A stretch of DNA of 64,000 bases from Anaerolineales bacterium. Its GTDB lineage: Bacteria; Chloroflexota; Anaerolineae; Anaerolineales; UBA4823. The notes under the pieces are model-generated. The model was not told where the DNA came from, ran no database searches, and saw only the letters and a list, made by a program, of their open reading frames with translations. Location of the stretch: NCBI GenBank assembly GCA_003105035.1, contig PQAL01000018.1, positions 1 to 64,000 on the forward strand. The letters are read 5' to 3'. Shown one piece after another: positions 1 to 64,000 of the stretch; within the stretch, counting starts at the first letter, position 1, and the number at the start of each line of letters is the position of its first letter. The position numbers and the translations under genes were made by a program.

Positions 1-1
1 G

Positions 2-1585
2 GTGGTGAAGGAGGCAGCCGTAGCACCGCCAACACCAGTGGAAGCGACGATGGTGGAGGCGGGGTTGGTGAAAGACACAGGGGAGACGGTCATTGAGGCT
101 GCGGGGGTGGTAGTAGCTGTCAAAGAAGCTGTAAAGCCATTGACGCCGGTGGTGAAACCAGCTGCAGAGACAGCCAAAGATGTTGCAAAGCCGGTGACAC
201 CGGTTGGGAAACCAACTTCAGAGCCAGCCAAAGAAGCTGCAAAGCCGGTGACACCGGTGGTTAAACAAGCTGTAGTGCCAGAACAGGCGACGCTGGTGGA
301 GCCGGTCATCAAACCGGAAGCTGAACTCGCCGCACCCCCGGTAAAAGCCCCAGCGGTAGCCGAACCAGCGAAGAAGAAGGGCAAAGCCTGGATAGCGTTG
401 GTGGTTGTGGTGCTGCTCCTGGTCTTGGGAGGGGGAGGCTATATCGGATTTACCAAGTTCATGGGTGGTGGTGGATTATTTCGGCCAGCTCCATCTGCCA
501 CACTTGAAAGCGCAGTTGTAGTTCCAGTTTCTTCAAACACTGAAGTGATCCTGCAGGCAACCTCCACGCTAGAGGTGATAGCAACCGATACGGCGATTCC
601 CAGCCCCACATCAACAGAAGCACCGACGGCTACGCCTGCCCCACTGGTGATTGGTGGAGCAGATAAAATCGCCTTTTTGTCAGGGAAGAATGTGTGGATT
701 GCCAACCTGGATGGCACTGAATTGACCCAGCTCACCCAAAATAATACACAAAAGAACTATCTGCGTTGGCTGCCGGATGGGCAGGGATTAACTTATATCA
801 GTGGAAAATGCATTGAATCAGTCTCCCTCGCCGGAGAGATGGCTCAAATCGCGTGTTTCAATAATTCAGACAAGTTAGAAGGATTCGAAATCTCACCGGA
901 TGGCCTGCAGGTGGCTATTGGCTTGGACGGCCAGTTGTACCTGGTGCCATTCGACCTGGAAAAACTAGCTACTGCTTACTCACATGATAGCCTGGCTGCA
1001 CTGGCGTCCTGTGAAAATATGGCTCCTTATACGCGCAACACTGCCCGCTTTGCACGTTGGTCAGATGATGGTAAGAACTGGTCTACGGTGGTCCAGGTGC
1101 CTTACAATGGGATGCGTGCCGATGTGGTCGGGGTATTTGCGGTGGATACCTGTTATCCTGATAATTATGCTGCCTTTCAGATTCAATTCCCTCCTCCGCA
1201 TTTCACCTACCCAGGATATGAAAAGTTCCCGGTGATCCAAGACCTGGGCTTCGATGGGAATACCCTATTTGCCCTGCACGGGATTACCCGTAACGACGGT
1301 TTTGGTGACCTTCATTTATTCAATATGGAGACGTATAAATTCACCCAAAGCGTGAATCCGATCAATCATACTTGTTGCTATCGCGATGCCGAGTTCAGCC
1401 CAGATGGCAGCTACCTGGTATTTGCCTATCAGGATATCAACCTTGGACAAAATAGCGTCACCAAGTTATATTACATTCCATATGGAACTATCGGGACTGG
1501 AGAGGCATACTCGCCGTTACCCCTCCCGGATATCACCGATCCGATAGAGCGCCCCCAACCTCAATTGAGGCCAGCTGTCCCGTAG
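2..1585 (+). CDS. Membrane-anchored beta-propeller (PD40/TolB-like) protein, 5' truncated
   Basis: The frame is open to the window edge, so the true start lies upstream. The visible 527 residues begin with an Ala/Pro/Lys/Val-rich segment (about 1-125) containing an 18-residue repeat. One hydrophobic helix follows (about 130-152), then a Thr/Pro-rich linker, then a domain of about 300 residues with PD40-type signatures (SPDGLQVAI, SPDGSYLVFAY, LPDGQGLTYIS). Such propellers are usually extracytoplasmic binding modules. The layout suggests a cytoplasmic N-terminal part, a single membrane pass and an external propeller. The missing N-terminus could carry another domain such as a kinase or FHA domain; nothing here identifies it. 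Substrate unknown. Confidence 0.7.
   Translation: MVKEAAVAPPTPVEATMVEAGLVKDTGETVIEAAGVVVAVKEAVKPLTPVVKPAAETAKDVAKPVTPVGKPTSEPAKEAAKPVTPVVKQAVVPEQATLVEPVIKPEAELAAPPVKAPAVAEPAKKKGKAWIALVVVVLLLVLGGGGYIGFTKFMGGGGLFRPAPSATLESAVVVPVSSNTEVILQATSTLEVIATDTAIPSPTSTEAPTATPAPLVIGGADKIAFLSGKNVWIANLDGTELTQLTQNNTQKNYLRWLPDGQGLTYISGKCIESVSLAGEMAQIACFNNSDKLEGFEISPDGLQVAIGLDGQLYLVPFDLEKLATAYSHDSLAALASCENMAPYTRNTARFARWSDDGKNWSTVVQVPYNGMRADVVGVFAVDTCYPDNYAAFQIQFPPPHFTYPGYEKFPVIQDLGFDGNTLFALHGITRNDGFGDLHLFNMETYKFTQSVNPINHTCCYRDAEFSPDGSYLVFAYQDINLGQNSVTKLYYIPYGTIGTGEAYSPLPLPDITDPIERPQPQLRPAVP
134..295 (+). repeat. 54-bp in-frame tandem repeat (three copies)
   Basis: Three consecutive 54-bp units begin at 134, 188 and 242 and encode an 18-residue repeat starting KPLTPV, KPVTPV, KPVTPV. 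The third copy is diverged at its end. The segment CCGGTGACACCGGT is identical in copies two and three. The repeat lies in the low-complexity stretch before the membrane helix. Confidence 0.8.
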
Positions 1586-1729
1586 GACGAAGATCTGGTG
1601 AAAAAACCTTTTCAGTTTGGACATGTAGATACGTCAAGGTCCTGGTTACCTGGCACAAATTAGTAGAGCAGAGATCAACATGTATCAACATAAAAAGAGC
1701 TAAAAGAAAGAATCCGTATTTATGTTGCG

Positions 1730-1766
1730 AAATGCTCCCCCTCGGTGGCACCAAGGGGGAGCATTT
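1730..1766 (-). terminator. Terminator-like hairpin
   Basis: A 13-bp perfect stem (1730-1742 with 1754-1766) with an 11-nt loop that can pair internally (GGT/ACC). It starts 7 bp beyond the stop of the minus-strand effector-binding gene and about 145 bp after the end of the plus-strand propeller gene. There is no long U-run on either side, so efficiency is uncertain. Confidence 0.6.
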
Positions 1767-1772
1767 GCTTAC

Positions 1773-2252
1773 TTATTCAACGATGGGTATGTACAGGTCG
1801 AGGATGAAGTTCTGACCGCCAACTTCATTACGGGTGAGGTGCTCTTCCAGCCATTGGTGTTTGCCTAATTTATAATGGCTGGTTTCCAGCCATCTGACCA
1901 GCTTTTGCCAGGAGGCTGGGATGATATCGAATGGATCTGCTGTGGTGACATCACAGCGGAGAACGCCATATAAGCCTCCAGGGAACTCCTTGAGCTTGAC
2001 CTGTTCATCAGCCTGTATTTCTCGTCCGACGGTCAACCAGAGCTCGTAGCCGCGGTTCGGGCTGCCTTCTGAAGAGCTAGGATTGTCGAAACCGAAGATG
2101 CGGGTTTCTGGGGGCGTTTTCCACATTCCGTGGGCTTTTGCCCAGGTGACCAATTTCCCCCAGACTTCGATCTCAGGGTACTCACTGTAGACGTAAAATG
2201 TGGCCACTCTCAGCGGGGGCAGGGTAATGATCCGGACTTCCTGATTTTCCAT
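1773..2252 (-). CDS. GyrI-like / AraC effector-binding-domain protein
   Basis: A 159-residue stand-alone effector-binding domain (GyrI/SOUL-like family). It opens with the beta strand IITLPPLRVATFYV, has the central segment ETRIFGFDNPS and the strand YELWLTVG, and near the end carries GGLYGVLRCDVT and WLEEHLT. There is no DNA-binding part. The family binds small hydrophobic or cationic ligands. The start at 2252 is chosen because GGAG lies 9 nt upstream; longer frames enter the intergenic operator. It is divergent from a WYL-type regulator, a common pairing in which the two are probably co-regulated. Ligand not predictable. Confidence 0.75.
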   Translation of the reverse strand: MENQEVRIITLPPLRVATFYVYSEYPEIEVWGKLVTWAKAHGMWKTPPETRIFGFDNPSSSEGSPNRGYELWLTVGREIQADEQVKLKEFPGGLYGVLRCDVTTADPFDIIPASWQKLVRWLETSHYKLGKHQWLEEHLTRNEVGGQNFILDLYIPIVE

Positions 2253-2320
2253 AAAGATTTTCTCCATTCTCGATTTGATATGTGGTTTATGCGATTGCAA
2301 GGATATCATAGCACGCGATA

Positions 2321-2339
2321 CCTGACATCTCATGTCAGG
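2321..2339. promoter_or_regulatory. Perfect palindromic operator between divergent regulator and effector-binding genes
   Basis: CCTGACAT-CTC-ATGTCAGG, an 8-bp inverted repeat with a 3-bp spacer, lies between the two divergent starts (2252 and 2379). A TAAAAT -10-like hexamer (2349-2354) lies just downstream for the plus gene, and an extended -10 like TGCTATGAT faces the minus gene. The position fits autoregulation by the adjacent WYL protein. Binding is inferred. Confidence 0.6.
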
Positions 2340-2378
2340 AATTATTGGTAAAATAGGCATAACACACACGGAGGTTCG

Positions 2379-3347
2379 ATGCGAGCCGATCGACTAATTT
2401 CCATCGTTATGCTGCTGCAGACACACGCGCGAATGACCGCCGATGAGCTGGCCGGTGAGCTAGAAGTGTCTCAGCGCACCATTTATCGAGATATCACGGC
2501 TTTAAATGTTGCCGGCGTGCCCATTTACACAAACCGCGGGCCGGGTGGGGGGATATCCTTGCTGGAAAGCTACCGGACCACGCTCACCGGGATGAATGAA
2601 GAGGAAATGCGCGCCCTGTTCATGTTGAGCATCCCCCAGGCACTGGTCGATCTTGGGGTGGGGAAAAAATTGAAGAGTGCCTTATTAAAGCTGGCTGGTT
2701 CTCTCTTAGCTGGCCAGCAGGCAGTCCAAACGCATACCCAGCAGCGCATCTACCTCGATTCGACCGGATGGAATGAACCCGAACAGCCGGCTGCTCACCT
2801 AAGAGTGATCCATGGAGCGGTCTGGCAGGATAAGAAGATCAGTGTGGTTTATCGGGGGAGTTTTGACGCCAGGCTGGAGTGTATCATGGAGCCCCTGGGT
2901 TTGGTGGCGAAGATGAATACCTGGTATCTGGTCGGCAGGGTGGATGGATTTCCGCGGGTATTGAAAACGTCCGATATCCTGGAAGTGTTTCTGCAGGAGG
3001 AGGGCTTCACGAGGCAGGATGGCTTCAATTTACAGGCGTTTTGGGAAGCGTGGTGTAACGACACGCAACACAGGCGCTGGGTGTACCCAGCCAGGCTGAG
3101 GATGTCTCCAGGTTTGCTATCCAAGTTGGGATTCTACCTGGATGACACCGAAAGATATGTGCTTGAGGATACCGGTAGTGAAGATGTTGATGGCTGGAAA
3201 GAGGTTGGCATCCAGTTTGAGAGCTTCTTCAGGGCAAGGGAGTGCGTCCTAAGTTTTGGCAGGGCGGCAGAAGTACTCGAACCTGATGCGCTGCGGCTCA
3301 GCGTGGTCGACTTTGCCAGGCAGATATTGAGTCTCTACCAGGTATAA
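2379..3347 (+). CDS. HTH/WYL-domain transcriptional regulator (YafY type)
   Basis: 322 residues. The N-terminal winged helix-turn-helix (about 1-60) has MTADELAGELEVSQRTIYRD followed by the wing PIYTNRGPGGG. The central and C-terminal WYL region includes KISVVYRG, PLGLVAKMNTWYLVGR and a C-terminal WCX-like extension. WYL domains sense ligands, often nucleic acids or small molecules, and control the adjacent gene. GGAGG at 2370-2374 precedes the ATG by 4 nt. The gene is divergent from the effector-binding protein across the palindrome at 2321-2339, which suggests control of both genes. Confidence 0.88.
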   Translation: MRADRLISIVMLLQTHARMTADELAGELEVSQRTIYRDITALNVAGVPIYTNRGPGGGISLLESYRTTLTGMNEEEMRALFMLSIPQALVDLGVGKKLKSALLKLAGSLLAGQQAVQTHTQQRIYLDSTGWNEPEQPAAHLRVIHGAVWQDKKISVVYRGSFDARLECIMEPLGLVAKMNTWYLVGRVDGFPRVLKTSDILEVFLQEEGFTRQDGFNLQAFWEAWCNDTQHRRWVYPARLRMSPGLLSKLGFYLDDTERYVLEDTGSEDVDGWKEVGIQFESFFRARECVLSFGRAAEVLEPDALRLSVVDFARQILSLYQV

Positions 3348-3350
3348 ATA

Positions 3351-3380
3351 AAAAAGAGGACCTTCACTCATACGTCCTCT
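3351..3380 (-). terminator. Rho-independent terminator of the ABC transporter operon
   Basis: AGAGGAC (3355-3361) pairs with GTCCTCT (3374-3380) around a 12-nt loop. Read on the minus strand the stem is followed by TTTTTTATTTAT. It lies between convergent genes: the inner permease gene (stop at 3414) and the WYL regulator (stop at 3347). Confidence 0.8.
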
Positions 3381-3413
3381 AACATAAGTACTCTGATGCA
3401 ATTGTGAGAAAGC

Positions 3414-4238
3414 TTAGCCTTTTAAGGCACCCGCCATCAGGCCACGCATGAAGAAACGACCCAGGAAGATATACACCAGCAGGGTCGGCAAGGCTGCCAG
3501 CAGCGTGGCGGCCATCAAGACGTTCCATTGCACCAGCTGTGAGCCTGCCAGGTTGTTGAGTGCCACCGTCACAGGCCAGTGTGACTGGTTGGTCAGGATA
3601 ACGGCGAAGAGAAATTCGTTCCAGGCCTGGGTGAACTGCCAGATGATGACCACAGCAAAACTGGGGGCAGACAGGGGAAACATGATGTAGCGATACAGGC
3701 CCATCAGGCTGGCTCCATCGATGCGACCTGCTTCAAGGACTTCAGTGCCAATTGTGGCGTAATAATTGCGGAATATCAGGGTGGTGATAGGAATCCCGTA
3801 GATTATATGCACCAGGATTAAACCCGGGATATCACCATATAGATTCAGGAACTGCATGAACTTCACTAATGGGATCAGGATGCTCTGGTATGGAATGAAC
3901 ATGCCAAATAGGATCAACGTGAAGACCAGGTTAGCACCTTTGAACTTCCATTTCGATAACAGATAACCATTCAAAGATCCAAGCAGAGAGGATAAGATGG
4001 CCTCAGGGATCACCATGATGAAACTGTTTTTTAAATTTGGCGCAAGCTGCTTGTAACCAGCGATGAAGTTCTCGATGTGCAGACCGTTGAGGGGCAGTGC
4101 CCACATGGTCTTAAGGTCGACTTCATTGAAAGGTTTTACACCGGTCAAGAGCATGAGATAAATCGGTAGCAGGTAAAAAACCGCCAGGGCGATCAAGATG
4201 AGGTATAAAATGCCTTTTGTCCAGAAACGGTGTTTCAT
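3414..4238 (-). CDS. Sugar ABC transporter permease (MalG-like)
   Basis: 274 residues with six predicted membrane helices and the CUT1 architecture. The EAA loop is recognisable as EAGRIDGASLMGLYRYIMFPL, the coupling helix that docks on the ATPase. The protein ends RFFMRGLMAGALKG, typical of MalG-type permeases. The start overlaps the stop of the preceding permease by 4 bp (ATGA), implying translational coupling. No transporter ATPase is encoded nearby, so a shared MsmX-type ATPase elsewhere is likely (inference). Confidence 0.92.
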   Translation of the reverse strand: MKHRFWTKGILYLILIALAVFYLLPIYLMLLTGVKPFNEVDLKTMWALPLNGLHIENFIAGYKQLAPNLKNSFIMVIPEAILSSLLGSLNGYLLSKWKFKGANLVFTLILFGMFIPYQSILIPLVKFMQFLNLYGDIPGLILVHIIYGIPITTLIFRNYYATIGTEVLEAGRIDGASLMGLYRYIMFPLSAPSFAVVIIWQFTQAWNEFLFAVILTNQSHWPVTVALNNLAGSQLVQWNVLMAATLLAALPTLLVYIFLGRFFMRGLMAGALKG

Positions 4239-5311
4239 AATTCGTTCTCCGAGCGCATATTCTGGACCAGGTAAGGAACTACCAGGATCGCCACAGATAT
4301 TAACATCAACACACCGATAGCTGCCCCTTGGGCATAGTTCGTACCGTCAAACGTGGTCACCCACATATAGATACCAGGCACGTCTAGCCGGATGTCCTTG
4401 TTGCCTAAAGCAACGATCAAGTCAAAGATCTTAAGCGACATATGCCCGAGAATGATCACCGCGCTGAGGGTGACCGGTTGGAGCAAAGGGAGGATGATGT
4501 ACCGATAGATCTCAAACTCGCTGGCACCGTCGACCCGGGCGGCCTCACGCAGGTCGTCAGAGATACTGCGGATGCCTCCCAGGTAGAGCGCCATAGTGAA
4601 CCCTGACAGTTGCCAAACGGCGGGAATCACCGTGAACGCCATGCCCCAGGGTTGGGGCGTTGCATGCCAGGTGCTGATGAGGAAATCAAGGCCAAGTGAT
4701 TTAAAGATCAGGTTTAGGCCAGTGATGCGATCTCCGGTGGCAGGGTTCATCAACCAGCCCCAGACGACACCGGAGGCGATGAATGAAATCGACATGGGGA
4801 AAATATAGATTGCCCGGAAGAGGGCTTCCCCTTTAAGTCGCTGGTCGAGCAGGATCGCCAGGCCTAATCCGAGTACCAAACAGCCAATAATGAAACCGAC
4901 CGTGAACATGGCGGTGTTGCGGACATCAATAATGAAACGCTGGTCGTGATTAAATAAATTGATATACTGTTGAAGGCCTGCCCAGGTGTAGTCGGGGTTC
5001 AATCCCTTCCATTTGCTGAGTGATACCCTGATTGACCAGCCAATAAAACCATATACAAATACTGCCACTGCTAGGATGGAAGGTAGGAGAAGACCTATCG
5101 CAAGCACCGTCTCATCCTCAAACATGGCTATGATAACCAGGACTCCAGAATAACCAACCAGTGCACTGATTAGCAGGGCAATCGAGGTAAGATCTTTGCC
5201 GCCAATTTTCAGCTGATAGTTGGACAGGTAATAGACTAACCCGATGCCAAGCAGCATCAGGAAAATTCCGAGTATCAAGCGGGGTTTTTGGAGGTTAAAT
5301 CTACGGAACAT
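4235..5311 (-). CDS. Sugar ABC transporter permease (MalF-like) with extra N-terminal helices
   Basis: 358 residues. The C-terminal ~280 residues form a normal CUT1 permease with the EAA loop EAARVDGASEFEIYRYIILP. Two or three additional hydrophobic segments precede it (about residues 12-30 and 42-65), making it longer than most MalF-like permeases outside Enterobacteria. ATG at 5311 is preferred over GTG at 5317 because AAGG lies 6 nt upstream of it. Expressed downstream of the binding-protein gene after an intercistronic terminator-like hairpin. Confidence 0.9.
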   Translation of the reverse strand: MFRRFNLQKPRLILGIFLMLLGIGLVYYLSNYQLKIGGKDLTSIALLISALVGYSGVLVIIAMFEDETVLAIGLLLPSILAVAVFVYGFIGWSIRVSLSKWKGLNPDYTWAGLQQYINLFNHDQRFIIDVRNTAMFTVGFIIGCLVLGLGLAILLDQRLKGEALFRAIYIFPMSISFIASGVVWGWLMNPATGDRITGLNLIFKSLGLDFLISTWHATPQPWGMAFTVIPAVWQLSGFTMALYLGGIRSISDDLREAARVDGASEFEIYRYIILPLLQPVTLSAVIILGHMSLKIFDLIVALGNKDIRLDVPGIYMWVTTFDGTNYAQGAAIGVLMLISVAILVVPYLVQNMRSENEL

Positions 5312-5420
5312 CAGCACCCTTGAAAAGTGCGTCTGGAGCGATTATTTATACCGAGATACATCATTTTAGCATAAAGCGAATAAAGCATTGTTGAAAATAC
5401 CATCTTTAGAGATTATCAAT

Positions 5421-5461
5421 GTAAAAAATTTCAAATGGGCGGCTCAACGAGCCGCCCATTT
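5421..5461 (-). terminator. Intercistronic terminator between binding-protein and permease genes
   Basis: A 13-bp perfect stem (5433-5445 with 5449-5461; core GGGCGGCTC/GAGCCGCCC) with a 3-nt loop, followed on the minus strand by AAATTTTTTAC. It lies between the solute-binding protein gene and its permeases. This position is typical for partial termination or mRNA 3'-end stabilisation, giving more binding protein than permease. Confidence 0.88.
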
Positions 5462-5482
5462 CTTATTAACAAGCTGGAAAAT

Positions 5483-6793
5483 TTACTTGCAGGTACCATC
5501 CGTCTTGCAGGCATTAACCAAACCAGCCTGGAAGTCGGCCGTCTTGGTTGTGTCAGCCTGGAAGAGCCCGATGGCTGTGCTGATAGAAGTGGACCAGGCA
5601 GGGGCAGCCACAACACCATGCATCAGGCTGCCGACCACAGTATTGCTCGTCCAATCTTTGGCAGCATCCTGCGAGTACTCGCTGAACAAAGATTGGTTGC
5701 AGTCGGTGCGTGCACAAATGGAGCCCTTGAGCGGGTTGAAAGCTTCCTGGCCAGCCTTGGAGGCACATACCTTTAACCAATCGACGGTAGCATTCGGGTG
5801 CTTGGCGCCAACAGGCAGCACAAAGCTATCGGACAGGAAGTTGAATACACCGTAAGTACCCGGTGATACTGCCCAATCAAAATCAGTGTGGGGTTTCAAG
5901 GCCAGGCCGTTGGGCGGTTGGTTTGCGAAGTATCCGTAAGCCCAGTCACCCATGATGTTGAAGGCGGCATCACCATCCGCCACCATCTTGGAGGCGGGCT
6001 GCCAGTCTGAAAGGGTGGACGCGTCGGCGTTGGTATACGAGAGAGCCTTAGCGAAATTCTCGATACCCTTGGTCACGTCTGCTCCGGCCCAATCGGTGGT
6101 GGGTGGGCTGGCCCACAGGCCGTTCCATTTATCTGCTCCGATGGTACCGATCATGATATTTTCGAACAGGTGGACAGCGGTCCAGGGGGCGCCGAGGGAC
6201 AGGCAGGTTTTACCTGCGGCCTTGATCTGATCACAGACGGCGAAGAATTTATCCAATGTATCGAAATCAGACTTGGGATTGGCCGTCACACCGGCTTCTG
6301 CTAGTACCTTGGGGTTGTACCAGAGCACGTTGGAGCGGTGAATGTTCACTGGAACGCTATACGGATGGCCATCCTTGGAGATCAGAGGGATCAGTGTAGC
6401 AGGCAGAACCTTGGTAAGACCAGTTTCACTAAACAGGTCATCCAGGGGTTGCACCTGTCCAGCAGCTACGTAGTTTGCAATCGTTTCCTGCCCAGCGTGC
6501 GCCTGCCAGGAGTCGGGCGGGTCATTTGCAGCCAGACGAGTCTGGAGGACTGCCTTGGCATTTGTTCCAGCACCACCAGTGACGGCAGCATTTACAAAAG
6601 TAATGCCTGGATATTCTGAATTGAAGACTTTTACCATGGCGGCCAATCCGTCTGCTTCACCAGGTCCTACCCACCATGAAAACACCTCTACTTCAGTTTC
6701 TGCAGCAGGGGCTTGTGTAGTCGCAGTAGCGCAAGCTGCCAGGATCATCGCCGCAACTATCAGGACTGAAACAAAACTAAAAATCCTTTTCAT
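5483..6793 (-). CDS. Extracellular solute-binding lipoprotein of sugar ABC transporter
   Basis: 436 residues from ATG 6793, which has GGAG 6 nt upstream; the longer GTG frame lacks a ribosome site. A lipoprotein signal peptide ends in the lipobox LAAC (about residue 21). The mature part is a type 1 family sugar-binding protein: EVEVFSWWVGPGEADGL at the start, NNxP-like hinge segments, GDWAYGYF and FPLG-like C-terminal features (SFVLPVGAKHPNATVDWLK). It is lipid-anchored outside the membrane and delivers substrate to the downstream permeases. The nearby GlcNAc-kinase-like gene makes an amino sugar or related hexose plausible, but specificity is not shown. Confidence 0.92.
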   Translation of the reverse strand: MKRIFSFVSVLIVAAMILAACATATTQAPAAETEVEVFSWWVGPGEADGLAAMVKVFNSEYPGITFVNAAVTGGAGTNAKAVLQTRLAANDPPDSWQAHAGQETIANYVAAGQVQPLDDLFSETGLTKVLPATLIPLISKDGHPYSVPVNIHRSNVLWYNPKVLAEAGVTANPKSDFDTLDKFFAVCDQIKAAGKTCLSLGAPWTAVHLFENIMIGTIGADKWNGLWASPPTTDWAGADVTKGIENFAKALSYTNADASTLSDWQPASKMVADGDAAFNIMGDWAYGYFANQPPNGLALKPHTDFDWAVSPGTYGVFNFLSDSFVLPVGAKHPNATVDWLKVCASKAGQEAFNPLKGSICARTDCNQSLFSEYSQDAAKDWTSNTVVGSLMHGVVAAPAWSTSISTAIGLFQADTTKTADFQAGLVNACKTDGTCK

Positions 6794-7422
6794 ATTCTTC
6801 TCCTTATTCATTTGGTTTAGGTCGTTAGGTATTGCAATTCCATGTTCCTTCACTTTATGCTTATAAGCACCTCCTTACGATTCCAGCTGAGATTGTTTCG
6901 ATTTGCATGGGAGCAGATCATGATGGGCCAAACCTCACCTGAGGTGGTCATATTTGAGAAGAGTGCCCCCTGAACTCAATGGCGGTGATCCCGCCAGCGA
7001 TCAAGTTTAATTCTCGATAAGCGGTGGGGAGAGATACAGCAATCGGACTAGGTGTTGATTTAGGAGAGGTATGCGGTTCAGAAATCTTTACCCACGAGGG
7101 CGAGGCTGTGAAGCCGATAAGATTATGAGACATGGCAAATGCCCTGGCGGTGCGGCTGAAATCCTGCAATGAGCACAAGACCGATGACAAATTCTCCTCC
7201 CCTCATCTAGATTATAGACTTACATAAATGTTGTCATTATTGCGTGATTAATTAAACAATCACGATTGCCTTATTAGAATTTCATTAATTGGTTTTGTCA
7301 ATACTCCAGATAGACTATTCACCGGAGTTGCTCAGGTTTAGACGAACAATTACAGAATAGCACCGAATAGCATAACATGATTCGCGTGTTTGGAGGATAG
7401 ATTCATAATTATGCAGCCAGTT
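6794..7422. other. Long intergenic/leader region upstream of the sugar transporter
   Basis: 629 bp without a convincing gene. It holds a perfect 12-bp palindrome TGCTTATAAGCA (6858-6869), about 65 bp before the binding-protein start, and an inverted repeat CGTGATT/AATCACG (7243-7264, 8-nt spacer) in an AT-rich stretch. Both are operator-like. An 80-codon minus frame at 6948-7190 has no recognisable features and no ribosome site. Confidence 0.5.
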
Positions 7423-8403
7423 TTAGCCCGAAATTTTTTCTCGTATTACGCAGGTTGATTTAATCAGACAATCACGCAGAGGTGAAGGATCAATCCCAGC
7501 CAGGTCCAAGGCGAGCAAGATACCACCAACCACTGGTGGTGCGCCTAGGCGCACCAGCCTGGCTTTGGGGGCTTCACTTAATATCACCTGGCGCATGGGC
7601 GCGATGATCATTTCTCCCATATCATAGACGCTGCCCACGAGCACAACTTCAAAATCGAGCGTAGCAATCCCTAGCTGCCGGATGACAGCCTGGGCGGTAT
7701 AGCCTAGCTCGCTGCCTGCCCATTGGATGATCGCAAGCGCCACGGGATCTCCCTGGGCAGCTACTTTATAGACCAAGGGGGCGTGATCGGAGCTAACAAC
7801 ATATTCACCCATCTCAATTCCCTCGATGAGTGAAGGGATATCAGCAGCACCCGTCAGCTCTAAAAACTCTCCAGTCAGTTGGGTTTTAGGGCCACGTTTT
7901 GTCCACTCGTAAGAGATGGACGCTAAGGCTTTTTCCACCAAATTGCCTGCACCACCGTGCTCACCGAACCCTACGCCTGTCACGCGACCAATATTATGAT
8001 CTCGGTCCCAGCCCCAGCAATTTGTGCCCGTACCCGCCACTACCGCCACTCCCCAACCCTCGCTCGCTCCCGCCAACAAGCCGATGATCGTATCATTGAC
8101 CGCTTCCACCGGACAGGTTAAGCCAATGGAGCTGATCGCAGCCAGCGTGGGTTGGCGCTCCGATGGCCAATCATAGCCGGCAACGCCGAAACCCGCTGCA
8201 GTAATCCGGTCCTTGGTAAGTCCGGCCATTCTCAGGGCATGGCTGGTAGCCGATTGCAGGGCTACTTGCAAACCCTGATAGCCTACCACTTCATGATTGC
8301 CTGGCCCACCGTTTCCAAAACCGATCGCTTGCCCATTTTCATCCGCAATCAGGGCATGGCTCTTCGTTCCACCAATATCAACTCCCAACAGGTAAGATGG
8401 CAT
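7423..8403 (-). CDS. BadF/BadG-family sugar kinase (N-acetylglucosamine kinase-like)
   Basis: 326 residues with the ASKHA ATPase fold. Phosphate-1 motif LLGVDIGGTKSHALIAD lies at the N-terminus. AGFGVAGYDWPSE, VEAVNDTIIGLLAG and VVAGTGTNCWGW follow (phosphate-2 and sugar-binding region), then the adenosine motif VLVGSVYDMG. This subgroup phosphorylates N-acetylglucosamine or related sugars with ATP in the cytoplasm. It is co-oriented with, and about 600 bp upstream of, the sugar ABC transporter, so it likely phosphorylates the imported sugar. Substrate is inferred from family membership. Confidence 0.85.
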   Translation of the reverse strand: MPSYLLGVDIGGTKSHALIADENGQAIGFGNGGPGNHEVVGYQGLQVALQSATSHALRMAGLTKDRITAAGFGVAGYDWPSERQPTLAAISSIGLTCPVEAVNDTIIGLLAGASEGWGVAVVAGTGTNCWGWDRDHNIGRVTGVGFGEHGGAGNLVEKALASISYEWTKRGPKTQLTGEFLELTGAADIPSLIEGIEMGEYVVSSDHAPLVYKVAAQGDPVALAIIQWAGSELGYTAQAVIRQLGIATLDFEVVLVGSVYDMGEMIIAPMRQVILSEAPKARLVRLGAPPVVGGILLALDLAGIDPSPLRDCLIKSTCVIREKISG

Positions 8404-8495
8404 ACATCACTCTCTAATAATGGCTGCCGTTTTTAGCGCGACACATTTAATACAACCCCTTACGCCGAAATTATAAACATAAGCTCTGCAGACGC

Positions 8496-10031
8496 CTAGC
8501 CACTTTGTATCTCCTGGCGAACGAGCAAGCCCATGGCAGCGATCAAACCCGCCATGATCCATAAGTATGGCATGGCAAATGAATCGATGCTAAAGCCCTC
8601 GCCGATGAAAGCCAGTATGGATAGCTGCCCGGCAAGGGCTAATGTCTTGATCGCGGTACATTGGCTGCGCCGTGAAAGCCGCGAAGATTGAAAGAGCACG
8701 TATATCCAGGTTATAAACACGGAAAAGCCGATGATGCCGGTCTCCGCCAGCAAACGGAACCAAAAGCTTTTAACGTTCGGCAGTTGGGTCAGGTAGAAGA
8801 GAACATTGCGGATCTCGAATGTAGCCCATCCCATGGGCGGAGCCAGGCTGGGGAAAAAGAAACCCGCATTCCCCAAACCAACCCCGAGCCAGGGGAATTG
8901 GTTGAACACATTCCAGCCGTTCAGCCAGTAGACCATGCGCTCCATGAAAATGAAGCGCTGGCTCAGTTTTAGCAGCGTCGTCTCATCCAGAGTGACTAAT
9001 CCAATGATCTCCTGGGTGGAAGGTGGCTCGCTGACCAGTTTGGCAAGCCTCCAATCGCGCTGCACGGAAAAATAGAGGATCCCCACCAATACCACGGCAT
9101 AGGCGGAAAGCAAGGCGATTGTTGCACTTGCGCTTATCCAGCTTCTCCGCCTGGCTGCGGAGCTGTAACGAAGGAATATTCGCTGATCGGTGAGGTAATT
9201 GACGATGCCTCGGTGCAGAGATACGTTCAGCCCGATAAACAGGTATATGAGCATCAGTAGGAACGAGATCAGTCCTATTCGGGGCGAGCTCAGGAAGAAA
9301 ACCAACACGCCAATCACAAGGAGGATATTTTCAATGGATATACGCCATATGCGAAATTTAAAAGCGGAGGTCTTTTTATAAGTAGCAGCCATCCAGATCG
9401 GTAAATACAACATGACCATCTGGTGAGCAAACCATGAGGCTTCATATGTCAGCCCGTTGACACGACCGTATCGGGGAGAATACTGGGGTGAAAGGACAGC
9501 CAGCCAGGATTGGATTTCGTTCATCCAGGTTGGATAGAAGTCATAATGGCGGAAAATAAAAAATGCCTGCACACACGACCAGGCAACAGCCAGGATACCT
9601 CCGATGGTGATGTACTTCCAGGTATTGTGCAATCGTTCGGGGCTCTTTACCCAGCTGGTGGTTACCAGGTAAAAGGTGATTCCGATCGCCAAGGTCAACA
9701 ATGCCCGTAGCTCCTGGGCTGGCATGGATTTACCTTTAAAACCTGGAATAAAGAAGAAAAATGCCAGAGCACTCGCAATAATTGCTATTGAAAAGAAAAT
9801 TATGAGAGGGACTGTTTCCTTAGGAAGTTCCCCCTTCCGTAGGATGAGAGGGATTGTCCAGATGATCAGTAAGATGAAAATGGGTAGGATGGCTAGCGGT
9901 GACACCAGTGCGCCAGTCAGCGAAGAGAGAAACGGGAAGGAAGTGAGTGGGAGGCTAATTAGTGCCAGCGCCCATAAAACCTCGCAAACCAACTCCCATT
10001 TCGTGTTGTGATGCCCTGATGACCCTACCAC
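8496..10031 (-). CDS. O-antigen ligase / Wzy-like polysaccharide polymerase
   Basis: 511 residues with about eleven hydrophobic helices. A large extracytoplasmic loop carries the family hallmark PWLGVGLGNAGFFFP (about residue 385), typical of Wzy_C/O-antigen ligase proteins. The GTG start is supported by GGAG 6 nt upstream. These integral membrane enzymes join or polymerise undecaprenyl-linked glycans on the outer face of the membrane. It follows the Wzz-like gene by 45 bp, so the pair likely works in surface polysaccharide assembly. No glycosyltransferases are adjacent. Confidence 0.85.
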   Translation of the reverse strand: MVGSSGHHNTKWELVCEVLWALALISLPLTSFPFLSSLTGALVSPLAILPIFILLIIWTIPLILRKGELPKETVPLIIFFSIAIIASALAFFFFIPGFKGKSMPAQELRALLTLAIGITFYLVTTSWVKSPERLHNTWKYITIGGILAVAWSCVQAFFIFRHYDFYPTWMNEIQSWLAVLSPQYSPRYGRVNGLTYEASWFAHQMVMLYLPIWMAATYKKTSAFKFRIWRISIENILLVIGVLVFFLSSPRIGLISFLLMLIYLFIGLNVSLHRGIVNYLTDQRIFLRYSSAARRRSWISASATIALLSAYAVVLVGILYFSVQRDWRLAKLVSEPPSTQEIIGLVTLDETTLLKLSQRFIFMERMVYWLNGWNVFNQFPWLGVGLGNAGFFFPSLAPPMGWATFEIRNVLFYLTQLPNVKSFWFRLLAETGIIGFSVFITWIYVLFQSSRLSRRSQCTAIKTLALAGQLSILAFIGEGFSIDSFAMPYLWIMAGLIAAMGLLVRQEIQSG

Positions 10032-10076
10032 GCGACACTCCTGATCATGTGATTGATATTAGGAGAAATGACCAAG

Positions 10077-10781
10077 CTATTCAGCTGCCATCCTGGTGGC
10101 GGTTTTGGGAACACGGCTGACCCAAACTGAAATGAATATGCCAATAATAAAGCCGATCAATACTCCGGCAAGCATCAAGTTATTGCGTCCGTAGAGTATG
10201 GGTTGTTCGGGAAGAGAAGCTGGGGTAGGAGCCTGGAAAATGACATAACCTGGAGCCAAGCCGGTAGCCTGCCACTTCAACATTTCCTGATAGCCTGCCA
10301 GGGCCCAAATGTTGGCGATTGCCTGAGCAACAGCGGGGTTCGGGTTGCGGAAGCGAAGCTCCCATATGTCATGTTTCCGTTCAATGGTATAGTTTTTTAA
10401 TAAATCACGGACAGTAAACAGGTATCCCGCGTCTTTTGCCTGGCTGACCACCTGATTAATGGTTTGGGTGGCAAGCAGAGCCCCTTCCGTAGTATTGAGC
10501 GCCATATCTTCATTGTATTGGATGAGGTCCTCTCTCATACCCAGGTGAGGAAATGAGTTCAAATCTAAAGTGACAAAATATTCGGCTGTAGCCTCGTAGA
10601 CAGGTGGATGCAGGTGGAAAAATAGATACCCAAACGCTCCCCCCAGCAAAGTGGCAATCAGGACAACCCACCAATACTGCAGCACTCGTAAAAAATATGC
10701 CTGCGGTGAAAATTCATCGGATGACATGTGGGAAAAGGTCCATTCCTGGCTTTTTGGATTTTCGATTACAGATTCTAACAC
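10077..10781 (-). CDS. Wzz-like chain-length determinant / polysaccharide export protein
   Basis: 234 residues. A cytoplasmic N-terminus with SPQAYFLRVLQYWWVVLIAT leads into membrane helix one (about 38-58). A periplasmic-type segment starting YEATAEYFVTLD follows, then helix two (about 205-225), a Wzz topology without a tyrosine kinase domain. The start is uncertain: GTG 10781 has a weak AAGG, while ATG 10727 has none. It is upstream of, and probably co-transcribed with, the O-antigen ligase-like gene. It would set polymer length in that system. Confidence 0.78.
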   Translation of the reverse strand: MLESVIENPKSQEWTFSHMSSDEFSPQAYFLRVLQYWWVVLIATLLGGAFGYLFFHLHPPVYEATAEYFVTLDLNSFPHLGMREDLIQYNEDMALNTTEGALLATQTINQVVSQAKDAGYLFTVRDLLKNYTIERKHDIWELRFRNPNPAVAQAIANIWALAGYQEMLKWQATGLAPGYVIFQAPTPASLPEQPILYGRNNLMLAGVLIGFIIGIFISVWVSRVPKTATRMAAE

Positions 10782-10797
10782 ATGCCTTCAGTGAAAT

Positions 10798-10833
10798 AAA
10801 AAGACCGGATGTGTTTTGACATCCGGCCTTTTT
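10798..10833 (-). terminator. Terminator of the decaheme cytochrome gene
   Basis: CCGGATGT (10805-10812) pairs with ACATCCGG (10819-10826) around GTTTTG. The stem is extended by A/T pairs and ends on the minus strand in TCTTTTTATTT. It lies 18 bp past the decaheme gene stop at 10852. Confidence 0.88.
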
Positions 10834-10851
10834 CTAGCAGTTCGCTTGAGA

Positions 10852-13068
10852 TTATGGTGCTGCGACTGGTGGGCGGGTCAGGGTGGTGACATCACCACGG
10901 ACAGCCTGGATGCTGTCGTACAGGACCTGCAGGATGTACTTTCCGTTGTGGACAAAGGCACCTGGATCCTTCTGGACCCACTGATAGTTATAGGCAGCGC
11001 GAAGCAGGTTGGGCGTCCAGGAAGCGAAGGCATTGTCTCTGGTCATCTCTTCCGGATCTGCGGAACCGTTGGCATTGGTGTCGATGAAGAAGTAAGGGTA
11101 GCTTGATCCAGCATACACGAGGGGTGATTTCGCCACATCGTTGGCGTACTTCTGGATAGCGGCATAGAGCAGCTCAGCTTCGGTAGCAACTTCATCATAT
11201 ATACCCTCGGTAGTGTTGGCATCACCGTCATAATCGGTGGTTCCCATGCGGATGGTCTCAGGCCCTTGATTGCCTGGGTGACAGGCCAAGCACAGCTCGG
11301 TGTTGACACCCAGCTCATGCGAGTCATGGCAGGTCACACAGCTCTGACCGGCATCTACGTGGGCATGGTGACCCAGGTAATCCTTGCCGGTGAACTCATA
11401 GGCACCCTTGGCTTCGGTACCGAACAGGGTGGCCCCTGCACCGAAGTAGTGCGGGTTCCGGAAGCGCAGGTCTGCTGAAACGGTATCAGCGGGCAAATCG
11501 CCGATGGCTTTGTTGACGCTCACGGTAGACTCACGACCCTGATGGCAGGTGATGCACAGGTTAGCTGGGGCACCTTCGCCGAAAGTCAGGACGGCACCGC
11601 TGGGGAATTTAGCCCCAGCAACCGTGTACGTGGCTGGGAATTGCGTCACATCGTGGCAGGTCTGGCATTCAAAACCTTGAGAGACCGGCTGGGCGATAGT
11701 CACACCAGTCACTTTGTCGGAGGAAGCGGCAGCTTCCTTGACGAAGAGTGGGAGGCCAGCAGCAGAGTGGCACTTTGAGCACGTGGCGGGAACTTCGCCC
11801 TCGGCATCCCAATCACGAAAGGCCATCTCGGTGGCAGCAAAGTGACCAGCGTCGATGCGGTGCATGGCTGTCATGTCAATCGGGGTGCTTAGCTGTGTGT
11901 TCAAATCAGCAATTGAATCATACAGCAGCTCGATCACGTACTTGGCGTTATGCGCATAAGCACCGGGATCCTTGACCGATAGCTGGTAGTTATAAGCTGC
12001 TTTCAGCATGCGAGCGGTCCATGAAGCATAAGCAGCGCCATCGGCACTGGATTCTTCAGCATCGACTACACCATTGTCATTAGTATCATTGATGAAATAT
12101 GGGTAGGTGGCTGGATCATATGCAACGGGGGCCTTGGCAACTTCCTTTGCGTAAGCCTGGATGGCTTTCAAAGTCACGTCCTGGAGACCGGTGAGCTCAG
12201 CTGCTATGCCTTCGGTCGTATCGCCGTTACCGTTGTAATCTTCCGTCGAGCCGTTCATGCGGATCTTTACCAGGTCTTCGGCAGAGGCGACGTTACTATG
12301 GCATTCCTGGCAGAGTTCGACTTTAATTTCCAGGGTGTGCTGGTCGTGGCAGCTGATGCAGGTGTTCAGGTTATCAGCATGCAAGAACTTGCCATCATAG
12401 GTTTGGTCGGCATACTGGTAGCCACCACCGGTAACGGTTCCGTACTGCGTTGCAGCGGCTGCAAAATAGTGGATATTGGTGAAACGCAGATCGGCGGAGA
12501 CGGTATCCAGTGTGTCGGTCAGGACATTGGTGGCGATCGCATTATCGATGCTGGAGCCTGAAGCGCGTCCTGTATGGCAGGCAACGCAGCGGGCTTCGGG
12601 TCCGAGGTCGTTCACAGCTACGCCTGACGGGAAGGTGACTGTGTCCAGGGCAACTGCAACTTCGTTATGGCAGGCTTCGCAGGTGATACCATTGCTGACT
12701 GGCTGAGCTGCGTCGACCACGCCCGGAGTGGATCCATCAGCGCCAACGAAATCTTCAAAGCCGGTGTCGGAATGGCACTGGGCGCAGCCGGTGGGTACTT
12801 CCTGGGGATCATCTCCATCCCAGTGGCGGAAAGCTTCGGCAGTCGAATCTGCGTGGCCAGAGCCAGCCCAGGCCGCTTCAATTTCTGGAACCAGGACGAC
12901 CGGAGTCGGGCATGGTTCGGCAGTTGGGCAGGCAGGCGCTTCGGGGCAGGTTGGACATTCCTGGACCGTCGGAACCACGGTGGGGGTTGCTGGGGAAGAA
13001 CAAGCTGCAATAGCCAGGGCCAGGCCGATCAGCAGCAACCCAACATATAGATATTTCTTGTAATTCAT
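10852..13068 (-). CDS. Decaheme c-type cytochrome lipoprotein with internal duplication and EF-hand-like loops
   Basis: 738 residues. The signal peptide ends in lipobox IAAC (Cys23), followed by a Cys/Pro-rich segment without heme motifs. Ten CXXCH motifs follow in two sets of five: CAQCH, CEACH, CVACH, CISCH, CQECH, then CSKCH, CQTCH, CITCH, CVTCH, CLACH. The halves (about 65-395 and 400-730) repeat the same landmarks: HxADSTAEAFRHWD versus HFAATEMAFRDWD, TVSADLRF twice, and KDPGAYAHNAKY versus KDPGAFVHNGKY. Each half carries a calcium-loop-like DTNxNGxxDxEE. It is an exported, lipid-anchored electron carrier. GAGGAG lies 6 nt before the ATG. Partner and acceptor are unknown; it sits beside the response-regulator operon and is probably controlled by it. 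Confidence 0.92.
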   Translation of the reverse strand: MNYKKYLYVGLLLIGLALAIAACSSPATPTVVPTVQECPTCPEAPACPTAEPCPTPVVLVPEIEAAWAGSGHADSTAEAFRHWDGDDPQEVPTGCAQCHSDTGFEDFVGADGSTPGVVDAAQPVSNGITCEACHNEVAVALDTVTFPSGVAVNDLGPEARCVACHTGRASGSSIDNAIATNVLTDTLDTVSADLRFTNIHYFAAAATQYGTVTGGGYQYADQTYDGKFLHADNLNTCISCHDQHTLEIKVELCQECHSNVASAEDLVKIRMNGSTEDYNGNGDTTEGIAAELTGLQDVTLKAIQAYAKEVAKAPVAYDPATYPYFINDTNDNGVVDAEESSADGAAYASWTARMLKAAYNYQLSVKDPGAYAHNAKYVIELLYDSIADLNTQLSTPIDMTAMHRIDAGHFAATEMAFRDWDAEGEVPATCSKCHSAAGLPLFVKEAAASSDKVTGVTIAQPVSQGFECQTCHDVTQFPATYTVAGAKFPSGAVLTFGEGAPANLCITCHQGRESTVSVNKAIGDLPADTVSADLRFRNPHYFGAGATLFGTEAKGAYEFTGKDYLGHHAHVDAGQSCVTCHDSHELGVNTELCLACHPGNQGPETIRMGTTDYDGDANTTEGIYDEVATEAELLYAAIQKYANDVAKSPLVYAGSSYPYFFIDTNANGSADPEEMTRDNAFASWTPNLLRAAYNYQWVQKDPGAFVHNGKYILQVLYDSIQAVRGDVTTLTRPPVAAP

Positions 13069-13354
13069 AGATTTCTCCTCATGAGGGAATAGAAATTTTT
13101 ACAGCAGATACAGATAGGGTAAAGGTATCAATAATCTTATTAGGCTCCTCCTTTGGCGAAAAAATATTAAATCACTTCGAAAGTGGGCAGACCTATTAAC
13201 ACCAGCAGAATGTAATTGAATACACCATTAATAATAGGTTGAACACCCTATAGAATTCTACCATAAAATTAGGGCATAATGAGTAGATTGTATTAAAATT
13301 CTCAAACAGAATGGGCGAATCTAGATTAAAGAATTTTTTCAAGATTTAAACGAA
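13069..13354. promoter_or_regulatory. AT-rich regulatory region of the decaheme cytochrome gene
   Basis: Non-coding stretch upstream of the decaheme gene. It contains the 18-bp operator-like sequence at 13234-13251 and a further ATAGGGTAAA at 13114-13123. The same ATAGGGTAAA occurs on the other strand upstream of the octaheme operon (25704-25713). No gene is seen. Confidence 0.55.
13234..13251. promoter_or_regulatory. Operator-like site, ATAGGTTnnnCACCCTAT
   Basis: Imperfect inverted repeat ATAGGTTG-AA-CACCCTAT. It matches the site at 25661-25678 at 15 of 18 positions, differing only in the three central bases. Both lie upstream of multiheme cytochrome genes. A regulator shared by the island, possibly the NarL-type protein encoded at 13825-14478, is inferred. 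Confidence 0.55.
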
Positions 13355-13395
13355 AACCTTGCGCCATGAGTGTTTTACCCGCGCAGCGCAAGGTT
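13355..13395 (-). terminator. Terminator after the 96-residue membrane protein gene
   Basis: AACCTTGCGC (13355-13364) pairs with GCGCAAGGTT (13386-13395), a perfect 10-bp stem with a 21-nt loop, followed on the minus strand by TTTTCGTTT. It starts 24 bp past the stop at 13419 and ends the sensor-regulator operon. Confidence 0.7.
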
Positions 13396-13418
13396 ATATA
13401 ATGCCAGTATCGAGAGTA

Positions 13419-13709
13419 TTACTTTACTTCCTTATGTTCTTCTGCCTTGTTGGCTCCTTGAGCAAACAGATAGATGGTAAGAATGACAATCATGCCGATC
13501 ACCATCCCAGCGATTTCCGGCCAGCGAGCAGAAAATTCGAGCACCAAGCCACGCCCGCCAACCGATAATTGATTCCCAAATTTTACGACTGCGTTTGTGA
13601 TACGGGTCAGATTTACCGTGAGATAAGCTACACCTACCAGAGCCAAGACAGTGAACGGGATGGCTATTACCATGGTCCAAAAAGTGGCGTGAAATTGTAC
13701 TTTACGCAT
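13419..13709 (-). CDS. Small two-helix membrane protein, unknown function
   Basis: 96 residues from ATG 13709, with GGAGG 5 nt upstream; the longer frame has no support. Two hydrophobic helices (about 8-33 and 64-85) are joined by a loop of about 30 residues (TRITNAVVKFGNQLSVGGRG). The C-terminus is short and charged (KAEEHKEVK). No family recognised. It lies downstream of the response regulator, with its own promoter. A role with the sensor kinase or the cytochromes is possible but unproven. Confidence 0.7.
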   Translation of the reverse strand: MRKVQFHATFWTMVIAIPFTVLALVGVAYLTVNLTRITNAVVKFGNQLSVGGRGLVLEFSARWPEIAGMVIGMIVILTIYLFAQGANKAEEHKEVK

Positions 13710-13730
13710 ACCAACCTCCACAATAAGAAT

Positions 13731-13781
13731 AAGCCTGCCTGTATTTATACATATCATATAAAACAGGCTGGCTTCCGTCAA
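13731..13781 (-). promoter_or_regulatory. Promoter inside a long inverted repeat, for the 96-residue membrane protein
   Basis: On the minus strand TTGACG (13781-13776), a 17-bp spacer and TATGAT (13758-13753) form a near-consensus sigma-70-type promoter. The 12-bp arms AAGCCTGCCTGT (13731-13742) and ACAGGCTGGCTT (13763-13774; 11 of 12 complementary) flank the -10, one arm in the spacer. Because only one arm is transcribed, a DNA operator is more likely than an RNA hairpin. Confidence 0.6.
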
Positions 13782-13824
13782 TAGGGACAATGTGGGATTT
13801 TTATAATAGGGTAATAAGCCCAAA

Positions 13825-14478
13825 TCAAGCAGAGATCAGGCCTTTCCTTATGGCATATTTTACCAATTCGCTTTTTGAGTGTAGTTCGAGTTTACGCATG
13901 AGATTTTCACGGTGGCGTGCTACGGTGTGCTTGCTGATTTGGAGTGTCTCACCAATCTCATCATTGCTGAGACCTTCGGCAAGCAGGCTAAGCACTTCTT
14001 GCTCGCGTGTCGTCAAGCCGTCGAGAGAACTTTTTTCGCTTTCCTGAGATGACCGGCCTAAAAAGTCGGCCACCAGGGCTTTGGCAAGAGATGGGTAGAT
14101 ATAAATCTCACCTGCAAAGGCGGCACGGATCGAGGTGATCAAGTCTTCAGGGGCAGCGCGCTTGGGTACATAGCCAGACGCACCCGCCTGTAGCATTTCG
14201 AAAAAGTACTGCTCGTCTTCATGGATGGTCAGGGCGATCACCGAGATATTTGGATATTGTTCTTTGATCTGGCGAGTAGCCTCGATACCTGAAATATCCG
14301 GAAGGGTGATATCCATCACGATGACATCCGGCAATAGTTCCTTGGCTTTTTCTAAGGCCCGTGTGCCGCTATCAGCTTCACCGACAATTTGCATGTCTGG
14401 TTGACCTTCAAGGAGCATACGCAGACCAGTGCGAACAACTTGGTGATCGTCAACGAGCAATAATTTAATATCAGGCAT
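13825..14478 (-). CDS. NarL/LuxR-type response regulator
   Basis: 217 residues from ATG 14478, with GGAGG 8 nt upstream. The receiver domain (1-120) has the acidic pair in LLVDDHQVVR, phospho-acceptor Asp in VIVMDITLPD, the Thr/Lys positions in ALTIHEDE and YVPKRA. The C-terminal LuxR helix-turn-helix has LTTREQEVLSLLAEGLSNDEIG and SKHTVARHRENLMRKL. The start overlaps the end of the kinase gene by 8 bp. Position in the middle of the cytochrome island suggests it controls the respiratory genes in response to the kinase signal. Confidence 0.95.
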   Translation of the reverse strand: MPDIKLLLVDDHQVVRTGLRMLLEGQPDMQIVGEADSGTRALEKAKELLPDVIVMDITLPDISGIEATRQIKEQYPNISVIALTIHEDEQYFFEMLQAGASGYVPKRAAPEDLITSIRAAFAGEIYIYPSLAKALVADFLGRSSQESEKSSLDGLTTREQEVLSLLAEGLSNDEIGETLQISKHTVARHRENLMRKLELHSKSELVKYAIRKGLISA

Positions 14479-15955
14479 CTTGTGTCCCTCCGTAAATGGG
14501 TACATTAACTTGAATCAGCGTGCCTTTACCAGGCTGTGAGAGGATGGTGCATGTTCCACCTACCAAAGCAGCGCGTTCCACCATACCCAAAAGGCCAAGG
14601 GCAGTAGACTTGCCTTGTTTCTTTTTCAATACTGCGTCTGTAATGAACCCCTGGCCGTTATCTTCCACCCGCAGGTAGATATTATCTTCTGTATAGTCGA
14701 GTTGAATGTCAATGCGAGTGGCATTTGCATGGCGAATTACATTCGTGATGGCCTCCTGGGCGATGCGGAATACAACCGCTCTGAGATCAGGGTTCAATTT
14801 TGGTTTACCGCCATGGCTGACTAGAGATATTGGGATGCCTGACCGGTCGCTTATATCGCTGGTATACCACCGCAATGCGGCCAGCAAGCCCAGATCATCC
14901 AGCTGTGGAGGATGCAGTCCGGTGACCAGGTGCTGCAGCTCGACCACACCATCACTGGCTAGCTTCTCCAGCTGGATGGCTTGTTCAATCGCCCTGTTTT
15001 TGTTGGCGGGGATCATTTCCGACATGCCGCGTAAACCCATACCCAGGGCAGTTAAGGTCTGGCCGGTTTCATCGTGTAGCTCGCGGGCGATGCGTTGGCG
15101 TTCAGCTTCCTGGGCAATGACCGTCCGGTGAAGCAGCTCTCCGCGTAGCTCTTCGAGGCGTTGCTGTTCGGCGATTTGGGCATCACGCAAGGTTTCAATT
15201 TGCTGGTTGCTCTCTACCTGAAAAGCCCGTAGGGAGCGAATAATGAAAACTGAAGCCAACGCTGCCATCAGCGCCCTAAAAACCTGAATTGGGAAACCAA
15301 ATATCTCAAGGAAGACATTGGTATTTAAGATTGAGGATGGGAAAATTACGCTTGGAGAGGAAAATAGCTGCCCCACAATTCCATACAAGCCGAACGCAAT
15401 GGCAGCCAGCATTACGTCGCGGCCGATACCCGGCATACCCAATTGGATAAATCGACCACGCTGTAATATTAATCCCCAAAAAGTAAGCAAGGCACCGGGA
15501 ATTGCGAGGGCATAACGGGTGTATACATCTGCAGCAATGGCGCGTGCTTCGGGGCTGGCGTTGCTGAACAACACTCCCAGTAAACCGACCACCCAAATGG
15601 CAGTAATGGTCGAAAGCATTCCGATGTATAACTTACGTTTTTCTACACCGGTTATCAAGCGCGCCCCAAAGGCTATTAAAAACAGAAATGACGACGCCAG
15701 GGCAATTAATCGAAACGGCAGGACCCAGGGAGGATTACTTATCCCGTAGATCTGGTTATTCATGATCAGGAACATCTCAAGCCATTCATGGCAACCATGG
15801 ATCAACCCAAAACCGATCAACGGGCGGAGAGCGCGTGAAAAATCCATCTTGGAAGAATGGCCGATTTCAAGCAGAACTGCCAGTCCCATCGCAAAGAAAG
15901 ACAGTCCATAAAAAAAGTACACAATAATGATGTTTCGGGTAAAAAATTCAGCCAT
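14471..15955 (-). CDS. NarX/DegS-type membrane histidine kinase
   Basis: 494 residues. The first ~240 contain seven hydrophobic helices, starting IIIVYFFYGLSFFAMG, with little extracytoplasmic domain, so the signal is probably sensed in or at the membrane. A coiled linker (QIAEQQRLEELRGELL) leads to HisKA_3 with the phospho-acceptor in RIARELHDETGQTL. The HATPase domain has QEAITNVIRHA (N box), VEDNGQGF (G1) and LGLLGMVERA. It pairs with the overlapping response regulator gene. Quinone pool or redox sensing would fit the context but is inference. Confidence 0.93.
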   Translation of the reverse strand: MAEFFTRNIIIVYFFYGLSFFAMGLAVLLEIGHSSKMDFSRALRPLIGFGLIHGCHEWLEMFLIMNNQIYGISNPPWVLPFRLIALASSFLFLIAFGARLITGVEKRKLYIGMLSTITAIWVVGLLGVLFSNASPEARAIAADVYTRYALAIPGALLTFWGLILQRGRFIQLGMPGIGRDVMLAAIAFGLYGIVGQLFSSPSVIFPSSILNTNVFLEIFGFPIQVFRALMAALASVFIIRSLRAFQVESNQQIETLRDAQIAEQQRLEELRGELLHRTVIAQEAERQRIARELHDETGQTLTALGMGLRGMSEMIPANKNRAIEQAIQLEKLASDGVVELQHLVTGLHPPQLDDLGLLAALRWYTSDISDRSGIPISLVSHGGKPKLNPDLRAVVFRIAQEAITNVIRHANATRIDIQLDYTEDNIYLRVEDNGQGFITDAVLKKKQGKSTALGLLGMVERAALVGGTCTILSQPGKGTLIQVNVPIYGGTQDA

Positions 15956-16188
15956 CCGCTAATATTCTCAAGTGGATTTTTAACTGACGACAAATACACG
16001 ATAAAAGTAAATTTTCATCTATCCAAGTTGAGTGAATGTGACTTTCATTCGATCATCTCCTCCACTGGCTCTCGCAGATGGGGAATTCTACGCATCCATC
16101 CACCACCTGGAGAAATGTACCCAAATACGCCAGCTGAGTCGACCTGAATGACCCATCCTTCACCTCTTTCGGCAATCGGTGTAATGTT

Positions 16189-17898
16189 CTATTTTTCCGG
16201 GGCACCTGCGTTGATCCAATCAACCACCACCTGAAGCTCAGCGGGGGTCAATTGGGCAAAATGCGGGGTTGGACCGGATTGTTTTTGGACCAGCGGGCTA
16301 CTTGCGGCATCACCGGAGATGATCACGGGGCCATTCACAGATCCTTGCAAAGCTGTCTGATAAGTTGTGAGATTCAAACCCTGTATGCCTTCCTCACCAT
16401 GGCACGCACCGCATTTTGATTTTAACAATGGCCCGATGGTCGCATCGTATGTTAACGCACCGGATAAATTCAATGGTGCCGCCGGGGTGGGAGTGGGAGG
16501 TAAGCTCGAAAGGATCGTCTCTCGCAATGCTGGGGCGTCTAGACCGGCGAATTTCCACTCAATCCCATGACAGGCACTATTCGAACAGAAAGATGTGTTG
16601 TCGATACCACCTGGATTGTTGGTGGTGTGGCAGTCACTGCAGGTTTCATTAAACACCTGGTTGTGCATGGCGATCCAGTTGGCATTCAGATGCGACTGCG
16701 GTTCAGGACCGCGTGGGATCTCGACATTGGCAACGAAATCGGATGGCCCAGCGACCTCTGGAATGGTATGGCAAAGGTTACACTCGAGCCGGATGGCTTG
16801 CTGAGATGAATCCATGTGCTTACCATCATGGCAGCGGAAGCAACCCGCGAAATACATGTGCCCCACGTTATCCGGATGAGCATTCCAGTCTGATTTTTGA
16901 TCCAGGTTTACAGAGTTGACGAAGATGGTTTGGATATAGGATATGGCATTTTGTACGCTGCCGGGGTGGGCTGCATAATAATCAGGATAGTAGGTCTGGT
17001 AATAATTTTCCAGCCCATAAATACCGTTCAGGCCTTCCTGTTGCGAAGTATATGGCACGCTGAGAACTTCGATACCTTTAGCCCGGATATCTGGAATGGC
17101 TTTATCGATAAACCCACGCGCGAGAGCCGCATCCATCTGATCCTGTGGCTGAGGCACAAGGTGGGTGATACGGTTGTGGCAGGTGACACAATCCATTTCC
17201 TTCAGGTCAGCATCCGTAATATCAGCAGTATTGAAACTTGAGGAAATATCCGTATATTCCGTGTAAGTCCCATCGGAATTCGTGACCCGGATATAAGGGA
17301 TATTCTGTTGTAATTCATCGGTGGGATAGTATTGAACCTTGTTTTCGACGTGCCAGTGGATGCCTTTGCCGAGTCCCTGACGGGAGGTACCGCCACCTGT
17401 CTTCAGGCCGATAAAGATGCTGTAGGGGGTATTTTCAATATTACTCACAAAGCGTTTGTCTTCACGCAGGCTGTCGTCTGAGAATTTATCAGGGTTGTGG
17501 CATTTTTCGCAGGTATCACGAGCTGGGCGCATGTTTGTGGCGTAGAGCGGATAGGTGTAATTATGAAAAATCGTAGCCGTGACGTGCCGGATGTCACCGG
17601 CTTTGCGGGTTATTTGATTTGCAATAAAACCACGGCCGATGTGGCATTCCACACAGTCCACGCGGGCATGCGGGGAGGCTTGATAAGAGGAGTACTCTGG
17701 AGGCATAGTGTGGCAGGTTGTCCCACAGAATTGTGGGCTATTGGTATATTGCCAGCCGTAGGCAGCCCCGATTAGCAGGATGACTGTCAGGATTCCCAGG
17801 ATCGCATATGGGAGCACCTTCACCCAGGTTTTAGACTCGGATGGGGGAAAGAAAAAATTATGCAGGGCATTGCCCAGACGTTTAATAAATTTTTTCAT
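16189..17898 (-). CDS. NapC/NirT-like multiheme cytochrome c with fused C-terminal monoheme domain
   Basis: 569 residues. An N-terminal anchor helix (about 27-50) precedes a NapC-like start, YTNSPQFCGTTCHTMPPEY. Heme sites in order: CGTTCH (a CX3CH form), CVECH, CEKCH, CVTCH, CFRCH, CNLCH, CSDCH, CSNSACH (a CX4CH form) and CGACH, nine in total. After a Pro/Thr/Ala linker (about 465-475), the last ~95 residues are a separate monoheme domain ending INAGAPEK. A near-identical domain ends the neighbouring cytochrome b protein. NapC-type proteins take electrons from quinol and pass them outward. Last gene of the operon. Confidence 0.88.
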   Translation of the reverse strand: MKKFIKRLGNALHNFFFPPSESKTWVKVLPYAILGILTVILLIGAAYGWQYTNSPQFCGTTCHTMPPEYSSYQASPHARVDCVECHIGRGFIANQITRKAGDIRHVTATIFHNYTYPLYATNMRPARDTCEKCHNPDKFSDDSLREDKRFVSNIENTPYSIFIGLKTGGGTSRQGLGKGIHWHVENKVQYYPTDELQQNIPYIRVTNSDGTYTEYTDISSSFNTADITDADLKEMDCVTCHNRITHLVPQPQDQMDAALARGFIDKAIPDIRAKGIEVLSVPYTSQQEGLNGIYGLENYYQTYYPDYYAAHPGSVQNAISYIQTIFVNSVNLDQKSDWNAHPDNVGHMYFAGCFRCHDGKHMDSSQQAIRLECNLCHTIPEVAGPSDFVANVEIPRGPEPQSHLNANWIAMHNQVFNETCSDCHTTNNPGGIDNTSFCSNSACHGIEWKFAGLDAPALRETILSSLPPTPTPAAPLNLSGALTYDATIGPLLKSKCGACHGEEGIQGLNLTTYQTALQGSVNGPVIISGDAASSPLVQKQSGPTPHFAQLTPAELQVVVDWINAGAPEK

Positions 17899-17911
17899 AG
17901 TGTGTACTCCA

Positions 17912-19120
17912 TCATTTTTCTGGTGCTCCAGCCTGTATCCAGGCGATTACCTGGTTTAGCTCGTCGATGGTCAGTTGACCCGGGTGATTCCCGGCAGATT
18001 GCTTTTGGACCAGGACGCTATTATCCGGATCATTGGGAATAATCGCCGGGCCAGAATTGCCTCCGGCAAGTGCCGCCTGATAAGTCGCCAGACTTAACCC
18101 GCCCACTTTGGTGACACCATGGCAGGAACCGCAGCGATTGCGGAATAGACCCGAGAAAAAGCCATCCCAGGTCATGGCAGCCACTTCATCACCCGGCTCG
18201 AGTGTTGGTGGGGGTGTGGGTGAAGGCCGCGGGGTAGGAGTCACGGGTACATATACCTGGGCTGTCTCACCCTGGGGAACAGTAGTTAGGGCAGTTTTTT
18301 CTACAAAGCTGAACTTATACACGCCGAAGCCAAAAGCAACCGTGAATAGCAGGGCTGCAGGAAAGTAAAACATCTGGCGTTTGCGGATCACTTCAGGTGA
18401 GGGTCTTTTAAGAGCCATACCAGATTCAATCCGGGCAAGCTCAGCCGGATGCTCGTGGCGCATTTCCTCGCGATTTAGTTTTCCTGTGAACATGCTCTTA
18501 TTGAAGTGCTTTACATGAACGTGGTAAAAATGCCAGATAATAATTGCCAGCACAGCGAGGATTGCCTCAGCGCCGTGGGCAGCCTTTGCTGCTGGGATGA
18601 ACTCTCCTGGCAAAACACTGGTTGTAGTGATCGGGTTCCACATCATGAAACCTGTCAGCCCCATGATCACCGTACCCCACACAACCGCCAGGTACTCCAT
18701 TTTTTCAGCATAGTTGAAGCGCCCGTAGTACCCCCGGTGTTTTCTAAAACCCAAATAGTACAGCACATCTTGAATCAGGTGCTGCGCGTCTTCGATGCCT
18801 GGTAGCATCGTCCACGGAACGCGTAGCACAGCCACCTTATAACCCAAAACCAGGACATGATAACCGCTGACGATCATCATAACGAAAGCACTGATATGAT
18901 GGATGATGCGTACCTGTTCGATGCCACCTAACAAGTAAATAAAAGTATCGCTTATTGGAGAGGCAGAGAACTTTTGGATCAAGCCGGTGAAACCCAAGAT
19001 GGTGAATGAGGCCAGGAAAACGATATGCTCAATGCGTTGGGAGATATCGAACCGGTTGTACGTGATGAGCTTGTCTGATGCAGTTGCCTGGGTTGGAGAT
19101 GGCATGGTTGTCTTATCCAT
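17912..19120 (-). CDS. Cytochrome b561-like membrane protein fused to a monoheme cytochrome c domain
   Basis: 402 residues. Residues ~20-220 contain four helices with histidines suited to b-heme ligation (RIEHIVFL, IIHHISAF, AKAAHGAEAIL, WHFYHVHVKHF), as in formate dehydrogenase gamma/cytochrome b561 proteins. A fifth helix (~265-285) leads to a Pro/Thr linker (VTPTPRPSPTPPP) and a C-terminal monoheme domain with CGSCHG, ending IQAGAPEK. It probably moves quinol electrons to the c-heme outside. It overlaps the upstream nonaheme gene by 8 bp. Paralog of the unfused protein at 20417-21160. Confidence 0.9.
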   Translation of the reverse strand: MDKTTMPSPTQATASDKLITYNRFDISQRIEHIVFLASFTILGFTGLIQKFSASPISDTFIYLLGGIEQVRIIHHISAFVMMIVSGYHVLVLGYKVAVLRVPWTMLPGIEDAQHLIQDVLYYLGFRKHRGYYGRFNYAEKMEYLAVVWGTVIMGLTGFMMWNPITTTSVLPGEFIPAAKAAHGAEAILAVLAIIIWHFYHVHVKHFNKSMFTGKLNREEMRHEHPAELARIESGMALKRPSPEVIRKRQMFYFPAALLFTVAFGFGVYKFSFVEKTALTTVPQGETAQVYVPVTPTPRPSPTPPPTLEPGDEVAAMTWDGFFSGLFRNRCGSCHGVTKVGGLSLATYQAALAGGNSGPAIIPNDPDNSVLVQKQSAGNHPGQLTIDELNQVIAWIQAGAPEK

Positions 19121-20420
19121 GGGTCACCTCTTCTGTCAGCTGGTCACCCTGTTCCGTTGTGTTATCTGCCCCAGGTTCAGGGGGAGTTACTTCCGTGGGT
19201 ACTGATTCCGGGGCAGGTTTGGCAGATTGGCCTTTGTGGCGAGTTTTTACGTACACAGAATGACCGACATCCAGGCCGACCAGCACGAGCATAAAGCCAA
19301 GCACACCGGGTATGAACAGGCTATAGAAGAGATTCACATAATATACTGCAGGAAAATGACTGGCTGATGGGATGTAATGCGACATCCAGGCGGCGGGGAA
19401 ATTTCTGGTGGCATCGGGGTGGCAGACCTTGCAACGAGCCAGCAGGTTTTCCTGCATCTGCAGGCCAGTGTTAGGATCATCCACCTTGGAAATGTCATGC
19501 ACACCGTGGCAATCATAACAAACGGGCTTGTTTGTTTGTGCATCGGGTGATTGTTTCTCGAATAAGGTGACTGTCGTCCCGTGAAAATCAGATATATAGG
19601 TATTCAATACATCGGTCGAGATACCGTATTTATCCATCAACTCAGGATTCGTATGGCAGGTAGCGCATAGCTGTGGTGAGTTAAGGCGGAAGGCGGCAGT
19701 CGTCGGGTTTCCAATGTTGTGAACGCCATGGCAATCGATGCAGGTGGGAACATCAGTGTTCGCTTCTTCAGTCAAGGCAGCACCATGGACGCTATTTACG
19801 TATTTCTGATAGATAGCGTTATGGCACTGCGCGCAGGTGAGAGGGATGTTCAAGCGAGCCTGGGGCAATAGCTCACCAGTATCGGGATCTGTCCATTGCT
19901 GGACATTATGCGAACCGTGGCAATCAGAACAGACCGCTGCCTCGCGTTTACCTTCAGCTTGGGCGGCAGCATGGACACTGTCCATCGTGAGGGTATATTG
20001 CCCTGAATGGCAGCGGTCACATACACCGGTAAGCTGCAGGGTGGCATCGCGCGGATCTGATGCCTTGAATTCGGGGTGAGGGTACTCTCCCAGGTTGGTG
20101 TGGCATTGGACACATGCATATCCATCCTGACCATGGATGGAGGCTGCGTAGGCCTGAGGATCGACGTAAAGGTCCAGCGTCTCTCCATTTTCAAGCTGCA
20201 TGGAAATGCCTGGAGTGCCATGGCAGCCCAGGCAGGTTTCGTTACTCACGATCAGACTGACATTGCCCCCGGTTGGAGAGCCCTGCTGGTATGAAATGCC
20301 GCTTGTAACCTGCCCAGAAGGAGCAGCTGCTACATTGATCACAATGAAGACGATTGACACTAGGGTGATCAATACTGTACCCACCAGGTAGATGAACAGG
20401 TGTTTACGTGCAGCCATCAT
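19113..20420 (-). CDS. Nonaheme c-type cytochrome with N- and C-terminal membrane helices (copy B)
   Basis: 435 residues. A signal-anchor helix (about 8-31) is followed by nine CXXCH sites: CLGCH, CVQCH, CDRCH, CSDCH, CAQCH, CIDCH, CATCH, CYDCH, CKVCH. Several carry the DCHGxHNI/DCHGVHDI pattern of tetraheme/NrfH-like repeats, with SVHG spacers supplying distal His ligands. A C-terminal helix (about 360-383) and an acidic Pro/Glu tail follow. Heme order and spacing match the nonaheme protein at 21157-22263, indicating gene duplication. GGGAG lies 10 nt before ATG 20420, which overlaps the upstream cytochrome b gene by 4 bp. Confidence 0.92.
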   Translation of the reverse strand: MMAARKHLFIYLVGTVLITLVSIVFIVINVAAAPSGQVTSGISYQQGSPTGGNVSLIVSNETCLGCHGTPGISMQLENGETLDLYVDPQAYAASIHGQDGYACVQCHTNLGEYPHPEFKASDPRDATLQLTGVCDRCHSGQYTLTMDSVHAAAQAEGKREAAVCSDCHGSHNVQQWTDPDTGELLPQARLNIPLTCAQCHNAIYQKYVNSVHGAALTEEANTDVPTCIDCHGVHNIGNPTTAAFRLNSPQLCATCHTNPELMDKYGISTDVLNTYISDFHGTTVTLFEKQSPDAQTNKPVCYDCHGVHDISKVDDPNTGLQMQENLLARCKVCHPDATRNFPAAWMSHYIPSASHFPAVYYVNLFYSLFIPGVLGFMLVLVGLDVGHSVYVKTRHKGQSAKPAPESVPTEVTPPEPGADNTTEQGDQLTEEVTHG

Positions 20421-21160
20421 GACTTGACTTCTCCCTGAGTTTCCTTGGGGTTTTCCTGCTTCACCAGGCGTTCATACTCAAGGGAATGATAGGTACGCAT
20501 ATCTTCCTCATTAAGCCAGCCCGAAAAGATGCTCAAGTTGAGCCTCTCCAGGTGAACATGGTAAAAATGCCAGATGATGATGAAAATCGCCGTGACAATG
20601 GCTTCAGTGCTGTGGGCCATGATCGCCCCCGGGATCACTTGCCCTGGAAGCAGGCGGGTTACCACTTCCGGGAACCACATGATGAAGCCGGAGATGACCA
20701 TGATGCCGATGGCAAAGAATAGGAACCAATAGGTTACCTTCTGTTCGAAATTATATTTACCGAAGGCTGGTTTTTGTTTCTTTATGTAGATCAGGTAAAG
20801 CACCATCTTCCAGGCATCTTTAACATCATTAAGCGTGGGTAGCATGTCTCCGGGTAATTTCCGCCGGATGATCTGGTAGATGATTTTGCCCAGATGGTAG
20901 ATGACCAGTGCAGTAAGCAGCAGTGCAGCAATATGGTGAATTTGCTGCAGCAGGTTTAATCTTGCTGGGGTGGAAATAATCGCCTGGCTCCAGGTGGAGG
21001 TGTTATATTTTTGGGGTAATCCGGTCAGCAGCAAGACAAAGATACTGATCATCAATACCGCATGTTCCCAGCGTTGGCTGAGGTTGAAACGCGGGAAAGT
21101 GCGGACGAGTTTGACGCGCATCGCTGAGGAGGATGAGGTTGCTTCCTTTGGGGTCTTCAT
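20417..21160 (-). CDS. Cytochrome b561-like quinone-interacting membrane protein (copy A)
   Basis: 247 residues with four helices and conserved histidines (QRWEHAVLM, QQIHHIAALL, AHSTEAIVT, IIIWHFYHVHLERL) as expected for a diheme b-type subunit related to formate dehydrogenase gamma. It lacks the C-terminal c domain of its paralog at 17912-19120. It overlaps both neighbours by 4 bp, so it is translationally coupled to the two nonaheme genes. Likely transfers electrons between quinone and the nonaheme cytochrome. Confidence 0.9.
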   Translation of the reverse strand: MKTPKEATSSSSAMRVKLVRTFPRFNLSQRWEHAVLMISIFVLLLTGLPQKYNTSTWSQAIISTPARLNLLQQIHHIAALLLTALVIYHLGKIIYQIIRRKLPGDMLPTLNDVKDAWKMVLYLIYIKKQKPAFGKYNFEQKVTYWFLFFAIGIMVISGFIMWFPEVVTRLLPGQVIPGAIMAHSTEAIVTAIFIIIWHFYHVHLERLNLSIFSGWLNEEDMRTYHSLEYERLVKQENPKETQGEVKS

Positions 21161-22263
21161 AGGCTCCTCCTCGCCCGATCAACCATGAACCTGATGAACT
21201 GCAAGATCACATAAATTCCGCAAACAATAAGGATGGCCGGGGTAAAAAATGAGTAAAACAGGTCTAGATAATAAAGGAATGGGCTGCGCTCCAGGCTCAC
21301 CTTGTAGTGACCGGTCCAAGCGCCAGTCCAATTTGGACTGACACCCGGGTGACATTTCTGGCAGGTAACCAGCAAGTTAGCTGGATTGACGGATGAATTA
21401 GGGTCATCCGGTTTCAGGATATCGTGGATACCATGGCAATCGGTACATACTGCCGAGTTGTGCTGTACTGTCGGCCAGCGGGCTTCATATACTGAGACAT
21501 CCACACCATGCCAGGATAAATTGTACAGGCTGTAAACATCGGCTGAAAGCCCATATTTCGCCATCATTTCCTCGTTGGCATGGCAGCTGGCGCACAAGTC
21601 AGGTTCCTCGACTTTGAATTGCTGGGTGCGTGGATCCTGGATGTTATGCACCCCATGGCAGGTGGTGCAGACTGGTACATCGGGGTTGGCTTCTTGAATC
21701 AGGGCATTACCGTGCACACTGTTTTGATAAATGCCAAATTCCTGGGTGTGGCAGTTGCCACAGGTCTGCGGGATCAAGGTACGCGGCTGGTCGGGAGGTT
21801 TGACATAGTGTGATCCATGGCAATCGGTGCATACCGGGGCATTCAGATTACCTGCTTCAGCTACCTGGGCATGCATGCTATCCAGGGTCTTGGAGTAGTT
21901 ATCGGGGTGGCATTTTTGACATGCCTGGTAGTACTGACGGGTCAGCTCGCGTTTCGTCTGGTAGCTGATCTCAGGGTGAGGGTAGCTGGTGATGTTCGTA
22001 TGGCAGGCTTCGCATTCGATCCCATTGGGGCTGTGAACCGAGCCTTGCAACTGCGCAGGGTCGATATACAGGGAGACCACCTCCCCACTCGGCAGGGTCA
22101 TTTTTAAATCAGTATTGGAATGACAGCTTAAGCAGTATTCCTCGGTTTGCTGCTTCGGCTCACTGGCTTGTGATGGTGAAAACCAGAACAGGCTCAAAAT
22201 TAAGATCAACCCGACTAGTATGAGTATCGCCGGTAATTTGACGTTTGATATACGCTTCGACAT
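21157..22263 (-). CDS. Nonaheme c-type cytochrome with N- and C-terminal membrane helices (copy A)
   Basis: 368 residues from ATG 22263, with AAGGAGG 8 nt upstream; the longer frame overlaps the small membrane-protein gene and lacks a ribosome site. A signal-anchor helix (about 9-30) precedes nine CXXCH motifs (CLSCH, CEACH, CQKCH, CTDCH, CGNCH, CTTCH, CASCH, CTDCH, CQKCH). The C-terminal helix IVCGIYVILQFIRFM lies near residue 350. Same heme arrangement as copy B, with parallel landmarks YCLSCH/TCLGCH, YPHPE, NSVHGxAL and EANPDVP/EANTDVP. First gene of the duplicated nonaheme/cytochrome b module. Confidence 0.92.
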   Translation of the reverse strand: MSKRISNVKLPAILILVGLILILSLFWFSPSQASEPKQQTEEYCLSCHSNTDLKMTLPSGEVVSLYIDPAQLQGSVHSPNGIECEACHTNITSYPHPEISYQTKRELTRQYYQACQKCHPDNYSKTLDSMHAQVAEAGNLNAPVCTDCHGSHYVKPPDQPRTLIPQTCGNCHTQEFGIYQNSVHGNALIQEANPDVPVCTTCHGVHNIQDPRTQQFKVEEPDLCASCHANEEMMAKYGLSADVYSLYNLSWHGVDVSVYEARWPTVQHNSAVCTDCHGIHDILKPDDPNSSVNPANLLVTCQKCHPGVSPNWTGAWTGHYKVSLERSPFLYYLDLFYSFFTPAILIVCGIYVILQFIRFMVDRARRSL

Positions 22264-22276
22264 CGCCCGGTCCTCC

Positions 22277-22450
22277 TTAATAGCCATTGTCTTCACTTTT
22301 TTGATAATCCTCTGTGGGAGGAGGGGGTTTTGCGACGATACCGAAACGGCGTAACAGATAAGAGATGCCAAACAAGATAATTAACGGCACCAGGCAACGC
22401 GCGATACATAACAAGGCTACAAAAACTGGGTTGGTTGATGCGTCACCCAT
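22277..22450 (-). CDS. 57-residue single-pass membrane protein of the cytochrome operon
   Basis: A short gene: ATG at 22450 with GGAGG 8 nt upstream, stop TAA at 22279-22277. The stop runs directly into the GGAGG of the next cytochrome gene. The product has a short polar N-terminus (MGDASTNP), one hydrophobic helix of about 24 residues interrupted by Arg/Cys (VFVALLCIARCLVPLIILFG), a basic stretch (LLRRFG) and a Pro-rich, acidic tail. Tight spacing and strong ribosome sites on both sides make it real. It is likely a small subunit or assembly factor. No family recognised. Confidence 0.8.
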   Translation of the reverse strand: MGDASTNPVFVALLCIARCLVPLIILFGISYLLRRFGIVAKPPPPTEDYQKSEDNGY

Positions 22451-22472
22451 AATTTTATCCTCCGCTCACAGC

Positions 22473-22492
22473 CAGGAGATGTACAACTCCTG
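22473..22492. promoter_or_regulatory. Dyad in the leader between NrfD gene and small membrane-protein gene
   Basis: CAGGAG (22473-22478) pairs with CTCCTG (22487-22492) around ATGTACAA, whose core TGTACA is itself palindromic. It lies 22 bp upstream of the small gene in the only non-overlapping gap of the operon (135 bp). It could be an internal operator or an RNA-processing hairpin. Confidence 0.35.
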
Positions 22493-22585
22493 ACGGGCAA
22501 GCATGGACAATCGAAATAGTGGCAAGCAAGTTGCTATAAAGGAAATTTTTCACTATTAAGTATAACCTATCCACAAGATCACGGT

Positions 22586-23812
22586 TTATGAATGTTCCTC
22601 TTTGCCAAAAAGGGGTAGGAATTTCACCCCGAGTGTTAACATGGCCAGGGCATATCCAATAATCCCTATGGCGACACCCCATTCAGGTAGGCCAGGGAAA
22701 TAATTCCCGGGTGGCAGCTGATAGAGGGTGCCAGGAGAATAGCTCAGTGGAACGAATAAGCCGCCAACGGTGACGTTCCACCGATTGATCAGGATGCCCA
22801 AGACGGCAAACGCTGCTCCAATCACCAGGAACACTGGCCTGCGATTAAAGCGTGGCGTCAGGAAGAGCACTGCTGGTAGGATCACCCCCAGGAAAATCTC
22901 AAAGACCCAAAAGGAAAAATTATATGGAGTCTGCTGGCTAAGCAAATTAAACGCTTCACTGACAGAGGGTGTGCGTCCATAATAGGTGACCGCAGCCAGG
23001 TCCCAAAATCGGATATATCCGTAAATCAGTAAGGCAAAACCACTGAAACGAGCAATGGCGCGCAGGATGTCATCCGCGATGGATTTCTTACCCGTGATCC
23101 ACTCGATGATATACGCAATGGCCATCGTCAGAGCTGGTCCAACTGCCACCGCCGAAAGGATAAACATGATCGGCATACTGGGCTTGAACCAAATTGGTCT
23201 TGATTTTACGATTCCGTATGTAGCACCAAGGGAAGATTGGTGGAGCAAAGAGATGGCTAACCCTAACAGGGCCAGTACAGGAGCTGCCTTGTGCAGGTAT
23301 TGTGCACCAACCTGGATCCATTTATATTTCCTGAAGAAGCGTGACTCGGCAATAATCGGGGCAAACTCGACCAGCATGATCGTCAGGTAAATCGTGATGC
23401 ACCAGGTGATTTCCCATAAGACAGAATGGATATTCCAGTAAATCCATGGGTGCCAAAATCTGTCGGGCCGGCCGATGTCCATGATCAGGGTTAACAAGGC
23501 GCAGGAATATCCGATGAAACCGACAAAAACCGCCAGGGGGATGATCGGTTTAAAGCGTTTCAAGCCAAACAGGTAAACCACCGCCGAAAGGGTAAACGCA
23601 CCGGCTCCTAAGGCGATTGATGAGAGGTCAATAGTAATCCACAGGCCCCAGGGGACAGAATCGGTCATGTTGGTGACGTACAGGCCATTCCAAAAAACTG
23701 TCACCGCCGAGAGCAAGCCGATCAAAATGCATAAACCAAGGAAGCCAAGCCAGGCAAGCATCGCCGGGCTGATTGAGAATTGTTTTCGTTCACCAAGAGC
23801 TTGTGTAGCCAT
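22586..23812 (-). CDS. NrfD/PsrC-family integral membrane subunit
   Basis: 408 residues with about ten hydrophobic helices. Family landmarks include VPWGLWITIDLSSIALGAGAF, DIGRPDRFWHPWIYWN, LLHQSSLGATYGI and SWVL-like mid-helix polar residues. NrfD-type subunits bind quinone at the outer face and exchange electrons with a partner 4Fe-4S protein; some may translocate ions. The start abuts the stop of the ferredoxin gene. With the ferredoxin and cytochromes it forms the membrane module seen in Nrf, Hmc, Tmc and Cbc-type complexes. No molybdopterin catalytic subunit accompanies it. Confidence 0.93.
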   Translation of the reverse strand: MATQALGERKQFSISPAMLAWLGFLGLCILIGLLSAVTVFWNGLYVTNMTDSVPWGLWITIDLSSIALGAGAFTLSAVVYLFGLKRFKPIIPLAVFVGFIGYSCALLTLIMDIGRPDRFWHPWIYWNIHSVLWEITWCITIYLTIMLVEFAPIIAESRFFRKYKWIQVGAQYLHKAAPVLALLGLAISLLHQSSLGATYGIVKSRPIWFKPSMPIMFILSAVAVGPALTMAIAYIIEWITGKKSIADDILRAIARFSGFALLIYGYIRFWDLAAVTYYGRTPSVSEAFNLLSQQTPYNFSFWVFEIFLGVILPAVLFLTPRFNRRPVFLVIGAAFAVLGILINRWNVTVGGLFVPLSYSPGTLYQLPPGNYFPGLPEWGVAIGIIGYALAMLTLGVKFLPLFGKEEHS

Positions 23813-24661
23813 TTATAAGCCCTCCTTGGGGATGACATAGTAGACGCTTGGCTCAGTACCCAGCTCTTCGCGCAAACGGATGGTTGCTTCAGTTGCAATT
23901 GCCTGTGACACCTTGCTGTTAGGATCGTTTAGGTCTCCAAAGAGGCGGGCACTTACCGGGCAAATGTTGACACAGGCAGGTGTCGCTTCCCTATCTTCGC
24001 CGGGTACGAAGCCTGAAGCCAGGCCTCCATCGATCCGTTGGATGCAGAATGTGCATTTCTCAACGACTCCGCGCGGGCGGCGAGCCACTTCCGGGATCCC
24101 CCAGGTGGGAATGTATGGATTTTCAGCTGTATATTCCTGCCAGTTAAATTTTCGGGCGTCATAAGGGCAGGCGATCTCACAATAACGGCAGCCGATGCAG
24201 CGGTCATAGTTCATCACCACCAGGCCGTCATTGCGGTGATAGGTTGCCTTGACCGGGCAGACTTCTACGCAGGGTGCGTCACCGCAGTGCAGGCAAGGCC
24301 GGCTGAAATAGAACGGCGTACCTGTGGAGGTTTTTTCATCAACGACGATATTCCAGGGTTTCTCAGGTCGTTTCAATTCCATATCCACCCACACGTCATT
24401 GGTGGCTGAACACGCCCGCAGACAGTACTCGCACCCGATGCATTTATCCAGGTTGATCACCATCCCCCAGTGATGGCCACTGATATCGCTGGTATTCTCT
24501 TCAAGCCCTTCTACCTGCTCCTGTTTAAAACTGGCAAAGGGTGAGAACGGACCGGTAGTGAGCAGTTGGGCAGCTACAACCGAGCCCGCGGCTGTGCCAC
24601 CGAGGATCAAAAAGTCTTTGCGGGATAGATCGAGCTTAACTTTTGTTTTCTTTTTGCTCAT
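23813..24661 (-). CDS. Four-cluster 4Fe-4S ferredoxin subunit (HmcB/DsrO/NrfC type) with export signal
   Basis: 282 residues from ATG 24661, with GAGG 9 nt upstream; it overlaps the upstream octaheme gene by 26 bp. Residues 14-40 resemble a Tat-like signal (SRKDFLILGGTAAGSVVAA) but have Ser-Arg-Lys rather than a clear twin Arg. Sixteen cysteines in four sets (CIGCEYCLRAC, CLHCGDAPCVEVCP, CIGCRYCEIACP, CTFC with CVNICP) bind four [4Fe-4S] clusters. This is the electron-transfer partner of NrfD. Two extra helices or lipids are not seen. Confidence 0.93.
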   Translation of the reverse strand: MSKKKTKVKLDLSRKDFLILGGTAAGSVVAAQLLTTGPFSPFASFKQEQVEGLEENTSDISGHHWGMVINLDKCIGCEYCLRACSATNDVWVDMELKRPEKPWNIVVDEKTSTGTPFYFSRPCLHCGDAPCVEVCPVKATYHRNDGLVVMNYDRCIGCRYCEIACPYDARKFNWQEYTAENPYIPTWGIPEVARRPRGVVEKCTFCIQRIDGGLASGFVPGEDREATPACVNICPVSARLFGDLNDPNSKVSQAIATEATIRLREELGTEPSVYYVIPKEGL

Positions 24662-25643
24662 CTTCTTTTTCCTCAATGACGGTAATGCCTCGGCTGACGA
24701 CCCAGGCAGCAGCTCCACCAATCATTAAGCCGACGATGGCACCCTGAGCCAGCCCGATATATAAGCGGTTCGTGCTTTGCGATTGTAAATCGTCAATCTG
24801 CTGTTGTTGCGTCTGAACTTGTTGCTCTAAAGTAGCTGCGTCAACTGCGTTTAATTCCTTCACTTCCCCGGTTAATTTCACAATCTCATCCCGGGTGTGG
24901 ACGGTGTCTTGATGGCAGGCGATACAGGCATCTGAACCGACGGAAAATGTGTGACCGGTTGGTACAAGACCTTCGATGGGGTCATCGGTGCGGGGGCTGG
25001 TATACATGTGGCAGTTGCTGCACTCAAGACCGGCATTGGCATGCGTGCTGTGAGTGAACGATCCACCCCGCTCCTGGTGGCAGGTAGTACACAGGGCCGT
25101 GACCGATTCTGCTTTCGGGGTCTGGGAGTGCGGATTATGGCATGCCTGGCATTGAATGCCCTCCTGGCCATGAACGGACGCGTGCCATTCGTCTGTGGTC
25201 GTCTTGTGGCAGGTGCCGCATAATTCGGCATCTGGAGTGATCGGCATGGGTTGTTCCGGGTGGTTGGGCTGGAAGGGTCCGTGACATGCTTCGCAGGTCA
25301 CACCTTCTTCGGCATAATTCCCCGTATTGCCCTCAAAACCTGTCGTATGGCATTCAAGGCAGGATACCTGACTGCCTAATTCTGTCCAGTCCCGCTGGAA
25401 GATCGGTGCTGAAAATGCCAACGCATGACGGGTATCCTGCCAGGCAGTGTAAATATTCTCATGACACTGTGCACAGGATTGTGATCCAGCAAAGCCTGGA
25501 ACCTGGTATGCTGGCTCTGCTACCGGCGCGGCTGTGACAGGTTGGGCCACCGCCAGCAGGGCACCGACGATAGCGCTGACACAAAATACAATTCCAAACA
25601 CCACCCAGGTACGGTTTTTCTGGATCGCCTTGAGAATTTTCAT
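24636..25643 (-). CDS. Octaheme c-type cytochrome with C-terminal coiled coil and membrane helix
   Basis: 335 residues from ATG 25643, with GGAG 9 nt upstream. A signal helix (about 12-36) is followed by eight CXXCH sites: CAQCH, CLECH, CEACH, CGTCH, CQACH, CTTCH, CSNCH, CIACH. The region resembles the cytochrome c554 family (start GSQSCAQCHENIYTAWQDTRHA). A Gln-rich coiled coil (about 265-290, EQQVQTQQQQIDDLQ) and a membrane helix (about 297-318) with a charged cytoplasmic tail follow. First gene of the operon. It probably accepts electrons from the ferredoxin/NrfD module, with the coiled coil serving oligomerisation. Confidence 0.92.
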   Translation of the reverse strand: MKILKAIQKNRTWVVFGIVFCVSAIVGALLAVAQPVTAAPVAEPAYQVPGFAGSQSCAQCHENIYTAWQDTRHALAFSAPIFQRDWTELGSQVSCLECHTTGFEGNTGNYAEEGVTCEACHGPFQPNHPEQPMPITPDAELCGTCHKTTTDEWHASVHGQEGIQCQACHNPHSQTPKAESVTALCTTCHQERGGSFTHSTHANAGLECSNCHMYTSPRTDDPIEGLVPTGHTFSVGSDACIACHQDTVHTRDEIVKLTGEVKELNAVDAATLEQQVQTQQQQIDDLQSQSTNRLYIGLAQGAIVGLMIGGAAAWVVSRGITVIEEKEDEQKENKS

Positions 25644-25660
25644 CGCATTCTTCTCCATAT

Positions 25661-25678
25661 ATAGGTTATTCACCCTAT
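25661..25678. promoter_or_regulatory. Operator-like site upstream of the octaheme/NrfD operon
   Basis: ATAGGTTATTCACCCTAT matches 13234-13251 at 15 of 18 positions (ATAGGTTnnnCACCCTAT). It lies only 18 bp before the start codon, at or downstream of the transcription start, which would fit a repressor. A second related element, TTTACCCTAT, is at 25704-25713. Confidence 0.55.
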
Positions 25679-25800
25679 TAATCTAACATGAGAATTTGGC
25701 TATTTTACCCTATATTGATGATATTAGAAACTGCGGAAATATTCAGTTAGGAATGTCATTTTTAATCATAGATAAATGTAACGCCTGTGCGAAGTAAATA

Positions 25801-25839
25801 ATTTTAAAAGAGAAGGCTGGCGCATAAATGCCAGCCTTC
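25801..25839 (-). terminator. Terminator of the collagen-stalk octaheme gene
   Basis: GAAGGCTGGC (25812-25821) pairs with GCCAGCCTTC (25830-25839), a perfect 10-bp stem with an 8-nt loop, followed on the minus strand by TCTTTTAAAAT. It separates the octaheme lipoprotein gene from the octaheme/NrfD operon. Confidence 0.85.
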
Positions 25840-25869
25840 GTAATGGTTCTAATCGAAAATAACACAGAG

Positions 25870-27105
25870 CTATGGGGTCGTACCCAGGGCAGGGATGGCG
25901 TGGTAACCACTGGCAGCTGACTGCAGCTCAGCAGCAGTTTTAAGCGTGCCATGGCAATGGCGGCAAGCATAATCCAGGCTCACCTGCCCGGTTGCCAAGC
26001 TGCCATCTTCGTTGAACTGGCTCACCTTTCGTGGATCGATGGCCATGACGTGCGTAGCCATATCGCCAGTGAATGCCTGAGGATTGGCTGAGCCGCTCTG
26101 GATGAGGTGCGGCATATGGCAATCTCTGCAGCCAATGTTATTGGCAACGTGAGCAGGGTTGTTTTGGAATTGGGCTTCCTGCCAGTGGCAATCCTGGCAG
26201 AGCAGCTTGGTCGTTGGCTCGCCAGTAACCTGGGATTGGACTACACCGGAATGAGGATCATGGCAGGTCAGGCAGGTCAGTACCTGGTGCTTACTCTGGC
26301 TGAGATCACCAAACTGGTCGGTGTGTTGGATGAAACCATTCGCTACATCCAGTGAGGCAGTGGGCACATAGACATGGCATTCCCTGCACAGGCTGGAATC
26401 GGTCTGCACAAGCATGCGTACCCCCTTGGGATTATTGGCATGCAAACTTCCGGGTCCATGGCAACGCTCACACCTCACACCGGGTTGAGCCCAGGTGCCG
26501 GTGATACCCGGCAGTTCGTCCTGGCTGCCACCACTGGAAAATCCCGTGGTATGGCAGGTTCCGCAGGTAAACGGTAGGTCAGCTTCACCAGAATGATAAG
26601 AAGTCCAATTTGGGGAAAGACCCAGGCTGCTATTTCCAAGATTGTACTGGTTAAAGAAGCTCGTGTCGCCAGCTTTGGCAGGCGTATCGGTGATGATGTA
26701 GCCTTCGGAGTTGACGAAGATCGCTTTCCAATAATAACCACCGATTATATAGCTGATATCATTCAAGGAATATCCTTGAGGTGTGGCGGGTATCTGGCTG
26801 AATGGATAGTCAGGTGATTTCCCTTCGCTGATCTGGTTGAGGCTCCACGGATGGCCCGATTTCATGTAGGTTTGGGAAATGTCATAGTGGCAACCGGAGC
26901 ATAACTGATCACCGACGTACTCAGCACCGGTTGGTCCAGGTTCACCTGCAGGGCCAGTCTCACCAACCGGTCCAGCAGGCCCTTCGGGACCAGCAGGCCC
27001 AGCCGGGCCAACAGGCCCAGGCTCACCTTGGGTTCCTGCACAGGCTGATAAGATGCCTGCGAGGATGAGCAGTAAACCAATAAGCATAAGTAATTTCCGA
27101 GACAT
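25870..27105 (-). CDS. Octaheme c-type cytochrome lipoprotein with collagen-like stalk
   Basis: 411 residues. The signal peptide ends in lipobox LSAC (Cys22). Residues 27-62 are about eleven uninterrupted Gly-X-Y triplets rich in Pro, Ala and Glu. The cytochrome part has eight CXXCH sites: CSGCH, CGTCH, CERCH, CRECH, CLTCH, CQDCH, CRDCH, CRHCH. GAGGAG lies 6 nt before the ATG. The layout is a lipid anchor, a rod that could trimerise as collagen-like triple helix, and a heme domain held off the membrane. This suggests electron delivery through the wall layer or to an external acceptor (inference). It has its own promoter and terminator. Confidence 0.92.
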   Translation of the reverse strand: MSRKLLMLIGLLLILAGILSACAGTQGEPGPVGPAGPAGPEGPAGPVGETGPAGEPGPTGAEYVGDQLCSGCHYDISQTYMKSGHPWSLNQISEGKSPDYPFSQIPATPQGYSLNDISYIIGGYYWKAIFVNSEGYIITDTPAKAGDTSFFNQYNLGNSSLGLSPNWTSYHSGEADLPFTCGTCHTTGFSSGGSQDELPGITGTWAQPGVRCERCHGPGSLHANNPKGVRMLVQTDSSLCRECHVYVPTASLDVANGFIQHTDQFGDLSQSKHQVLTCLTCHDPHSGVVQSQVTGEPTTKLLCQDCHWQEAQFQNNPAHVANNIGCRDCHMPHLIQSGSANPQAFTGDMATHVMAIDPRKVSQFNEDGSLATGQVSLDYACRHCHGTLKTAAELQSAASGYHAIPALGTTP

Positions 27106-27185
27106 ATGCCGCTCCTCACTAATAACTTTTTAATCTGAGGGCATATTTTACACTACTTTTCCTTCCATGCTAACCTAATCTCGTG

Positions 27186-27191
27186 TATAAT
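27186..27191 (+). promoter_or_regulatory. -10 element of the aspS-asnS leader transcript
   Basis: A perfect TATAAT, 22 bp before the leader peptide start codon. The -35 (TTCCAT at 27163-27168, 17-bp spacing) is weak. Predicted transcription start near 27198, just before the leader ribosome site GGAG at 27203-27206. Confidence 0.65.
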
Positions 27192-27212
27192 GCTGAAAAT
27201 TTGGAGCTTGGG

Positions 27213-27305
27213 ATGAAACTTTTAATCTGGGCTTTCTTCACACTCAATGATAATGATAATCCAGGCTTGCATCGGGCGAGAGGCTTCAGGCTGCAAGAGC
27301 GCTGA
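27213..27305 (+). CDS. Asn/Asp leader peptide of the aspS-asnS operon
   Basis: A 30-codon gene starting ATG 27213 with GGAG 6 nt upstream, ending TGA 27303-27305. It begins MKLLIWAFFTL; residues 12-16 are Asn-Asp-Asn-Asp-Asn (codons AAT GAT AAT GAT AAT, 27246-27260), followed by a basic tail. The five consecutive codons are exactly those decoded by the products of the two downstream synthetase genes. Scarcity of charged tRNA-Asn or tRNA-Asp would stall ribosomes there. Its role is regulatory through translation rather than through the peptide product. Confidence 0.82.
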   Translation: MKLLIWAFFTLNDNDNPGLHRARGFRLQER

Positions 27306-27359
27306 GCCAGAGAGGTCATCATCGATCGCCCGACGCCACCCGCGAAGGGCGATTTTTTT
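27272..27359 (+). promoter_or_regulatory. Transcription attenuator of aspS-asnS
   Basis: Terminator: ATCGCCC (27325-27331) pairs with GGGCGAT (27347-27353), ending in seven T (27353-27359). Competing antiterminator: TCGGGCGA (27272-27279) is perfectly complementary to TCGCCCGA (27326-27333), which includes most of the terminator's 5' arm. An internal hairpin, GGCTTCAG (27282-27289) with CTGAGCC (27302-27308), closes the loop. A ribosome stalled at codons 12-16 would cover to about 27270, leaving the antiterminator strand free. One reaching the stop codon would sit between the antiterminator strands and favour termination. Confidence 0.78.
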
Positions 27360-27394
27360 ACCAATTGGCTGGTGTATCTGAATGGAGGCAATGA

Positions 27395-29158
27395 ATGTAC
27401 AAGACGCATACATGTGGTGAGCTACGTGCCAGTCATCAAGGGATGACAGTCACTCTGGCAGGCTGGGTGAATCGCCGGCGAGTGCATGGTGGGATCAATT
27501 TCGTGGATCTACGCGATCGTTTTGGCTTGGTCCAGGTAGTCAGCGACCCGGAGAAATACCCTGAGATCCACCAGGCACTGGAAGAAGTTCGCCCGGAATG
27601 GGTGATCCAGGTGGAAGGCATTGTCAGGCTGCGCCCTGAGGGACTGGCCAACCCCAATATGCCCACGGGTGATGTCGAAGTCCTGGCGGTAAAAGTCAAG
27701 GTACTCAACCAGGCGAAAACCACGCCGATCACTATCAGCAAGGAAGAAGACGAGAACGAGGAAATCCGCCTGCGCTACCGTTACTTGGATTTACGCCGTG
27801 AACGCATGCGCGGCAACCTGATCCTGCGCCACAAGGTGATCAAGTTCATCCGTGATTATCTTGATAGTAAGGGTTTCTTAGAAGTTGAAACCCCAATCCT
27901 TTTCAAGACCACCCCCGAAGGGGCACGCGATTACCTGGTGCCATCGAGAGTTTATCCAGGAGAGTTTTACGCCTTGCCGCAATCTCCCCAGCAGCTGAAA
28001 CAACTGCTAATGGTGGCAGGCGTTGAGCGCTATTTCCAGATTGCCCGGTGTTTCCGTGATGAAGACCAGCGCGGTGACCGCCAGCCTGAATTTACCCAGC
28101 TCGACCTGGAAATGTCGTTTATCGAGCGTGAGGATATCATGCAGCTGATTGAAGAGATGTTCACCAAGATGGTCGCCCAGGTAGTGCCGGAGAAACGCTT
28201 ATTCGCCAGTCCGTGGCCGAGGCTTTCGTACCAGGAAGCCATGCAGCGTTTTGGCAAGGACAATCCGGACATCCGCTTCAGGATGGAATTAGTTGATGTC
28301 ACCGACCTGGCAGGGATGTCAGGTTTTCAGATCTTTGAGAACACGGTGAACGAAGGTGGGCACGTGCGCGGTATCAACGCCTCAGGCTCAGGCGATTACA
28401 GCCGCAAACAGCTGGACGAATTAGCGGAATATGCTAAGAAATATGGGGCGAAAGGATTGGCTTACATCGCCATCGCCACCAGCGGTGACCAGCGGTCGTC
28501 GTTTGCCAAGGCAGTCAAACCGGAAGTCCTGCAATCGCTCTTGCTCAGGATGGATGCCAAACCAGGTGACCTGCTGTTGTTCGTGGCTGACAAACCAGCC
28601 ATTGTTTTTGAGGTGCTTGGACGGCTGCGTGTATTACTGGCAGAGCGCCTCGACTTGATTGATCCGGACATCCTGGCATTCTGCTGGATCATCGATTTCC
28701 CATTCGTGGTATGGAACAGCGAAGAAAACCGCTGGGATCCGAGCCACCATTTATTCACCTCGCCGATGATGGAAGATATCCCTTTGTTGGACACCGAACC
28801 TGGGAAGGCGCGCGGTCAGCAGTATGACCTGGTGTTAAATAATTATGAAGTCGGCGGTGGCTCGATCAGGATCCACCAACGCCAGCTGCAAGAGAAGGTG
28901 TTCAAACTGATCGGCCTCGACCCTGAAGTGGCGCGGGAGCGTTTCGGGCACATGCTCGAAGCTTTTGAATACGGAACCCCACCTCATGGCGGAATCGCCC
29001 CGGGTATCGACCGGATTTGTATGATCCTGGCGGATGAGCCTAACATCAGGGAAGTGATCGCATTCCCCAAGAGCCAGACAGCGCGCGACCTGATGGCTGG
29101 TGCTCCATCACCAGCTGAACCAGCGCAGCTGCGCGAGTTACATATCAAAGTAGAATAA
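27395..29158 (+). CDS. aspS: Aspartyl-tRNA synthetase
   Basis: 587 residues, the usual bacterial length. The N-terminal OB anticodon-binding domain (about 1-105) has TLAGWVNRRRVHGGINFVDLRDR. The class II core contains motif 1 around FLEVETPILFKTTPEGARDYLVPSR, motif 2 FQIARCFRDEDQRGDRQPEFTQLD and motif 3 GIAPGIDRICM, with a bacterial GAD insertion between motifs 2 and 3. It charges tRNA-Asp; whether it also acts on tRNA-Asn cannot be read here, but a separate asnS follows. GGAGG lies 6 nt before the ATG, just after the attenuator. Confidence 0.97.
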   Translation: MYKTHTCGELRASHQGMTVTLAGWVNRRRVHGGINFVDLRDRFGLVQVVSDPEKYPEIHQALEEVRPEWVIQVEGIVRLRPEGLANPNMPTGDVEVLAVKVKVLNQAKTTPITISKEEDENEEIRLRYRYLDLRRERMRGNLILRHKVIKFIRDYLDSKGFLEVETPILFKTTPEGARDYLVPSRVYPGEFYALPQSPQQLKQLLMVAGVERYFQIARCFRDEDQRGDRQPEFTQLDLEMSFIEREDIMQLIEEMFTKMVAQVVPEKRLFASPWPRLSYQEAMQRFGKDNPDIRFRMELVDVTDLAGMSGFQIFENTVNEGGHVRGINASGSGDYSRKQLDELAEYAKKYGAKGLAYIAIATSGDQRSSFAKAVKPEVLQSLLLRMDAKPGDLLLFVADKPAIVFEVLGRLRVLLAERLDLIDPDILAFCWIIDFPFVVWNSEENRWDPSHHLFTSPMMEDIPLLDTEPGKARGQQYDLVLNNYEVGGGSIRIHQRQLQEKVFKLIGLDPEVARERFGHMLEAFEYGTPPHGGIAPGIDRICMILADEPNIREVIAFPKSQTARDLMAGAPSPAEPAQLRELHIKVE

Positions 29159-29179
29159 TAACCAAACAGGGAGGCAGGA

Positions 29180-30523
29180 ATGGCACCCATTATTCGAGTA
29201 GATAAAATCGCTGAGTATGTCGGCCAGGAGGTAACCATCCAGGGCTGGGCATATAACCGTACTGATAAAGGGAAGCTGGTCTTTCTGTTGGTGCGCGATG
29301 GATACGGCTTCGTGCAATGTGTGGCTTTCAAAAGTGATTTGGACGAAGAGATTTTCGATAGGTTGACACGCTTGCCCCAAGAATCGTCTGTGATCATCAC
29401 CGGCGGAGTCAGGGCTGATTCACGCGCCCCGGGCATCCCTGGCGGATATGAGGTGGGTATTAAAAACGTAGAAATCGTGCAAGCGGCTGATATCGATTAT
29501 CCCATGGCGCTCAAGGAGCAGGGAGTAGATTTTGCCCTGGATCACCGGCATTTATGGATGCGCATGCCCAGCCAATGGGCGATCCTGCGTGTGCGTGCTG
29601 CGGTCATCAAGGCGATCAGAGAATGGCTGGATACCAATGGTTTTATCGGCATGGACACGCCCATCCTGACCCCGGCAGCCTGCGAAGGTACCACAACGTT
29701 GTTCGAAACACCATATTTCGATGAAGGTGTGGCGTACCTGGCACAGAGCGGCCAGCTATACAACGAAGCCGATATCTTTGCCTTTAAAAAAGTCTACTGT
29801 TTCGGCCCGACTTTCAGGGCTGAAAAATCTAAGACTCGCCGCCATTTAACCGAGTTTTGGATGGTAGAGCCGGAAGTAGCTTTCTGCGATCTGGACCAGC
29901 TGATGGAGATCGAAGAACAGTTTGTCTCCCACATCGTCCAGAGGGTACTTGAGCAATGTGCGCCTGAGTTGAGATCATTGAAGCGGGATGTCAAGCGGCT
30001 TGAGAAAATCTCACCCCCATTCCCGCGCATCTCCTACGACGATGCGTTGAAAAAGATCGAGCAGCTGCGGGATGAGACCGATGACCCGGAGAAGAAAGAG
30101 CTGCTCAAGATCGATTGGGGCATGGATTTTGGCGCCCCCCATGAAACCGAGCTCACCGGCCTGTATGAAAAACCGGTTTTTGTCTACGGATACCCGACTG
30201 ATGTAAAGGCTTTTTACATGGAACCCTGGCCGGGTAGACCCGAAGTCTGCAAGAGTGTTGATCTGCTTGCCCCAGAGGGATACGGCGAGATTATCGGTGG
30301 AAGTGAGCGCATCTCCAACCCGGATCTGTTGCTGCAGCGCCTCAGGCAGCATAGCCTGCCCGAAGAGGCTTTCCAGTGGTACCTGGAACTACGCAGGTTC
30401 GGTAGCGTGCCTCATGCGGGTTTCGGCATGGGCGTAGAGCGGACAGTCGCCTGGATTTGTGGGATTGAACATATCCGGGAGGCAATACCGTTCCCACGCA
30501 CGATCAAGCGCGTATATCCATAG
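29180..30523 (+). CDS. asnS: Asparaginyl-tRNA synthetase
   Basis: 447 residues. It has an OB domain (VTIQGWAYNRTDKGKLVFLLVRDGYG) and a class II core with YLAQSGQLYNEADIF, motif 2 FGPTFRAEKSKTRRHLTEFW and MVEPEVAF. The C-terminal motif 3 is GFGMGVERTVAWICG. The HLTEFWMVEPE signature separates AsnRS from archaeal-type AspRS. It lies 21 bp after aspS with a GGAGG site and shares its attenuated transcript, which explains both Asn and Asp codons in the leader. Direct tRNA-Asn charging is therefore available in this organism. Confidence 0.95.
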   Translation: MAPIIRVDKIAEYVGQEVTIQGWAYNRTDKGKLVFLLVRDGYGFVQCVAFKSDLDEEIFDRLTRLPQESSVIITGGVRADSRAPGIPGGYEVGIKNVEIVQAADIDYPMALKEQGVDFALDHRHLWMRMPSQWAILRVRAAVIKAIREWLDTNGFIGMDTPILTPAACEGTTTLFETPYFDEGVAYLAQSGQLYNEADIFAFKKVYCFGPTFRAEKSKTRRHLTEFWMVEPEVAFCDLDQLMEIEEQFVSHIVQRVLEQCAPELRSLKRDVKRLEKISPPFPRISYDDALKKIEQLRDETDDPEKKELLKIDWGMDFGAPHETELTGLYEKPVFVYGYPTDVKAFYMEPWPGRPEVCKSVDLLAPEGYGEIIGGSERISNPDLLLQRLRQHSLPEEAFQWYLELRRFGSVPHAGFGMGVERTVAWICGIEHIREAIPFPRTIKRVYP

Positions 30524-30602
30524 ATCAGCATGTAGAGATACATGACCTATCAGAGATGATAAGTAAGCCTTTCAGAAAACTCTACTCGCGCGTCTTTTTT
30601 TG

Positions 30603-30611
30603 TGGTATAAG
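30603..30611 (+). promoter_or_regulatory. Extended -10 promoter of the 6S-like RNA
   Basis: TGGTATAAG fits the extended -10 form TGnTATAAT with one mismatch. It starts 80 bp past asnS, after a T-rich stretch (30594-30600). Predicted start at about 30618, matching the 5' end of the RNA's closing stem. Confidence 0.5.
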
Positions 30612-30617
30612 ATAGTT

Positions 30618-30795
30618 ACCCTGCTGTGCACGTGTTGTTGCTTTTTGCGTTCTGAGCCAACACTGATATTTGGGAGTCCACTCTCATGAAGGTGACGCGA
30701 TAGGCTAGAGCCAAGGCGGATCCTTCTGGTAGGACACCAACCTGCGAAAGCAGGTTCAGAACTTTGCATCACACGACATAGTGGGGTTCTTTTTA
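30618..30795 (+). ncRNA. ssrS: 6S RNA-like structured RNA
   Basis: A rod-shaped RNA of about 175 nt. The closing stem CCCTGCTGTG (30619-30628) pairs over all ten positions with CATAGTGGGG (30777-30786), allowing G-U, and is followed by TTCTTTTT. Inside, GTTCTGA (30649-30655) pairs with TCAGAAC (30756-30762). A small hairpin AACCTGC-GAAA-GCAGGTT (30739-30756) sits on the 3' side of the central region, as in 6S RNAs. An apical arm with GAAGG/CCTTC lies between. The GAGCC...TGATATTT segment at 30654-30671 resembles the 5' bubble of 6S. It would sequester housekeeping RNA polymerase holoenzyme. Not SRP, tmRNA or RNase P. Assignment rests on structure and is moderate. Confidence 0.5.
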
Positions 30796-30807
30796 TCCAG
30801 TACGAAA

Positions 30808-30840
30808 CAATTCTGGCAGGCGCAAAACCTGCCAGAATTG
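30808..30840 (-). terminator. Terminator-like hairpin after malQ
   Basis: CAATTCTGGCAGG (30808-30820) pairs perfectly with CCTGCCAGAATTG (30828-30840) around a 7-nt loop. On the minus strand it is followed by TTTCG only. It lies 46 bp past the malQ stop and can act for both directions. Confidence 0.7.
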
Positions 30841-30886
30841 CATTTTCTGAGAGACTCAACAAAAGAGTTAACAAAGCTTAGCAATT

Positions 30887-32392
30887 TTAGCCTGTATAGT
30901 TATTCAAGCGACTATACAGGTAATTTAATTCCTTGATCTTCGCCTGCAGCTCGCTGCTCTGGGTAGATCCTTCCATCCTCCACATCCAATTTCCACTGGG
31001 GTTGCCGGGATAATTCATGCGGGCTTCATTGCCAAGGCCGAGGAAATCCTGCATGGGAGCCAGGGCAAAGACCGCCACAGAAGACCAGATTCCACGGATG
31101 AAATCCCAATTCACCTGGCTGCCATCGCAGTCCAAATACTTGTGGTACATGGCTTTTTCCTGTTCGGTGACACGCCCATACCAGCCACGCGCGGTGTCAT
31201 TATCATGTGTGCCGGTATAGACCACACAGTTCACCACATAGTTGTGAGGTAGGAAGGGGTCTTCTGGCGTGCTGTCGAATCCGAACTGGAAGATGCGCAT
31301 ACCCGGCAGATTGAATGTATCGCGCAATTCAACCACATCCGGGGTGATCACACCCAGGTCTTCAGCGATAATCGGTAGATCACCTAATGACTGGCGTATG
31401 CTGCTAAAAAAGGCTTTCCCAGGGCCAGGGGTCCAGCAGCCATTTTCAGCAGTTTTGGCTTTACCCGGCACTTCCCAATAGCCAGCAAAACCGCGGAAGT
31501 GGTCGATGCGGATGATATCCACCATGGCTAAGGTTGCTTTGATTCTCTCAAGCCACCAGGCATAACCATCCTGGGCGTGGACATCCCAGCGGTAGAGTGG
31601 GTTGCCCCATAATTGCCCGGTGGGTGCGAAATAGTCCGGCGGCACACCAGCTACCACGGAGGGCATCCCAGTTTCATCCAGGAAGAACAATTCAGGGTGG
31701 GTCCACACGTCGGAACTATCGTGAGCAACGAAGATGGGGATATCACCGATAACTTGAATATTCTTGGCGTGGGCATGCTGGCGTAAGCTTTCCCATTGGC
31801 GGTAAAAAATGAATTGACGGTAGAGTTGGCGCTGGATTGCTACCTCCAGTGCCTTAGCTGCTTCAGCCAAGGCACCTGCCTCCCGCTGGCGTAACGGTGC
31901 CTCCCAGGTGGGCCAGGGCGCGCCTCCATGGGCTTCCTTAATCGCCATGAAGAGGGCGTAGTCTTCCAGCCACAGTGCTTGCCTGGCTCGGAATTCTTCC
32001 ATATCAGCTTTCAGTTGCAACGAGTGTGAATTTTGGAAGCGGATAAACGAGCGGTCAAGGACGCCAGCCTTCCAGGGGATGACTTGGCCGAAGTCCACCC
32101 GGCTCACTGGAAATGATGGGTGGTCACATAAGTCATCCGGGTGAAGCAGGTCATCCTGCATCAGGCTATCCGGGCTGATCAGGAGCGGATTGCCTGCAAA
32201 TGATGAAAAACATTGATAGGGCGAATCAGCGTAGCCGGTAGGTCCGATGGGGAGCACCTGCCAAAGACCACAACCGGATCCGGCCAGAAAGTCGATCCAT
32301 CGATGGGCGCGCGGTCCGATATCACCGATGCCATAAGGACCAGGCAGGCTGGTGGGGTGTAATAAGATGCCGGATGAGCGCTTAAACTTCAT
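30887..32392 (-). CDS. malQ: 4-alpha-glucanotransferase (amylomaltase, GH77)
   Basis: 501 residues, normal for bacterial MalQ. The N-terminus SSGILLHPTSLPGPYGIGD is typical. Catalytic features: nucleophile Asp in IIRIDHFRGF, acid/base Glu in IIAEDLGVITPDV, stabiliser Asp in YTGTHDNDTARGWY, plus VAHDSSDVWTHPELFFLD. It transfers glucan segments between alpha-1,4-glucans in the cytoplasm. Its start overlaps the end of glgC by 11 bp. Together with glgC and glgA it forms a glycogen synthesis and remodelling operon. Confidence 0.96.
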   Translation of the reverse strand: MKFKRSSGILLHPTSLPGPYGIGDIGPRAHRWIDFLAGSGCGLWQVLPIGPTGYADSPYQCFSSFAGNPLLISPDSLMQDDLLHPDDLCDHPSFPVSRVDFGQVIPWKAGVLDRSFIRFQNSHSLQLKADMEEFRARQALWLEDYALFMAIKEAHGGAPWPTWEAPLRQREAGALAEAAKALEVAIQRQLYRQFIFYRQWESLRQHAHAKNIQVIGDIPIFVAHDSSDVWTHPELFFLDETGMPSVVAGVPPDYFAPTGQLWGNPLYRWDVHAQDGYAWWLERIKATLAMVDIIRIDHFRGFAGYWEVPGKAKTAENGCWTPGPGKAFFSSIRQSLGDLPIIAEDLGVITPDVVELRDTFNLPGMRIFQFGFDSTPEDPFLPHNYVVNCVVYTGTHDNDTARGWYGRVTEQEKAMYHKYLDCDGSQVNWDFIRGIWSSVAVFALAPMQDFLGLGNEARMNYPGNPSGNWMWRMEGSTQSSELQAKIKELNYLYSRLNNYTG

Positions 32393-33644
32393 GAGCTAAC
32401 CTCTTGGTAAGAATGTAGTCGTCACCGCGGACGACTGAAGCAGGATAATCGCTTTCGATGACATCCGTGCCGATAACGGCCCCTGCTTCGACGGTGAAAC
32501 CTCTGGGAACATCGCTGTTTTTGCCGATCATGGTGAGGACTGGCTCTGCTCCATCAACCATGCCTCCCACCCTGGCGTGCGATCTGATGTGGACACGCTT
32601 ATCAATAATGGCGCGCTCAATAACGGCATCTGATTCGACCACGGTATCCGTCAGCAGGATCGACTCCCGGATCACTGCCCCTGGACGCACCAGCACACCC
32701 GGTGAGAGGACACTGCGGATGACCTTGGCTGTGGGGTCGATCTCGCATCCATCGCATATCAAGCTGTTTTCGATGGTAGCCCCACGCGCAATCCAAACCG
32801 GTGGGCGTTCTTCGGTACGGGTATGGATGACCCACGAACGATCATTCAGGTCAAATGGGGGTTTATCTTCCAGGTGATCCATGTGAGCTTTCCAGTATGA
32901 GGCAGCAGTCCCCACATCCATCCAGTACCCGTTATATGGATAGGCGAAAACCCTGGCACCGTCGGCAACCATCTTGGGCAGGATGTCTTTTCCGAAATCA
33001 TGGGAAGAGCTAGGCAGATTATGATCATCCAGTAAATACTGGTTTAAAATTTCGGTTTTAAATAGGTAGACACCCATGTTGGCAAGGTTGGAAGGCGGCT
33101 CGGCGGGTTTCTCCACGAAGGAGGTTACCCGGCTTTGTCCATCCACTCCAACAATACCCATTCGAGAAGCCTCTTTGATCGGCACCGTGATGGTCGCTAG
33201 GGTCAGATCGGCCTGGTTGGCGATATGGGCGTCCTCCATCAAGGCATAATTCATTTCATAAACATGATCACCGGAGAGAATCAACACAAAATCCGGGTCG
33301 GAGTTCTTGATAAAGCGGAAATTCTGCTGGACAGCATCGGCGGTCCCCAGGAACCAATCGGAAGCCCCACGTGCTTTGTAGGGAGTGTAAATACGCACAC
33401 CACCTGTAAAGTCACGGTTCAGATCCCACGGGCCACCCGCACCGATGTGCTCGATGAGGGAGTGGGGCCGGTATTGGGCGATGATCATTACGTCGAATAT
33501 CCCTGAGTTAACACAGTTTGAGAGGGTAAAATCGATAATGCGGTATTTCCCCGCGAACGGAACAGCCGGTTTGGTCCGTTTCGCGGTTAGTGTTCCAAGC
33601 CTGGAACCTTCTCCACCAGCAAGGATGACCGCCCGAGTTTTCAT
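32382..33644 (-). CDS. glgC: Glucose-1-phosphate adenylyltransferase
   Basis: 420 residues. The N-terminal nucleotidyltransferase signature is VILAGGEGSRLGTLTAKRTKPAVPFAGKYRIIDF (split: VILAGGEGSRL and RTKPAVPFAG), with SGDHVYEMNY for the metal site and ASDWFLGTADAVQQN. The C-terminal left-handed beta-helix begins near residue 290 (GATIENSLICDG, AVIRESILLTDTVV). It makes ADP-glucose from glucose-1-phosphate and ATP, the committed step of glycogen synthesis. AGGAGG 5 nt before the ATG. Sits between glgA and malQ in one operon. Confidence 0.96.
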   Translation of the reverse strand: MKTRAVILAGGEGSRLGTLTAKRTKPAVPFAGKYRIIDFTLSNCVNSGIFDVMIIAQYRPHSLIEHIGAGGPWDLNRDFTGGVRIYTPYKARGASDWFLGTADAVQQNFRFIKNSDPDFVLILSGDHVYEMNYALMEDAHIANQADLTLATITVPIKEASRMGIVGVDGQSRVTSFVEKPAEPPSNLANMGVYLFKTEILNQYLLDDHNLPSSSHDFGKDILPKMVADGARVFAYPYNGYWMDVGTAASYWKAHMDHLEDKPPFDLNDRSWVIHTRTEERPPVWIARGATIENSLICDGCEIDPTAKVIRSVLSPGVLVRPGAVIRESILLTDTVVESDAVIERAIIDKRVHIRSHARVGGMVDGAEPVLTMIGKNSDVPRGFTVEAGAVIGTDVIESDYPASVVRGDDYILTKRLAHEV

Positions 33645-33686
33645 AATTACCTCCTGATAAGCCTCAAATCATTATACATAGATTTC

Positions 33687-35174
33687 TCACCCGACCAATA
33701 ATTTATATTTCGTAATATACTCTCTTGCGGAATGATTCCATGAAAAGTCCTGCTGCATCCCATTTATCTGTATTTGGCGCCACTCTTCCGGATATCTTGA
33801 AAACCTGGTCAAAGCCCGTTGGATAGTCTTTACCAGTGCCTTCGCATCTGCTTTTTCGAATAAGAAACCAGTAGGTTCATCGGAATGGCTGGGGTCATGA
33901 ATGCTATCACGTAAGCCACCCGTGGCATGGGCGATGGGTACGCAGCCGTAGCGCATGGCGATCATTTGTGAAAGGCCACATGGCTCGTATCGCGATGGCA
34001 TGAGCAAGGCGTCGGCACCTGCATATATTCGCCGGCTGAGCTGTTCATCGAATTTTATCCTGGCACGAGCCTGATCAGGGTAATCCTGCTCTAACTGGTG
34101 CGCCGCCTCTTCCAGTACAGGGTTGCCTGTGCCCAGGAAAACTACCTGGAATGGTATGGAAGCTTTGCGGGTTTCATGAAGCAGAAACCGTACGGCATCA
34201 ACAGCCAGGTCAACACCTTTTTGTGGGTCCATGCGGGTGACCATAGCCAGGATGGGAACCTGCTCATCAATGATAAGATTGAGTTCTGCCTGCAAGGCTG
34301 ATTTATTGTATTTCCGATCGGAAATGGTATTGATGTTGAATCTGCTGGTCAAAGCCTGGTCTGTTGATGGATCCCAGGTGATGGTATCGAGGCCATTGAG
34401 GATGCCGGAAATTTTTCCCTGGTGGGCAGTTAAAAAGCCATCCAGCCCTGAACCATATTCCTCGGTCAGTATCTCCCGGGCATAACCAGGTGAGACTGCT
34501 ACAATGGAATCGGCAGCCAGTAGTCCCAGCGGTAAAGCCATCTGCTGTGCCCAAGATGGCAGGTCTGAATCTTCAGCAGAAGGCAGACCGAAGGCCTCCA
34601 ACCCTGTGGCAGTCATCGAACCCAGATAAGGTAAGTTATGCACGGTGAGAAGGGATGTTGTGTGGCTGAAGAATTTATCCACCGGACGACGCAACGCCAG
34701 AGAATACACCGCGGCAGCAGTATGCCAGTCATTGGCGTGCAGGATATCTGGCTTCCAGTTAAGTTCCTGTGCCAGCTGCAGGGCAGCCAGGGAGAAAAAA
34801 ACGTATTTATAACCATCAGCTTCTAAATCTAAGGAATATACCCCGGTTTCCTGGTCAATCGGCGCTCCGCTGATCAGGTACACAGGTAGCCCGTTCAAAT
34901 CGAGCAGGTATGCCTTAACAGGTATCTCCTTATCTTTGGAGTGGATGGTGAATTGAGCCACCAGCTGGGGTGCAGGGTATTTCTGGCGGATCGCAGGGTG
35001 AAATGGGATGACCAATCTGACATCCAGTACCACCTGGCCGGCTTCGTTGTAGCGATGAATTGCCAGAAGAGCTCTCGGTAGCGAGCCAGCCACATCTCCC
35101 AGGCCACCGATCTTAATCAGGGGGTCAGCTTCGGAAGCCAGGAAAAGCACGTTCATTCGTGATGGTTCAGCCAT
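33687..35174 (-). CDS. glgA: Glycogen synthase (GT5, ADP-glucose type)
   Basis: 495 residues. The GT5 hallmark KIGGLGDVAGSLPRAL lies at about residue 21, and HANDWHTAAAVYSL and TVHNLPYLG follow. The C-terminal half has VTRMDPQKGVDL and the nucleotide-binding SRYEPCGLSQMIAMRYGCVP with the catalytic Glu-containing loop. It elongates alpha-1,4-glucan from ADP-glucose. GAGGTG precedes the ATG by about 5 nt. First gene of the glgA-glgC-malQ operon, divergent from the GH57 gene. Confidence 0.95.
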   Translation of the reverse strand: MAEPSRMNVLFLASEADPLIKIGGLGDVAGSLPRALLAIHRYNEAGQVVLDVRLVIPFHPAIRQKYPAPQLVAQFTIHSKDKEIPVKAYLLDLNGLPVYLISGAPIDQETGVYSLDLEADGYKYVFFSLAALQLAQELNWKPDILHANDWHTAAAVYSLALRRPVDKFFSHTTSLLTVHNLPYLGSMTATGLEAFGLPSAEDSDLPSWAQQMALPLGLLAADSIVAVSPGYAREILTEEYGSGLDGFLTAHQGKISGILNGLDTITWDPSTDQALTSRFNINTISDRKYNKSALQAELNLIIDEQVPILAMVTRMDPQKGVDLAVDAVRFLLHETRKASIPFQVVFLGTGNPVLEEAAHQLEQDYPDQARARIKFDEQLSRRIYAGADALLMPSRYEPCGLSQMIAMRYGCVPIAHATGGLRDSIHDPSHSDEPTGFLFEKADAKALVKTIQRALTRFSRYPEEWRQIQINGMQQDFSWNHSAREYITKYKLLVG

Positions 35175-35338
35175 GGTGCCACCTCGCGTATGGTTATTTT
35201 ACACGATTTACCCGGGTTGAATTCAAGATACAGCCTGGATCTTAAGATTAGAGAGTTTGCTTTCCCCTTGCCAAAATATGAGATTTGGGTTAAAACTCAA
35301 AGCATGATTCTTCGGTTCATTGCAGCCAGCCAGGGGGA

Positions 35339-36772
35339 ATGCTAGGAATCGTGTCAGTTAAGGCTATCTCAATCCATGGACATTTCTACCAGCCCTCACG
35401 GGAAGATCCGATTTCGGGGTTAATCCCCTCAGAACATGGCGCTTCGCCCTACCATAACTGGAACGAGCGAATCCACGCTGAATGCTACCTCCCCAATGCG
35501 CAATTAGGGAATTTCGAGAAGATTAGTTTCAATATCGGCCCTACTTTATTTTCCTGGATGAACAACTATGATCCTGCCGCCACCCGACTGATTGTAGCCC
35601 AAGACCGGGTAAACTTGCAACGGCATGGCGTGGGGAACGCCATCGCCCAATCTTACAATCACACGATCTTGCCTTTGGCTACCTATGAAGACAAGGTTAC
35701 CCAGGTGGAGTGGGGGATCGCCGATTTTGAATACCACTTTGGTCGCAGACCAGCAGGCTTGTGGTTGCCAGAGACAGCCGTTGACATGGAAACTTTAAAC
35801 ATCCTGGCAGAGCATGGGATCGAATTCACCATCCTCGCGCCCTGGCAGGCAGAGGGTTACCCTCTGGATGTCACGGAACCATACCGAGTTGCTTTATCAG
35901 CAGGAAAAAGCATCTCGGTATTTTTTTATCACCAACAGCTAAGCTCTGGTATAAGCTTTAACCCCGGTCTGACCAGCAATGCGGATGAATTTGCTCGAAA
36001 CTGCCTGGTACCGACTTTTATCTATGAAAAGGAACAGCGTGGGGAGCCTCAACTGCTTTTGATTGCTTCTGATGGCGAATTATATGGACACCACCAGCAC
36101 TTTCGCGATCGTTTCCTAGCCCACCTGGTTAATGGTGCCAGTGCCAACGCCGGTCTGGAAAAGACTTACCCTGCATTATGGTTGAAACAGAACCCACCCA
36201 GGCATTGGATTAGCATACGCGAAAATACTTCCTGGTCTTGCCACCATGGTGTGGAGCGTTGGAACGGGGATTGTGGCTGCACCCCCAGTGACGGGCGCTG
36301 GAAAGGTTACCTCAGGCAGGCTTTCAACAGCCTGGCACACCAGCTCGATCGTGTCTATGTGGATGTGTTAACCGGGTATAAGATCGAAGCATGGAAAATC
36401 AGGAATGCTTATATCCACGTAATGCTGAAACAGCTGTCATGTGATGAGTTGATTTATCAATACGCCGGTCGTAGGCTAGCAGCAGAGCAGCTTACCCAGA
36501 TCCGCTTGCTGCTGGAAGCGCAACGCGAACGCCAGCGCATCTATACCTCGTGTGGCTGGTTCTTCGATGATTTCAGCCGCCTCGAGCCCCGTAACAGTGT
36601 TGCTTATGCTGCCCAGGCTGTCAGGCTGACCTATCTCGCCACCGGGGTAAATTTAACAGATCAATTCAAAGCCGACCTGCATTATGTATCGAGCCAAAGG
36701 ACAGGGCTCAGGGGCGATAAAGTCTTACAGCGCGAGATGCAAAAAACCATCCCGGTTAGCTTATTTCACTAA
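35339..36772 (+). CDS. Glycoside hydrolase family 57-like alpha-glucan enzyme
   Basis: 477 residues. It opens with the GH57 strand SIHGHFYQPSREDP, with the Glu nucleophile candidate in GLWLPETAVDMETLN and Asp acid/base candidate in LIASDGELYGHHQHF. The C-terminal half resembles the DUF3536 helical domain. GH57 enzymes include amylases, glucanotransferases and branching enzymes. With no GlgB in the window, a branching role is possible but unproven. The start is uncertain: ATG 35339 has GGGGG almost adjacent, and GTG 35351 has AGGA 3 nt upstream. The 3' end overlaps the convergent GH13 gene by 12 bp. Confidence 0.88.
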   Translation: MLGIVSVKAISIHGHFYQPSREDPISGLIPSEHGASPYHNWNERIHAECYLPNAQLGNFEKISFNIGPTLFSWMNNYDPAATRLIVAQDRVNLQRHGVGNAIAQSYNHTILPLATYEDKVTQVEWGIADFEYHFGRRPAGLWLPETAVDMETLNILAEHGIEFTILAPWQAEGYPLDVTEPYRVALSAGKSISVFFYHQQLSSGISFNPGLTSNADEFARNCLVPTFIYEKEQRGEPQLLLIASDGELYGHHQHFRDRFLAHLVNGASANAGLEKTYPALWLKQNPPRHWISIRENTSWSCHHGVERWNGDCGCTPSDGRWKGYLRQAFNSLAHQLDRVYVDVLTGYKIEAWKIRNAYIHVMLKQLSCDELIYQYAGRRLAAEQLTQIRLLLEAQRERQRIYTSCGWFFDDFSRLEPRNSVAYAAQAVRLTYLATGVNLTDQFKADLHYVSSQRTGLRGDKVLQREMQKTIPVSLFH

Positions 36773-39700
36773 TTCCAGCAGCTTCTCCAGTTTGAACCCG
36801 GATGTCTGAGCACTTGCCAGCAGGCTGGTGATCTGCTCATGTATAGCCAGGATCAGCTTGCCAATATCGCCCGTTAAAGCACCTGCCACGGATATTTCGA
36901 CGGTGGCTATAACAAACAACCACCACATCAAATCTTCAAAGGCTTCCTTATTGAACCACAAGACATCCTGGTAACGGTTCACCCCCAGGAAACCCAGGGC
37001 ATCGCTGTCTGAGAGAAGTGCAGTTAATAGCTGGTACGCCGGTGAGCCAGGAGCTTTTTGCTTCACTACACCTACCTTCTGCCACCATGCATGGTGAGTA
37101 GTTACCAGCTTGAGCAAGGTTACAGCGCGCCAGTTGGAACGCTCATCCAAACCAAGGTCAGTGAGTGTGCTGACCAGGATTTTGTTCAGCATCCACTCAT
37201 CGATCCAGCTGCGGCTGACCTCCTCATAACCTTCTTCAGAGATACATTTACCAAGGTATGAGGTATACAACCAGCCAAGCAGTACACTCCAGGCATAGGC
37301 ATCGCCATTTTTCCATGGGGATGTGCGAATGTTACCCGCATGCAGGTATTTGATGACGGGTTGGAATTTTCGGGCATTAAGCGCTGGGTGTTTTTCCTGG
37401 TAGATAGGCAGATCGAGGATCGCTTGCAGGTATGCCTGGAGGGCAGCTGTAATCGAGCCTATGTCACCGGATGCATGGGTGATACGGCTGACTTCTTCCA
37501 GCAAGCGGGTGGTTTTGGTATGGGCTTCCTGGAGCAGTTGTGCCTGTGCGGCAGCAGGCTTGTCACCAGCCACCTGCCCGGCAGGAAGGAGTGCCCGATT
37601 GGTAATTACCCAGCGGAAGAAGCCCGCATTGACTAGCTCACGGTAGGCGGTGTGAATTGGCTGTAGGAAGAGCTCCTTCATAGCATCATCCATGCTGGGC
37701 ACCCCACGGCCGTTCAGGTAGGCTGCCAGGTTGCCGTATTGGTGCCATTCATTATCAACCACTTCCCTGAAACCAATGAATACCTGGCATTTATATGCTT
37801 CCAGCTCGATGAACAATCCCTTCTCGTGCAATTCCCTAGCGTTGCGGATGTATTCGTGATTATTGATCGGGTCACGGAAAATGCAGTAGATGTTGGCATC
37901 GTCTGCCACGCCCAGTCCTTCTCCCAACCGTTTTTGAAGGAGCATGTGATCGCCACCATCAGTTTTGACCGAATAGGCAGCCGAGATGCGGATCCATCCC
38001 CGGGCTGTGGCAAATTTGTTATGGTACACCACCAGGGCGCGTTCATCCCCTGCCCGGTTGGAATAGGCAAACACGTCTTCGTTCACGTAACCTTCTGGAG
38101 AGTAAAAATCGTACAGCAGAAAGTCTTGCACCTGGGAGAACAAATAACGTTTCTTGAGCAGGGAGAAGATCTGCCGGCGGTGCCGGTCGACCAGGTATTC
38201 GTTCGGTTTCTCGTCCCAATAAGCGCGCCGGTATTCCATGCCATATTTCTCGGTATAACCTTCGACCTGCCCATGCCCAAACATGGGTAATCCAGGCAAT
38301 GTGACCATCATGGTGCAGATGCCGAAATACTTGTCTTCTTTTCCAAACTGGTCCACGGCGGTGCGCTCGTCCGGGTTGTTCATGAAGTTAACGTAGCGCT
38401 TCAAGATCTCGGGATCGAACTCGAGAGTATTTTTCATCACCAGGCGGTACTCGGCGTTCTTTTCATCGCGTAGCATGTTCATGAAAGCGCTGTTGTACAC
38501 CCGGTGCATGCCCAAGGTACGCACAAAATAGCCTTCCATCAGCCAGAAGGCTTCAGCCAGCAACAGGGTATCGGGCACTTCCTGGGCTACCCGGTCGACC
38601 ACTTCGCGCCAGAACTCAATCGGCATGGCTGCGTCAAATTGCTCCTTGGTAAGACTATGCTCAGCCCGGGATGGGATCGCTCCACCCGTGCCTGGTTCCG
38701 GGAACCACAAGCGCTGGTAGTGCTTCTTGGCCAGGGTCATGGCTGCATCGAAGCGGATGACCGGGAATTTCCGCGCCACGTGCAGGATCGTCTGGATCAC
38801 AGCTTCGCGCACCTGGGGATTGAGATAGTCCAGCTGAGCCGTGTCATTCCAGGGCATGGAAGTGCCGTCATTGCCATGATAAATGTATTTCTCCTGGCCA
38901 GACCAAAAATCGACGCGCTTAAATACCACCGCAGCATCGGTGTTATTGAAATAATGATCTTCCACGTAAATCCCCACGCGCTGGTCCCAAGACAGATTAG
39001 ATCCATTAAAAGAATAGGAAGGGAACGGGCTGTAATCCTGCGAAATGAACCAATCGGGGTGTTCGATCACCCAGCGCGAGTCAATCCCCATGTGGTTGGG
39101 GACCATATCGGAGGCCAGGCGGATGCCCCTTCGCCAGGCGCGCTGGTGCAGGTTCTGGTAGGCTTCATCACCTCCCAGGTCAGCTGCGAGCTGGTAATCG
39201 TACAGCGAATAGGCCGATGCTACAGCCTCTGGATTGCCGCGCAGCTGCTTGATGCGTTTGGAGGCGGCACTACGCTCCCACAAACCGATCAGCCATAACC
39301 CGGTAAACCCAAAATTGGCAAGCTTGTCCAGTTCTTCGTCAGGGATTTGGGCCAGGGTTTGGATCGGCCGCTGGTATGCTTTGGACAGCTGGTCAAGCCA
39401 GACGTAAGCGTTCTTGGCAATCAACACCAGGCTGGGCATCCAGTCCTTATCAGTGCTGTAGCGTTCTGGTTCAATCTCCATGCCTGTAAATTCAACCACG
39501 CGAGCTGGGCCAGGTCCCAAGAAGGCAGCTTTCTCTTCCTCTTTGATCAAGTCCAGGCTTCCTAAAAGCCGGAACAGGAATTTCCCCAACATGGCACCCC
39601 AATGCTGGCGGATATATTCCAGCTGGGCAGTAAGTGAATGGGGAGCCTGGATGGCTGGGGCGCGCAGCATATCTATCAGGTTTTGGTTATCTGGTCCAAA

Positions 39701-40300
39701 TGGCGGTTGAGTCTCGAAGAACGCATGCATCAATGGGATCAGCTTCTCATAGGCTGTGTCCTTCGCCAGCTGGCTGTCATTGAACAGCTCGCGGAATGGA
39801 GAAAATGCCGGGTTGGCATTGGCCAACCATAACAGCAATAGCTCTTCCAGGGCTATCTGCCGGTTTGAGATACCGTTGGTCGCGCCCTCCAGATAGGCCT
39901 GGGCACTGATCGCAGTGCGATAGACTTCCACGGTGGGAAATTCCTGAACGAAGTGCACCAGAATCTGGTCGACTTCCTCTTTACCCAGCATCCCACCCAC
40001 CCAATCCAGGGCTTCCTGCATCACCTGAGGGTTCACCTGCTGGCGGAATAACTGGACAACCATGTGCAGGATTTCATCGATCAACCCCATGGCATTGATT
40101 TGCCCAGCACGCACCACCTTCTCAGGAAAGTTTAGCAGGTCTTTCTTTTGATTCATTTTAAGGGAAAACAGCCGAGCGGCGTGGAAATCGGCAAAGATTA
40201 CATTATTCGCCTGGCCGAAAATCAGCTGGTCGAACTGGTAATAATCGCGCGACTGGCGTGAGATGTGGAACTCAAACGAAGGTGTGAAGTAGGTTGGCAT
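36761..40300 (-). CDS. Very large GH13-family alpha-glucan enzyme with helical extensions
   Basis: 1179 residues, about twice a normal amylase. A mostly helical N-terminal region (1-300) precedes a GH13 barrel (about 310-800), and a helical C-terminal region (about 860-1179) follows. Conserved regions: I DMVPNHMGID, II VIRFDAAMT (nucleophile Asp), III LLLAEAFWLMEG (acid/base Glu). Region IV reads FMNNPDE where most GH13 enzymes have NHD, so the stabiliser Asp is kept but the His is Pro. Cytoplasmic, no signal peptide. Context implies glycogen or maltooligosaccharide metabolism. AGGAG 4 nt before the ATG. Reaction not assignable from sequence. Confidence 0.85.
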   Translation of the reverse strand: MPTYFTPSFEFHISRQSRDYYQFDQLIFGQANNVIFADFHAARLFSLKMNQKKDLLNFPEKVVRAGQINAMGLIDEILHMVVQLFRQQVNPQVMQEALDWVGGMLGKEEVDQILVHFVQEFPTVEVYRTAISAQAYLEGATNGISNRQIALEELLLLWLANANPAFSPFRELFNDSQLAKDTAYEKLIPLMHAFFETQPPFGPDNQNLIDMLRAPAIQAPHSLTAQLEYIRQHWGAMLGKFLFRLLGSLDLIKEEEKAAFLGPGPARVVEFTGMEIEPERYSTDKDWMPSLVLIAKNAYVWLDQLSKAYQRPIQTLAQIPDEELDKLANFGFTGLWLIGLWERSAASKRIKQLRGNPEAVASAYSLYDYQLAADLGGDEAYQNLHQRAWRRGIRLASDMVPNHMGIDSRWVIEHPDWFISQDYSPFPSYSFNGSNLSWDQRVGIYVEDHYFNNTDAAVVFKRVDFWSGQEKYIYHGNDGTSMPWNDTAQLDYLNPQVREAVIQTILHVARKFPVIRFDAAMTLAKKHYQRLWFPEPGTGGAIPSRAEHSLTKEQFDAAMPIEFWREVVDRVAQEVPDTLLLAEAFWLMEGYFVRTLGMHRVYNSAFMNMLRDEKNAEYRLVMKNTLEFDPEILKRYVNFMNNPDERTAVDQFGKEDKYFGICTMMVTLPGLPMFGHGQVEGYTEKYGMEYRRAYWDEKPNEYLVDRHRRQIFSLLKKRYLFSQVQDFLLYDFYSPEGYVNEDVFAYSNRAGDERALVVYHNKFATARGWIRISAAYSVKTDGGDHMLLQKRLGEGLGVADDANIYCIFRDPINNHEYIRNARELHEKGLFIELEAYKCQVFIGFREVVDNEWHQYGNLAAYLNGRGVPSMDDAMKELFLQPIHTAYRELVNAGFFRWVITNRALLPAGQVAGDKPAAAQAQLLQEAHTKTTRLLEEVSRITHASGDIGSITAALQAYLQAILDLPIYQEKHPALNARKFQPVIKYLHAGNIRTSPWKNGDAYAWSVLLGWLYTSYLGKCISEEGYEEVSRSWIDEWMLNKILVSTLTDLGLDERSNWRAVTLLKLVTTHHAWWQKVGVVKQKAPGSPAYQLLTALLSDSDALGFLGVNRYQDVLWFNKEAFEDLMWWLFVIATVEISVAGALTGDIGKLILAIHEQITSLLASAQTSGFKLEKLLELVK

Positions 40301-40506
40301 GGGTCTCCTGATGATCCCTATCCTATCTTAAGGTCTCTCGTAACTCTCTCAATAATTACCGCACTTAACGATCTCACCCGATATTCAACAACGCCCGATT
40401 GATAGATCCATGTCTTTAAATCTATTCCTCCCAATGGAGTGATCAACCAGTGCTGGGTCAGTAGTTTTTAATGACCATCTAATTGTAATACGATATAACT
40501 AAACCT

Positions 40507-40515
40507 TGGTATGAT
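40507..40515 (+). promoter_or_regulatory. Extended -10 promoter of the sulfurtransferase gene
   Basis: TGGTATGAT, an extended -10 motif, 21 bp before the start codon. The GGAG ribosome site at 40528-40531 follows. Confidence 0.55.
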
Positions 40516-40536
40516 AGAGAAGTATCTGGAGATGAT

Positions 40537-41385
40537 ATGCCATTCACGACCACCATATCAGTAACGGAGCTGGCCCAGCATTTAGGTGACCCTGATTGGG
40601 CCATTGTAGATAGTCGTTTCAAGCTGGCCAATCCCACTCAGGGACAGCTGGATTATGAGCATTCACATATTACTGGTGCAGTCTATGCCAACCTTGACGA
40701 GGACCTGTCAGGACCTATAATCAAAGGTAAGACCGGGCGGCATCCGCTACCAAGCATTGAAGATGTCAGCCGGGTTTTTTCGCGGCTGGGGATCGACCAA
40801 GGCGTGCAGGTAGTGGCATATGATGACCAAGGAGGCGCACTGTCAGCCGGAAGAGTGTGGTGGTTGTTACGCTGGCTCGGGCATGATTCGGTGGCAGTGC
40901 TGGATGGTGGCTGGCAGGCGTGGTTAGATCAAAAGCTGCCGGCATGCAGCGGGGTTGAGCGACGAGAGTACCGGCATTTTATCCCCCATCCTCACCCAGA
41001 GATGATTGTCTCCGCTGAAGCGGTTGAGAAGTTACACAATGATCCTGCTTACCAACTGTTGGATGCCCGTTCAGCAGACCGCTTCAAGGGAGAGAACGAG
41101 ACCATCGACCCAGTTGCAGGGCATATCCCGGGGGCTATCTCAGCCCCATATGCAAGCAATCTCAACCCGGATGGGACGTTCCAGTCAGAGGCAAGCCTGG
41201 CTGTCAGGTATAAGGGATTGGTTGGCGATACGCCCGCCGATCACGTGGTGTGTTACTGCGGTTCGGGAGTCACCGCGGTGCATGACATCCTGGCGATGAT
41301 TAAGGCGGGGTTAGGTGAAGCCCGCTTGTTTGCCGGCTCCTATAGTGAATGGATAACAGACCCAAAGCGACCAGTGGAAAAATAA
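40537..41385 (+). CDS. Rhodanese-type sulfurtransferase (thiosulfate/3-mercaptopyruvate)
   Basis: 282 residues with two rhodanese domains. The inactive N-terminal copy has WAIVDSRF, HITGAVYANLDEDL and VVAYDDQGG. The active C-terminal copy has YQLLDARSADRF, GHIPGAISAPY and the catalytic loop CYCGSGVTA, whose CGSGVT form is more typical of 3-mercaptopyruvate sulfurtransferase than of rhodanese (CRKGVT). It moves sulfane sulfur to thiols or cyanide in the cytoplasm. Single gene between divergent and convergent neighbours. Confidence 0.93.
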   Translation: MPFTTTISVTELAQHLGDPDWAIVDSRFKLANPTQGQLDYEHSHITGAVYANLDEDLSGPIIKGKTGRHPLPSIEDVSRVFSRLGIDQGVQVVAYDDQGGALSAGRVWWLLRWLGHDSVAVLDGGWQAWLDQKLPACSGVERREYRHFIPHPHPEMIVSAEAVEKLHNDPAYQLLDARSADRFKGENETIDPVAGHIPGAISAPYASNLNPDGTFQSEASLAVRYKGLVGDTPADHVVCYCGSGVTAVHDILAMIKAGLGEARLFAGSYSEWITDPKRPVEK

Positions 41386-41411
41386 AAACTCCCCGGTATA
41401 CAGCCGGGGAG
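41382..41411 (-). terminator. Bidirectional terminator
   Basis: CTCCCCGG (41389-41396) pairs with CCGGGGAG (41404-41411) around TATACAG. On the minus strand it is followed by TTTTTATT, so it mainly ends the 41420-43959 operon. It can also stop the sulfurtransferase transcript. Confidence 0.85.
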
Positions 41412-41419
41412 CAGGTTAT

Positions 41420-42193
41420 TTAAGGTTCCTGGAAACGGGAATCGTCCAACTCCCTTTTAAGCTTTTCTCCCTCTGTTTCTGTTGATATCTCAGGGTTGGA
41501 GCCAGCCTGGGATAGCTCGGCTGCTTCGGCAGCGCGTAACTCGGCGATCGAACGTGGACGCACCATGGACCATTTTCCACAGTAAGGGCATCGGTCAATT
41601 TTGCTCGCGCCCAGGTTGATCCACCACAGGCGCAAGCGGAAGGGTCGTCCACATTTCGGGCAGACGCCTCCGCCGCCAATTCCATACTTGCGGGGCTCAC
41701 CCAGAGGTGTGGATGCCAGCTTGCCTTTGCTTAAGGCCAAAGGCAAGAAAACGGCCAGCAAAGCAATCGCCACGATTACCAGGATGAGCGGGACAATGAA
41801 TTTTACCAATGCCTCACCGACATTCTTGGCAGGCACAAAGTTCACTACGATTTGATTTGAATTAATCGTAGATCCATCGGATGTATATCCAGTCGCCCTG
41901 ATCGTATGCTCACCTAGTGGGTAAGAATCAGTATTGAACTGCAGGCTGAAGGGTGGCGTGTCGTCTTTACCCATCGAGGTTGTATCTATATAGAACTCGA
42001 CTGATACTACATTGGCAGGTGGGTCCTTTATTTTTGCAGTAAATAACCCCTGGATGTCATTCCCAAAACCACCATAGCCCCAATCCCTGTTCAACCCCAA
42101 CTGTAACTGCTCTGTGGTTTGGGCTTGAGCAAGGCTGGCGGTGCTCAATACAAGCACGCTCAAGATTAGCAGACGAATTAATAACTTTTTCAT
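41420..42193 (-). CDS. Exported Ig-like membrane protein with C-terminal zinc ribbon
   Basis: 257 residues from ATG 42193, with AAGGA 8 nt upstream. A signal peptide ends near AQAQ (about residue 24). A bacterial Ig-like domain (about 30-130, with VVSVEFYIDTTSMG and YPLGEHTIRATGYTSDG) and a membrane helix (about 140-162) follow. The cytoplasmic tail has a zinc ribbon (CPKCGRPFRLRLWW, CPYCGKWS). It is the third gene of an ABC-2 exporter operon, separated from the permease by 32 bp. Possibly an accessory or substrate-recognition protein. No named family. Confidence 0.75.
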   Translation of the reverse strand: MKKLLIRLLILSVLVLSTASLAQAQTTEQLQLGLNRDWGYGGFGNDIQGLFTAKIKDPPANVVSVEFYIDTTSMGKDDTPPFSLQFNTDSYPLGEHTIRATGYTSDGSTINSNQIVVNFVPAKNVGEALVKFIVPLILVIVAIALLAVFLPLALSKGKLASTPLGEPRKYGIGGGGVCPKCGRPFRLRLWWINLGASKIDRCPYCGKWSMVRPRSIAELRAAEAAELSQAGSNPEISTETEGEKLKRELDDSRFQEP

Positions 42194-42225
42194 CAATTCA
42201 ATCCTTCTCCAGTGTCGAAGATCGT

Positions 42226-43014
42226 TCACTTCCAGCGGGTAAGGATGGTCTCGCGCTGGAAGAGGCGCACGGCCAGATAAACCATCAGGATATCTACCAG
42301 AAATAATATGACACACATCACCAAGATCAAGGCGCTGTTGAGCACAAACAGGCCAGCGATCTGTCCGAAGAATATGGCCAGTAATGGCAGAATGACCACA
42401 GCGGATAATTGCTCGGCAACGCGGGGATCATTGACCCGTGAGGAAACCATGATGCTGAAATTTACCGAGAGCACAGCCATCAATGGCCCAGCAACCAGGA
42501 CAGCAATCAGCCACATTGGGTCAAGCATGGCAGCCGCCAATGCGCCTCCCCCGGTGATGATCAATGAACCCACGGCAAAGATGGCGAAGCCGACCCAGGT
42601 GGCGATGACTGCTGGGATAACGGAGGCCAGGTTCTTCCCAGCCAGTAGTTCTCCGGTTGTGATGGGGGTGGCTAGCAGGGGTTCCAAACTACGGGTGGTT
42701 TTTTCTCCCACAATAGAGTAAGCGGCGATATTGACCGGGACGAAAAGCGGGATCATCATGAACATGATCATGAACTCGCTGACAATATAATATTGCATAC
42801 ATTGTCCAGTGGTCATGCCCTCTTTGCATAGCTTGGCGAATTGGGCAGGAAGGTCAGCTCCGGCAGCATTACTCGCTGCTCCACCCATGGAATATAGGAT
42901 GATCAACGGTAATACACTCAGGAAGAGTGGTAAAAAGATCACTGAAAACAACACCATGCGTTTTTTAAATACTTCAGCCCATTCTTTGCGGATGATAATT
43001 TTTATCTTGTTCAT
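42226..43014 (-). CDS. ABC-2 type transporter permease (NatB-like)
   Basis: 262 residues with six helices and the ABC-2 start KIIIRKEWAEVFKKRMVLFSVIFLPL. The central stretch YSIVGEKTTRSLEPLLATPITTGELLAGK is the typical ABC-2 membrane-embedded coupling region. It partners the ATPase encoded 36 bp upstream. NatAB-type exporters move Na+, lipids, peptides or drugs; the substrate is not evident. Confidence 0.93.
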   Translation of the reverse strand: MNKIKIIIRKEWAEVFKKRMVLFSVIFLPLFLSVLPLIILYSMGGAASNAAGADLPAQFAKLCKEGMTTGQCMQYYIVSEFMIMFMMIPLFVPVNIAAYSIVGEKTTRSLEPLLATPITTGELLAGKNLASVIPAVIATWVGFAIFAVGSLIITGGGALAAAMLDPMWLIAVLVAGPLMAVLSVNFSIMVSSRVNDPRVAEQLSAVVILPLLAIFFGQIAGLFVLNSALILVMCVILFLVDILMVYLAVRLFQRETILTRWK

Positions 43015-43050
43015 AGGATTCTTCCGAAAAATCAGGTAAGGTTAGAAAGA

Positions 43051-43959
43051 TCAGGCGTTCTTCACCAGCTGCAGGTAAACATCTTCAAGAGAGTGACGCA
43101 GCTCGCCGACGAATTGGATATTTACTCCGGCACCAACCAGCACCCGGATGATCTCCGGGTTGTGTGTCTCTGGATCGTCCAGGCTAACGAGCAGCTTGTT
43201 CTCGACCACCTTAGCTTCGTGCACGTAGGGTAAGGCTTTAACTAACGCAGCTATGCTTTCATTACTTTGCAGAAGGTGGAACACCACCCGTCGTCCAAAT
43301 AACTGCGAGCGCAGGTTCGCGGGGGTATCCACCACAAGCAGGTGTGTCTTGAACACACCCACCCGGTCGCATAACCGGTCGGCTTCATCCAGGTTATGCG
43401 TACACAGGAAGATCGTGCGGCCTTCCTTGCGTAGATCAGAAATGAAATCATGCACCAGGCGCGATGCTTCAGGATCAAGCGCAGCCGTGGGCTCATCCAG
43501 GAACAGGATGCGTGGTTCATGCAGAAGTGCCCGAGCGATAGCCAGTTTTTGCTTCATCCCTTTTGAGAAAGTGCCGGCTTCATCGCTGCGGCGCTCCCAC
43601 AACCCAAGCATACGCAAATATTTTTCCACCTGGCCTTTGGGGTCTTTAACTTCGTAAAGGCTGGCATAGATCTCCAGGTTAAACTCGGCGCTCAGGTTGT
43701 CATACATACCAGGGGTTTCGGTCAGGATACCAACGGATCGGCGAATTTCGGTGTCCTGTTGCCCAACCCGGTAGCCATTAACCACTGCACTCCCGGAGGT
43801 TGGACCGATGAGGCTGGTCAGCATCCTGACGGTGGTGGTTTTCCCTGCTCCATTCGGGCCGAGAAAACCAAACACTTCCCCTTCATCTACATGCAGGGTC
43901 AGGTTGTCGACAGCGACGGTCGTGTTGAAATTTTTTGTTAGGTTCTCAGTATTGATCAT
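43051..43959 (-). CDS. ABC transporter ATPase (NatA/CcmA type)
   Basis: 302 residues. Walker A GPNGAGKTTTVRML (residues ~35-48), Q-loop near LTETPGM, signature FSKGMKQKLAIARAL, Walker B RILFLDEPTAALD and switch His in LCTHNLDEADRL. The C-terminal ~80 residues are the extension common in exporter ATPases of this class. No clear Shine-Dalgarno is seen before the ATG. Drives the ABC-2 permease next to it. Confidence 0.95.
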   Translation of the reverse strand: MINTENLTKNFNTTVAVDNLTLHVDEGEVFGFLGPNGAGKTTTVRMLTSLIGPTSGSAVVNGYRVGQQDTEIRRSVGILTETPGMYDNLSAEFNLEIYASLYEVKDPKGQVEKYLRMLGLWERRSDEAGTFSKGMKQKLAIARALLHEPRILFLDEPTAALDPEASRLVHDFISDLRKEGRTIFLCTHNLDEADRLCDRVGVFKTHLLVVDTPANLRSQLFGRRVVFHLLQSNESIAALVKALPYVHEAKVVENKLLVSLDDPETHNPEIIRVLVGAGVNIQFVGELRHSLEDVYLQLVKNA

Positions 43960-44012
43960 AGGGTATCGCTTTTTGGGTGATTTATCTGATTGCGTTAAAA
44001 ATAGATTTTAGC

Positions 44013-44900
44013 TTATTGATAACGGGTGTTCTCCAGATTATCTGAGGTTTCTTCGACTGGGGTTGTGGTGATGGGAGCAGGTTCAACCGCAATAGGTGTG
44101 GGAAATACGCTGGGAGGTTCAGGTTCAGGTCGGCGTAAAACAAATATGATGGCTATATCCAGGATTGCCAGCACGCCCAAAACAGCCTCTGTGGCGTACA
44201 CCCCCCATTGGTTGGCAATGATCACGGCAGATGCATCCATCACCATGTGTAAAAAGATGGCCAAGACCAACCAACCAGGCTGCTGTTGTCCAGGCCGGCG
44301 AGTAAAGACCTGCAAAACGATCACCGATGCCGCGATGTGAAATGGAATGGTGAAAGCCCGTTCTACAACACCAAGCAGGGTTGCATACCAGGGGGCACTC
44401 CAATAAGCCTGCACCGCCTGAGTAGTTGTGGCAAGCTGCTCTGGGGTTAAGTTCAGGCTGGTAAGATCGACATTCCGGTAAGCCAGCATATTGACGTATC
44501 CCAGGATGACCAGGCTACCCAGGATGATCGCTTCGATGCCCCCATGCCCGGCACCTGCCAGAACAGCTACCCGCCAGGTGCGCTGATCTTTGAGCCACCA
44601 GCAGAACATACCATAACGAGCGCATTCCTCAAACACACCTGCGCTTAAGCCAAGCAGGAGGGCAATGATCACTATTCCAGACAGACCTTGAATGGAAGAT
44701 TGGATATTCTCCAGGAAAGGATTTAAAACATATTTATTGAAGGGTAAATGGAATACTTGTGAAATTACAAACGTCACCCCGCCAATCCACCAAATCTTCC
44801 AGGGTAGTTTAAACTTCTTTATCAGATACATGCCCAACAAAATGGGTATACCGATCATCAGTATCCCGTTGAGCAGGTAAGTAATCGTTAGGACATTCAC
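44013..44900 (-). CDS. YhfC-type intramembrane protease-like membrane protein
   Basis: 295 residues from GTG 44900, or 320 from GTG 44975. Six to eight helices. Candidate active-site segments of the glutamic/CAAX-like membrane proteases are FEECARYGMF (EExxxR-like), GAGHGGIEAII and LHMVMDASAV. A Pro/Thr-rich C-terminal tail follows. The shorter start is preferred because a perfect -10 TATAAT (minus strand, 44915-44910) ends 9 bp before it, implying a nearly leaderless mRNA. It lies 53 bp upstream of the ABC exporter operon. Substrate unknown. Confidence 0.78.
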   Translation of the reverse strand: MNVLTITYLLNGILMIGIPILLGMYLIKKFKLPWKIWWIGGVTFVISQVFHLPFNKYVLNPFLENIQSSIQGLSGIVIIALLLGLSAGVFEECARYGMFCWWLKDQRTWRVAVLAGAGHGGIEAIILGSLVILGYVNMLAYRNVDLTSLNLTPEQLATTTQAVQAYWSAPWYATLLGVVERAFTIPFHIAASVIVLQVFTRRPGQQQPGWLVLAIFLHMVMDASAVIIANQWGVYATEAVLGVLAILDIAIIFVLRRPEPEPPSVFPTPIAVEPAPITTTPVEETSDNLENTRYQ

Positions 44901-44909
44901 GGCGAGATT

Positions 44910-44915
44910 ATTATA
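44910..44915 (-). promoter_or_regulatory. -10 element directly before the YhfC-like start
   Basis: TATAAT on the minus strand, with transcription expected to begin about 3 nt before GTG 44900. No Shine-Dalgarno is present, so translation would be close to leaderless. Confidence 0.45.
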
Positions 44916-45005
44916 CAACGAACTATCCTTCTGACGTCTGCAGCCGTGAATAATGTGGATTAATGAGCTATTCACTCAAAGCAAGCATGAAGTTGATGGA
45001 TAAGT

Positions 45006-45014
45006 TGGTATAAT
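45006..45014 (+). promoter_or_regulatory. Extended -10 promoter of the pyruvate dehydrogenase operon
   Basis: TGGTATAAT, a perfect extended -10, about 70 bp before the pdhA start. No good -35 is visible, which this promoter class tolerates. Confidence 0.65.
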
Positions 45015-45085
45015 TTTTAATGTTCTTATAGATGCCAGGTTAGGGCATGTGTAACAACGATATTCCATGTGGGAGGGTTTGTTTA

Positions 45086-46051
45086 ATGGATAAGCAAGAA
45101 TACCTGGAATTATTTCACCAGATGATTTTAATCCGCCATGTAGAAGAGCAAGCTTCTGTGTTATATCAACAGGGCAAGATTGGCGGTTTTTTGCACCTGT
45201 ACATCGGGCAGGAGGCGGTCAGCACAGGATTAATTTCTGCCCGTAAACCCCAAGACCGGGTGATCACAGCTTACCGAGATCACGGTGTGGCGATCAATTG
45301 TGGCATTCCCCCGCAGGTGGTATTGGCTGAGCTGCTGGGTAAAGCCACTGGGTGCTCGGAGGGTCGAGGTGGGTCGATGCACATGGCGGATGTGGGTAAG
45401 AATTTTTGGGGTGGGCATGCTATCGTGGGAGCTCACCTGCCGATAGCCACCGGCCTGGCCCTGGGAGACCGTTATAAGGGAAGCGATGCGGTGACCATCT
45501 GCATGTTTGGAGATGGTGCCACCAACATCGGATATTTCCACGAAGCGCTAAACCTCTCAAAAGTTTGGAACCTGTCTGTGCTATGGGTGTGTGAGAACAA
45601 CCTGTATGGGATGGGCACTGCTGTCGACCGTGCTTCAGCAGTTTCAGAGATCAGCCAGAAGGCCGAGGGGTATGCGATACCCAACAGCCGGGTGGATGGT
45701 ATGGATCTAATCAAGGTTCGTGAAGCAGCCGAAGAAACCATCGAGCGGGTTAGAGGGAATAAAACACCTTATTTCCTCGAAATTGAGACCTACCGCTTCC
45801 GAGGGCACTCGATGGGTGACCCTGAACGCTACCGGACATCGGAAGAAGTGAAATGCTGGCAAGATGAAGAAGACCCTATTGGGATTTACCACAAATACCT
45901 GGTGGCTAACAAGATTGCCAGTGCTGAAGAATTGGACCAGCTAGGACATGCCGGTGAACAGGAAATAAATGAGGCAGTAGCGTATGCAGAGAGCAGCCCT
46001 GAACCCCAGCCTGAAGACCTGTATAAAAACATCTACGTGGAATCGGAATAG
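45086..46051 (+). CDS. pdhA: Pyruvate (or 2-oxo acid) dehydrogenase E1 component, alpha subunit
   Basis: 321 residues from ATG 45086, which has GGGAGGG 8 nt upstream. Thiamine-diphosphate motif GDGATNIGYFHEAL...CENN is present, with GKATGCSEGRGGSMHM before it and the phosphorylation-loop-like YRFRGHSMGDPERYR. It decarboxylates the 2-oxo acid together with the beta subunit. The GGSMHM and short length fit PDH/acetoin dehydrogenase E1alpha. An acetoin-type complex cannot be excluded. First gene of a three-gene operon. Confidence 0.93.
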   Translation: MDKQEYLELFHQMILIRHVEEQASVLYQQGKIGGFLHLYIGQEAVSTGLISARKPQDRVITAYRDHGVAINCGIPPQVVLAELLGKATGCSEGRGGSMHMADVGKNFWGGHAIVGAHLPIATGLALGDRYKGSDAVTICMFGDGATNIGYFHEALNLSKVWNLSVLWVCENNLYGMGTAVDRASAVSEISQKAEGYAIPNSRVDGMDLIKVREAAEETIERVRGNKTPYFLEIETYRFRGHSMGDPERYRTSEEVKCWQDEEDPIGIYHKYLVANKIASAEELDQLGHAGEQEINEAVAYAESSPEPQPEDLYKNIYVESE

Positions 46052-46063
46052 GACAAAAATACT

Positions 46064-47035
46064 ATGCCTAGAATAACCATGCGTGAAGCTATTTCACAAG
46101 CCCTGTGGGAAGAAATGGAACGCGATCAGGATGTTTTTATCCTGGGTGAGGAAGTAGGTGTTTGGGGTGGAAGTTATGCGGTGACGAAAGGTTTTTTTGA
46201 TCACTTCGGTGCTGAACGGGTAAAAGACACACCTATCTCAGAGGCAGCTATTGTGGGTGCTGCCATCGGCGCAGCCTTAACTGGCTTGCGCCCGGTCGCC
46301 GAAATCATGACCATCAATTTCGCCTTTTCCGCCTTTGACCACATCGTAAACCAGGCAGCCAAGCTGCATTACATGTTTGCTGGGCAGATGAGGGTTCCTT
46401 TGGTGATTCGCACCGTCAGTGGTGGGGGTCGGCAGCTGGCCGCCACCCATTCGCAAACACCCGATGTGATCTTTGCCCACTTTCCTGGGTTGAAGGTGGT
46501 TGCCCCGGGTACCCCTGAGGATGCCAAGGGCTTATTGAAATCTGCTATTCGTACGGATGATCCTGTGTTGTTCATCGAGTCGGCGACTTTGTATCAGACG
46601 AGAGGAGAAGTACCAGAAGGTGAACTGCTTATCCCCATCGGGAAGTCCAAGATTCAACGAGCAGGGAAAGATGTGACCATCATCACTTATAGCAAGATGC
46701 TGGATGTCTCTCTTAAGGCGGCTGATCAGCTTGCCCAGGATGGCATTGAAGCTGAAGTTGTTGACTTAAGGACTTTACGACCGTTGGATATGGGACCAGT
46801 GCTGGATTCCTTCAAGAAAACCAACCGGGCGGTAATTGTTGAAGAAGGCTGGCGATCGTACGGGGTTGGAGCCGAGGTAGCTACCAGGATTTACGAGGAG
46901 GCTTTCGATTTCATCGATGCTCCCATCCAGCGCGTTGCACAAAAGGAAGTGCCGTTGCCATATAACCACAACCTGGAGCAGCTGGCGCTCCCGCAACTTG
47001 AAGACGTGATTAAGGCAGTCAGGGAGGTGCTCTAA
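46064..47035 (+). CDS. pdhB: Pyruvate (or 2-oxo acid) dehydrogenase E1 component, beta subunit
   Basis: 323 residues. Begins ITMREAISQALWEEMERD, with the thiamine-binding Glu region VFILGEEVGVWGGSYAVTKG, EIMTINFAFSAFDHIVNQAAK and the C-terminal transketolase domain VVDLRTLRPLD and VEEGWRSYGVG. Forms the alpha2beta2 E1 with PdhA. The stop codon overlaps the E2 start (TAATG), so translation is coupled. Confidence 0.95.
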   Translation: MPRITMREAISQALWEEMERDQDVFILGEEVGVWGGSYAVTKGFFDHFGAERVKDTPISEAAIVGAAIGAALTGLRPVAEIMTINFAFSAFDHIVNQAAKLHYMFAGQMRVPLVIRTVSGGGRQLAATHSQTPDVIFAHFPGLKVVAPGTPEDAKGLLKSAIRTDDPVLFIESATLYQTRGEVPEGELLIPIGKSKIQRAGKDVTIITYSKMLDVSLKAADQLAQDGIEAEVVDLRTLRPLDMGPVLDSFKKTNRAVIVEEGWRSYGVGAEVATRIYEEAFDFIDAPIQRVAQKEVPLPYNHNLEQLALPQLEDVIKAVREVL

Positions 47036-48303
47036 TGGCTCAGATCATTGGGATGCCCAAGCTCGGATTTGACATGGCGGAAGGCACACTTGTACGCTGG
47101 GTGGTTAATGAGGGCGAACAGGTGACCAAGGGTGCCGTGCTGGCAGAAATTGAAACCGACAAGGCCACCGTGGAAGTTGAAGCGGAATATTCAGGGGTCC
47201 TGCTACGCCAGCTGGTGACGCAGGGCACGGTGGTACCCGTCAATGATCCAATTGCGGTGATTGGTGAAGCCGGTGAGACCGTGGACATCGATGCGCTGCT
47301 GGGAAAACAGCCAGCTGGCCAAATCCCGGCCGAGGAGAAAAAACCGGCCGAGGGACCAGCCGAAATAAAAGCTACGGCTCCCGTTGAACCACCTTCCATA
47401 GCTTCAGGCGCTGTACGGGCTTCACCCCTGGCGCGCTCGATGGCTGGCGAATTAGGGATAGATGTACGCCTGGTGAAAGGTACCGGGCCAGCTGGTCGCG
47501 TTACCAAAAAGGATATCGAAGCATATCAAGCCAGGCCGGCGGTATCAGAAGTATCGAAAGCTCCACCAGCAATGCGCATCCCCACGCTTGCTCCGGCACC
47601 AGCTTTTATTCGTGAGACGAGGACGGTCCCTCTGCCTAAGCTACGGGCAGCCATTGGGCGCAGGATGACTGAATCGATGCAGCAGGCGCCGCATTTTTAT
47701 GTTACCCACGAATATGATGTAGCTGCCCTGCTTGAACGCCGCAAGGAGATTAACGCCCTGCTTCCCGAGGATGACAAGCTCTCGGTTAATGATTTTATCG
47801 TCAGGGCTGCGGCACTCTCGCTGTTGGAGTTCCCAAACCTGAACGCTTCGCTGGACCTGAAGAACAACGCCCAGGTCTACCATGGGGAGATCAATGTTGG
47901 TGTGGCGGTGGCCATGGAGAACGGCCTGCTCACCGTGGTCAACCGCAATACCGACCAAAAAACCGTCCATCAAATATCATCGGAGCTCAAGGCAATGGTG
48001 GGTCGGGCACGGGAAGGCAAGGTACGCTCAGAAGATATCGAAGGTTCCACATTCACTGTCAGCAATATGGGGATGTACGAAGTAGAACAGTTCACCGCCA
48101 TCATCAATCCACCTGAAGCAGCCATCCTGGCAATCGGTTCAGCGAAACAGGTGCCCGTGGTGGTGAACGGTGAGATCAAGGTCGGTTCGCGCATGAAGAT
48201 GACCTTGTCGATCGACCACCGCATCAGTGATGGGGTAGAAGGTGCCAGGTTCTTACAGGCATTGGCTAAATACATTGAAGAACCATTGAGGTTATTGATC
48301 TGA
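47035..48303 (+). CDS. pdhC: Dihydrolipoamide acetyltransferase (E2 component)
   Basis: 422 residues. One lipoyl domain (1-80, lipoylated Lys43 in EIETDKATVEVEA), then a Pro/Ala-rich linker. The peripheral-subunit-binding domain (about 130-165) contains SPLARSMAGELGIDV and GPAGRVTKKDIEAY. The C-terminal catalytic domain has the active-site motif SIDHRISDGVEGARFL. It carries acyl groups from E1 to CoA. An E3 dihydrolipoamide dehydrogenase is not in the window and must come from elsewhere. Confidence 0.95.
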   Translation: MAQIIGMPKLGFDMAEGTLVRWVVNEGEQVTKGAVLAEIETDKATVEVEAEYSGVLLRQLVTQGTVVPVNDPIAVIGEAGETVDIDALLGKQPAGQIPAEEKKPAEGPAEIKATAPVEPPSIASGAVRASPLARSMAGELGIDVRLVKGTGPAGRVTKKDIEAYQARPAVSEVSKAPPAMRIPTLAPAPAFIRETRTVPLPKLRAAIGRRMTESMQQAPHFYVTHEYDVAALLERRKEINALLPEDDKLSVNDFIVRAAALSLLEFPNLNASLDLKNNAQVYHGEINVGVAVAMENGLLTVVNRNTDQKTVHQISSELKAMVGRAREGKVRSEDIEGSTFTVSNMGMYEVEQFTAIINPPEAAILAIGSAKQVPVVVNGEIKVGSRMKMTLSIDHRISDGVEGARFLQALAKYIEEPLRLLI

Positions 48304-48348
48304 AATCATTTCTCCAGGGTTCAATACCTCAGATCGAAGGCGAGACTC

Positions 48349-48930
48349 ATGAAATCGTTTACGTATGATCTCGGGTATTTACAAGCGGGATTGGAATCAC
48401 TCGAGGCGTACATGCTTGTGGAGGAAGTGTTTTGGCCGATTAATGCCAGCCCGGCAGAGGGTGAGCCAGAGTATCCCCGCCTGACTTTGGGTAGTATGCT
48501 CCTGGCTGAGGCAAGGCTGAAGGCCTATATCCTGTCTCAAACCCAAGAAGCAGAGCGGCAGCGTGTGCTCGCTGAATTAGAACGCGTGCGTGGTAAATGG
48601 CGGGTCAATTGGGAGAAGAAAGCCAGGCATGGCATTCGCGTCAGGTTGCACATGTGGGCAGATTACCTCGAGGAATACCGCAGCAATCCCCAGGATAATG
48701 CCAGCCGGTATCGTTATGAAGTGCGTTTGAGGGCGATGCTCGAATTACTCCAGTCAGAAAGTGGGGAAAAACAACCGGTTGAAGGCGAATTATTGACTGG
48801 ATTGGATCGCTATCTGAAGGGTGAGCTCGAATCCGGGGATTTCATCTGGGAGCCTGAGGTCAGGTCCAGCTTCCCCCGTGAGGCTTACTGGTACTTGTAT
48901 GGAAAATTGCCACAGGGAGTCGTGGGATAG
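48349..48930 (+). CDS. Conserved-looking hypothetical protein downstream of PDH genes
   Basis: 193 residues, soluble and rich in Glu, Arg, Leu and Trp. Predicted mostly helical, with a long charged helix (about 60-115, AEARLKAYILSQTQEAERQR). No signal peptide, membrane segment or cysteine motif. It starts 45 bp after pdhC on the same strand, so it is probably co-transcribed. No family recognised; function unknown. Confidence 0.7.
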   Translation: MKSFTYDLGYLQAGLESLEAYMLVEEVFWPINASPAEGEPEYPRLTLGSMLLAEARLKAYILSQTQEAERQRVLAELERVRGKWRVNWEKKARHGIRVRLHMWADYLEEYRSNPQDNASRYRYEVRLRAMLELLQSESGEKQPVEGELLTGLDRYLKGELESGDFIWEPEVRSSFPREAYWYLYGKLPQGVVG

Positions 48931-49070
48931 GAAAGCCATATAACTTTTACCTGAACAATGCGCATAGGCGATTTCACTCTTGTTTAGAGAGGTAGTGAAA
49001 AATCAAAATCAAGAATCATGATGTATGTAAGCCGTGGAATGTTGGGGGAATCAGCTGTAAAAAAATATCT

Positions 49071-49808
49071 TTAGTGGGTACTTGACTGAAGGCAAACAAG
49101 CAGGCTACGGATGATCCCTGAAGGCTCTTCCTGGGTGACTGCCACAACCGGTTGATCCAGTGCGGCTGTAACGCCTTCCTCTAGCTGCACTTCCTGGACA
49201 TCTCCTGAAACATTCGATCCATCAGATTTCAGGTATGAGGCAGGTAGGAAGCCGATGGCGCCTACCTCACCTGACACGGCTTCGAGCATGGCGGTCGGGT
49301 CGGGTGCCAGCCTGGCCTCACTGGTCAGCAGCTGATCCTGCAGCACAACCTGGTCGAAAACCCTGCGTACAGGGTCTCCCTGCGGAAGGACCCAGACCTG
49401 GATGGTTTGGATTCTACCTTCCTGCCAAGATGTCATCAGGCCCGTGAAAATTGATCTGAGTTCCTCCGCGGATAACGCGGATACCTCATTCGCCTCGTTT
49501 ACAATTACGACAATCTGATCCCTACCAACTTGTGATGCATACCTCCCCGCCGTCTGCTCACTGGTGGGATCCAGTATCAGCATGATTTCATCTTGCTGAA
49601 TATTTTGATCCAGTTCATTGGTTGGAAGGACAAAAAGAGCGGCAAGCGGGTTTTTTGACGCACATTCTCCGAGCTGATCTACCCATGGCTGAAGGGTTGG
49701 GAGGTAGGTTACAGTGATCGCCAGGGGTGTGGGGGCAGGCGTAGCCACCTGGAGTGGGCTGCACGCTGAGAGTACTAGAATCAGGCAGAGTATAGCCAGG
49801 TGTTTCAT
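49071..49808 (-). CDS. PstS-like substrate-binding lipoprotein
   Basis: 245 residues from ATG 49808. The lipoprotein signal ends in LSAC. The mature protein resembles phosphate-binding (PstS/PBP-like) domains, with the typical central segment VVIVNEANEVSALSAEELRSIFTG and GAIGFLPASYL. It is shorter than most PstS proteins, and no PstCAB transporter genes accompany it. It starts 2 bp after the uppP stop, so it belongs to the tgt-uppP operon. It could bind phosphate or another anion as a stand-alone receptor; unproven. Confidence 0.78.
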   Translation of the reverse strand: MKHLAILCLILVLSACSPLQVATPAPTPLAITVTYLPTLQPWVDQLGECASKNPLAALFVLPTNELDQNIQQDEIMLILDPTSEQTAGRYASQVGRDQIVVIVNEANEVSALSAEELRSIFTGLMTSWQEGRIQTIQVWVLPQGDPVRRVFDQVVLQDQLLTSEARLAPDPTAMLEAVSGEVGAIGFLPASYLKSDGSNVSGDVQEVQLEEGVTAALDQPVVAVTQEEPSGIIRSLLVCLQSSTH

Positions 49809-49810
49809 GC

Positions 49811-50635
49811 TCACAAGCGAATTATATAGACAATCACGACGAGTAGTGAAACGCAAAACGAATAAATTGCGAATATGTGTAGGGATCGCTTGGCCAGGAA
49901 GCTTAACAACCAGTGGATCGCCAGGTAACCCACCACCGCGGCTGTGATGAACCCGGCCAGCAATGTGGGCAGCTGGCCTGAAAAGTTGGGTAGCTTAAGT
50001 AAATCGAGTACTGCCAACAGCCCCGCACCGAGAAACACCGGAACAGACATCAAAAATGAGAATCGGGCTGCGGCAGGCCGGTCCAAATTACGAACCATCC
50101 CACCTGTGATGGTGGAGCCGGAGCGTGAGATTCCCGGAAAAAGCGATATGATCTGAAATAATCCGATGATTAGCGCATCTAACCAGGTAGTGTTATCAAG
50201 TTGACGGTTGCGTTTACCCACCAGCTCAGCGGTCACCAGCAGGGCTGTGGTACCAAGCAGGAAAAGACCCGCAGCCAGCGGGCTGGCGAATGCCTTCTCA
50301 ATCAGGTCTTTGAAAAATAACCCGGCAATCAAGGCGGGGACGGTAGCCAGGACTAAAAACCAGCCAAGGCGTGCCATTGGATCTGCGAAAGGTTTTCGCT
50401 GGATCAAACCGCTGATCACAAGCTTGATGATCTGGAACAGGTCCTTCCAGAAGTAGGCGATGACTGCCAGAAGCGTACCCAATTGAACCAGCACATCAAA
50501 AATGAACGCATCCTGGATGGTGATTTGCCAGTTAAATAGATAAGGCATGAGCACCAGGTGGGCAGAGCTTGAAATGGGTAGGAACTCGGTCAGGCCTTGG
50601 ATGATGCCAAGTAGGATGGATTGAAAGATGGTCAT
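49811..50635 (-). CDS. uppP: Undecaprenyl-diphosphatase
   Basis: 274 residues with eight helices. Signature motifs are IIQGLTEFLPISSSAHLVL (E/Q-rich active site) and FPGISRSGSTITGGMVRNLDRPAAARFSFLMSVP (split: GISRSGSTI and RFSFLMSVP). It recycles the undecaprenyl carrier for peptidoglycan and other surface polymers by removing a phosphate at the outer membrane face. Its start overlaps the tgt stop by 4 bp (ATGA). Confidence 0.96.
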   Translation of the reverse strand: MTIFQSILLGIIQGLTEFLPISSSAHLVLMPYLFNWQITIQDAFIFDVLVQLGTLLAVIAYFWKDLFQIIKLVISGLIQRKPFADPMARLGWFLVLATVPALIAGLFFKDLIEKAFASPLAAGLFLLGTTALLVTAELVGKRNRQLDNTTWLDALIIGLFQIISLFPGISRSGSTITGGMVRNLDRPAAARFSFLMSVPVFLGAGLLAVLDLLKLPNFSGQLPTLLAGFITAAVVGYLAIHWLLSFLAKRSLHIFAIYSFCVSLLVVIVYIIRL

Positions 50636-51744
50636 GTGTTTCTATCCCAGTGTTCGAGAAAATTGATGGCAAATTGCTCAAACTCACCTTCCGAGATTGC
50701 CATGCGGATATCGGCCATTAAGGTAAGCAGGATATTCAGGTTGTGGATCGTCAGGAGCGTGGCTGCCAAAATTTCTTTTGACAGCACCAGGTGCCTGACA
50801 TATGCACTGGAGAAATTCCGGCAGGTATAACAGGAACACTGCTCATCGATTGGGGATTTATCGGAGACGTATTTAGCGTTGGCCAGGTTGAGCCGGCCAG
50901 TGCGGGTGATAGCCGCATGGTGACGTGCCAGGCGGGTGGGCAAGACGCAGTCGAAAATGTCCACCCCGCGCTGCACACCTGTAACCAGATCTTCCGGAGA
51001 ACCCACTCCCATCAGGTAACGGGGTTTGTCTTCTGGCAAGCAGCCGTCCACCAGCTCAAGGATGGAATTGGTTTCCTGCTTGGTTTCTCCAACTGACAAC
51101 CCTCCGATGGCATAACCGGGCAGATCGAGGGTAGACATGAATTCAGCCGAACACTGGCGCAGCTCGGGATATACACCTCCCTGGATGATCCCAAATAATG
51201 CCTGGTCTTGGCGGGTTTTTACCTTTATACAACGCTCAGCCCAGGCATGCGTGCGTTCCATGGCAATTCTATTTGTCTCCACATCATAAGGAGGGCCACA
51301 TTCATCGAACGCCATGATGATATCTGCCCCGAGATTTTCTTGGATGGCGATGGATTTTTCAGGCGTGATGCGGTGCATAGAACCATCAATGTGACTTTTG
51401 AATGTCACCCCATGTGCGTCGATCTTGCGACTTTCAGCCAGGGAGAACACCTGGAAACCGCCAGAATCGGTGAGAATCGGACGATCCCAGTGCATAAAGG
51501 AGTGCAAACCGCCCAACTCCGCAATAAGCTCATCACCCGGTCGTAGATACAGGTGATAGGTATTGGCTAATACCAGGTTGGCGTTGAGCTCTTCCAGCTG
51601 GGCTGGAGTGACGGCTTTGACGGTTGCCTGGGTTCCGACCGGTGCAAACAAGGGTGTCTCAAGGGCACCATGTGGCGTTTGAAATAAGCCCCTGCGGGCG
51701 CGGCCGCAGCGTGCCATTATATCGAAATGAAAGCCAGTACTCAT
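50632..51744 (-). CDS. tgt: tRNA-guanine transglycosylase (queuine tRNA-ribosyltransferase)
   Basis: 370 residues, normal bacterial length. Active-site Asp residues are in LTDSGGFQVFSL and DCVLPTRLARHH, with the substrate loop in GGLSVGETKQE and zinc ligands in CSCYTCRNF with a later His. It exchanges guanine-34 for preQ1 in GUN anticodon tRNAs, which include tRNA-Asn and tRNA-Asp. No Shine-Dalgarno is visible. A TATAAT 11 bp before the ATG suggests a very short 5' leader. Confidence 0.96.
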   Translation of the reverse strand: MSTGFHFDIMARCGRARRGLFQTPHGALETPLFAPVGTQATVKAVTPAQLEELNANLVLANTYHLYLRPGDELIAELGGLHSFMHWDRPILTDSGGFQVFSLAESRKIDAHGVTFKSHIDGSMHRITPEKSIAIQENLGADIIMAFDECGPPYDVETNRIAMERTHAWAERCIKVKTRQDQALFGIIQGGVYPELRQCSAEFMSTLDLPGYAIGGLSVGETKQETNSILELVDGCLPEDKPRYLMGVGSPEDLVTGVQRGVDIFDCVLPTRLARHHAAITRTGRLNLANAKYVSDKSPIDEQCSCYTCRNFSSAYVRHLVLSKEILAATLLTIHNLNILLTLMADIRMAISEGEFEQFAINFLEHWDRNT

Positions 51745-51755
51745 GGTGAAGCCTG

Positions 51756-51761
51756 ATTATA
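51756..51761 (-). promoter_or_regulatory. -10 element of the tgt-uppP operon
   Basis: TATAAT on the minus strand, 11 bp before ATG 51744. Transcription would begin about 5 nt before the start codon. Confidence 0.5.
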
Positions 51762-51787
51762 ACCCATCCGTATGCCCCGCCGGCTAG

Positions 51788-51796
51788 TGTTATAAT
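51788..51796 (+). promoter_or_regulatory. Extended -10 promoter of the class III aminotransferase gene
   Basis: TGTTATAAT, a perfect extended -10, divergent from the tgt promoter. The transcript would have an untranslated leader of about 118 nt, with CCTGTA (51830-51835) complementary to TACAGG (51894-51899) enclosing further short stems. An AAGGAG ribosome site follows. Confidence 0.6.
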
Positions 51797-51920
51797 TTTC
51801 ACATCGGCTAAATCATATACATTTATTAACCTGTAGACATCAAATCGCTGGTGCCTTTCCGGCGGCTTACGATGCTATCTTGCGGGCGGGGTTTACAGGA
51901 ACAAACAAGGAGAGAAAAAT

Positions 51921-53258
51921 ATGCAAATCTATGATCTTCCAGGACCAAAGGCAAAAGCCATTATTGAACGTGATTCAGCTGTAATCTCACCTTCGTATGC
52001 ACGCGCTTATCCATTTGTGATGGATCATGGGAAAGGGTCGGATGTATGGGATGTGGATGGCCATCATTTTCTAGATTTTGCGGCCGGTATCGCTGTGACT
52101 GCGACCGGGCATAGCCATCCCAAAGTGGTCCAGGCCATTAAGGACCAGTCGGAGAAGTTCCTTCATATCTCAGCAGATTTTTACCATGAAGCCTGGGTCA
52201 ATCTCGGTGAACGCTTGGACCAGATAGCGCCTTTTCAGGAAGATGCCGTCTCGTTCATGACGAACTCCGGCACCGAGAGCGTGGAGGCAGCCATTAAGCT
52301 GGCACGTTATCATACTGGTGCTAGCCAGTTCATCGGATTTCTGGGGGCATTCCATGGACGGACCCTGGGATCATTAAGCTTCACCGCCAGCAAGCCTATA
52401 TACCATGAAGGTTTTTACCCATTGATGAACGGGGTTGTACATGTACCCTATCCTGACCCGTACCGGCCGGTATTCAATCAACGCCCGGGCGAAGATTACG
52501 GCGAGACGGTGGTGAGGTATATTGAAGAGCAGGTATTGGGAAAATTACTGCCTGCAGAAGATGTCGCAGGGTTGCTGGTCGAATCGATCCAGGGTGAAGG
52601 TGGATATATCATCCCACCTGAGGGTTTCTACCCGGCGCTGCGTGACTTATGTGATCGCCATGACATCCTGCTCATTGTAGATGAGGTTCAATCAGGCATG
52701 GGGCGTACAGGCAAGTGGTGGGCAATTGAGCACTTCGGCATTGAGCCTGATATTGTGTGCGTGGGCAAAGGCATCGCTTCAGGCATCCCACTGGGGGCCA
52801 TCATCGCTCGCAAGAGCATTGTCTCGTGGCCTCTGGGCTCGCACGGCAACACTTACGGTGGAAACCCAATAGCTTGTGCAGCTGCGCTGGCAACCTTGGA
52901 CCTGATTCAGGATGAATATCTGCAGAATGCCCAGGAAGTGGGCGATTATACCCTGGATGCCTTGAATGAGATTGCTGTGCGCCACCCGAGTATTGGCCAG
53001 GTACGCGGTAAAGGCCTGATGATCGGAGTGGAATTTGTCAAGAACAAGCAGAGCAAGGAACCAGCCCATGACATGAGCGAGCGGATTGTCCAGCGCGCCT
53101 TTGAGCGTGGATTGCTGACATTGGGCTGTGGGAAGAGCACCATCCGCATCTCTCCATCGCTCAATATCACCAAGAGTGAGATGGATGATGGCCTGGAAAT
53201 CTTCGAAGAATCGATATCCCTGGCAGAAAAGGAATTCCAAATCTCACATGTTGCCTGA
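51921..53258 (+). CDS. Class III PLP-dependent aminotransferase (4-aminobutyrate/acetylornithine type)
   Basis: 445 residues. Class III signature: LLIVDEVQSGMGRTGKWWAI with the PLP-contacting Asp, and CVGKGIASGIPLGAII containing the Schiff-base Lys. NSGTESVEAAIKLAR and GAFHGRTLGSLSFT form the cofactor pocket. Length and the YARAYPF N-terminus fit GABA or related omega-amino acid aminotransferases better than the shorter ArgD. Substrate not certain. Overlaps the following kinase gene by 11 bp. Confidence 0.88.
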   Translation: MQIYDLPGPKAKAIIERDSAVISPSYARAYPFVMDHGKGSDVWDVDGHHFLDFAAGIAVTATGHSHPKVVQAIKDQSEKFLHISADFYHEAWVNLGERLDQIAPFQEDAVSFMTNSGTESVEAAIKLARYHTGASQFIGFLGAFHGRTLGSLSFTASKPIYHEGFYPLMNGVVHVPYPDPYRPVFNQRPGEDYGETVVRYIEEQVLGKLLPAEDVAGLLVESIQGEGGYIIPPEGFYPALRDLCDRHDILLIVDEVQSGMGRTGKWWAIEHFGIEPDIVCVGKGIASGIPLGAIIARKSIVSWPLGSHGNTYGGNPIACAAALATLDLIQDEYLQNAQEVGDYTLDALNEIAVRHPSIGQVRGKGLMIGVEFVKNKQSKEPAHDMSERIVQRAFERGLLTLGCGKSTIRISPSLNITKSEMDDGLEIFEESISLAEKEFQISHVA

Positions 53259-54801
53259 TTTTCGCGTCAGACAACGCGATTATTTATTAGAAATCAGCCG
53301 TGCCCTGACCCAGGAGCTTGACCTAGATAAGCTCCTGGGACGCATTCTATACATATCGGCCGAAATGCTGGCGGGTCAGGCCGGGTTGGTCGCCTTGCGG
53401 GCCGAGAAGGGTGGCTGGAAGGTGGCCACCAGCCTGGGGATCCCGTCAAGCCTGGCACGCTACCTTGAGCCAATGTTGGCTGAAATCCCCGATAACGAAG
53501 ACCCGGCACGTTTCGAGCTCCCGGAAGTCAACCGCCTGCTGCAGAACCTTGCTCGAACAGTTGGCCTGGGATTGCTCACTGGGGTTGGTTTACCCCTAAT
53601 CACGCGTGAAAAGGTGATCGGTGTGATTTTTGTCTTTAGGAATTATCCAGGCATATTCTCATCCAATGATCGTGCCTTATTGCAGAGCTTCGCTAACCAG
53701 GCAGCCATCGCGGTGGACAATGCCCAGCTTTACCAGCAAGTCAGCCAGGATAAGCAACGCATGGATGCCCTGCTCGACTCGGCTGCAGATGGCATCCTGA
53801 TACTGTCTGCGGGTCATATCATTACCCGCTGTAACCCGGCGTTTGCCCGCATGTTGGAAGAACCCGTCAATCACATCATTGGTAAATTACATGATGAGGT
53901 CATCAGGCTGACTTGCCGCGAGGATATGCCAACTCTGGAGGAAGCGGAAACGGGTGGCTGGCCTCTAACCCCGAATGCCACGCTGTACGTTGAGGGAGAC
54001 CTGCAGCGATCATCGGGAGTGCCATTGCCGGTGGGCATCACCTATGCGCCATTGATCTCTGGAAGCGGCAGCCTGTTGAACATTATCGCTACTGTGCGTG
54101 ATATCACCCGTTTCAGGGAAGCAGAGGAGCTAAAAAGCACTTTCATCTCGGTGATTAGCCACGAGCTAAAAACTCCAGTAGCTCTCATCAAGGGCTATGT
54201 GGGAACCCTGCGCCGGGAAGATGCCAATTGGGACCGGGAGGTCATCAAGGACAGCCTGGCCGTGATCGAAGAAGAAGCTGACCGACTGACCGGATTGATC
54301 GAGAATCTGCTGGATGCATCCCGATTGCAAGCTGGGGGTTTGTCGATCAAAATGGCGGATATTGACCTAAAATTGATCGCTGACCGGATTGCCAAGCGCT
54401 TTCAAACCCAATCCGACATCCACGAGATTTCTGTGGATTTTCCAGAGAATTTTCCCATTGTGAATGGCGATGAGACCCGCCTCGAGCAGGTACTTTCTAA
54501 CCTGGTGTCGAACGCGATAAAATATTCACCTGAAGGTGGGGAGATCAGTATCAGTGGACAAGTAAGACCCAATAACGTGATCCTGTGTGTTAGCGATCAG
54601 GGACCTGGGGTTGCCCCGGAAGATATCCCCCACATATTTGATCGTTTTTACCGCTCATCCATTGCAAAACGGACTACGAAAGGTGCCGGATTAGGTTTAT
54701 ACTTGGCACGCGCAGTGGTTGAAGCGCATGGGGGCCGGATCTGGGTTGACCCGCAACCTGGCAAAGGGGCGCGCATCTGTTTTTCAATACCGCGGGGTTA
54801 G
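53248..54801 (+). CDS. Soluble GAF-PAS histidine kinase
   Basis: 517 residues from ATG 53248; the open frame extends upstream inside the aminotransferase gene but only there does the GAF domain begin. GAF domain (about 15-170), PAS domain (about 175-295), HisKA with FISVISHELKTPVALIKGY, and HATPase with QVLSNLVSNAIKYSPEGG, VSDQGPGVAPED and GAGLGLYLARAVV. There is no membrane segment, so the sensor is cytoplasmic. The ribosome site is weak (AAGGA 15 nt away), suggesting coupling to the upstream gene. No adjacent response regulator with a receiver domain. Confidence 0.93.
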   Translation: MLPDFRVRQRDYLLEISRALTQELDLDKLLGRILYISAEMLAGQAGLVALRAEKGGWKVATSLGIPSSLARYLEPMLAEIPDNEDPARFELPEVNRLLQNLARTVGLGLLTGVGLPLITREKVIGVIFVFRNYPGIFSSNDRALLQSFANQAAIAVDNAQLYQQVSQDKQRMDALLDSAADGILILSAGHIITRCNPAFARMLEEPVNHIIGKLHDEVIRLTCREDMPTLEEAETGGWPLTPNATLYVEGDLQRSSGVPLPVGITYAPLISGSGSLLNIIATVRDITRFREAEELKSTFISVISHELKTPVALIKGYVGTLRREDANWDREVIKDSLAVIEEEADRLTGLIENLLDASRLQAGGLSIKMADIDLKLIADRIAKRFQTQSDIHEISVDFPENFPIVNGDETRLEQVLSNLVSNAIKYSPEGGEISISGQVRPNNVILCVSDQGPGVAPEDIPHIFDRFYRSSIAKRTTKGAGLGLYLARAVVEAHGGRIWVDPQPGKGARICFSIPRG

Positions 54802-54833
54802 ATAAAGGATATTACGACCATCCGCGAAAATTC

Positions 54834-54858
54834 ATACCCTTCGTCGTTGAGAGGGTAT
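54834..54858 (+). terminator. Possible weak terminator between kinase and CpXC genes
   Basis: ATACCCT (54834-54840) pairs with AGGGTAT (54852-54858) around an 11-nt loop, followed by TTGTTAT. It lies just before the ribosome site AGGAG of the next gene, so it could equally be a translational hairpin. Confidence 0.4.
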
Positions 54859-54877
54859 TTGTTATCAGGAGTTGTGC

Positions 54878-56218
54878 ATGCCAAAGACGCGTATTAACTG
54901 TCCAAATTGCCGCCAGCCGATCATGGCAGACATCGACCAGTTGTTTGATGTCGGCCAGGACCCGACCGCCAAGCAGAAAATCCTCTCTGGGGCTTTCAAC
55001 CAGGCAGCCTGCCCCAATTGTGGCTACCGGGGAATGATTGCCACACCAATTGTCTATCACGATCCGGACAAGGAGCTGTTGCTTACCTATTTTCCACCTG
55101 AGCTAAGCTTACCAATCAATGAGCAGGAACGGATCATCGGTCCCCTGATCACCCGCATCACCAATAGCCTACCCCAGGAAAAACGGAAAGCCTACCTGCT
55201 CCAGCCACAAGCGATGTTTACCTTACAAACCATGCTGGAGCGAATCCTGGCCGCAGATGGGATCACCAAGGATATGATCCAGGCGCAACAAGACCGCATG
55301 AATTTGTTGCAGCGTCTGCTCAATGCATCGGACGAAATGCTAAAGGAAATCACGAGCAAAGAAGACGCTTTATTCGACAATGATTTCTTTAACATTCTCA
55401 ACCGGTTGATCGAAGCCTCCACGGTGAACGGCGACCAGGAATCAGCCAGGCGGCTGACTGAGCTACAGAAAAAGCTATTGGGCATGACAACTTTTGGTAA
55501 GCAGGTCCAGGAACAATCAAAGGACGTTGAAGCAGCGATCCAGATGTTGCAAGCGGCAGGGAAATCGCTGACGCGTGAGAAACTACTTGAAATGGTGGTC
55601 AATGCTCCCAACGAGACACAGCTGAGCGTGCTGGTCAGCCTGGCCAGAGCTGGCATGGATTACGAGTTTTTCAAGTTACTCAGTGAGAAGATCGACCGGG
55701 CACGCGGTGATGGGCGAGAACGATTGATCAAGCTGCGTGACCAGTTACTGGATATGACCCAGGCAATCGACAAACAGATGGGAGAACGCCTGGCCCAATC
55801 GCACAAGAATCTGGCAGCCATCCTGCAGTCCAAGGATATTAAAGAGACGATGGCTCAAAATCTGACCATTGTAGATGAGTTTTTCGTCCAGGCCTTCAAT
55901 GAAGAAATGGAAGCTGCCCGCAAGGCCGGCGACCTCGAGAAGATCAGCAAGCTGAAACAGGTCGAAGAGGTGGTGGATAGCGCCAGTGCTCCTCCCCCCG
56001 AGGTGGAATTGATCCAGGAGTTGCTGGAAACGGCAGCATCCGAGCAGGACCTGTTCAATAGGCTTAATGAACATCGAAAAGAGATCACCCCCGAGTTTAT
56101 GGAAATTCTATCCAGCCTGGTAGCCAGGACTGATTCGGGTGAAGATGAGGAGCTTAAAGCTCGTTTGAACCGGGTTTTTAGCGCCGCTCTCCGGCTAACC
56201 ATGTCGGAGAAATTATGA
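54878..56218 (+). CDS. CpXC-domain zinc protein with long helical C-terminus
   Basis: 446 residues from ATG 54878, with AGGAG 6 nt upstream. The N-terminal ~110 residues are a CpXC domain: INCPNCRQPIMADID at the start and AACPNCGYRGM form a four-cysteine zinc site. The remaining ~330 residues are predicted helical and charged, with possible coiled-coil stretches. No enzymatic motifs. The domain name describes the CPxC pairs; the biochemical role is unknown. Ends at a strong bidirectional terminator. Confidence 0.8.
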   Translation: MPKTRINCPNCRQPIMADIDQLFDVGQDPTAKQKILSGAFNQAACPNCGYRGMIATPIVYHDPDKELLLTYFPPELSLPINEQERIIGPLITRITNSLPQEKRKAYLLQPQAMFTLQTMLERILAADGITKDMIQAQQDRMNLLQRLLNASDEMLKEITSKEDALFDNDFFNILNRLIEASTVNGDQESARRLTELQKKLLGMTTFGKQVQEQSKDVEAAIQMLQAAGKSLTREKLLEMVVNAPNETQLSVLVSLARAGMDYEFFKLLSEKIDRARGDGRERLIKLRDQLLDMTQAIDKQMGERLAQSHKNLAAILQSKDIKETMAQNLTIVDEFFVQAFNEEMEAARKAGDLEKISKLKQVEEVVDSASAPPPEVELIQELLETAASEQDLFNRLNEHRKEITPEFMEILSSLVARTDSGEDEELKARLNRVFSAALRLTMSEKL

Positions 56219-56226
56219 GGGGCAAC

Positions 56227-56258
56227 AAAATCGGGGCTGTTTGTCAGCCCCGATTTTT
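56227..56258. terminator. Strong bidirectional terminator
   Basis: AAAATCGGGGCTG (56227-56239) pairs perfectly with CAGCCCCGATTTT (56245-56257) around TTTGT. The stem has A/T-runs on both sides, so it terminates the convergent CpXC (plus) and FHA (minus) genes. Confidence 0.92.
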
Positions 56259-56936
56259 CTATGAAACAGGTGGGTTATCCAACCGAAGCCCGTGGCCGCG
56301 CACAGTGATAAGGAATTGATGTCTGTTGTCGATTGCTGCTAACCGGTCGCGCAGCCGGCGGACGAGGGCATCCAGGGCCTGCTCCGAGATTCCGACCGCA
56401 TCTTCTTTTCCCCAGACTGCCTGGATCAATTCAACCCGGCTAACCACCCGACCTGGATTGTCGTATAGCACTTCCAGCAGCTGGTATTGTGATACAGAAA
56501 GGGGAGGCAGTAATTCAACGTCGCCAATCCACACCCGCCGCGCCCGTTTCTCAAGGCGGAGCCTGGTAGGTGCAGGAGCTGTTTCTGCCGGCTTTTGGCT
56601 TGAGAGCTCCAGAGGTATGGTGGAGTCAGAACTCATATAAACGAATTGCTGGGCGAGGGCGATCTGAATAACATCGCCATCTTGCAAGATCACCGGTTCG
56701 ATCACCACCTGACCATTGACATGGGTTCCGTTTTTGCTGCCCAGGTCTTCAAGCTGGATACCTTGAGCCTGGGGGATGAACCTGGCATGGTAGCGGGATA
56801 CCTGGCGATCCTGGATGATCACCGTGCATGAATCATCCCGCCCTACGATGACATCGCCTCTCAGCAACCATCGTTGACCATTTAATGGACCAGTTTGGGC
56901 AATCAGCAACGGGAAGTCTTCAGTCTCCAGTGCCAT
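56259..56936 (-). CDS. FHA domain - OmpR-type winged-helix transcription factor
   Basis: 225 residues. The FHA domain (about 8-105) has VIVGRDDSCTVIIQD, VSRYHARF and LEDLGSKNGTHVNG, which bind phosphothreonine. The C-terminal trans_reg_C winged helix (about 130-220) has LSVSQYQLLEVLYDNPGRVVSR and the recognition helix ALDALVRRLRDRL. There is no receiver domain. This layout couples Ser/Thr phosphorylation to transcription. A Ser/Thr kinase gene lies about 700 bp away on the other strand. GAGGAT about 6 nt before the ATG. Confidence 0.92.
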   Translation of the reverse strand: MALETEDFPLLIAQTGPLNGQRWLLRGDVIVGRDDSCTVIIQDRQVSRYHARFIPQAQGIQLEDLGSKNGTHVNGQVVIEPVILQDGDVIQIALAQQFVYMSSDSTIPLELSSQKPAETAPAPTRLRLEKRARRVWIGDVELLPPLSVSQYQLLEVLYDNPGRVVSRVELIQAVWGKEDAVGISEQALDALVRRLRDRLAAIDNRHQFLITVRGHGLRLDNPPVS

Positions 56937-57006
56937 GGTCTTATCCTCGATTATTTACTCTGGAAACCCGCATATGATTAGTGAATGATTAATATACCAT
57001 GATTTT

Positions 57007-57495
57007 TTATGGTAAAAAGACCGGTTTCTCGCGGTCCGTCAGATTAATCACGATAGCCTGGCTGGCTCTCACCAGGTTACCAGGGGTGATCAGGATTTCG
57101 TTTCCCCACACCCCAGCGCCAACTGCCAGGATGGGTTGGTTCAGCATGTCCAGATCCAGGAATGACCTGAAGCCTTCAGGCTGCCAGGAAAATGGAGGGA
57201 TGGAGCCGACCCGGTAACCGGTTGTCTGGAGCACCATCTCAGGATTAGCCAGCTGGATATTTCGGGAGTCTGCAGCCTTTTTAAGATGTCCGGAGACCAC
57301 GTTCTGATCGCCGCCCACCATGACCAAAATCCGTTCAGCCTTGTCCGTTTCAAAGATGAGGGTTTTGATCGCCTGGTGCTCGCTGATTCCAAGCACATTG
57401 GCTACTTGTGAAGCTCCTTTGGGTGTGGATATTGGAAAAATTGCCGTGGTGTACGGAATCGCCAGGTTATCCAGGAAGCGATGGGCAGGAAGCAT
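57007..57495 (-). CDS. YbaK/ProX-type aminoacyl-tRNA deacylase
   Basis: 162 residues, the usual size. Family features: LDNLAIPYTTAIFP, VANVLGISEHQAIKTLIFET with the conserved Lys, LVMVGGDQNVV, and VGSIPPFSW with FLDLDML near the C-terminus. These proteins hydrolyse mischarged Cys- or Ala-tRNA-Pro and related species. A perfect TATAAT lies 6 bp before the ATG with no Shine-Dalgarno, so the mRNA is probably leaderless. Confidence 0.93.
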   Translation of the reverse strand: MLPAHRFLDNLAIPYTTAIFPISTPKGASQVANVLGISEHQAIKTLIFETDKAERILVMVGGDQNVVSGHLKKAADSRNIQLANPEMVLQTTGYRVGSIPPFSWQPEGFRSFLDLDMLNQPILAVGAGVWGNEILITPGNLVRASQAIVINLTDREKPVFLP

Positions 57496-57501
57496 AATAT
57501 T

Positions 57502-57507
57502 ATTATA
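57502..57507 (-). promoter_or_regulatory. -10 element of a leaderless YbaK transcript
   Basis: TATAAT on the minus strand, ending 6 bp before ATG 57495, so transcription should start at or beside the start codon. Confidence 0.5.
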
Positions 57508-57567
57508 TCTGCTAATTCTGAGAATCAGCGTCGTTTACCAATCACCCATTCTTTCAGCAAGCAAAGG

Positions 57568-57600
57568 TATAATATCCTTATCCGGAACGCCACCGGATAA
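57568..57600 (+). promoter_or_regulatory. Promoter and 5'-end hairpin of the Ser/Thr kinase gene
   Basis: TATAAT (57568-57573) predicts a start near 57580. Almost all of the short leader is then a perfect 8-bp hairpin TTATCCGG (57578-57585)/CCGGATAA (57593-57600), followed by an A-run and the ATG at 57607. No separate Shine-Dalgarno is visible. Confidence 0.5.
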
Positions 57601-57606
57601 AAAAAC

Positions 57607-58596
57607 ATGCCGACGCCCCTTAAGACTGGAGAAGTCCTGAGAAGTCGCTATAAAATACGTCGGGTTATTGGGCACGGGGGCATGGGAAGCATATATCTTG
57701 CGGACGATCTCCGCCTGGAAGGGCGACAATGTGCGTTGAAAGAGGTCGAGCATGACCGCACATTACCGCAGGAAATTGTTCAACAGGCCCGCGAACAATT
57801 CCTCCGCGAAGCGACTGTTTTAGCGCGCCTGGATCATCCGAATCTACCCAAGGTTTCAGATTTCTTTTCAATAGGGCCACGCGATTACCTGGCGATGGAT
57901 TTTGTGCCGGGGAATGATTTACGCACGCTAATGATGGAAGCGCGCCAGAAAGGCATGTTTTTACCTGAAGCGGAAGTCTTGTCGTGGGCCAGCCAGATTG
58001 CGGATGCCCTGAGTTATCTTCACAACCAGGCGCCCCCCATCCTGCACCGCGATATCAAGCCCAGCAACCTTAAAGTGACCCCAAGTGGATTGATCAAGCT
58101 GGTGGATTTTGGCCTGGTGAAAATCCTAGCCTCTGAAGAGATGACGATCACCATCCTGCAAGGACGCGGTACAGCGTTGTACACCCCACTGGAACAGTAT
58201 GGTGGCGACACAGGCCACACCGATCGTCGCAGCGACGTGTATGCCTTCGGCGCGACCCTGTATCATTTACTTACCAACCAACCCCCATTGGAAGCGAGGG
58301 AGCGGTTCCTGCACCCTGAGAATCTGAGCCCACCCCGGCAGATCAATCCTGAAATCAGCGTTCGTACCGAAAAAGCCATACTATGGGCGATGAACCTGCA
58401 TCCGGATGAGCGCCCGCAGGATATTGAAACCTTCCGCCAGGCCTTGATCGGGAATTGGACCCCACCTATCCATCCGACTAAAAAGCCTCAGCCGCCTTCG
58501 ATCAGGTTGATCATCTCAAACACACGCGAGCAAGTGCTGCTTGGCGTGGCCGCGGCCTTGATTTTGTTCAGTTTGATCATCACCCTGGTGAAATAG
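57607..58596 (+). CDS. Hanks-type Ser/Thr protein kinase, membrane anchored
   Basis: 329 residues. The kinase domain (about 15-275) has the Gly loop VIGHGGMGSIYLA, Lys in CALKEV, catalytic loop ILHRDIKPSNLKV, VDFGLVKI (DFG) and an activation segment with QGRGTALYTPLEQYGG. A C-terminal membrane helix (about 305-325) ends the protein with almost nothing outside, so there is no sensor domain such as PASTA. It may phosphorylate partners read by the neighbouring FHA regulator (inference). Confidence 0.94.
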   Translation: MPTPLKTGEVLRSRYKIRRVIGHGGMGSIYLADDLRLEGRQCALKEVEHDRTLPQEIVQQAREQFLREATVLARLDHPNLPKVSDFFSIGPRDYLAMDFVPGNDLRTLMMEARQKGMFLPEAEVLSWASQIADALSYLHNQAPPILHRDIKPSNLKVTPSGLIKLVDFGLVKILASEEMTITILQGRGTALYTPLEQYGGDTGHTDRRSDVYAFGATLYHLLTNQPPLEARERFLHPENLSPPRQINPEISVRTEKAILWAMNLHPDERPQDIETFRQALIGNWTPPIHPTKKPQPPSIRLIISNTREQVLLGVAAALILFSLIITLVK

Positions 58597-58654
58597 AACA
58601 ATCAGTCAGGTCATCCACAAAACTTGGGATGCTTACGTACACCGCAGGTAGACC

Positions 58655-59458
58655 TTAGGCATTCTCTGCTAACCAATCTGCCACGCCACCCAGGTTTTCG
58701 AAGACGTAATCTGGCTTAAAAGGGGAATCCTTGAGGTCTTCCAATTTTGTCTCCCCACTGAGCACCAGGACAGTGGTAATTCCGCTGGATTGCCCGAGGG
58801 CAATGTCAGTATATAACCGGTCTCCAATCATTGCCAGCCCTTCGACTGGCAGGTTCAGCTTTACTGCAGCTGCATCAACGATCATGCGGTTGGGTTTCCC
58901 CACCACCAGGTCTGGTAACCTGCGGGTAGAGGCATTCACGAAGGCAATCATGGCGCCCACATCCGGCATATAGCCACTTTCGGTTGGGCAATTGAAGTCG
59001 GGATGCGTGGCGATGTAGGGTAAACCCTGGCGAACAAAATCGCATAACGCCCATAATTTCTGGTAGGTCAGGGTAGTATCGAAACCCAGCACAACCAGCT
59101 GAGGATCGTGTTGCACCAGCTGAAAGCCGTGGTGGCGGAATTCTTCTTCCAGGGAGGGGGTTCCAACCAGGAAAAGCCGGGCTCCTGGATAGCGTCCTTG
59201 AAGATACAGGGCGGTGGCCTCTCCGGAGGTCAGCACTGCTTCTTCCGTGATCGGTAAGCCAAGCCGGTTGATCTTCTCAGCATACTGGCTGCGCTGCTTG
59301 GATGAATTATTGGTGAGGAAGAGGAATTCTTTGCGCTGCTGATGTAAAAGCTCTATGAATCGCAAGGCTCCTTCAAGCAAACGATCACCCAGGTAAAATG
59401 TGCCATCCATGTCAAGCAGAAAACCACGTGCCAGACTCAATTTGCGGCTATCATCCAT
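58655..59458 (-). CDS. HAD-superfamily phosphatase (NagD-like, class IIA)
   Basis: 267 residues. Motif I GFLLDMDGTFYLGD, motif II FLTNNSSKQ, motif III Lys in VGKPNRMIVD and motif IV MIGDRLYTDIALG. The class IIA cap (about 80-180) fits NagD, p-nitrophenylphosphatase or nucleotide phosphatases. It removes phosphate from small cytoplasmic metabolites; substrate unknown. Single gene, convergent with the kinase gene. Confidence 0.93.
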   Translation of the reverse strand: MDDSRKLSLARGFLLDMDGTFYLGDRLLEGALRFIELLHQQRKEFLFLTNNSSKQRSQYAEKINRLGLPITEEAVLTSGEATALYLQGRYPGARLFLVGTPSLEEEFRHHGFQLVQHDPQLVVLGFDTTLTYQKLWALCDFVRQGLPYIATHPDFNCPTESGYMPDVGAMIAFVNASTRRLPDLVVGKPNRMIVDAAAVKLNLPVEGLAMIGDRLYTDIALGQSSGITTVLVLSGETKLEDLKDSPFKPDYVFENLGGVADWLAENA

Positions 59459-59659
59459 GTTGAATACCTTTTTGTTGTTGTGTATGTATGACCTATTTGG
59501 CTCGCAAAGCAGTGTTTACTTGGTGCAATTACCCAGCGGCGGTCGGAATGCTACTGCCAGGCAAGATTTTACCACTTCCCGATAGGCTTTGAGTATTTGA
59601 TTGCTGCAAGTAAGTTATGAGGATAATATTGGTATTTGTCCTGAGTGATTTTAGTCGTC

Positions 59660-59687
59660 TTGATTTTTATTCTCTCTGTGATATGAT
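59660..59687 (+). promoter_or_regulatory. Promoter of the DHH-GHMP operon
   Basis: TTGATT (59660-59665), a 16-bp spacer and TATGAT (59682-59687) preceded by TGA (extended -10). Transcription would begin near 59694. This places the promoter inside the longer open frame and supports the TTG start at 59722. Confidence 0.7.
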
Positions 59688-59721
59688 TCCTACGCTCAAG
59701 ATCAAGTTTAGGAGATATAAA

Positions 59722-60936
59722 TTGGATACTCTGATTAAAGCCATGGAACAGGCGATCCAAGAGCTAAAAGCATGGCCAGATAGGACCGTGCAGATCTTTC
59801 ACCATAATGATTCAGACGGGCTCAGCTCAGGGGCTATCCTGACCCGTGCATTCGAAAGGCAGGGGTTCAAAGTCAGGCGATTCTGCCTGGAAAAACCTTA
59901 CCCGGCGGTGCTTAAAAAAGTCTTTGAACAAGAAGGTGGATTGATCGTATTTGCAGATTTTGCCGGCCGGATCGCACCGTTGATCTCTGACTTGAATCGG
60001 GGGCGTAATCTGACCTTGATCCTCGATCATCATGTTGCCGAGGCTTCCACCGATCCACTAGTTCACAATCTCGATCCTGACCTGTATGGATTGAAAGGTG
60101 ACCGGGACATCTCTGGCTCAACCACCTGCTATCTGTTTGCCCTGACGATGGATCCCTCAAATCGTGACCTGGCGTCCGTTGCTACCATCGGTGCGGTGGG
60201 AGATGGCTTTTTTGTGGATGGCAAGTTGGTTAGCCAAAACCGTGAGGCCGCCTTGGAAGCCGTCGGGCAAGGAAAGTTAAAGATACAGGAAACGGCAGAT
60301 GGGGAGAAATACTTACTGACCACCGCGAAAGGCTCAATGGATTGCTTCGAAGTTGGTGATTATCTGGACCTGCTGGGGGGAGTCGGCTATTACCGCAATG
60401 GACCTGACGTGGGGATTGAGGTGTGTCTTGATGGGTTTAGCGCAGACTCCGACAGTATGGTCGATGAATTGAATAATATCCGCAAGAAAATCTTCGACGA
60501 AGAGATTGGAAGGCTTCGCTCTGGTGAGCTCATCCAGGCACCCCATATCCAATGGTTTCACGTGCAGCAACGCTTCTTCCCGATGGGCGTAAAGATGATC
60601 GGTGCATTCTGTGATGCGATCCGGGTGACGGATCTGATCGATCCACACAAATACCTGGCGGGCTTTCAGGTCATCCCTGATGAAATCCCTGGTTTTGGTA
60701 CGATCAGGTTTAATGAAGTAAAGGTTTCAATGAGGGTCTCTCCGACCATGGAGGGAGAAATTAGAGCAGGGCGTGCGATCGGGCTTAATATCCTGTTGCC
60801 TGAAGCCACCACGATCCTTGGTGGGTTCTCAGACGCCTGCCACAGCCTGACTGCGGCTACCACTGTGGCGATCGGTAAGGAAGAACAGCTGATTGTTGAA
60901 ATGGAAAAAATCATTGAAAGGACATCGCATGGGTAA
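59722..60936 (+). CDS. DHH-family phosphoesterase (RecJ/GAN-like)
   Basis: 404 residues from TTG 59722, with AGGAG 7 nt upstream and the promoter just before it. DHH motifs: QIFHHNDSDGLSSGAIL (metal-binding Asp), LIVFADFAG, LILDHHVAE (DHH), VATIGAVGDG. The C-terminal DHHA1-like domain ends GGFSDACHSLTAATT. Family members are Mn-dependent exonucleases or oligonucleotide phosphatases. The archaeal-like sequence and absence of an OB domain suggest a GAN-like enzyme rather than canonical RecJ. Overlaps the GHMP kinase gene by 8 bp. Confidence 0.85.
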   Translation: MDTLIKAMEQAIQELKAWPDRTVQIFHHNDSDGLSSGAILTRAFERQGFKVRRFCLEKPYPAVLKKVFEQEGGLIVFADFAGRIAPLISDLNRGRNLTLILDHHVAEASTDPLVHNLDPDLYGLKGDRDISGSTTCYLFALTMDPSNRDLASVATIGAVGDGFFVDGKLVSQNREAALEAVGQGKLKIQETADGEKYLLTTAKGSMDCFEVGDYLDLLGGVGYYRNGPDVGIEVCLDGFSADSDSMVDELNNIRKKIFDEEIGRLRSGELIQAPHIQWFHVQQRFFPMGVKMIGAFCDAIRVTDLIDPHKYLAGFQVIPDEIPGFGTIRFNEVKVSMRVSPTMEGEIRAGRAIGLNILLPEATTILGGFSDACHSLTAATTVAIGKEEQLIVEMEKIIERTSHG

Positions 60937-61864
60937 AGGTACAGGTTTTGGAAAAACGATTTTAATTGGGGATCAATTCGTGCTTGAAGAGGTCCCGGCC
61001 ATTGTCTCAGCTATCTCCTATGAAACTGAAACAATCGTCGAGCGGAGCACTGGATCCGGATGGACTTTGGAAGATAATCGCAACGAGGTTCCTGGCTACA
61101 AGGAAAAGAAAAAGGAACAACAGGTACGCTCGATTGATCGGATCCTAGAAGAGATGAAGATCGATATAAAAAGCTATCCGATCAAGATCACTATCGGTGG
61201 GACGTTATTGGCCGGTAGTGGTGTGGGTGCCAGTGCGGCCAGCTGTGTATCTCTGGCGCGGGCATTGAATGAAGAATTCAACCTGGGATATTCGATCGAA
61301 GCGATTAACCGGGTGGCGTGGCAGGGTGAGTTCCCTTACCATGGGGTAGCCAGTGGGGTAGATAACACTGCCTCGACCTACGGTGGGCTGCTCCAATTCC
61401 GTTTAATCAGTGGGCAGCAGCATTTCGAGCGGATCAAGACCCCAAAACCATTTGAGATCGTTTTAGCCAATAGTGGCATCACTGCCAATACCGCCCTGCT
61501 GGATGAAGTCAGCGATAAACAAAAACGGGAAGATCCAGGCTTATTTGCCTCACGAATGCAACTGATCACTGACCAATCGAATGAGATGAAACAGGCCCTT
61601 GAGGCTGGCAATTTAGCATCAGTCGGGCAGATCATGGTTACCAACCATAAGCTCCTGGTAGATATGGATTTTTCTCACCCGATTCTGGATTACCTGTGTA
61701 CCCTGGCCATCGATAAAGGTGCCTGGGGTGCCAAAGTCACCGGTGGGGGTAGGGGTGGCTACATGGTTGCGCTGACTCCCGGGGAAAAACTCCAGGATAA
61801 GGTGGCCACAACCTTTGAAAAGGAAGGGTACAAAATCATTCGGGCTGTAATAGGTGGAAGCTAA
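60929..61864 (+). CDS. GHMP kinase, probable mevalonate kinase
   Basis: 311 residues from ATG 60929, with AAGGA 6 nt upstream. GHMP motif 2 is GGTLLAGSGVGASAASCVSLARAL. HGVASGVDNTASTYGGLLQF contains the catalytic Asp and is closest to mevalonate kinases. Motif 3 is VTGGGRGGYMVAL. It would phosphorylate mevalonate with ATP, implying a mevalonate-type isoprenoid route, known in some Chloroflexota. Other pathway genes are not in the window, so another GHMP substrate remains possible. Confidence 0.72.
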   Translation: MGKGTGFGKTILIGDQFVLEEVPAIVSAISYETETIVERSTGSGWTLEDNRNEVPGYKEKKKEQQVRSIDRILEEMKIDIKSYPIKITIGGTLLAGSGVGASAASCVSLARALNEEFNLGYSIEAINRVAWQGEFPYHGVASGVDNTASTYGGLLQFRLISGQQHFERIKTPKPFEIVLANSGITANTALLDEVSDKQKREDPGLFASRMQLITDQSNEMKQALEAGNLASVGQIMVTNHKLLVDMDFSHPILDYLCTLAIDKGAWGAKVTGGGRGGYMVALTPGEKLQDKVATTFEKEGYKIIRAVIGGS

Positions 61865-61896
61865 AGCTAGCTAAGCGGATACCGATCGCATCAAAT

Positions 61897-64000
61897 CTAT
61901 ACTGGCTTAATGTGGCGTAAATCCATCATCTGCCATAGCCACATCGCGCCAGCACCGATACCCGCTCCGAGCAATACGGTCAACAATACTCCCCACCCAC
62001 CCATTTGGTTGATTAACGAGTCACTTCCGGGGAAATTAACCGCCAAATAAATATAAGCTAGCATACCACCGATAATGGGGAGAAGCGCACCTCTTACACC
62101 CCAGCGAAGACCGCTTTTAGAGTTGGAGAACCAGAAGTTCGCCCCGCTGATCAGAGCAGTCACGATCAGAGCGATCATCCAATCGCCGAATTTTACTTGC
62201 CCTTGGCTTTTGACGTTCGTGGGAACTGGCGTCTCTTGGGGAGTGGCTGTAACAGTGAAGGTGGGTTGCAAGGTTGGGGTTGACGAAGGCTGCTGTGTTG
62301 GGGTTTCCGGGACAGGCGTGGCTGTACCAGCTTCAGGCGGGATTTCGAAAGTTAAGACATCCGAGTTGACCGCCTGACCGCTCACAGCCCGGATGTTGAT
62401 CTCCCCAGATTGATCGATGACGAAATTTGCCCTGGCGATACCTTGGGCTGTCTGTCCTTCTACGATTTGAGATGGGACATTCTCCCCGCTATGATAAAGG
62501 GAGAAGGTGACTACCGTCCCATCGGGTACCTGGTTACCATTATGATCCAGGATTACACCCGTCACCACTGAAATTGGAGTTCCTACAGTCATTGCTGTCG
62601 GGGTTGGCGCAGGTGTCTCAGGTCCTTCACTTATGGGAGTGAATGGTACATCCTGATACACGCGGATGACTTGATTTGGATCGGGCGAGGTAGCGATCAG
62701 GATCTCATAGCCGATCCCTGGAACAGACACAGGGAGATGACCCGAAGGTTGGATTTCGTGAAACAATATCCTGGCTGCAATTTCTATGAAGGAACTCGAG
62801 CGGCTATATAGCGCATAATATGCAGAAAGTTTGGAGATATCGGTTGAATCCAAGGCGTATGGTTCACTTAGGGCAAAGACGAGTAAACGCTTGCCTTGGA
62901 AAAGATCCGGACGGAGATCAAGAAACTGGCGTAAGGCGAGCGATACCGGATTATCGTTGGATACCGTATCCATGGCGAATACGATCCAATCCGCAGCCCG
63001 CAGGTCATTTTCGATCTGCATCTGGCCGATACCGCTATTGAGCATGTCAGTCAGGTCTTGAAACGAGTAGGAAAACAGATTACTGGGGATTACTTGGCCA
63101 CTTGTGCTATACAACCGGATCACCGCGTTTTTCAGTGCATCAACGCTCAATGTGTATTGCTGCTGGCAATTCGTACATTGCTGGTACACCCGCGTATCAC
63201 TGATGAACACGATGTTATCTTCACGTGAAGGGGGTAATGGGATGGCATTGCTCAATTCCTCTGGTGAAGGGCTGATCAGGGTGGCTGCTTGCTGAGCTAC
63301 ACTGAAGGTGACCTGTGAAGAAATCCCAATGGAATTCAAAGCGTCTGTGCTGGGTAGCGTCGATGCAACTGAGAAGGAATTGTTATACAGCTTGTATTTC
63401 AGTTTTAATATTAGAAGCACCGATTGGTCAACGCGCTGGGCAAAGGCAGTGTCTTCCCGGTATTTTTGGGCGAAGAATTCAAGTGTGCGAATATACGATG
63501 TGTACACATCTTCATCCCCGCTGGAAAGGAAGTTATCCAGATACAGTAAGTCGTTCCCAGCCAGGAAGGCATCACGTGCTACCAGCGGGCCATTAAAGGT
63601 TTGACCGCTTGGATCGTAGAAGCGCCTGACGGCACGGCTGCCAAGGTTATCGCTGATCATCACCCCACCCGTCTGTCTCCAGGTGCTAAATTCTGGAAGG
63701 GAGATCAGCTGTGAGAACGCCTGGGGATCGAAACTCACCGGACGGGTAGTGGCACGGATGTTCCCTTGAAATCCCTGGTAGCGGATATGAGACACGATCA
63801 ACGCGTCTGTCATGGATAAGGTATCGGGTGCGTCACCGGTAACCGCGAAAAACGGAGCCAAATCGATCTGCTTCAGCTGTTCCAGGGAAGATAGGACTGT
63901 GGCGACCTCTTCTTCGGGGAGGCGATCCGATCCACCGAAACCGGGGAAATGCTTGGCGGCGACAACCATCTTTCCATTGCTGCCTTCATGCACTCCAGCT
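61897..64000 (-). CDS. GH3-like membrane protein with Ig-like domain, N-terminus beyond window
   Basis: About 698 residues are visible and the frame is open to the window edge. A GH3 N-acetylhexosaminidase-like barrel is recognisable from MVVAAKHFPGFGGSD (KHFPGHG in NagZ, here Phe for the second His) and GGVMISDNLGS (nucleophile Asp). The GH3 C-terminal-like domain (about 260-450) follows, then an Ig-like Big_1 domain (about 480-560, GVILDHNGNQVPDGTVVTFSL), a Thr/Pro-rich linker and three to four C-terminal membrane helices. An external, membrane-tethered enzyme or degenerate relative. Loss of the His in the KHFPGHG loop makes normal NagZ catalysis doubtful. Confidence 0.82.
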   Translation of the reverse strand, partial: AGVHEGSNGKMVVAAKHFPGFGGSDRLPEEEVATVLSSLEQLKQIDLAPFFAVTGDAPDTLSMTDALIVSHIRYQGFQGNIRATTRPVSFDPQAFSQLISLPEFSTWRQTGGVMISDNLGSRAVRRFYDPSGQTFNGPLVARDAFLAGNDLLYLDNFLSSGDEDVYTSYIRTLEFFAQKYREDTAFAQRVDQSVLLILKLKYKLYNNSFSVASTLPSTDALNSIGISSQVTFSVAQQAATLISPSPEELSNAIPLPPSREDNIVFISDTRVYQQCTNCQQQYTLSVDALKNAVIRLYSTSGQVIPSNLFSYSFQDLTDMLNSGIGQMQIENDLRAADWIVFAMDTVSNDNPVSLALRQFLDLRPDLFQGKRLLVFALSEPYALDSTDISKLSAYYALYSRSSSFIEIAARILFHEIQPSGHLPVSVPGIGYEILIATSPDPNQVIRVYQDVPFTPISEGPETPAPTPTAMTVGTPISVVTGVILDHNGNQVPDGTVVTFSLYHSGENVPSQIVEGQTAQGIARANFVIDQSGEINIRAVSGQAVNSDVLTFEIPPEAGTATPVPETPTQQPSSTPTLQPTFTVTATPQETPVPTNVKSQGQVKFGDWMIALIVTALISGANFWFSNSKSGLRWGVRGALLPIIGGMLAYIYLAVNFPGSDSLINQMGGWGVLLTVLLGAGIGAGAMWLWQMMDLRHIKPV

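Follow-up and report, generated by a model that had tools for sequence, protein, structure and literature searches.

A conserved palindrome beside a NarL-type two-component system, a putative operator of a multiheme cytochrome island in Anaerolineales

The 7-2-7 consensus of NarL reads TACYYMT-n2-AKRRGTA, and the DosR box carries GGG and CCC eight bases apart. The NarL dimer is described as binding a 16-bp inverted site, from which it represses frdA when the sites lie at the start and activates narG when they lie upstream (PMC4549865), while NreC of Staphylococcus is described as binding a GC-rich palindrome (PMC8139620). NreC (Staphylococcus) and DevR/DosR (Mycobacterium) belong to the NarL family and regulate anaerobic or respiratory genes, as the regulator considered here appears to do, and the nitrate regulator NarL of Escherichia coli shares with it a receiver plus GerE helix-turn-helix architecture, a HisKA_3 kinase and respiratory targets, presumed ones in the present case. 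We analyzed a 64 kb stretch of an Anaerolineales genome (the window, meaning the whole stretch of DNA under analysis), in which a palindrome recurs at multiheme cytochrome genes beside a two-component system of this kind (Table 1). The palindrome is genuine, and across Anaerolineales it is both conserved and linked to one regulator family; we assign a probability of roughly 0.77 to the reading that it is the operator of the regulator at 13825-14478, whose presumed partner is the membrane sensor kinase at 14471-15955. A search of open-access papers found no prior description of this regulator or operator, and regulation in Chloroflexota, like that of the multiheme-cytochrome islands of Anaerolineae, looks little explored.

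Table 1. Features of the window at and around the palindromic sites.
Feature	Position	Strand	Details
Multiheme c-type cytochrome, presumed target	10852-13068	-	Cytochrome_C7 2.5e-16
Half-site ATAGGGTAAA	13114-13123	+	Not among the matches of at least 6.5 as a full site
Operator copy 1 (putative), TAGGTTGAACACCCTA	13235-13250	.	Upstream of cytochrome gene 10852-13068; score 11.8; equivalents at ortholog promoters
Putative -10, TAGAAT, of gene 10852-13068	13255-13260	-	By sequence; promoter scan did not return it
Small membrane-like protein, 96 aa, presumed direct target	13419-13709	-	Adjoins regulator; orthologs in relatives
Sigma-70-like promoter of small membrane protein gene, TTGACG-17-TATGAT	13753-13781	-	10/12 consensus, promoter scan
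Operator copy 3 (putative), TAGGGTAATAAGCCCA	13807-13822	.	Between response regulator and small membrane protein genes; score 10.1; location kept in relatives
NarL/LuxR-type response regulator, proposed operator-binding protein	13825-14478	-	Response_reg 3.8e-31, GerE 2.1e-20 (Pfam)
HisKA_3 sensor kinase, presumed partner	14471-15955	-	HisKA_3 8.7e-16, HATPase_c 2.4e-13; overlaps regulator gene
NrfD-type membrane subunit, QrcD-like	22586-23812	-	NrfD (Pfam) 1.8e-32; QrcD 277.5 bits, below cut-off 570
FeS subunit, DsrO/QrcC-like	23813-24664	-	NCBIfam DsrO 213.4 bits, above cut-off 200
Multiheme c-type cytochrome P0002, presumed target	24636-25643	-	First gene of FeS/NrfD operon
Operator copy 2 (putative), TAGGTTATTCACCCTA	25662-25677	.	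Presumed 5' leader of cytochrome-FeS-NrfD operon; score 12.4
Weak operator copy (putative), contains the ATAGGGTAAA of 25704-25713	25697-25712	.	Score 7.5; second-best site of its promoter
Putative -10 region, cytochrome-FeS-NrfD operon	25718-25726	-	Aligned by eye with relatives; promoter scan did not return it
Element A, TTACATTTATC-n12-TGACATTCCTAACT	25745-25781	-	Conserved, distinct from operator
Multiheme cytochrome cyt25870	25870-27105	-	Upstream neighbour of cytochrome-FeS-NrfD set

The regulator has NarL/FixJ (LuxR-type) architecture, with a receiver and a C-terminal GerE helix-turn-helix, and the HisKA_3 kinase adjacent to it agrees with assignment to the NarL/FixJ class. A known sensor domain was looked for in the kinase and none was found; similarly, the small 96-aa protein matched no Pfam and no NCBIfam family. 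Further cytochromes, together with b-type cytochromes, extend on the minus strand from 22371 to 16189. The gene order of the island recurs, whole or in part, in related genomes of its own family, and the close named relatives of P0002, found among genome contigs at 11 of 16 loci and 57-70% identical, belong to Chloroflexota/Anaerolineales MAGs.

Direct reading of the window bears out the repeat from which the preliminary description started: ATAGGTTGAACACCCTAT (13234-13251) and ATAGGTTATTCACCCTAT (25661-25678) are identical at 15 of 18 positions, the mismatches being the three central bases. The corresponding 15-letter pattern, ATAGGTTnnnCACCCTAT, has only these two exact matches in the 4.45 Mb genome, both on the window's contig at a spacing of 12.4 kb, a non-random distribution as that description had expected. 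With up to two mismatches to the pattern, the genome gave 6 matches against 9 for the reversed control. Among 61 genomes (the own genome and 60 relatives), the symmetric form ATAGGKTNNNNAMCCTAT occurs at both window places and once in G010. Three mismatches to the symmetric pattern, allowed in the window only, gave 8 matches against 5.9 expected, no better than chance; because this count is uninformative, the strength of the case lies in the exact copies and their conservation. The additional ATAGGGTAAA elements described at 13114-13123 (plus strand) and 25704-25713 (minus strand) are both at those positions, but they are half or weak sites only.

The conserved unit is a 16-mer, at 13235-13250 and 25662-25677, and the putative operator is the 16-bp palindrome TRGG(G/T)T-n4-A(A/C)CCYA, a site of dimer size, as for NarL/FixJ-type operators, which this regulator probably binds. 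A symmetric weight matrix reached a score of at least 10 in the 64 kb window only at 13235, 13807 and 25662, a scan that is partly circular, since the promoters used to train the matrix contain all three; tests of the matrix outside the own family are free of that circularity. Of the three, the preliminary description omits the one at 13807-13822, a good copy that precedes the small membrane-protein gene.

Elsewhere in the own genome, a wider regulon was looked for with the degenerate pattern TRGGKWNNNNWMCCYA and was not found. With 16 places for this pattern and 27 for its reversed control, there is no enrichment, and of the 15 places examined, 11 lie inside open reading frames and 4 are intergenic, two of the latter being copies 1 and 2; one place in coding sequence scores 12.5. 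Given the 16 places against 27, and with half of the intergenic ones already accounted for, we claim no regulon beyond the island, to which the genome-wide regulon looks confined. With only 16 positions to work on, a covariance model of the site was too short to give any match in the own genome at E<=10.

To assess conservation, promoters of four genes of the cluster, namely P0002, cyt25870, the 10852 cytochrome and the gene for the small membrane protein, were gathered from this genome and its relatives; the 36 sequences include both members of the near-duplicate pair G013/G028. Expectation-maximisation from random starts, with the word of the preliminary description withheld, returned T(A/G)GGGT(A/G)AATTACC(C/T)A in about 27 of the 36 promoters. 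The log-likelihood of this top motif was 142.6 (60 starts), compared with 51.5-59.1 in 12 mononucleotide-shuffled sets (25 starts each). A site scoring at least 8 with the symmetric 16-column matrix is present in 7/12 promoters of P0002, 5/6 of the 10852 cytochrome, 5/7 of the small membrane protein and 4/11 of cyt25870, the own cyt25870 promoter having none. Three flanking stretches from relatives (L107-L109, 16-19 kb each, 52 kb in total) contain zero matches of at least 10.

The site also travels with the regulator. Orthologs of the regulator were found in 92 of 400 genomes of the order (E<=1e-80), and at 89 loci, 13 from the own family and 76 from others, the sequence that follows the regulator stop codon was tested over a length of up to 350 nt. 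A site of at least 8 is present at 46 of the 89 loci and one of at least 10 at 32, where dinucleotide shuffles give expected means of 0.33 and 0.07, and symmetric column-permuted matrices 0.58 and 0.10, respectively. Sites of at least 8 are found in 28/43 genera and 8/11 families and, outside the training family, at 38/76 loci and in 21/34 genera. The 43 loci without such a site in 350 nt are real counter-cases, and three families (f2 and f3 with one tested locus each, f8 with three) lack a site of at least 8 at all tested loci. No site was found downstream of 16 paralogous regulators (46-53% identical), in 87 control stretches inside the kinase gene, or in 53 control stretches 1550-1900 nt before the regulator. 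Moreover, the recognition-helix residues T185, V186, H189, R190 and E191 are identical in all 92 orthologs. Together with the promoter motif, these downstream sites confirm the conservation in related species on which the earlier proposal depended.

Twenty longer stretches around regulators (336 kb, from 20 other genomes of other genera) contain 21 matches of at least 8.5, of which 18 lie directly after the regulator, two (L189:16597, L200:17926) precede a second cytochrome operon and one lies elsewhere; the 18 are not independent of the 89-locus test, because most of these loci were already known to carry a site. Three of the stretches (L190, L192 and L207) have no match of at least 8.5, and in many of the 20 a small protein and the cytochrome-FeS-NrfD set are found downstream of the regulator. 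In one relative (G001), the kinase, regulator and small gene lie on contig C194 and the cytochrome cluster on C4. Between regulator and small gene (L103) stands TTGGTTGAACACCCTA, with a score of 8.3, whose sole difference from operator copy 1, TAGGTTGAACACCCTA, is the second base; at the cluster locus of this genome (L056), the examined promoters have no match of at least 6.5, and the single such match, at 13514, borders the FeS/NrfD genes.

The preliminary description proposed a regulon site for the island, read either by the co-located NarL-type regulator or by an unlinked repressor. The first proposal gains support from the way in which the site accompanies the kinase/regulator pair across Anaerolineales, and a linked regulator is favoured over an unlinked one because the site stays with that pair even apart from the cytochromes. 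An unlinked factor, such as a repressor, that controls both the kinase/regulator module and the cytochromes would account for G016 and G021, in which a cytochrome promoter carries a site, yet a search for regulator orthologs at E<=1e-60 found none (drafts, 85% completeness). It would also suit the copies on a -10 box or start site, which resemble repressor sites, and at least one further regulator probably acts at the P0002 promoter through element A, described below. We nonetheless consider an unlinked factor improbable, since in 28 of 43 genera the site follows a single regulator family, and none lies beside the 16 paralogs. In addition, no other predicted DNA-binding gene was seen to be common to the regulator loci; a neighbour of about 300 aa upstream of the kinase at four loci has a zinc-ribbon match only, with no counterpart noted in the own cluster.

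With respect to predicted promoters, the half-site CCCTA (13782-13786) directly adjoins the -35 of the promoter for the small membrane protein, relatives have CCTATTG at the corresponding place, and copy 3 is centred at about -68. Another family has a TTTAC box directly adjoined by a weak copy such as TGGGGAGCGTCCCGAA or TCGGGCGCCTGCCCGA, and at many loci of one genus the end of the strong copy lies 73 bases before that box. Such copies, upstream of or abutting the -35, suggest activation. Copy 1 lies after TAGAAT and would span about -2 to +14 relative to the predicted start, the P0002 copies lie near the predicted start site and in the leader, and the -10 box falls within the site GGGTATAATACCC in G013 and G031; copies on -10 boxes or start sites suggest repression. 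Because the start sites are predictions, the assignment of activating and repressing roles is tentative.

That the palindrome coincides with the -10 box in some relatives (GGGTATAATACCC) could instead mark it as a core-promoter feature or the signature of an alternative sigma factor. We rejected this as very unlikely, given that the copy positions vary widely (about -130, -68, abutting the -35, on the -10 and in the leader) and that no match of at least 10 turned up in three flanking stretches of 16-19 kb. An RNA element (hairpin) of the 5' leader, acting after transcription start, fits copy 2, which lies 18 nt upstream of the P0002 start codon, but copy 3 and the regulator-linked copies elsewhere are upstream of predicted promoters and the inverted repeat is imperfect inside, so that this reading was rejected as just as implausible. 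Chance or shared ancestry of duplicated promoters, compatible with only two exact copies in the own genome, is negligible against out-of-family conservation at 38 of 76 loci, where shuffle means are below 1 for all 89.

The P0002 promoter carries a second element. Upstream of P0002 orthologs we found TTACATCYRTC-n10-13-TGACATTTCTTACT, whose positions in relatives, judged by eye, are about -41.5 and -64, and the strict form of element A occurs in 5 of 38 family genomes, always at the P0002 promoter, with zero in the reversed control. Being confined to P0002 promoters, element A was rejected as the regulator's site. CRP/FNR-type sites read TGTGA-n6-TCACA; element A resembles CRP-type half-sites and, by eye, lies near -41.5 in relatives. 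A second regulator may also drive the cytochrome-FeS-NrfD operon through this element.

With the regulator at 13825-14478 as the protein that recognizes the palindrome, the best reading of the sequence data is that an autoregulated two-component system controls a Qrc-like cytochrome/NrfD module. The membrane kinase would read a respiratory or redox cue, and a regulator dimer would bind the 16-bp palindrome. From copies abutting or upstream of the -35, it would activate the small membrane-protein gene beside its own and, in other families, likewise the cytochrome/FeS/NrfD operon downstream of its own gene; in the own genome and family, it would repress, or at least modulate, cytochrome promoters with a copy on the -10, the start site or the 5' leader. 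A broader picture, which we regard as possible though rather doubtful, is that Anaerolineales evolved their own FNR-plus-NarL logic, with a private-operator pair that activates its neighbour from -35-abutting sites and represses multiheme cytochrome operons from start-point sites, and with a second regulator, acting at a tandem site near -41.5/-64, as an activator of the same cytochrome operon. Linked as it is to a single two-component system, the conserved operator would connect a defined DNA word with a protein and a gene set, and offers a handle toward the signal governing an electron-transfer module in uncultured Anaerolineales. The shared site beside the same regulator in many relatives outlines an undescribed control circuit for electron-transfer machinery.

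Among described modules, those of Qrc, Dsr and Hmc likewise have a multiheme cytochrome, a DsrO/QrcC-like FeS subunit and a QrcD-like NrfD subunit in a row. The models for Qrc membership score below their cut-offs (QrcC 186.7 against 400 bits, QrcD 277.5 against 570), and none of DsrM, DsrK, DsrJ and QrcB was identified among the examined genes. The best NCBIfam models for the two-component pair are MctS and MctR, at 144.5 bits for the kinase and 182.4 bits for the regulator, far below the cut-offs of 700 and 300, and the NarL model gives the regulator 162.3 bits, below its cut-off of 250. The regulator has a PDB similarity of 4e-33 to DevR, its likeness to NreC and DevR/DosR being otherwise by description. 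Identity of the palindrome with the NarL 7-2-7 site was rejected, with the own sites agreeing at 5 of 14 positions of the consensus; the best 7-2-7 match anywhere in the 36 promoters has 12 of 14. Taken together, the comparative evidence, which is clean, makes the palindrome a new putative operator; its presumed regulator belongs to a well-known class but is itself undescribed. The word of the palindrome differs from that of NarL and has the opposite polarity, TRGGG...CCCYA here against TACCCCTAAAGGGGTA in the engineered narG site given in PMC4549865, while the two systems share an inverted repeat of equal total length, 16 bp, found ahead of promoters as well as at start sites.

P0002, the multiheme cytochrome gene that opens the cytochrome-FeS-NrfD operon, is probably transcribed from its own start, because a terminator-like hairpin in the sequence separates its promoter from cyt25870, a further multiheme cytochrome gene. 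Upstream of this operon lies element A, distinct from the operator (the 16-bp palindrome proposed to bind the NarL/LuxR-type regulator), and across the family genomes searched its strict pattern occurs solely at this promoter.

In one genus (L147, L149, L165 and relatives), the operator seems to be arrayed three times within the 350 nt 3' of the regulator gene, at near-constant spacing: a strong copy, a weak one, and a second weak one that abuts TTTAC. The small protein adjoining the regulator in the window, which keeps this position in related genomes, had no match in Pfam or NCBIfam.

Features of the window and of related loci (local coordinates)
Feature	Location	Strand	Context
Element A, conserved, tandem (TTACATYTATC ... 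TGACATTYCTWACT)	window 25745-25781	-	P0002 promoter
Terminator-like hairpin	window 25812-25839	-	
Conserved 96-aa membrane-like protein	window 13419-13709	-	
CRP-like palindrome, type TGTGACATTCGTCACA	L055:2168	-	neighbouring intergenic region
Same	L054:2522	-	same
Same	L103, after 10700		same
~300-aa protein, C-terminal zinc ribbon	L189:5807-6721		immediately upstream of kinase
Same	L200:7137-8039		same
Same	L201:7258-8169		same
Same	L202:6869-7777		same
HisKA_3-type sensor kinase, two CxxCH motifs	L190:33-1334		adjoins multiheme cytochromes
Same	L198:3901-5472		same
Same	L203:7869-9338		same
Same	L204:1559-3115		same
Same	L205:16817-18295		same

The CxxCH-bearing kinases, with kinase domains confirmed in three of the five, may on their motifs be c-heme sensors, and possibly constitute a two-component system separate from the operator-linked kinase/regulator pair.

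Follow-up and report, generated by a model that had tools for sequence, protein, structure and literature searches.

The upstream region of aspS in the analysed window (the whole stretch of 64,000 nt from an Anaerolineales bacterium) contains a short leader frame with consecutive Asn and Asp codons, an antiterminator and an overlapping intrinsic terminator. We read this element as a ribosome-mediated attenuator of transcription that works like those of trp and pheST and senses asparagine and aspartate, with a probability of roughly 0.86. As 67 related upstream regions show this layout too, the element very probably represents a switch that raises aspS-asnS when charged Asn- or Asp-tRNA is short. 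Several features expected of an attenuator were found: a frame rich in cognate codons, an intrinsic terminator, a covarying antiterminator and an appropriate placement of the sensor, the latter evaluated by geometry and folding. A ribosome-mediated attenuator had already been proposed in a sequence-only reading of the window, together with a comparison of aspS upstream regions from related Anaerolineae as a check. This comparison was carried out and supports the proposal: in 67 upstream regions, counted without redundancy, a short frame with many AAY/GAY codons is conserved together with strands that covary.

All parts of the element are located on the plus strand. The -10 element TATAAT (27186-27191) was read directly from the sequence, and transcription is expected to start near 27198. 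It is separated by 21 nt from the leader ATG, and a Shine-Dalgarno-like GGAG (27203-27206) is present 6 nt 5' of this codon; the window leader is not leaderless. The leader frame (27213-27305) encodes MKLLIWAFFTLNDNDNPGLHRARGFRLQER and consists of 30 codons plus TGA (27303-27305). The sensor codons AAT GAT AAT GAT AAT (Asn-Asp-Asn-Asp-Asn) occupy 27246-27260. Region 2 (27269-27279), the 5' strand of the antiterminator, is located within the leader frame. Region 3 (27326-27336) is both the 3' strand of the antiterminator and the 5' arm of the terminator. The antiterminator has a core of 8 bp formed by TCGGGCGA (27272-27279) with TCGCCCGA (27326-27333), and it can be extended by pairing of G27269 and C27270 with C27336 and G27335, whereby one A-C mismatch is included. 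The stretch between regions 2 and 3 (27280-27322), into which the leader stop codon falls, can form a stem of its own in the predicted fold and would thereby shorten the antiterminator loop. The intrinsic terminator (27324-27359) consists of a hairpin up to 27354, in which ATCGCCC (27325-27331) pairs with GGGCGAT (27347-27353), and a run of seven T (27353-27359). Checked base by base, all coordinates in the sequence-only reading proved correct for the promoter, GGAG, frame, Asn/Asp codons, antiterminator and terminator.

Generic promoter and terminator scans listed neither the window promoter nor the window terminator, the stem of which has an internal loop. This interruption is found at 27332-27333 and 27345-27346 and is conserved in most leaders, with GA facing GA, AA or TA. 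Its 5' side belongs to the antiterminator strand, which may explain the persistently imperfect stem.

Downstream of the element, aspS (aspartate-tRNA ligase, 27395-29158, plus strand) begins with ATG at 27395 and matches TIGR00459 with 754.9 bits. It is followed by asnS (asparagine-tRNA ligase, 29180-30523, plus strand), matching TIGR00457 with 446.7 bits at a cut-off of 342.6. The curated models confirm the AspRS and AsnRS identities, so that the downstream gene pair named from the sequence is borne out. A 6S RNA (RF00013, 68.7 bits; 30615-30791, plus strand) starts ~90 nt past asnS, and TATAAG just 5' of it suggests a promoter of its own; of the 12 loci of relatives that were scanned, 7 show the same order aspS-asnS-6S. 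On the other side, a gene for a multiheme cytochrome-like lipoprotein (25870-27105, minus strand) is divergent from aspS. The N-terminal part of its product is a collagen-like GPx repeat (GEPGPVGPAGPAGPEGPAGPVG).

The aspS upstream regions were derived from a whole-genome search for relatives, a species-genome scan and a phylum-wide sample, leaving 199 regions once duplicates were removed (112 and 87). A joint scan for an Asn/Asp run and a terminator yielded 76 candidates, nine of which did not show the layout and were removed by eye. The 67 remaining regions (67/199) keep the run, the internal antiterminator strand and a stop codon ahead of the terminator; the terminator is present in all 67, but the joint scan required one. 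Geometry was tabulated for 68 loci, comprising these 67 and L099. In the relatives mostly 6-12 codons precede the Asn/Asp run, and region 2 begins 2-20 nt past the last Asn/Asp codon, inside the frame. The distance from stop codon to terminator has a median of 20 nt (quartiles 18-24), and in a few lineages (L053, L044 and L015) this codon is located within region 2 or immediately 3' of it. Given this position of region 2, a ribosome stalled on the run would leave it free, and given that of the stop codon, a ribosome there would sit between regions 2 and 3. That the antiterminator strand resides inside the reading frame had appeared puzzling from the window alone; it is a conserved property, with the strand just 3' of the Asn/Asp codons.

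The codon content of the frame was evaluated by a codon-blind scan, in which the best-pairing stretch to the 5' arm of the terminator was located and residues were then counted in the preceding 12 codons. The sample comprised the 75 of 112 regions with a terminator near aspS. Asn amounted to 3.03 per 12 codons compared to 0.39 in shuffles, Asp to 1.47 compared to 0.30, and both combined to 4.5 in the relatives compared to 0.66. At least four Asn/Asp codons were found in 64% of loci vs 0.5% of shuffles. The composition of the leader frame (34% Asn, 13.6% Asp) also differs from that of the other two frames (<1% Asn, 0.6-1.5% Asp), but these percentages are biased, as the frame was picked for its Asn/Asp run, and the codon-blind scan gives the unbiased figure. 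Moreover, the third base is strongly skewed, with 229 AAY vs 11 AAR and 110 GAY vs 6 GAR codons. The enrichment together with T or C at the third base makes it very probable that the leader frame is translated and has been retained for Asn and Asp.

Queuosine is present in the tRNAs of four amino acids, namely Asn, Asp, His and Tyr. The codons could accordingly report this tRNA modification. However, His (0.9%) and Tyr (0.7%) are not enriched in the leader frame, for which reason queuosine sensing was rejected; the link of the element to aspS also speaks against this extremely improbable explanation.

Within the 67 leaders the runs hold 268 Asn and 105 Asp codons. Both are present in 61 leaders; the other six contain Asn alone, and no leader has Asp without Asn. 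Due to the ratio of ~2.5:1 and the six runs without Asp, asparagine may be the main signal. The same counts would be expected if the attenuator had asparagine as its only real signal, the Asp codons being passengers or tuning the stalling. We regard this variant as rather doubtful, since 61 of 67 leaders carry both codons and Asp exceeds its background in the leader frame as well as in the unbiased scan. The earlier claim that one leader senses two tRNAs is sustained by the leaders with both codons and qualified by the excess of Asn and by the runs lacking Asp. Asn and Asp codons are interleaved, with mean distances to the terminator of 73.5 and 72.7 nt, so that a shortage of either amino acid would stall the ribosome at one place. 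The Asn/Asp mix showed no obvious difference between leaders with and without an adjacent asnS.

Region 2 and the region 3 of the same leader form a duplex of -17.8 kcal/mol on average vs -15.4 kcal/mol (sd 0.31) with reassigned partners; none of 5000 reassignments of region 3 matched the own-partner energy, whereby this statistic ignores relatedness. At least eight consecutive pairs in the fixed register were found in 45 of 64 loci vs 6.6% of shuffles; this register is anchored on a CCC/GGG core, which is hence not counted as evidence. Variable positions show compensatory pair types, either C-G, T-A, T-G and G-C or G-C, A-T, G-T, C-G and T-A, as exemplified by GCGTCGGGTGA with TCGCCCGACGC, CATCGGGCGG with TCGCCCGATG, CCAACCGGGGGTTTC with GAAGCCGCCCGGTTG and GTTGGGCGA with TCGCCCAAC.

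Past the run, the peptide shows partial conservation (RRV, RAV, VGR), as one would expect of a leader peptide that itself arrests the ribosome in the fashion of TnaC or SecM, with the Asn/Asp run being part of the arrest sequence and not a charging sensor. Yet it is the antiterminator strand that encodes these residues, and they track its sequence; the residues ahead of the run are unconserved, and both the length of the run and its Asn/Asp order vary freely, which makes an arrest peptide very unlikely. Folded alone, the window sequence has an unremarkable energy (z -1.3). This is the one point in favour of chance, in which case an unexceptional terminator upstream of the gene would have a short frame next to it by accident, an explanation that is contradicted by codon conservation, covariation and all comparative results and to which we give hardly any credence.

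Folding models of the attenuator were evaluated for the stalled and the terminating state. With the ribosome modelled as stalled and region 4 not yet transcribed, 64 of 67 leaders have region 3 paired to upstream sequence, and with the RNA masked up to the stop codon by a modelled ribosome the terminator forms in 67 of 67. Once region 4 is present in the stalled state, the antiterminator is still the best fold of the window leader in the model; for most relatives the terminator is predicted to be lower in energy. As this holds even when the ribosome is stalled, folding order would have to decide in these species. A protecting hairpin of regions 1 and 2, which belongs to the classical attenuation scheme, has a mean z of only -0.29 over the 67 leaders and is strong only in some lineages (L015, L063, L091 and L057). 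Six leaders (L015, L063, L057, L091, L096 and L054) show a strong hairpin from the end of the Asn/Asp run to region 2, which would hide region 2 without a stalled ribosome.

The proposed mechanism for the window is as follows. Transcription would begin near 27198 and a ribosome would start on the leader of 30 codons. Under a shortage of charged tRNA-Asn or tRNA-Asp, it would stall at 27246-27260, leaving region 2 free to pair with the emerging region 3. No terminator would form in this case, and RNA polymerase would continue into aspS-asnS. With both tRNAs charged, translation would proceed across region 2 as far as the stop codon at 27303, where the ribosome would sit between regions 2 and 3, whereupon region 3 would pair with region 4 and transcription would end near 27359. 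Stalling, read-through and the response to starvation are what we infer from this arrangement of codons and pairing strands.

The start of the leader differs between lineages. TGN precedes the -10 element in 57 of 68 relatives. In 32 of 65 relatives the ATG is located only 6-10 nt past TATAAT, most often 6 or 7, a spacing that predicts an mRNA whose 5' end coincides with the start codon or lies only a few bases from it. In about half of the lineages the leader mRNA thus looks leaderless.

The element is specific for aspS. Over 61 genomes the terminator pattern gave 22 matches, 20 of them directly 5' of aspS, while the remaining two are both strands of one palindrome in a single genome (G048); the reversed pattern had no match in the 61 genomes. 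All 67 leaders belong to the window's own class, following the genome grouping used for the search, or to records titled Anaerolineae, Anaerolineales, Thermoflexia or plain Chloroflexi, and none was found in the 68 aspS upstream regions sampled from other Chloroflexota classes. The leader is absent in six close relatives (L010, L017, L019, L026, L027 and L029), where a cupin-like gene is located directly 5' of aspS.

Only 19 of the 61 genomes contain asnS. The window's own genome has asnS and gave no gatB match. Nearly all genomes lacking asnS have gatB, often in two copies; those with asnS have one or none. Leaders with Asn and Asp codons are found with or without asnS, e.g. L032 and L035 from two genomes lacking it (G057 and G044). 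Due to this distribution, sequence comparison indicates that the attenuator is tied to aspS and not to the aspS-asnS pair. The former description as the control of a two-synthetase operon applies to aspS-asnS in the window and does not extend to the genomes without asnS in which the leader also precedes aspS. In the latter, AspRS is presumably non-discriminating. A more general reading, which we consider about evenly balanced, is that one leader watches Asn-tRNA and Asp-tRNA by either supply route and is leaderless in about half of the lineages. One route would be AspRS with AsnRS (asnS present, no gatB found), the other AspRS with the amidotransferase in the absence of asnS; in this second route both tRNAs would be supplied by one non-discriminating synthetase.

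T-boxes (RF00230) were matched in 61 of 61 genomes, with nine matches in the window's own genome, the pheS of which has a T-box. T-box identity was rejected for the element itself because no RF00230 match lies 5' of this aspS, and no T-box or other Rfam match was found in 27150-27420 at E up to 1. Leaders with cognate codons were not seen 5' of pheS, hisS and trpS in these genomes. T-boxes resemble the present leader in controlling synthetase genes by tRNA charging, often via an exchange of terminator and antiterminator, but sense the tRNA directly without translation.

Leader-peptide control of synthetase genes is known from the pheST attenuator of enteric bacteria with its PheM leader. Leaders with codons for several amino acids are represented by thrL (Thr/Ile) and ilvL (Leu/Val/Ile) of E. 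coli; these likewise combine more than one amino acid in a single peptide but control biosynthesis operons, whereas the present leader precedes synthetases. In mycobacteria, leaderless short frames with cysteine codons attenuate operons. They are comparable to the half of our leaders with ATG 6-10 nt past the -10 element, being leaderless short frames with cognate codons, but they concern cysteine, belong to another phylum and are not known to have a conserved intrinsic terminator. Further synthetase genes under leader-peptide control are trpS and leuS in Streptomyces (PMC1262725). The pheST, trpS and leuS attenuators share with the present one a leader rich in cognate codons, the competition of antiterminator and terminator, and synthetase genes downstream. 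They differ by sensing one amino acid each and by occurring in other phyla; here Asn and Asp are combined 5' of aspS, with or without asnS. His leader peptides precede hisS paralogues in bacilli (PMC2965389), where a leader peptide likewise replaces the T-box of a synthetase gene, though for another amino acid, in another phylum and with no sequence link to the present leader.

Neither a published Asn or Asp leader peptide nor an attenuator with a leader peptide from Chloroflexota was found in the open literature that was searched. Attenuation of aminoacyl-tRNA biosynthesis operons is reportedly the subject of a comparative paper by Lopatovskaya and colleagues, which could contain an earlier prediction.

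Most descriptions of amino-acid leader peptides come from Proteobacteria, Actinobacteria and some Firmicutes (PMC2965389). The attenuator proposed here would add Chloroflexota as a phylum, Asn and Asp as sensed amino acids, and an operon of two synthetases as a target. Since leaders and T-boxes, e.g. 5' of pheS, are found in the same genomes, both devices appear to coexist and to serve different genes. The retention of the leader in the absence of asnS raises the testable question whether both tRNAs are watched because one non-discriminating AspRS supplies both. Moreover, the leaders that look leaderless would offer a system for studying attenuation in which no Shine-Dalgarno start is involved.
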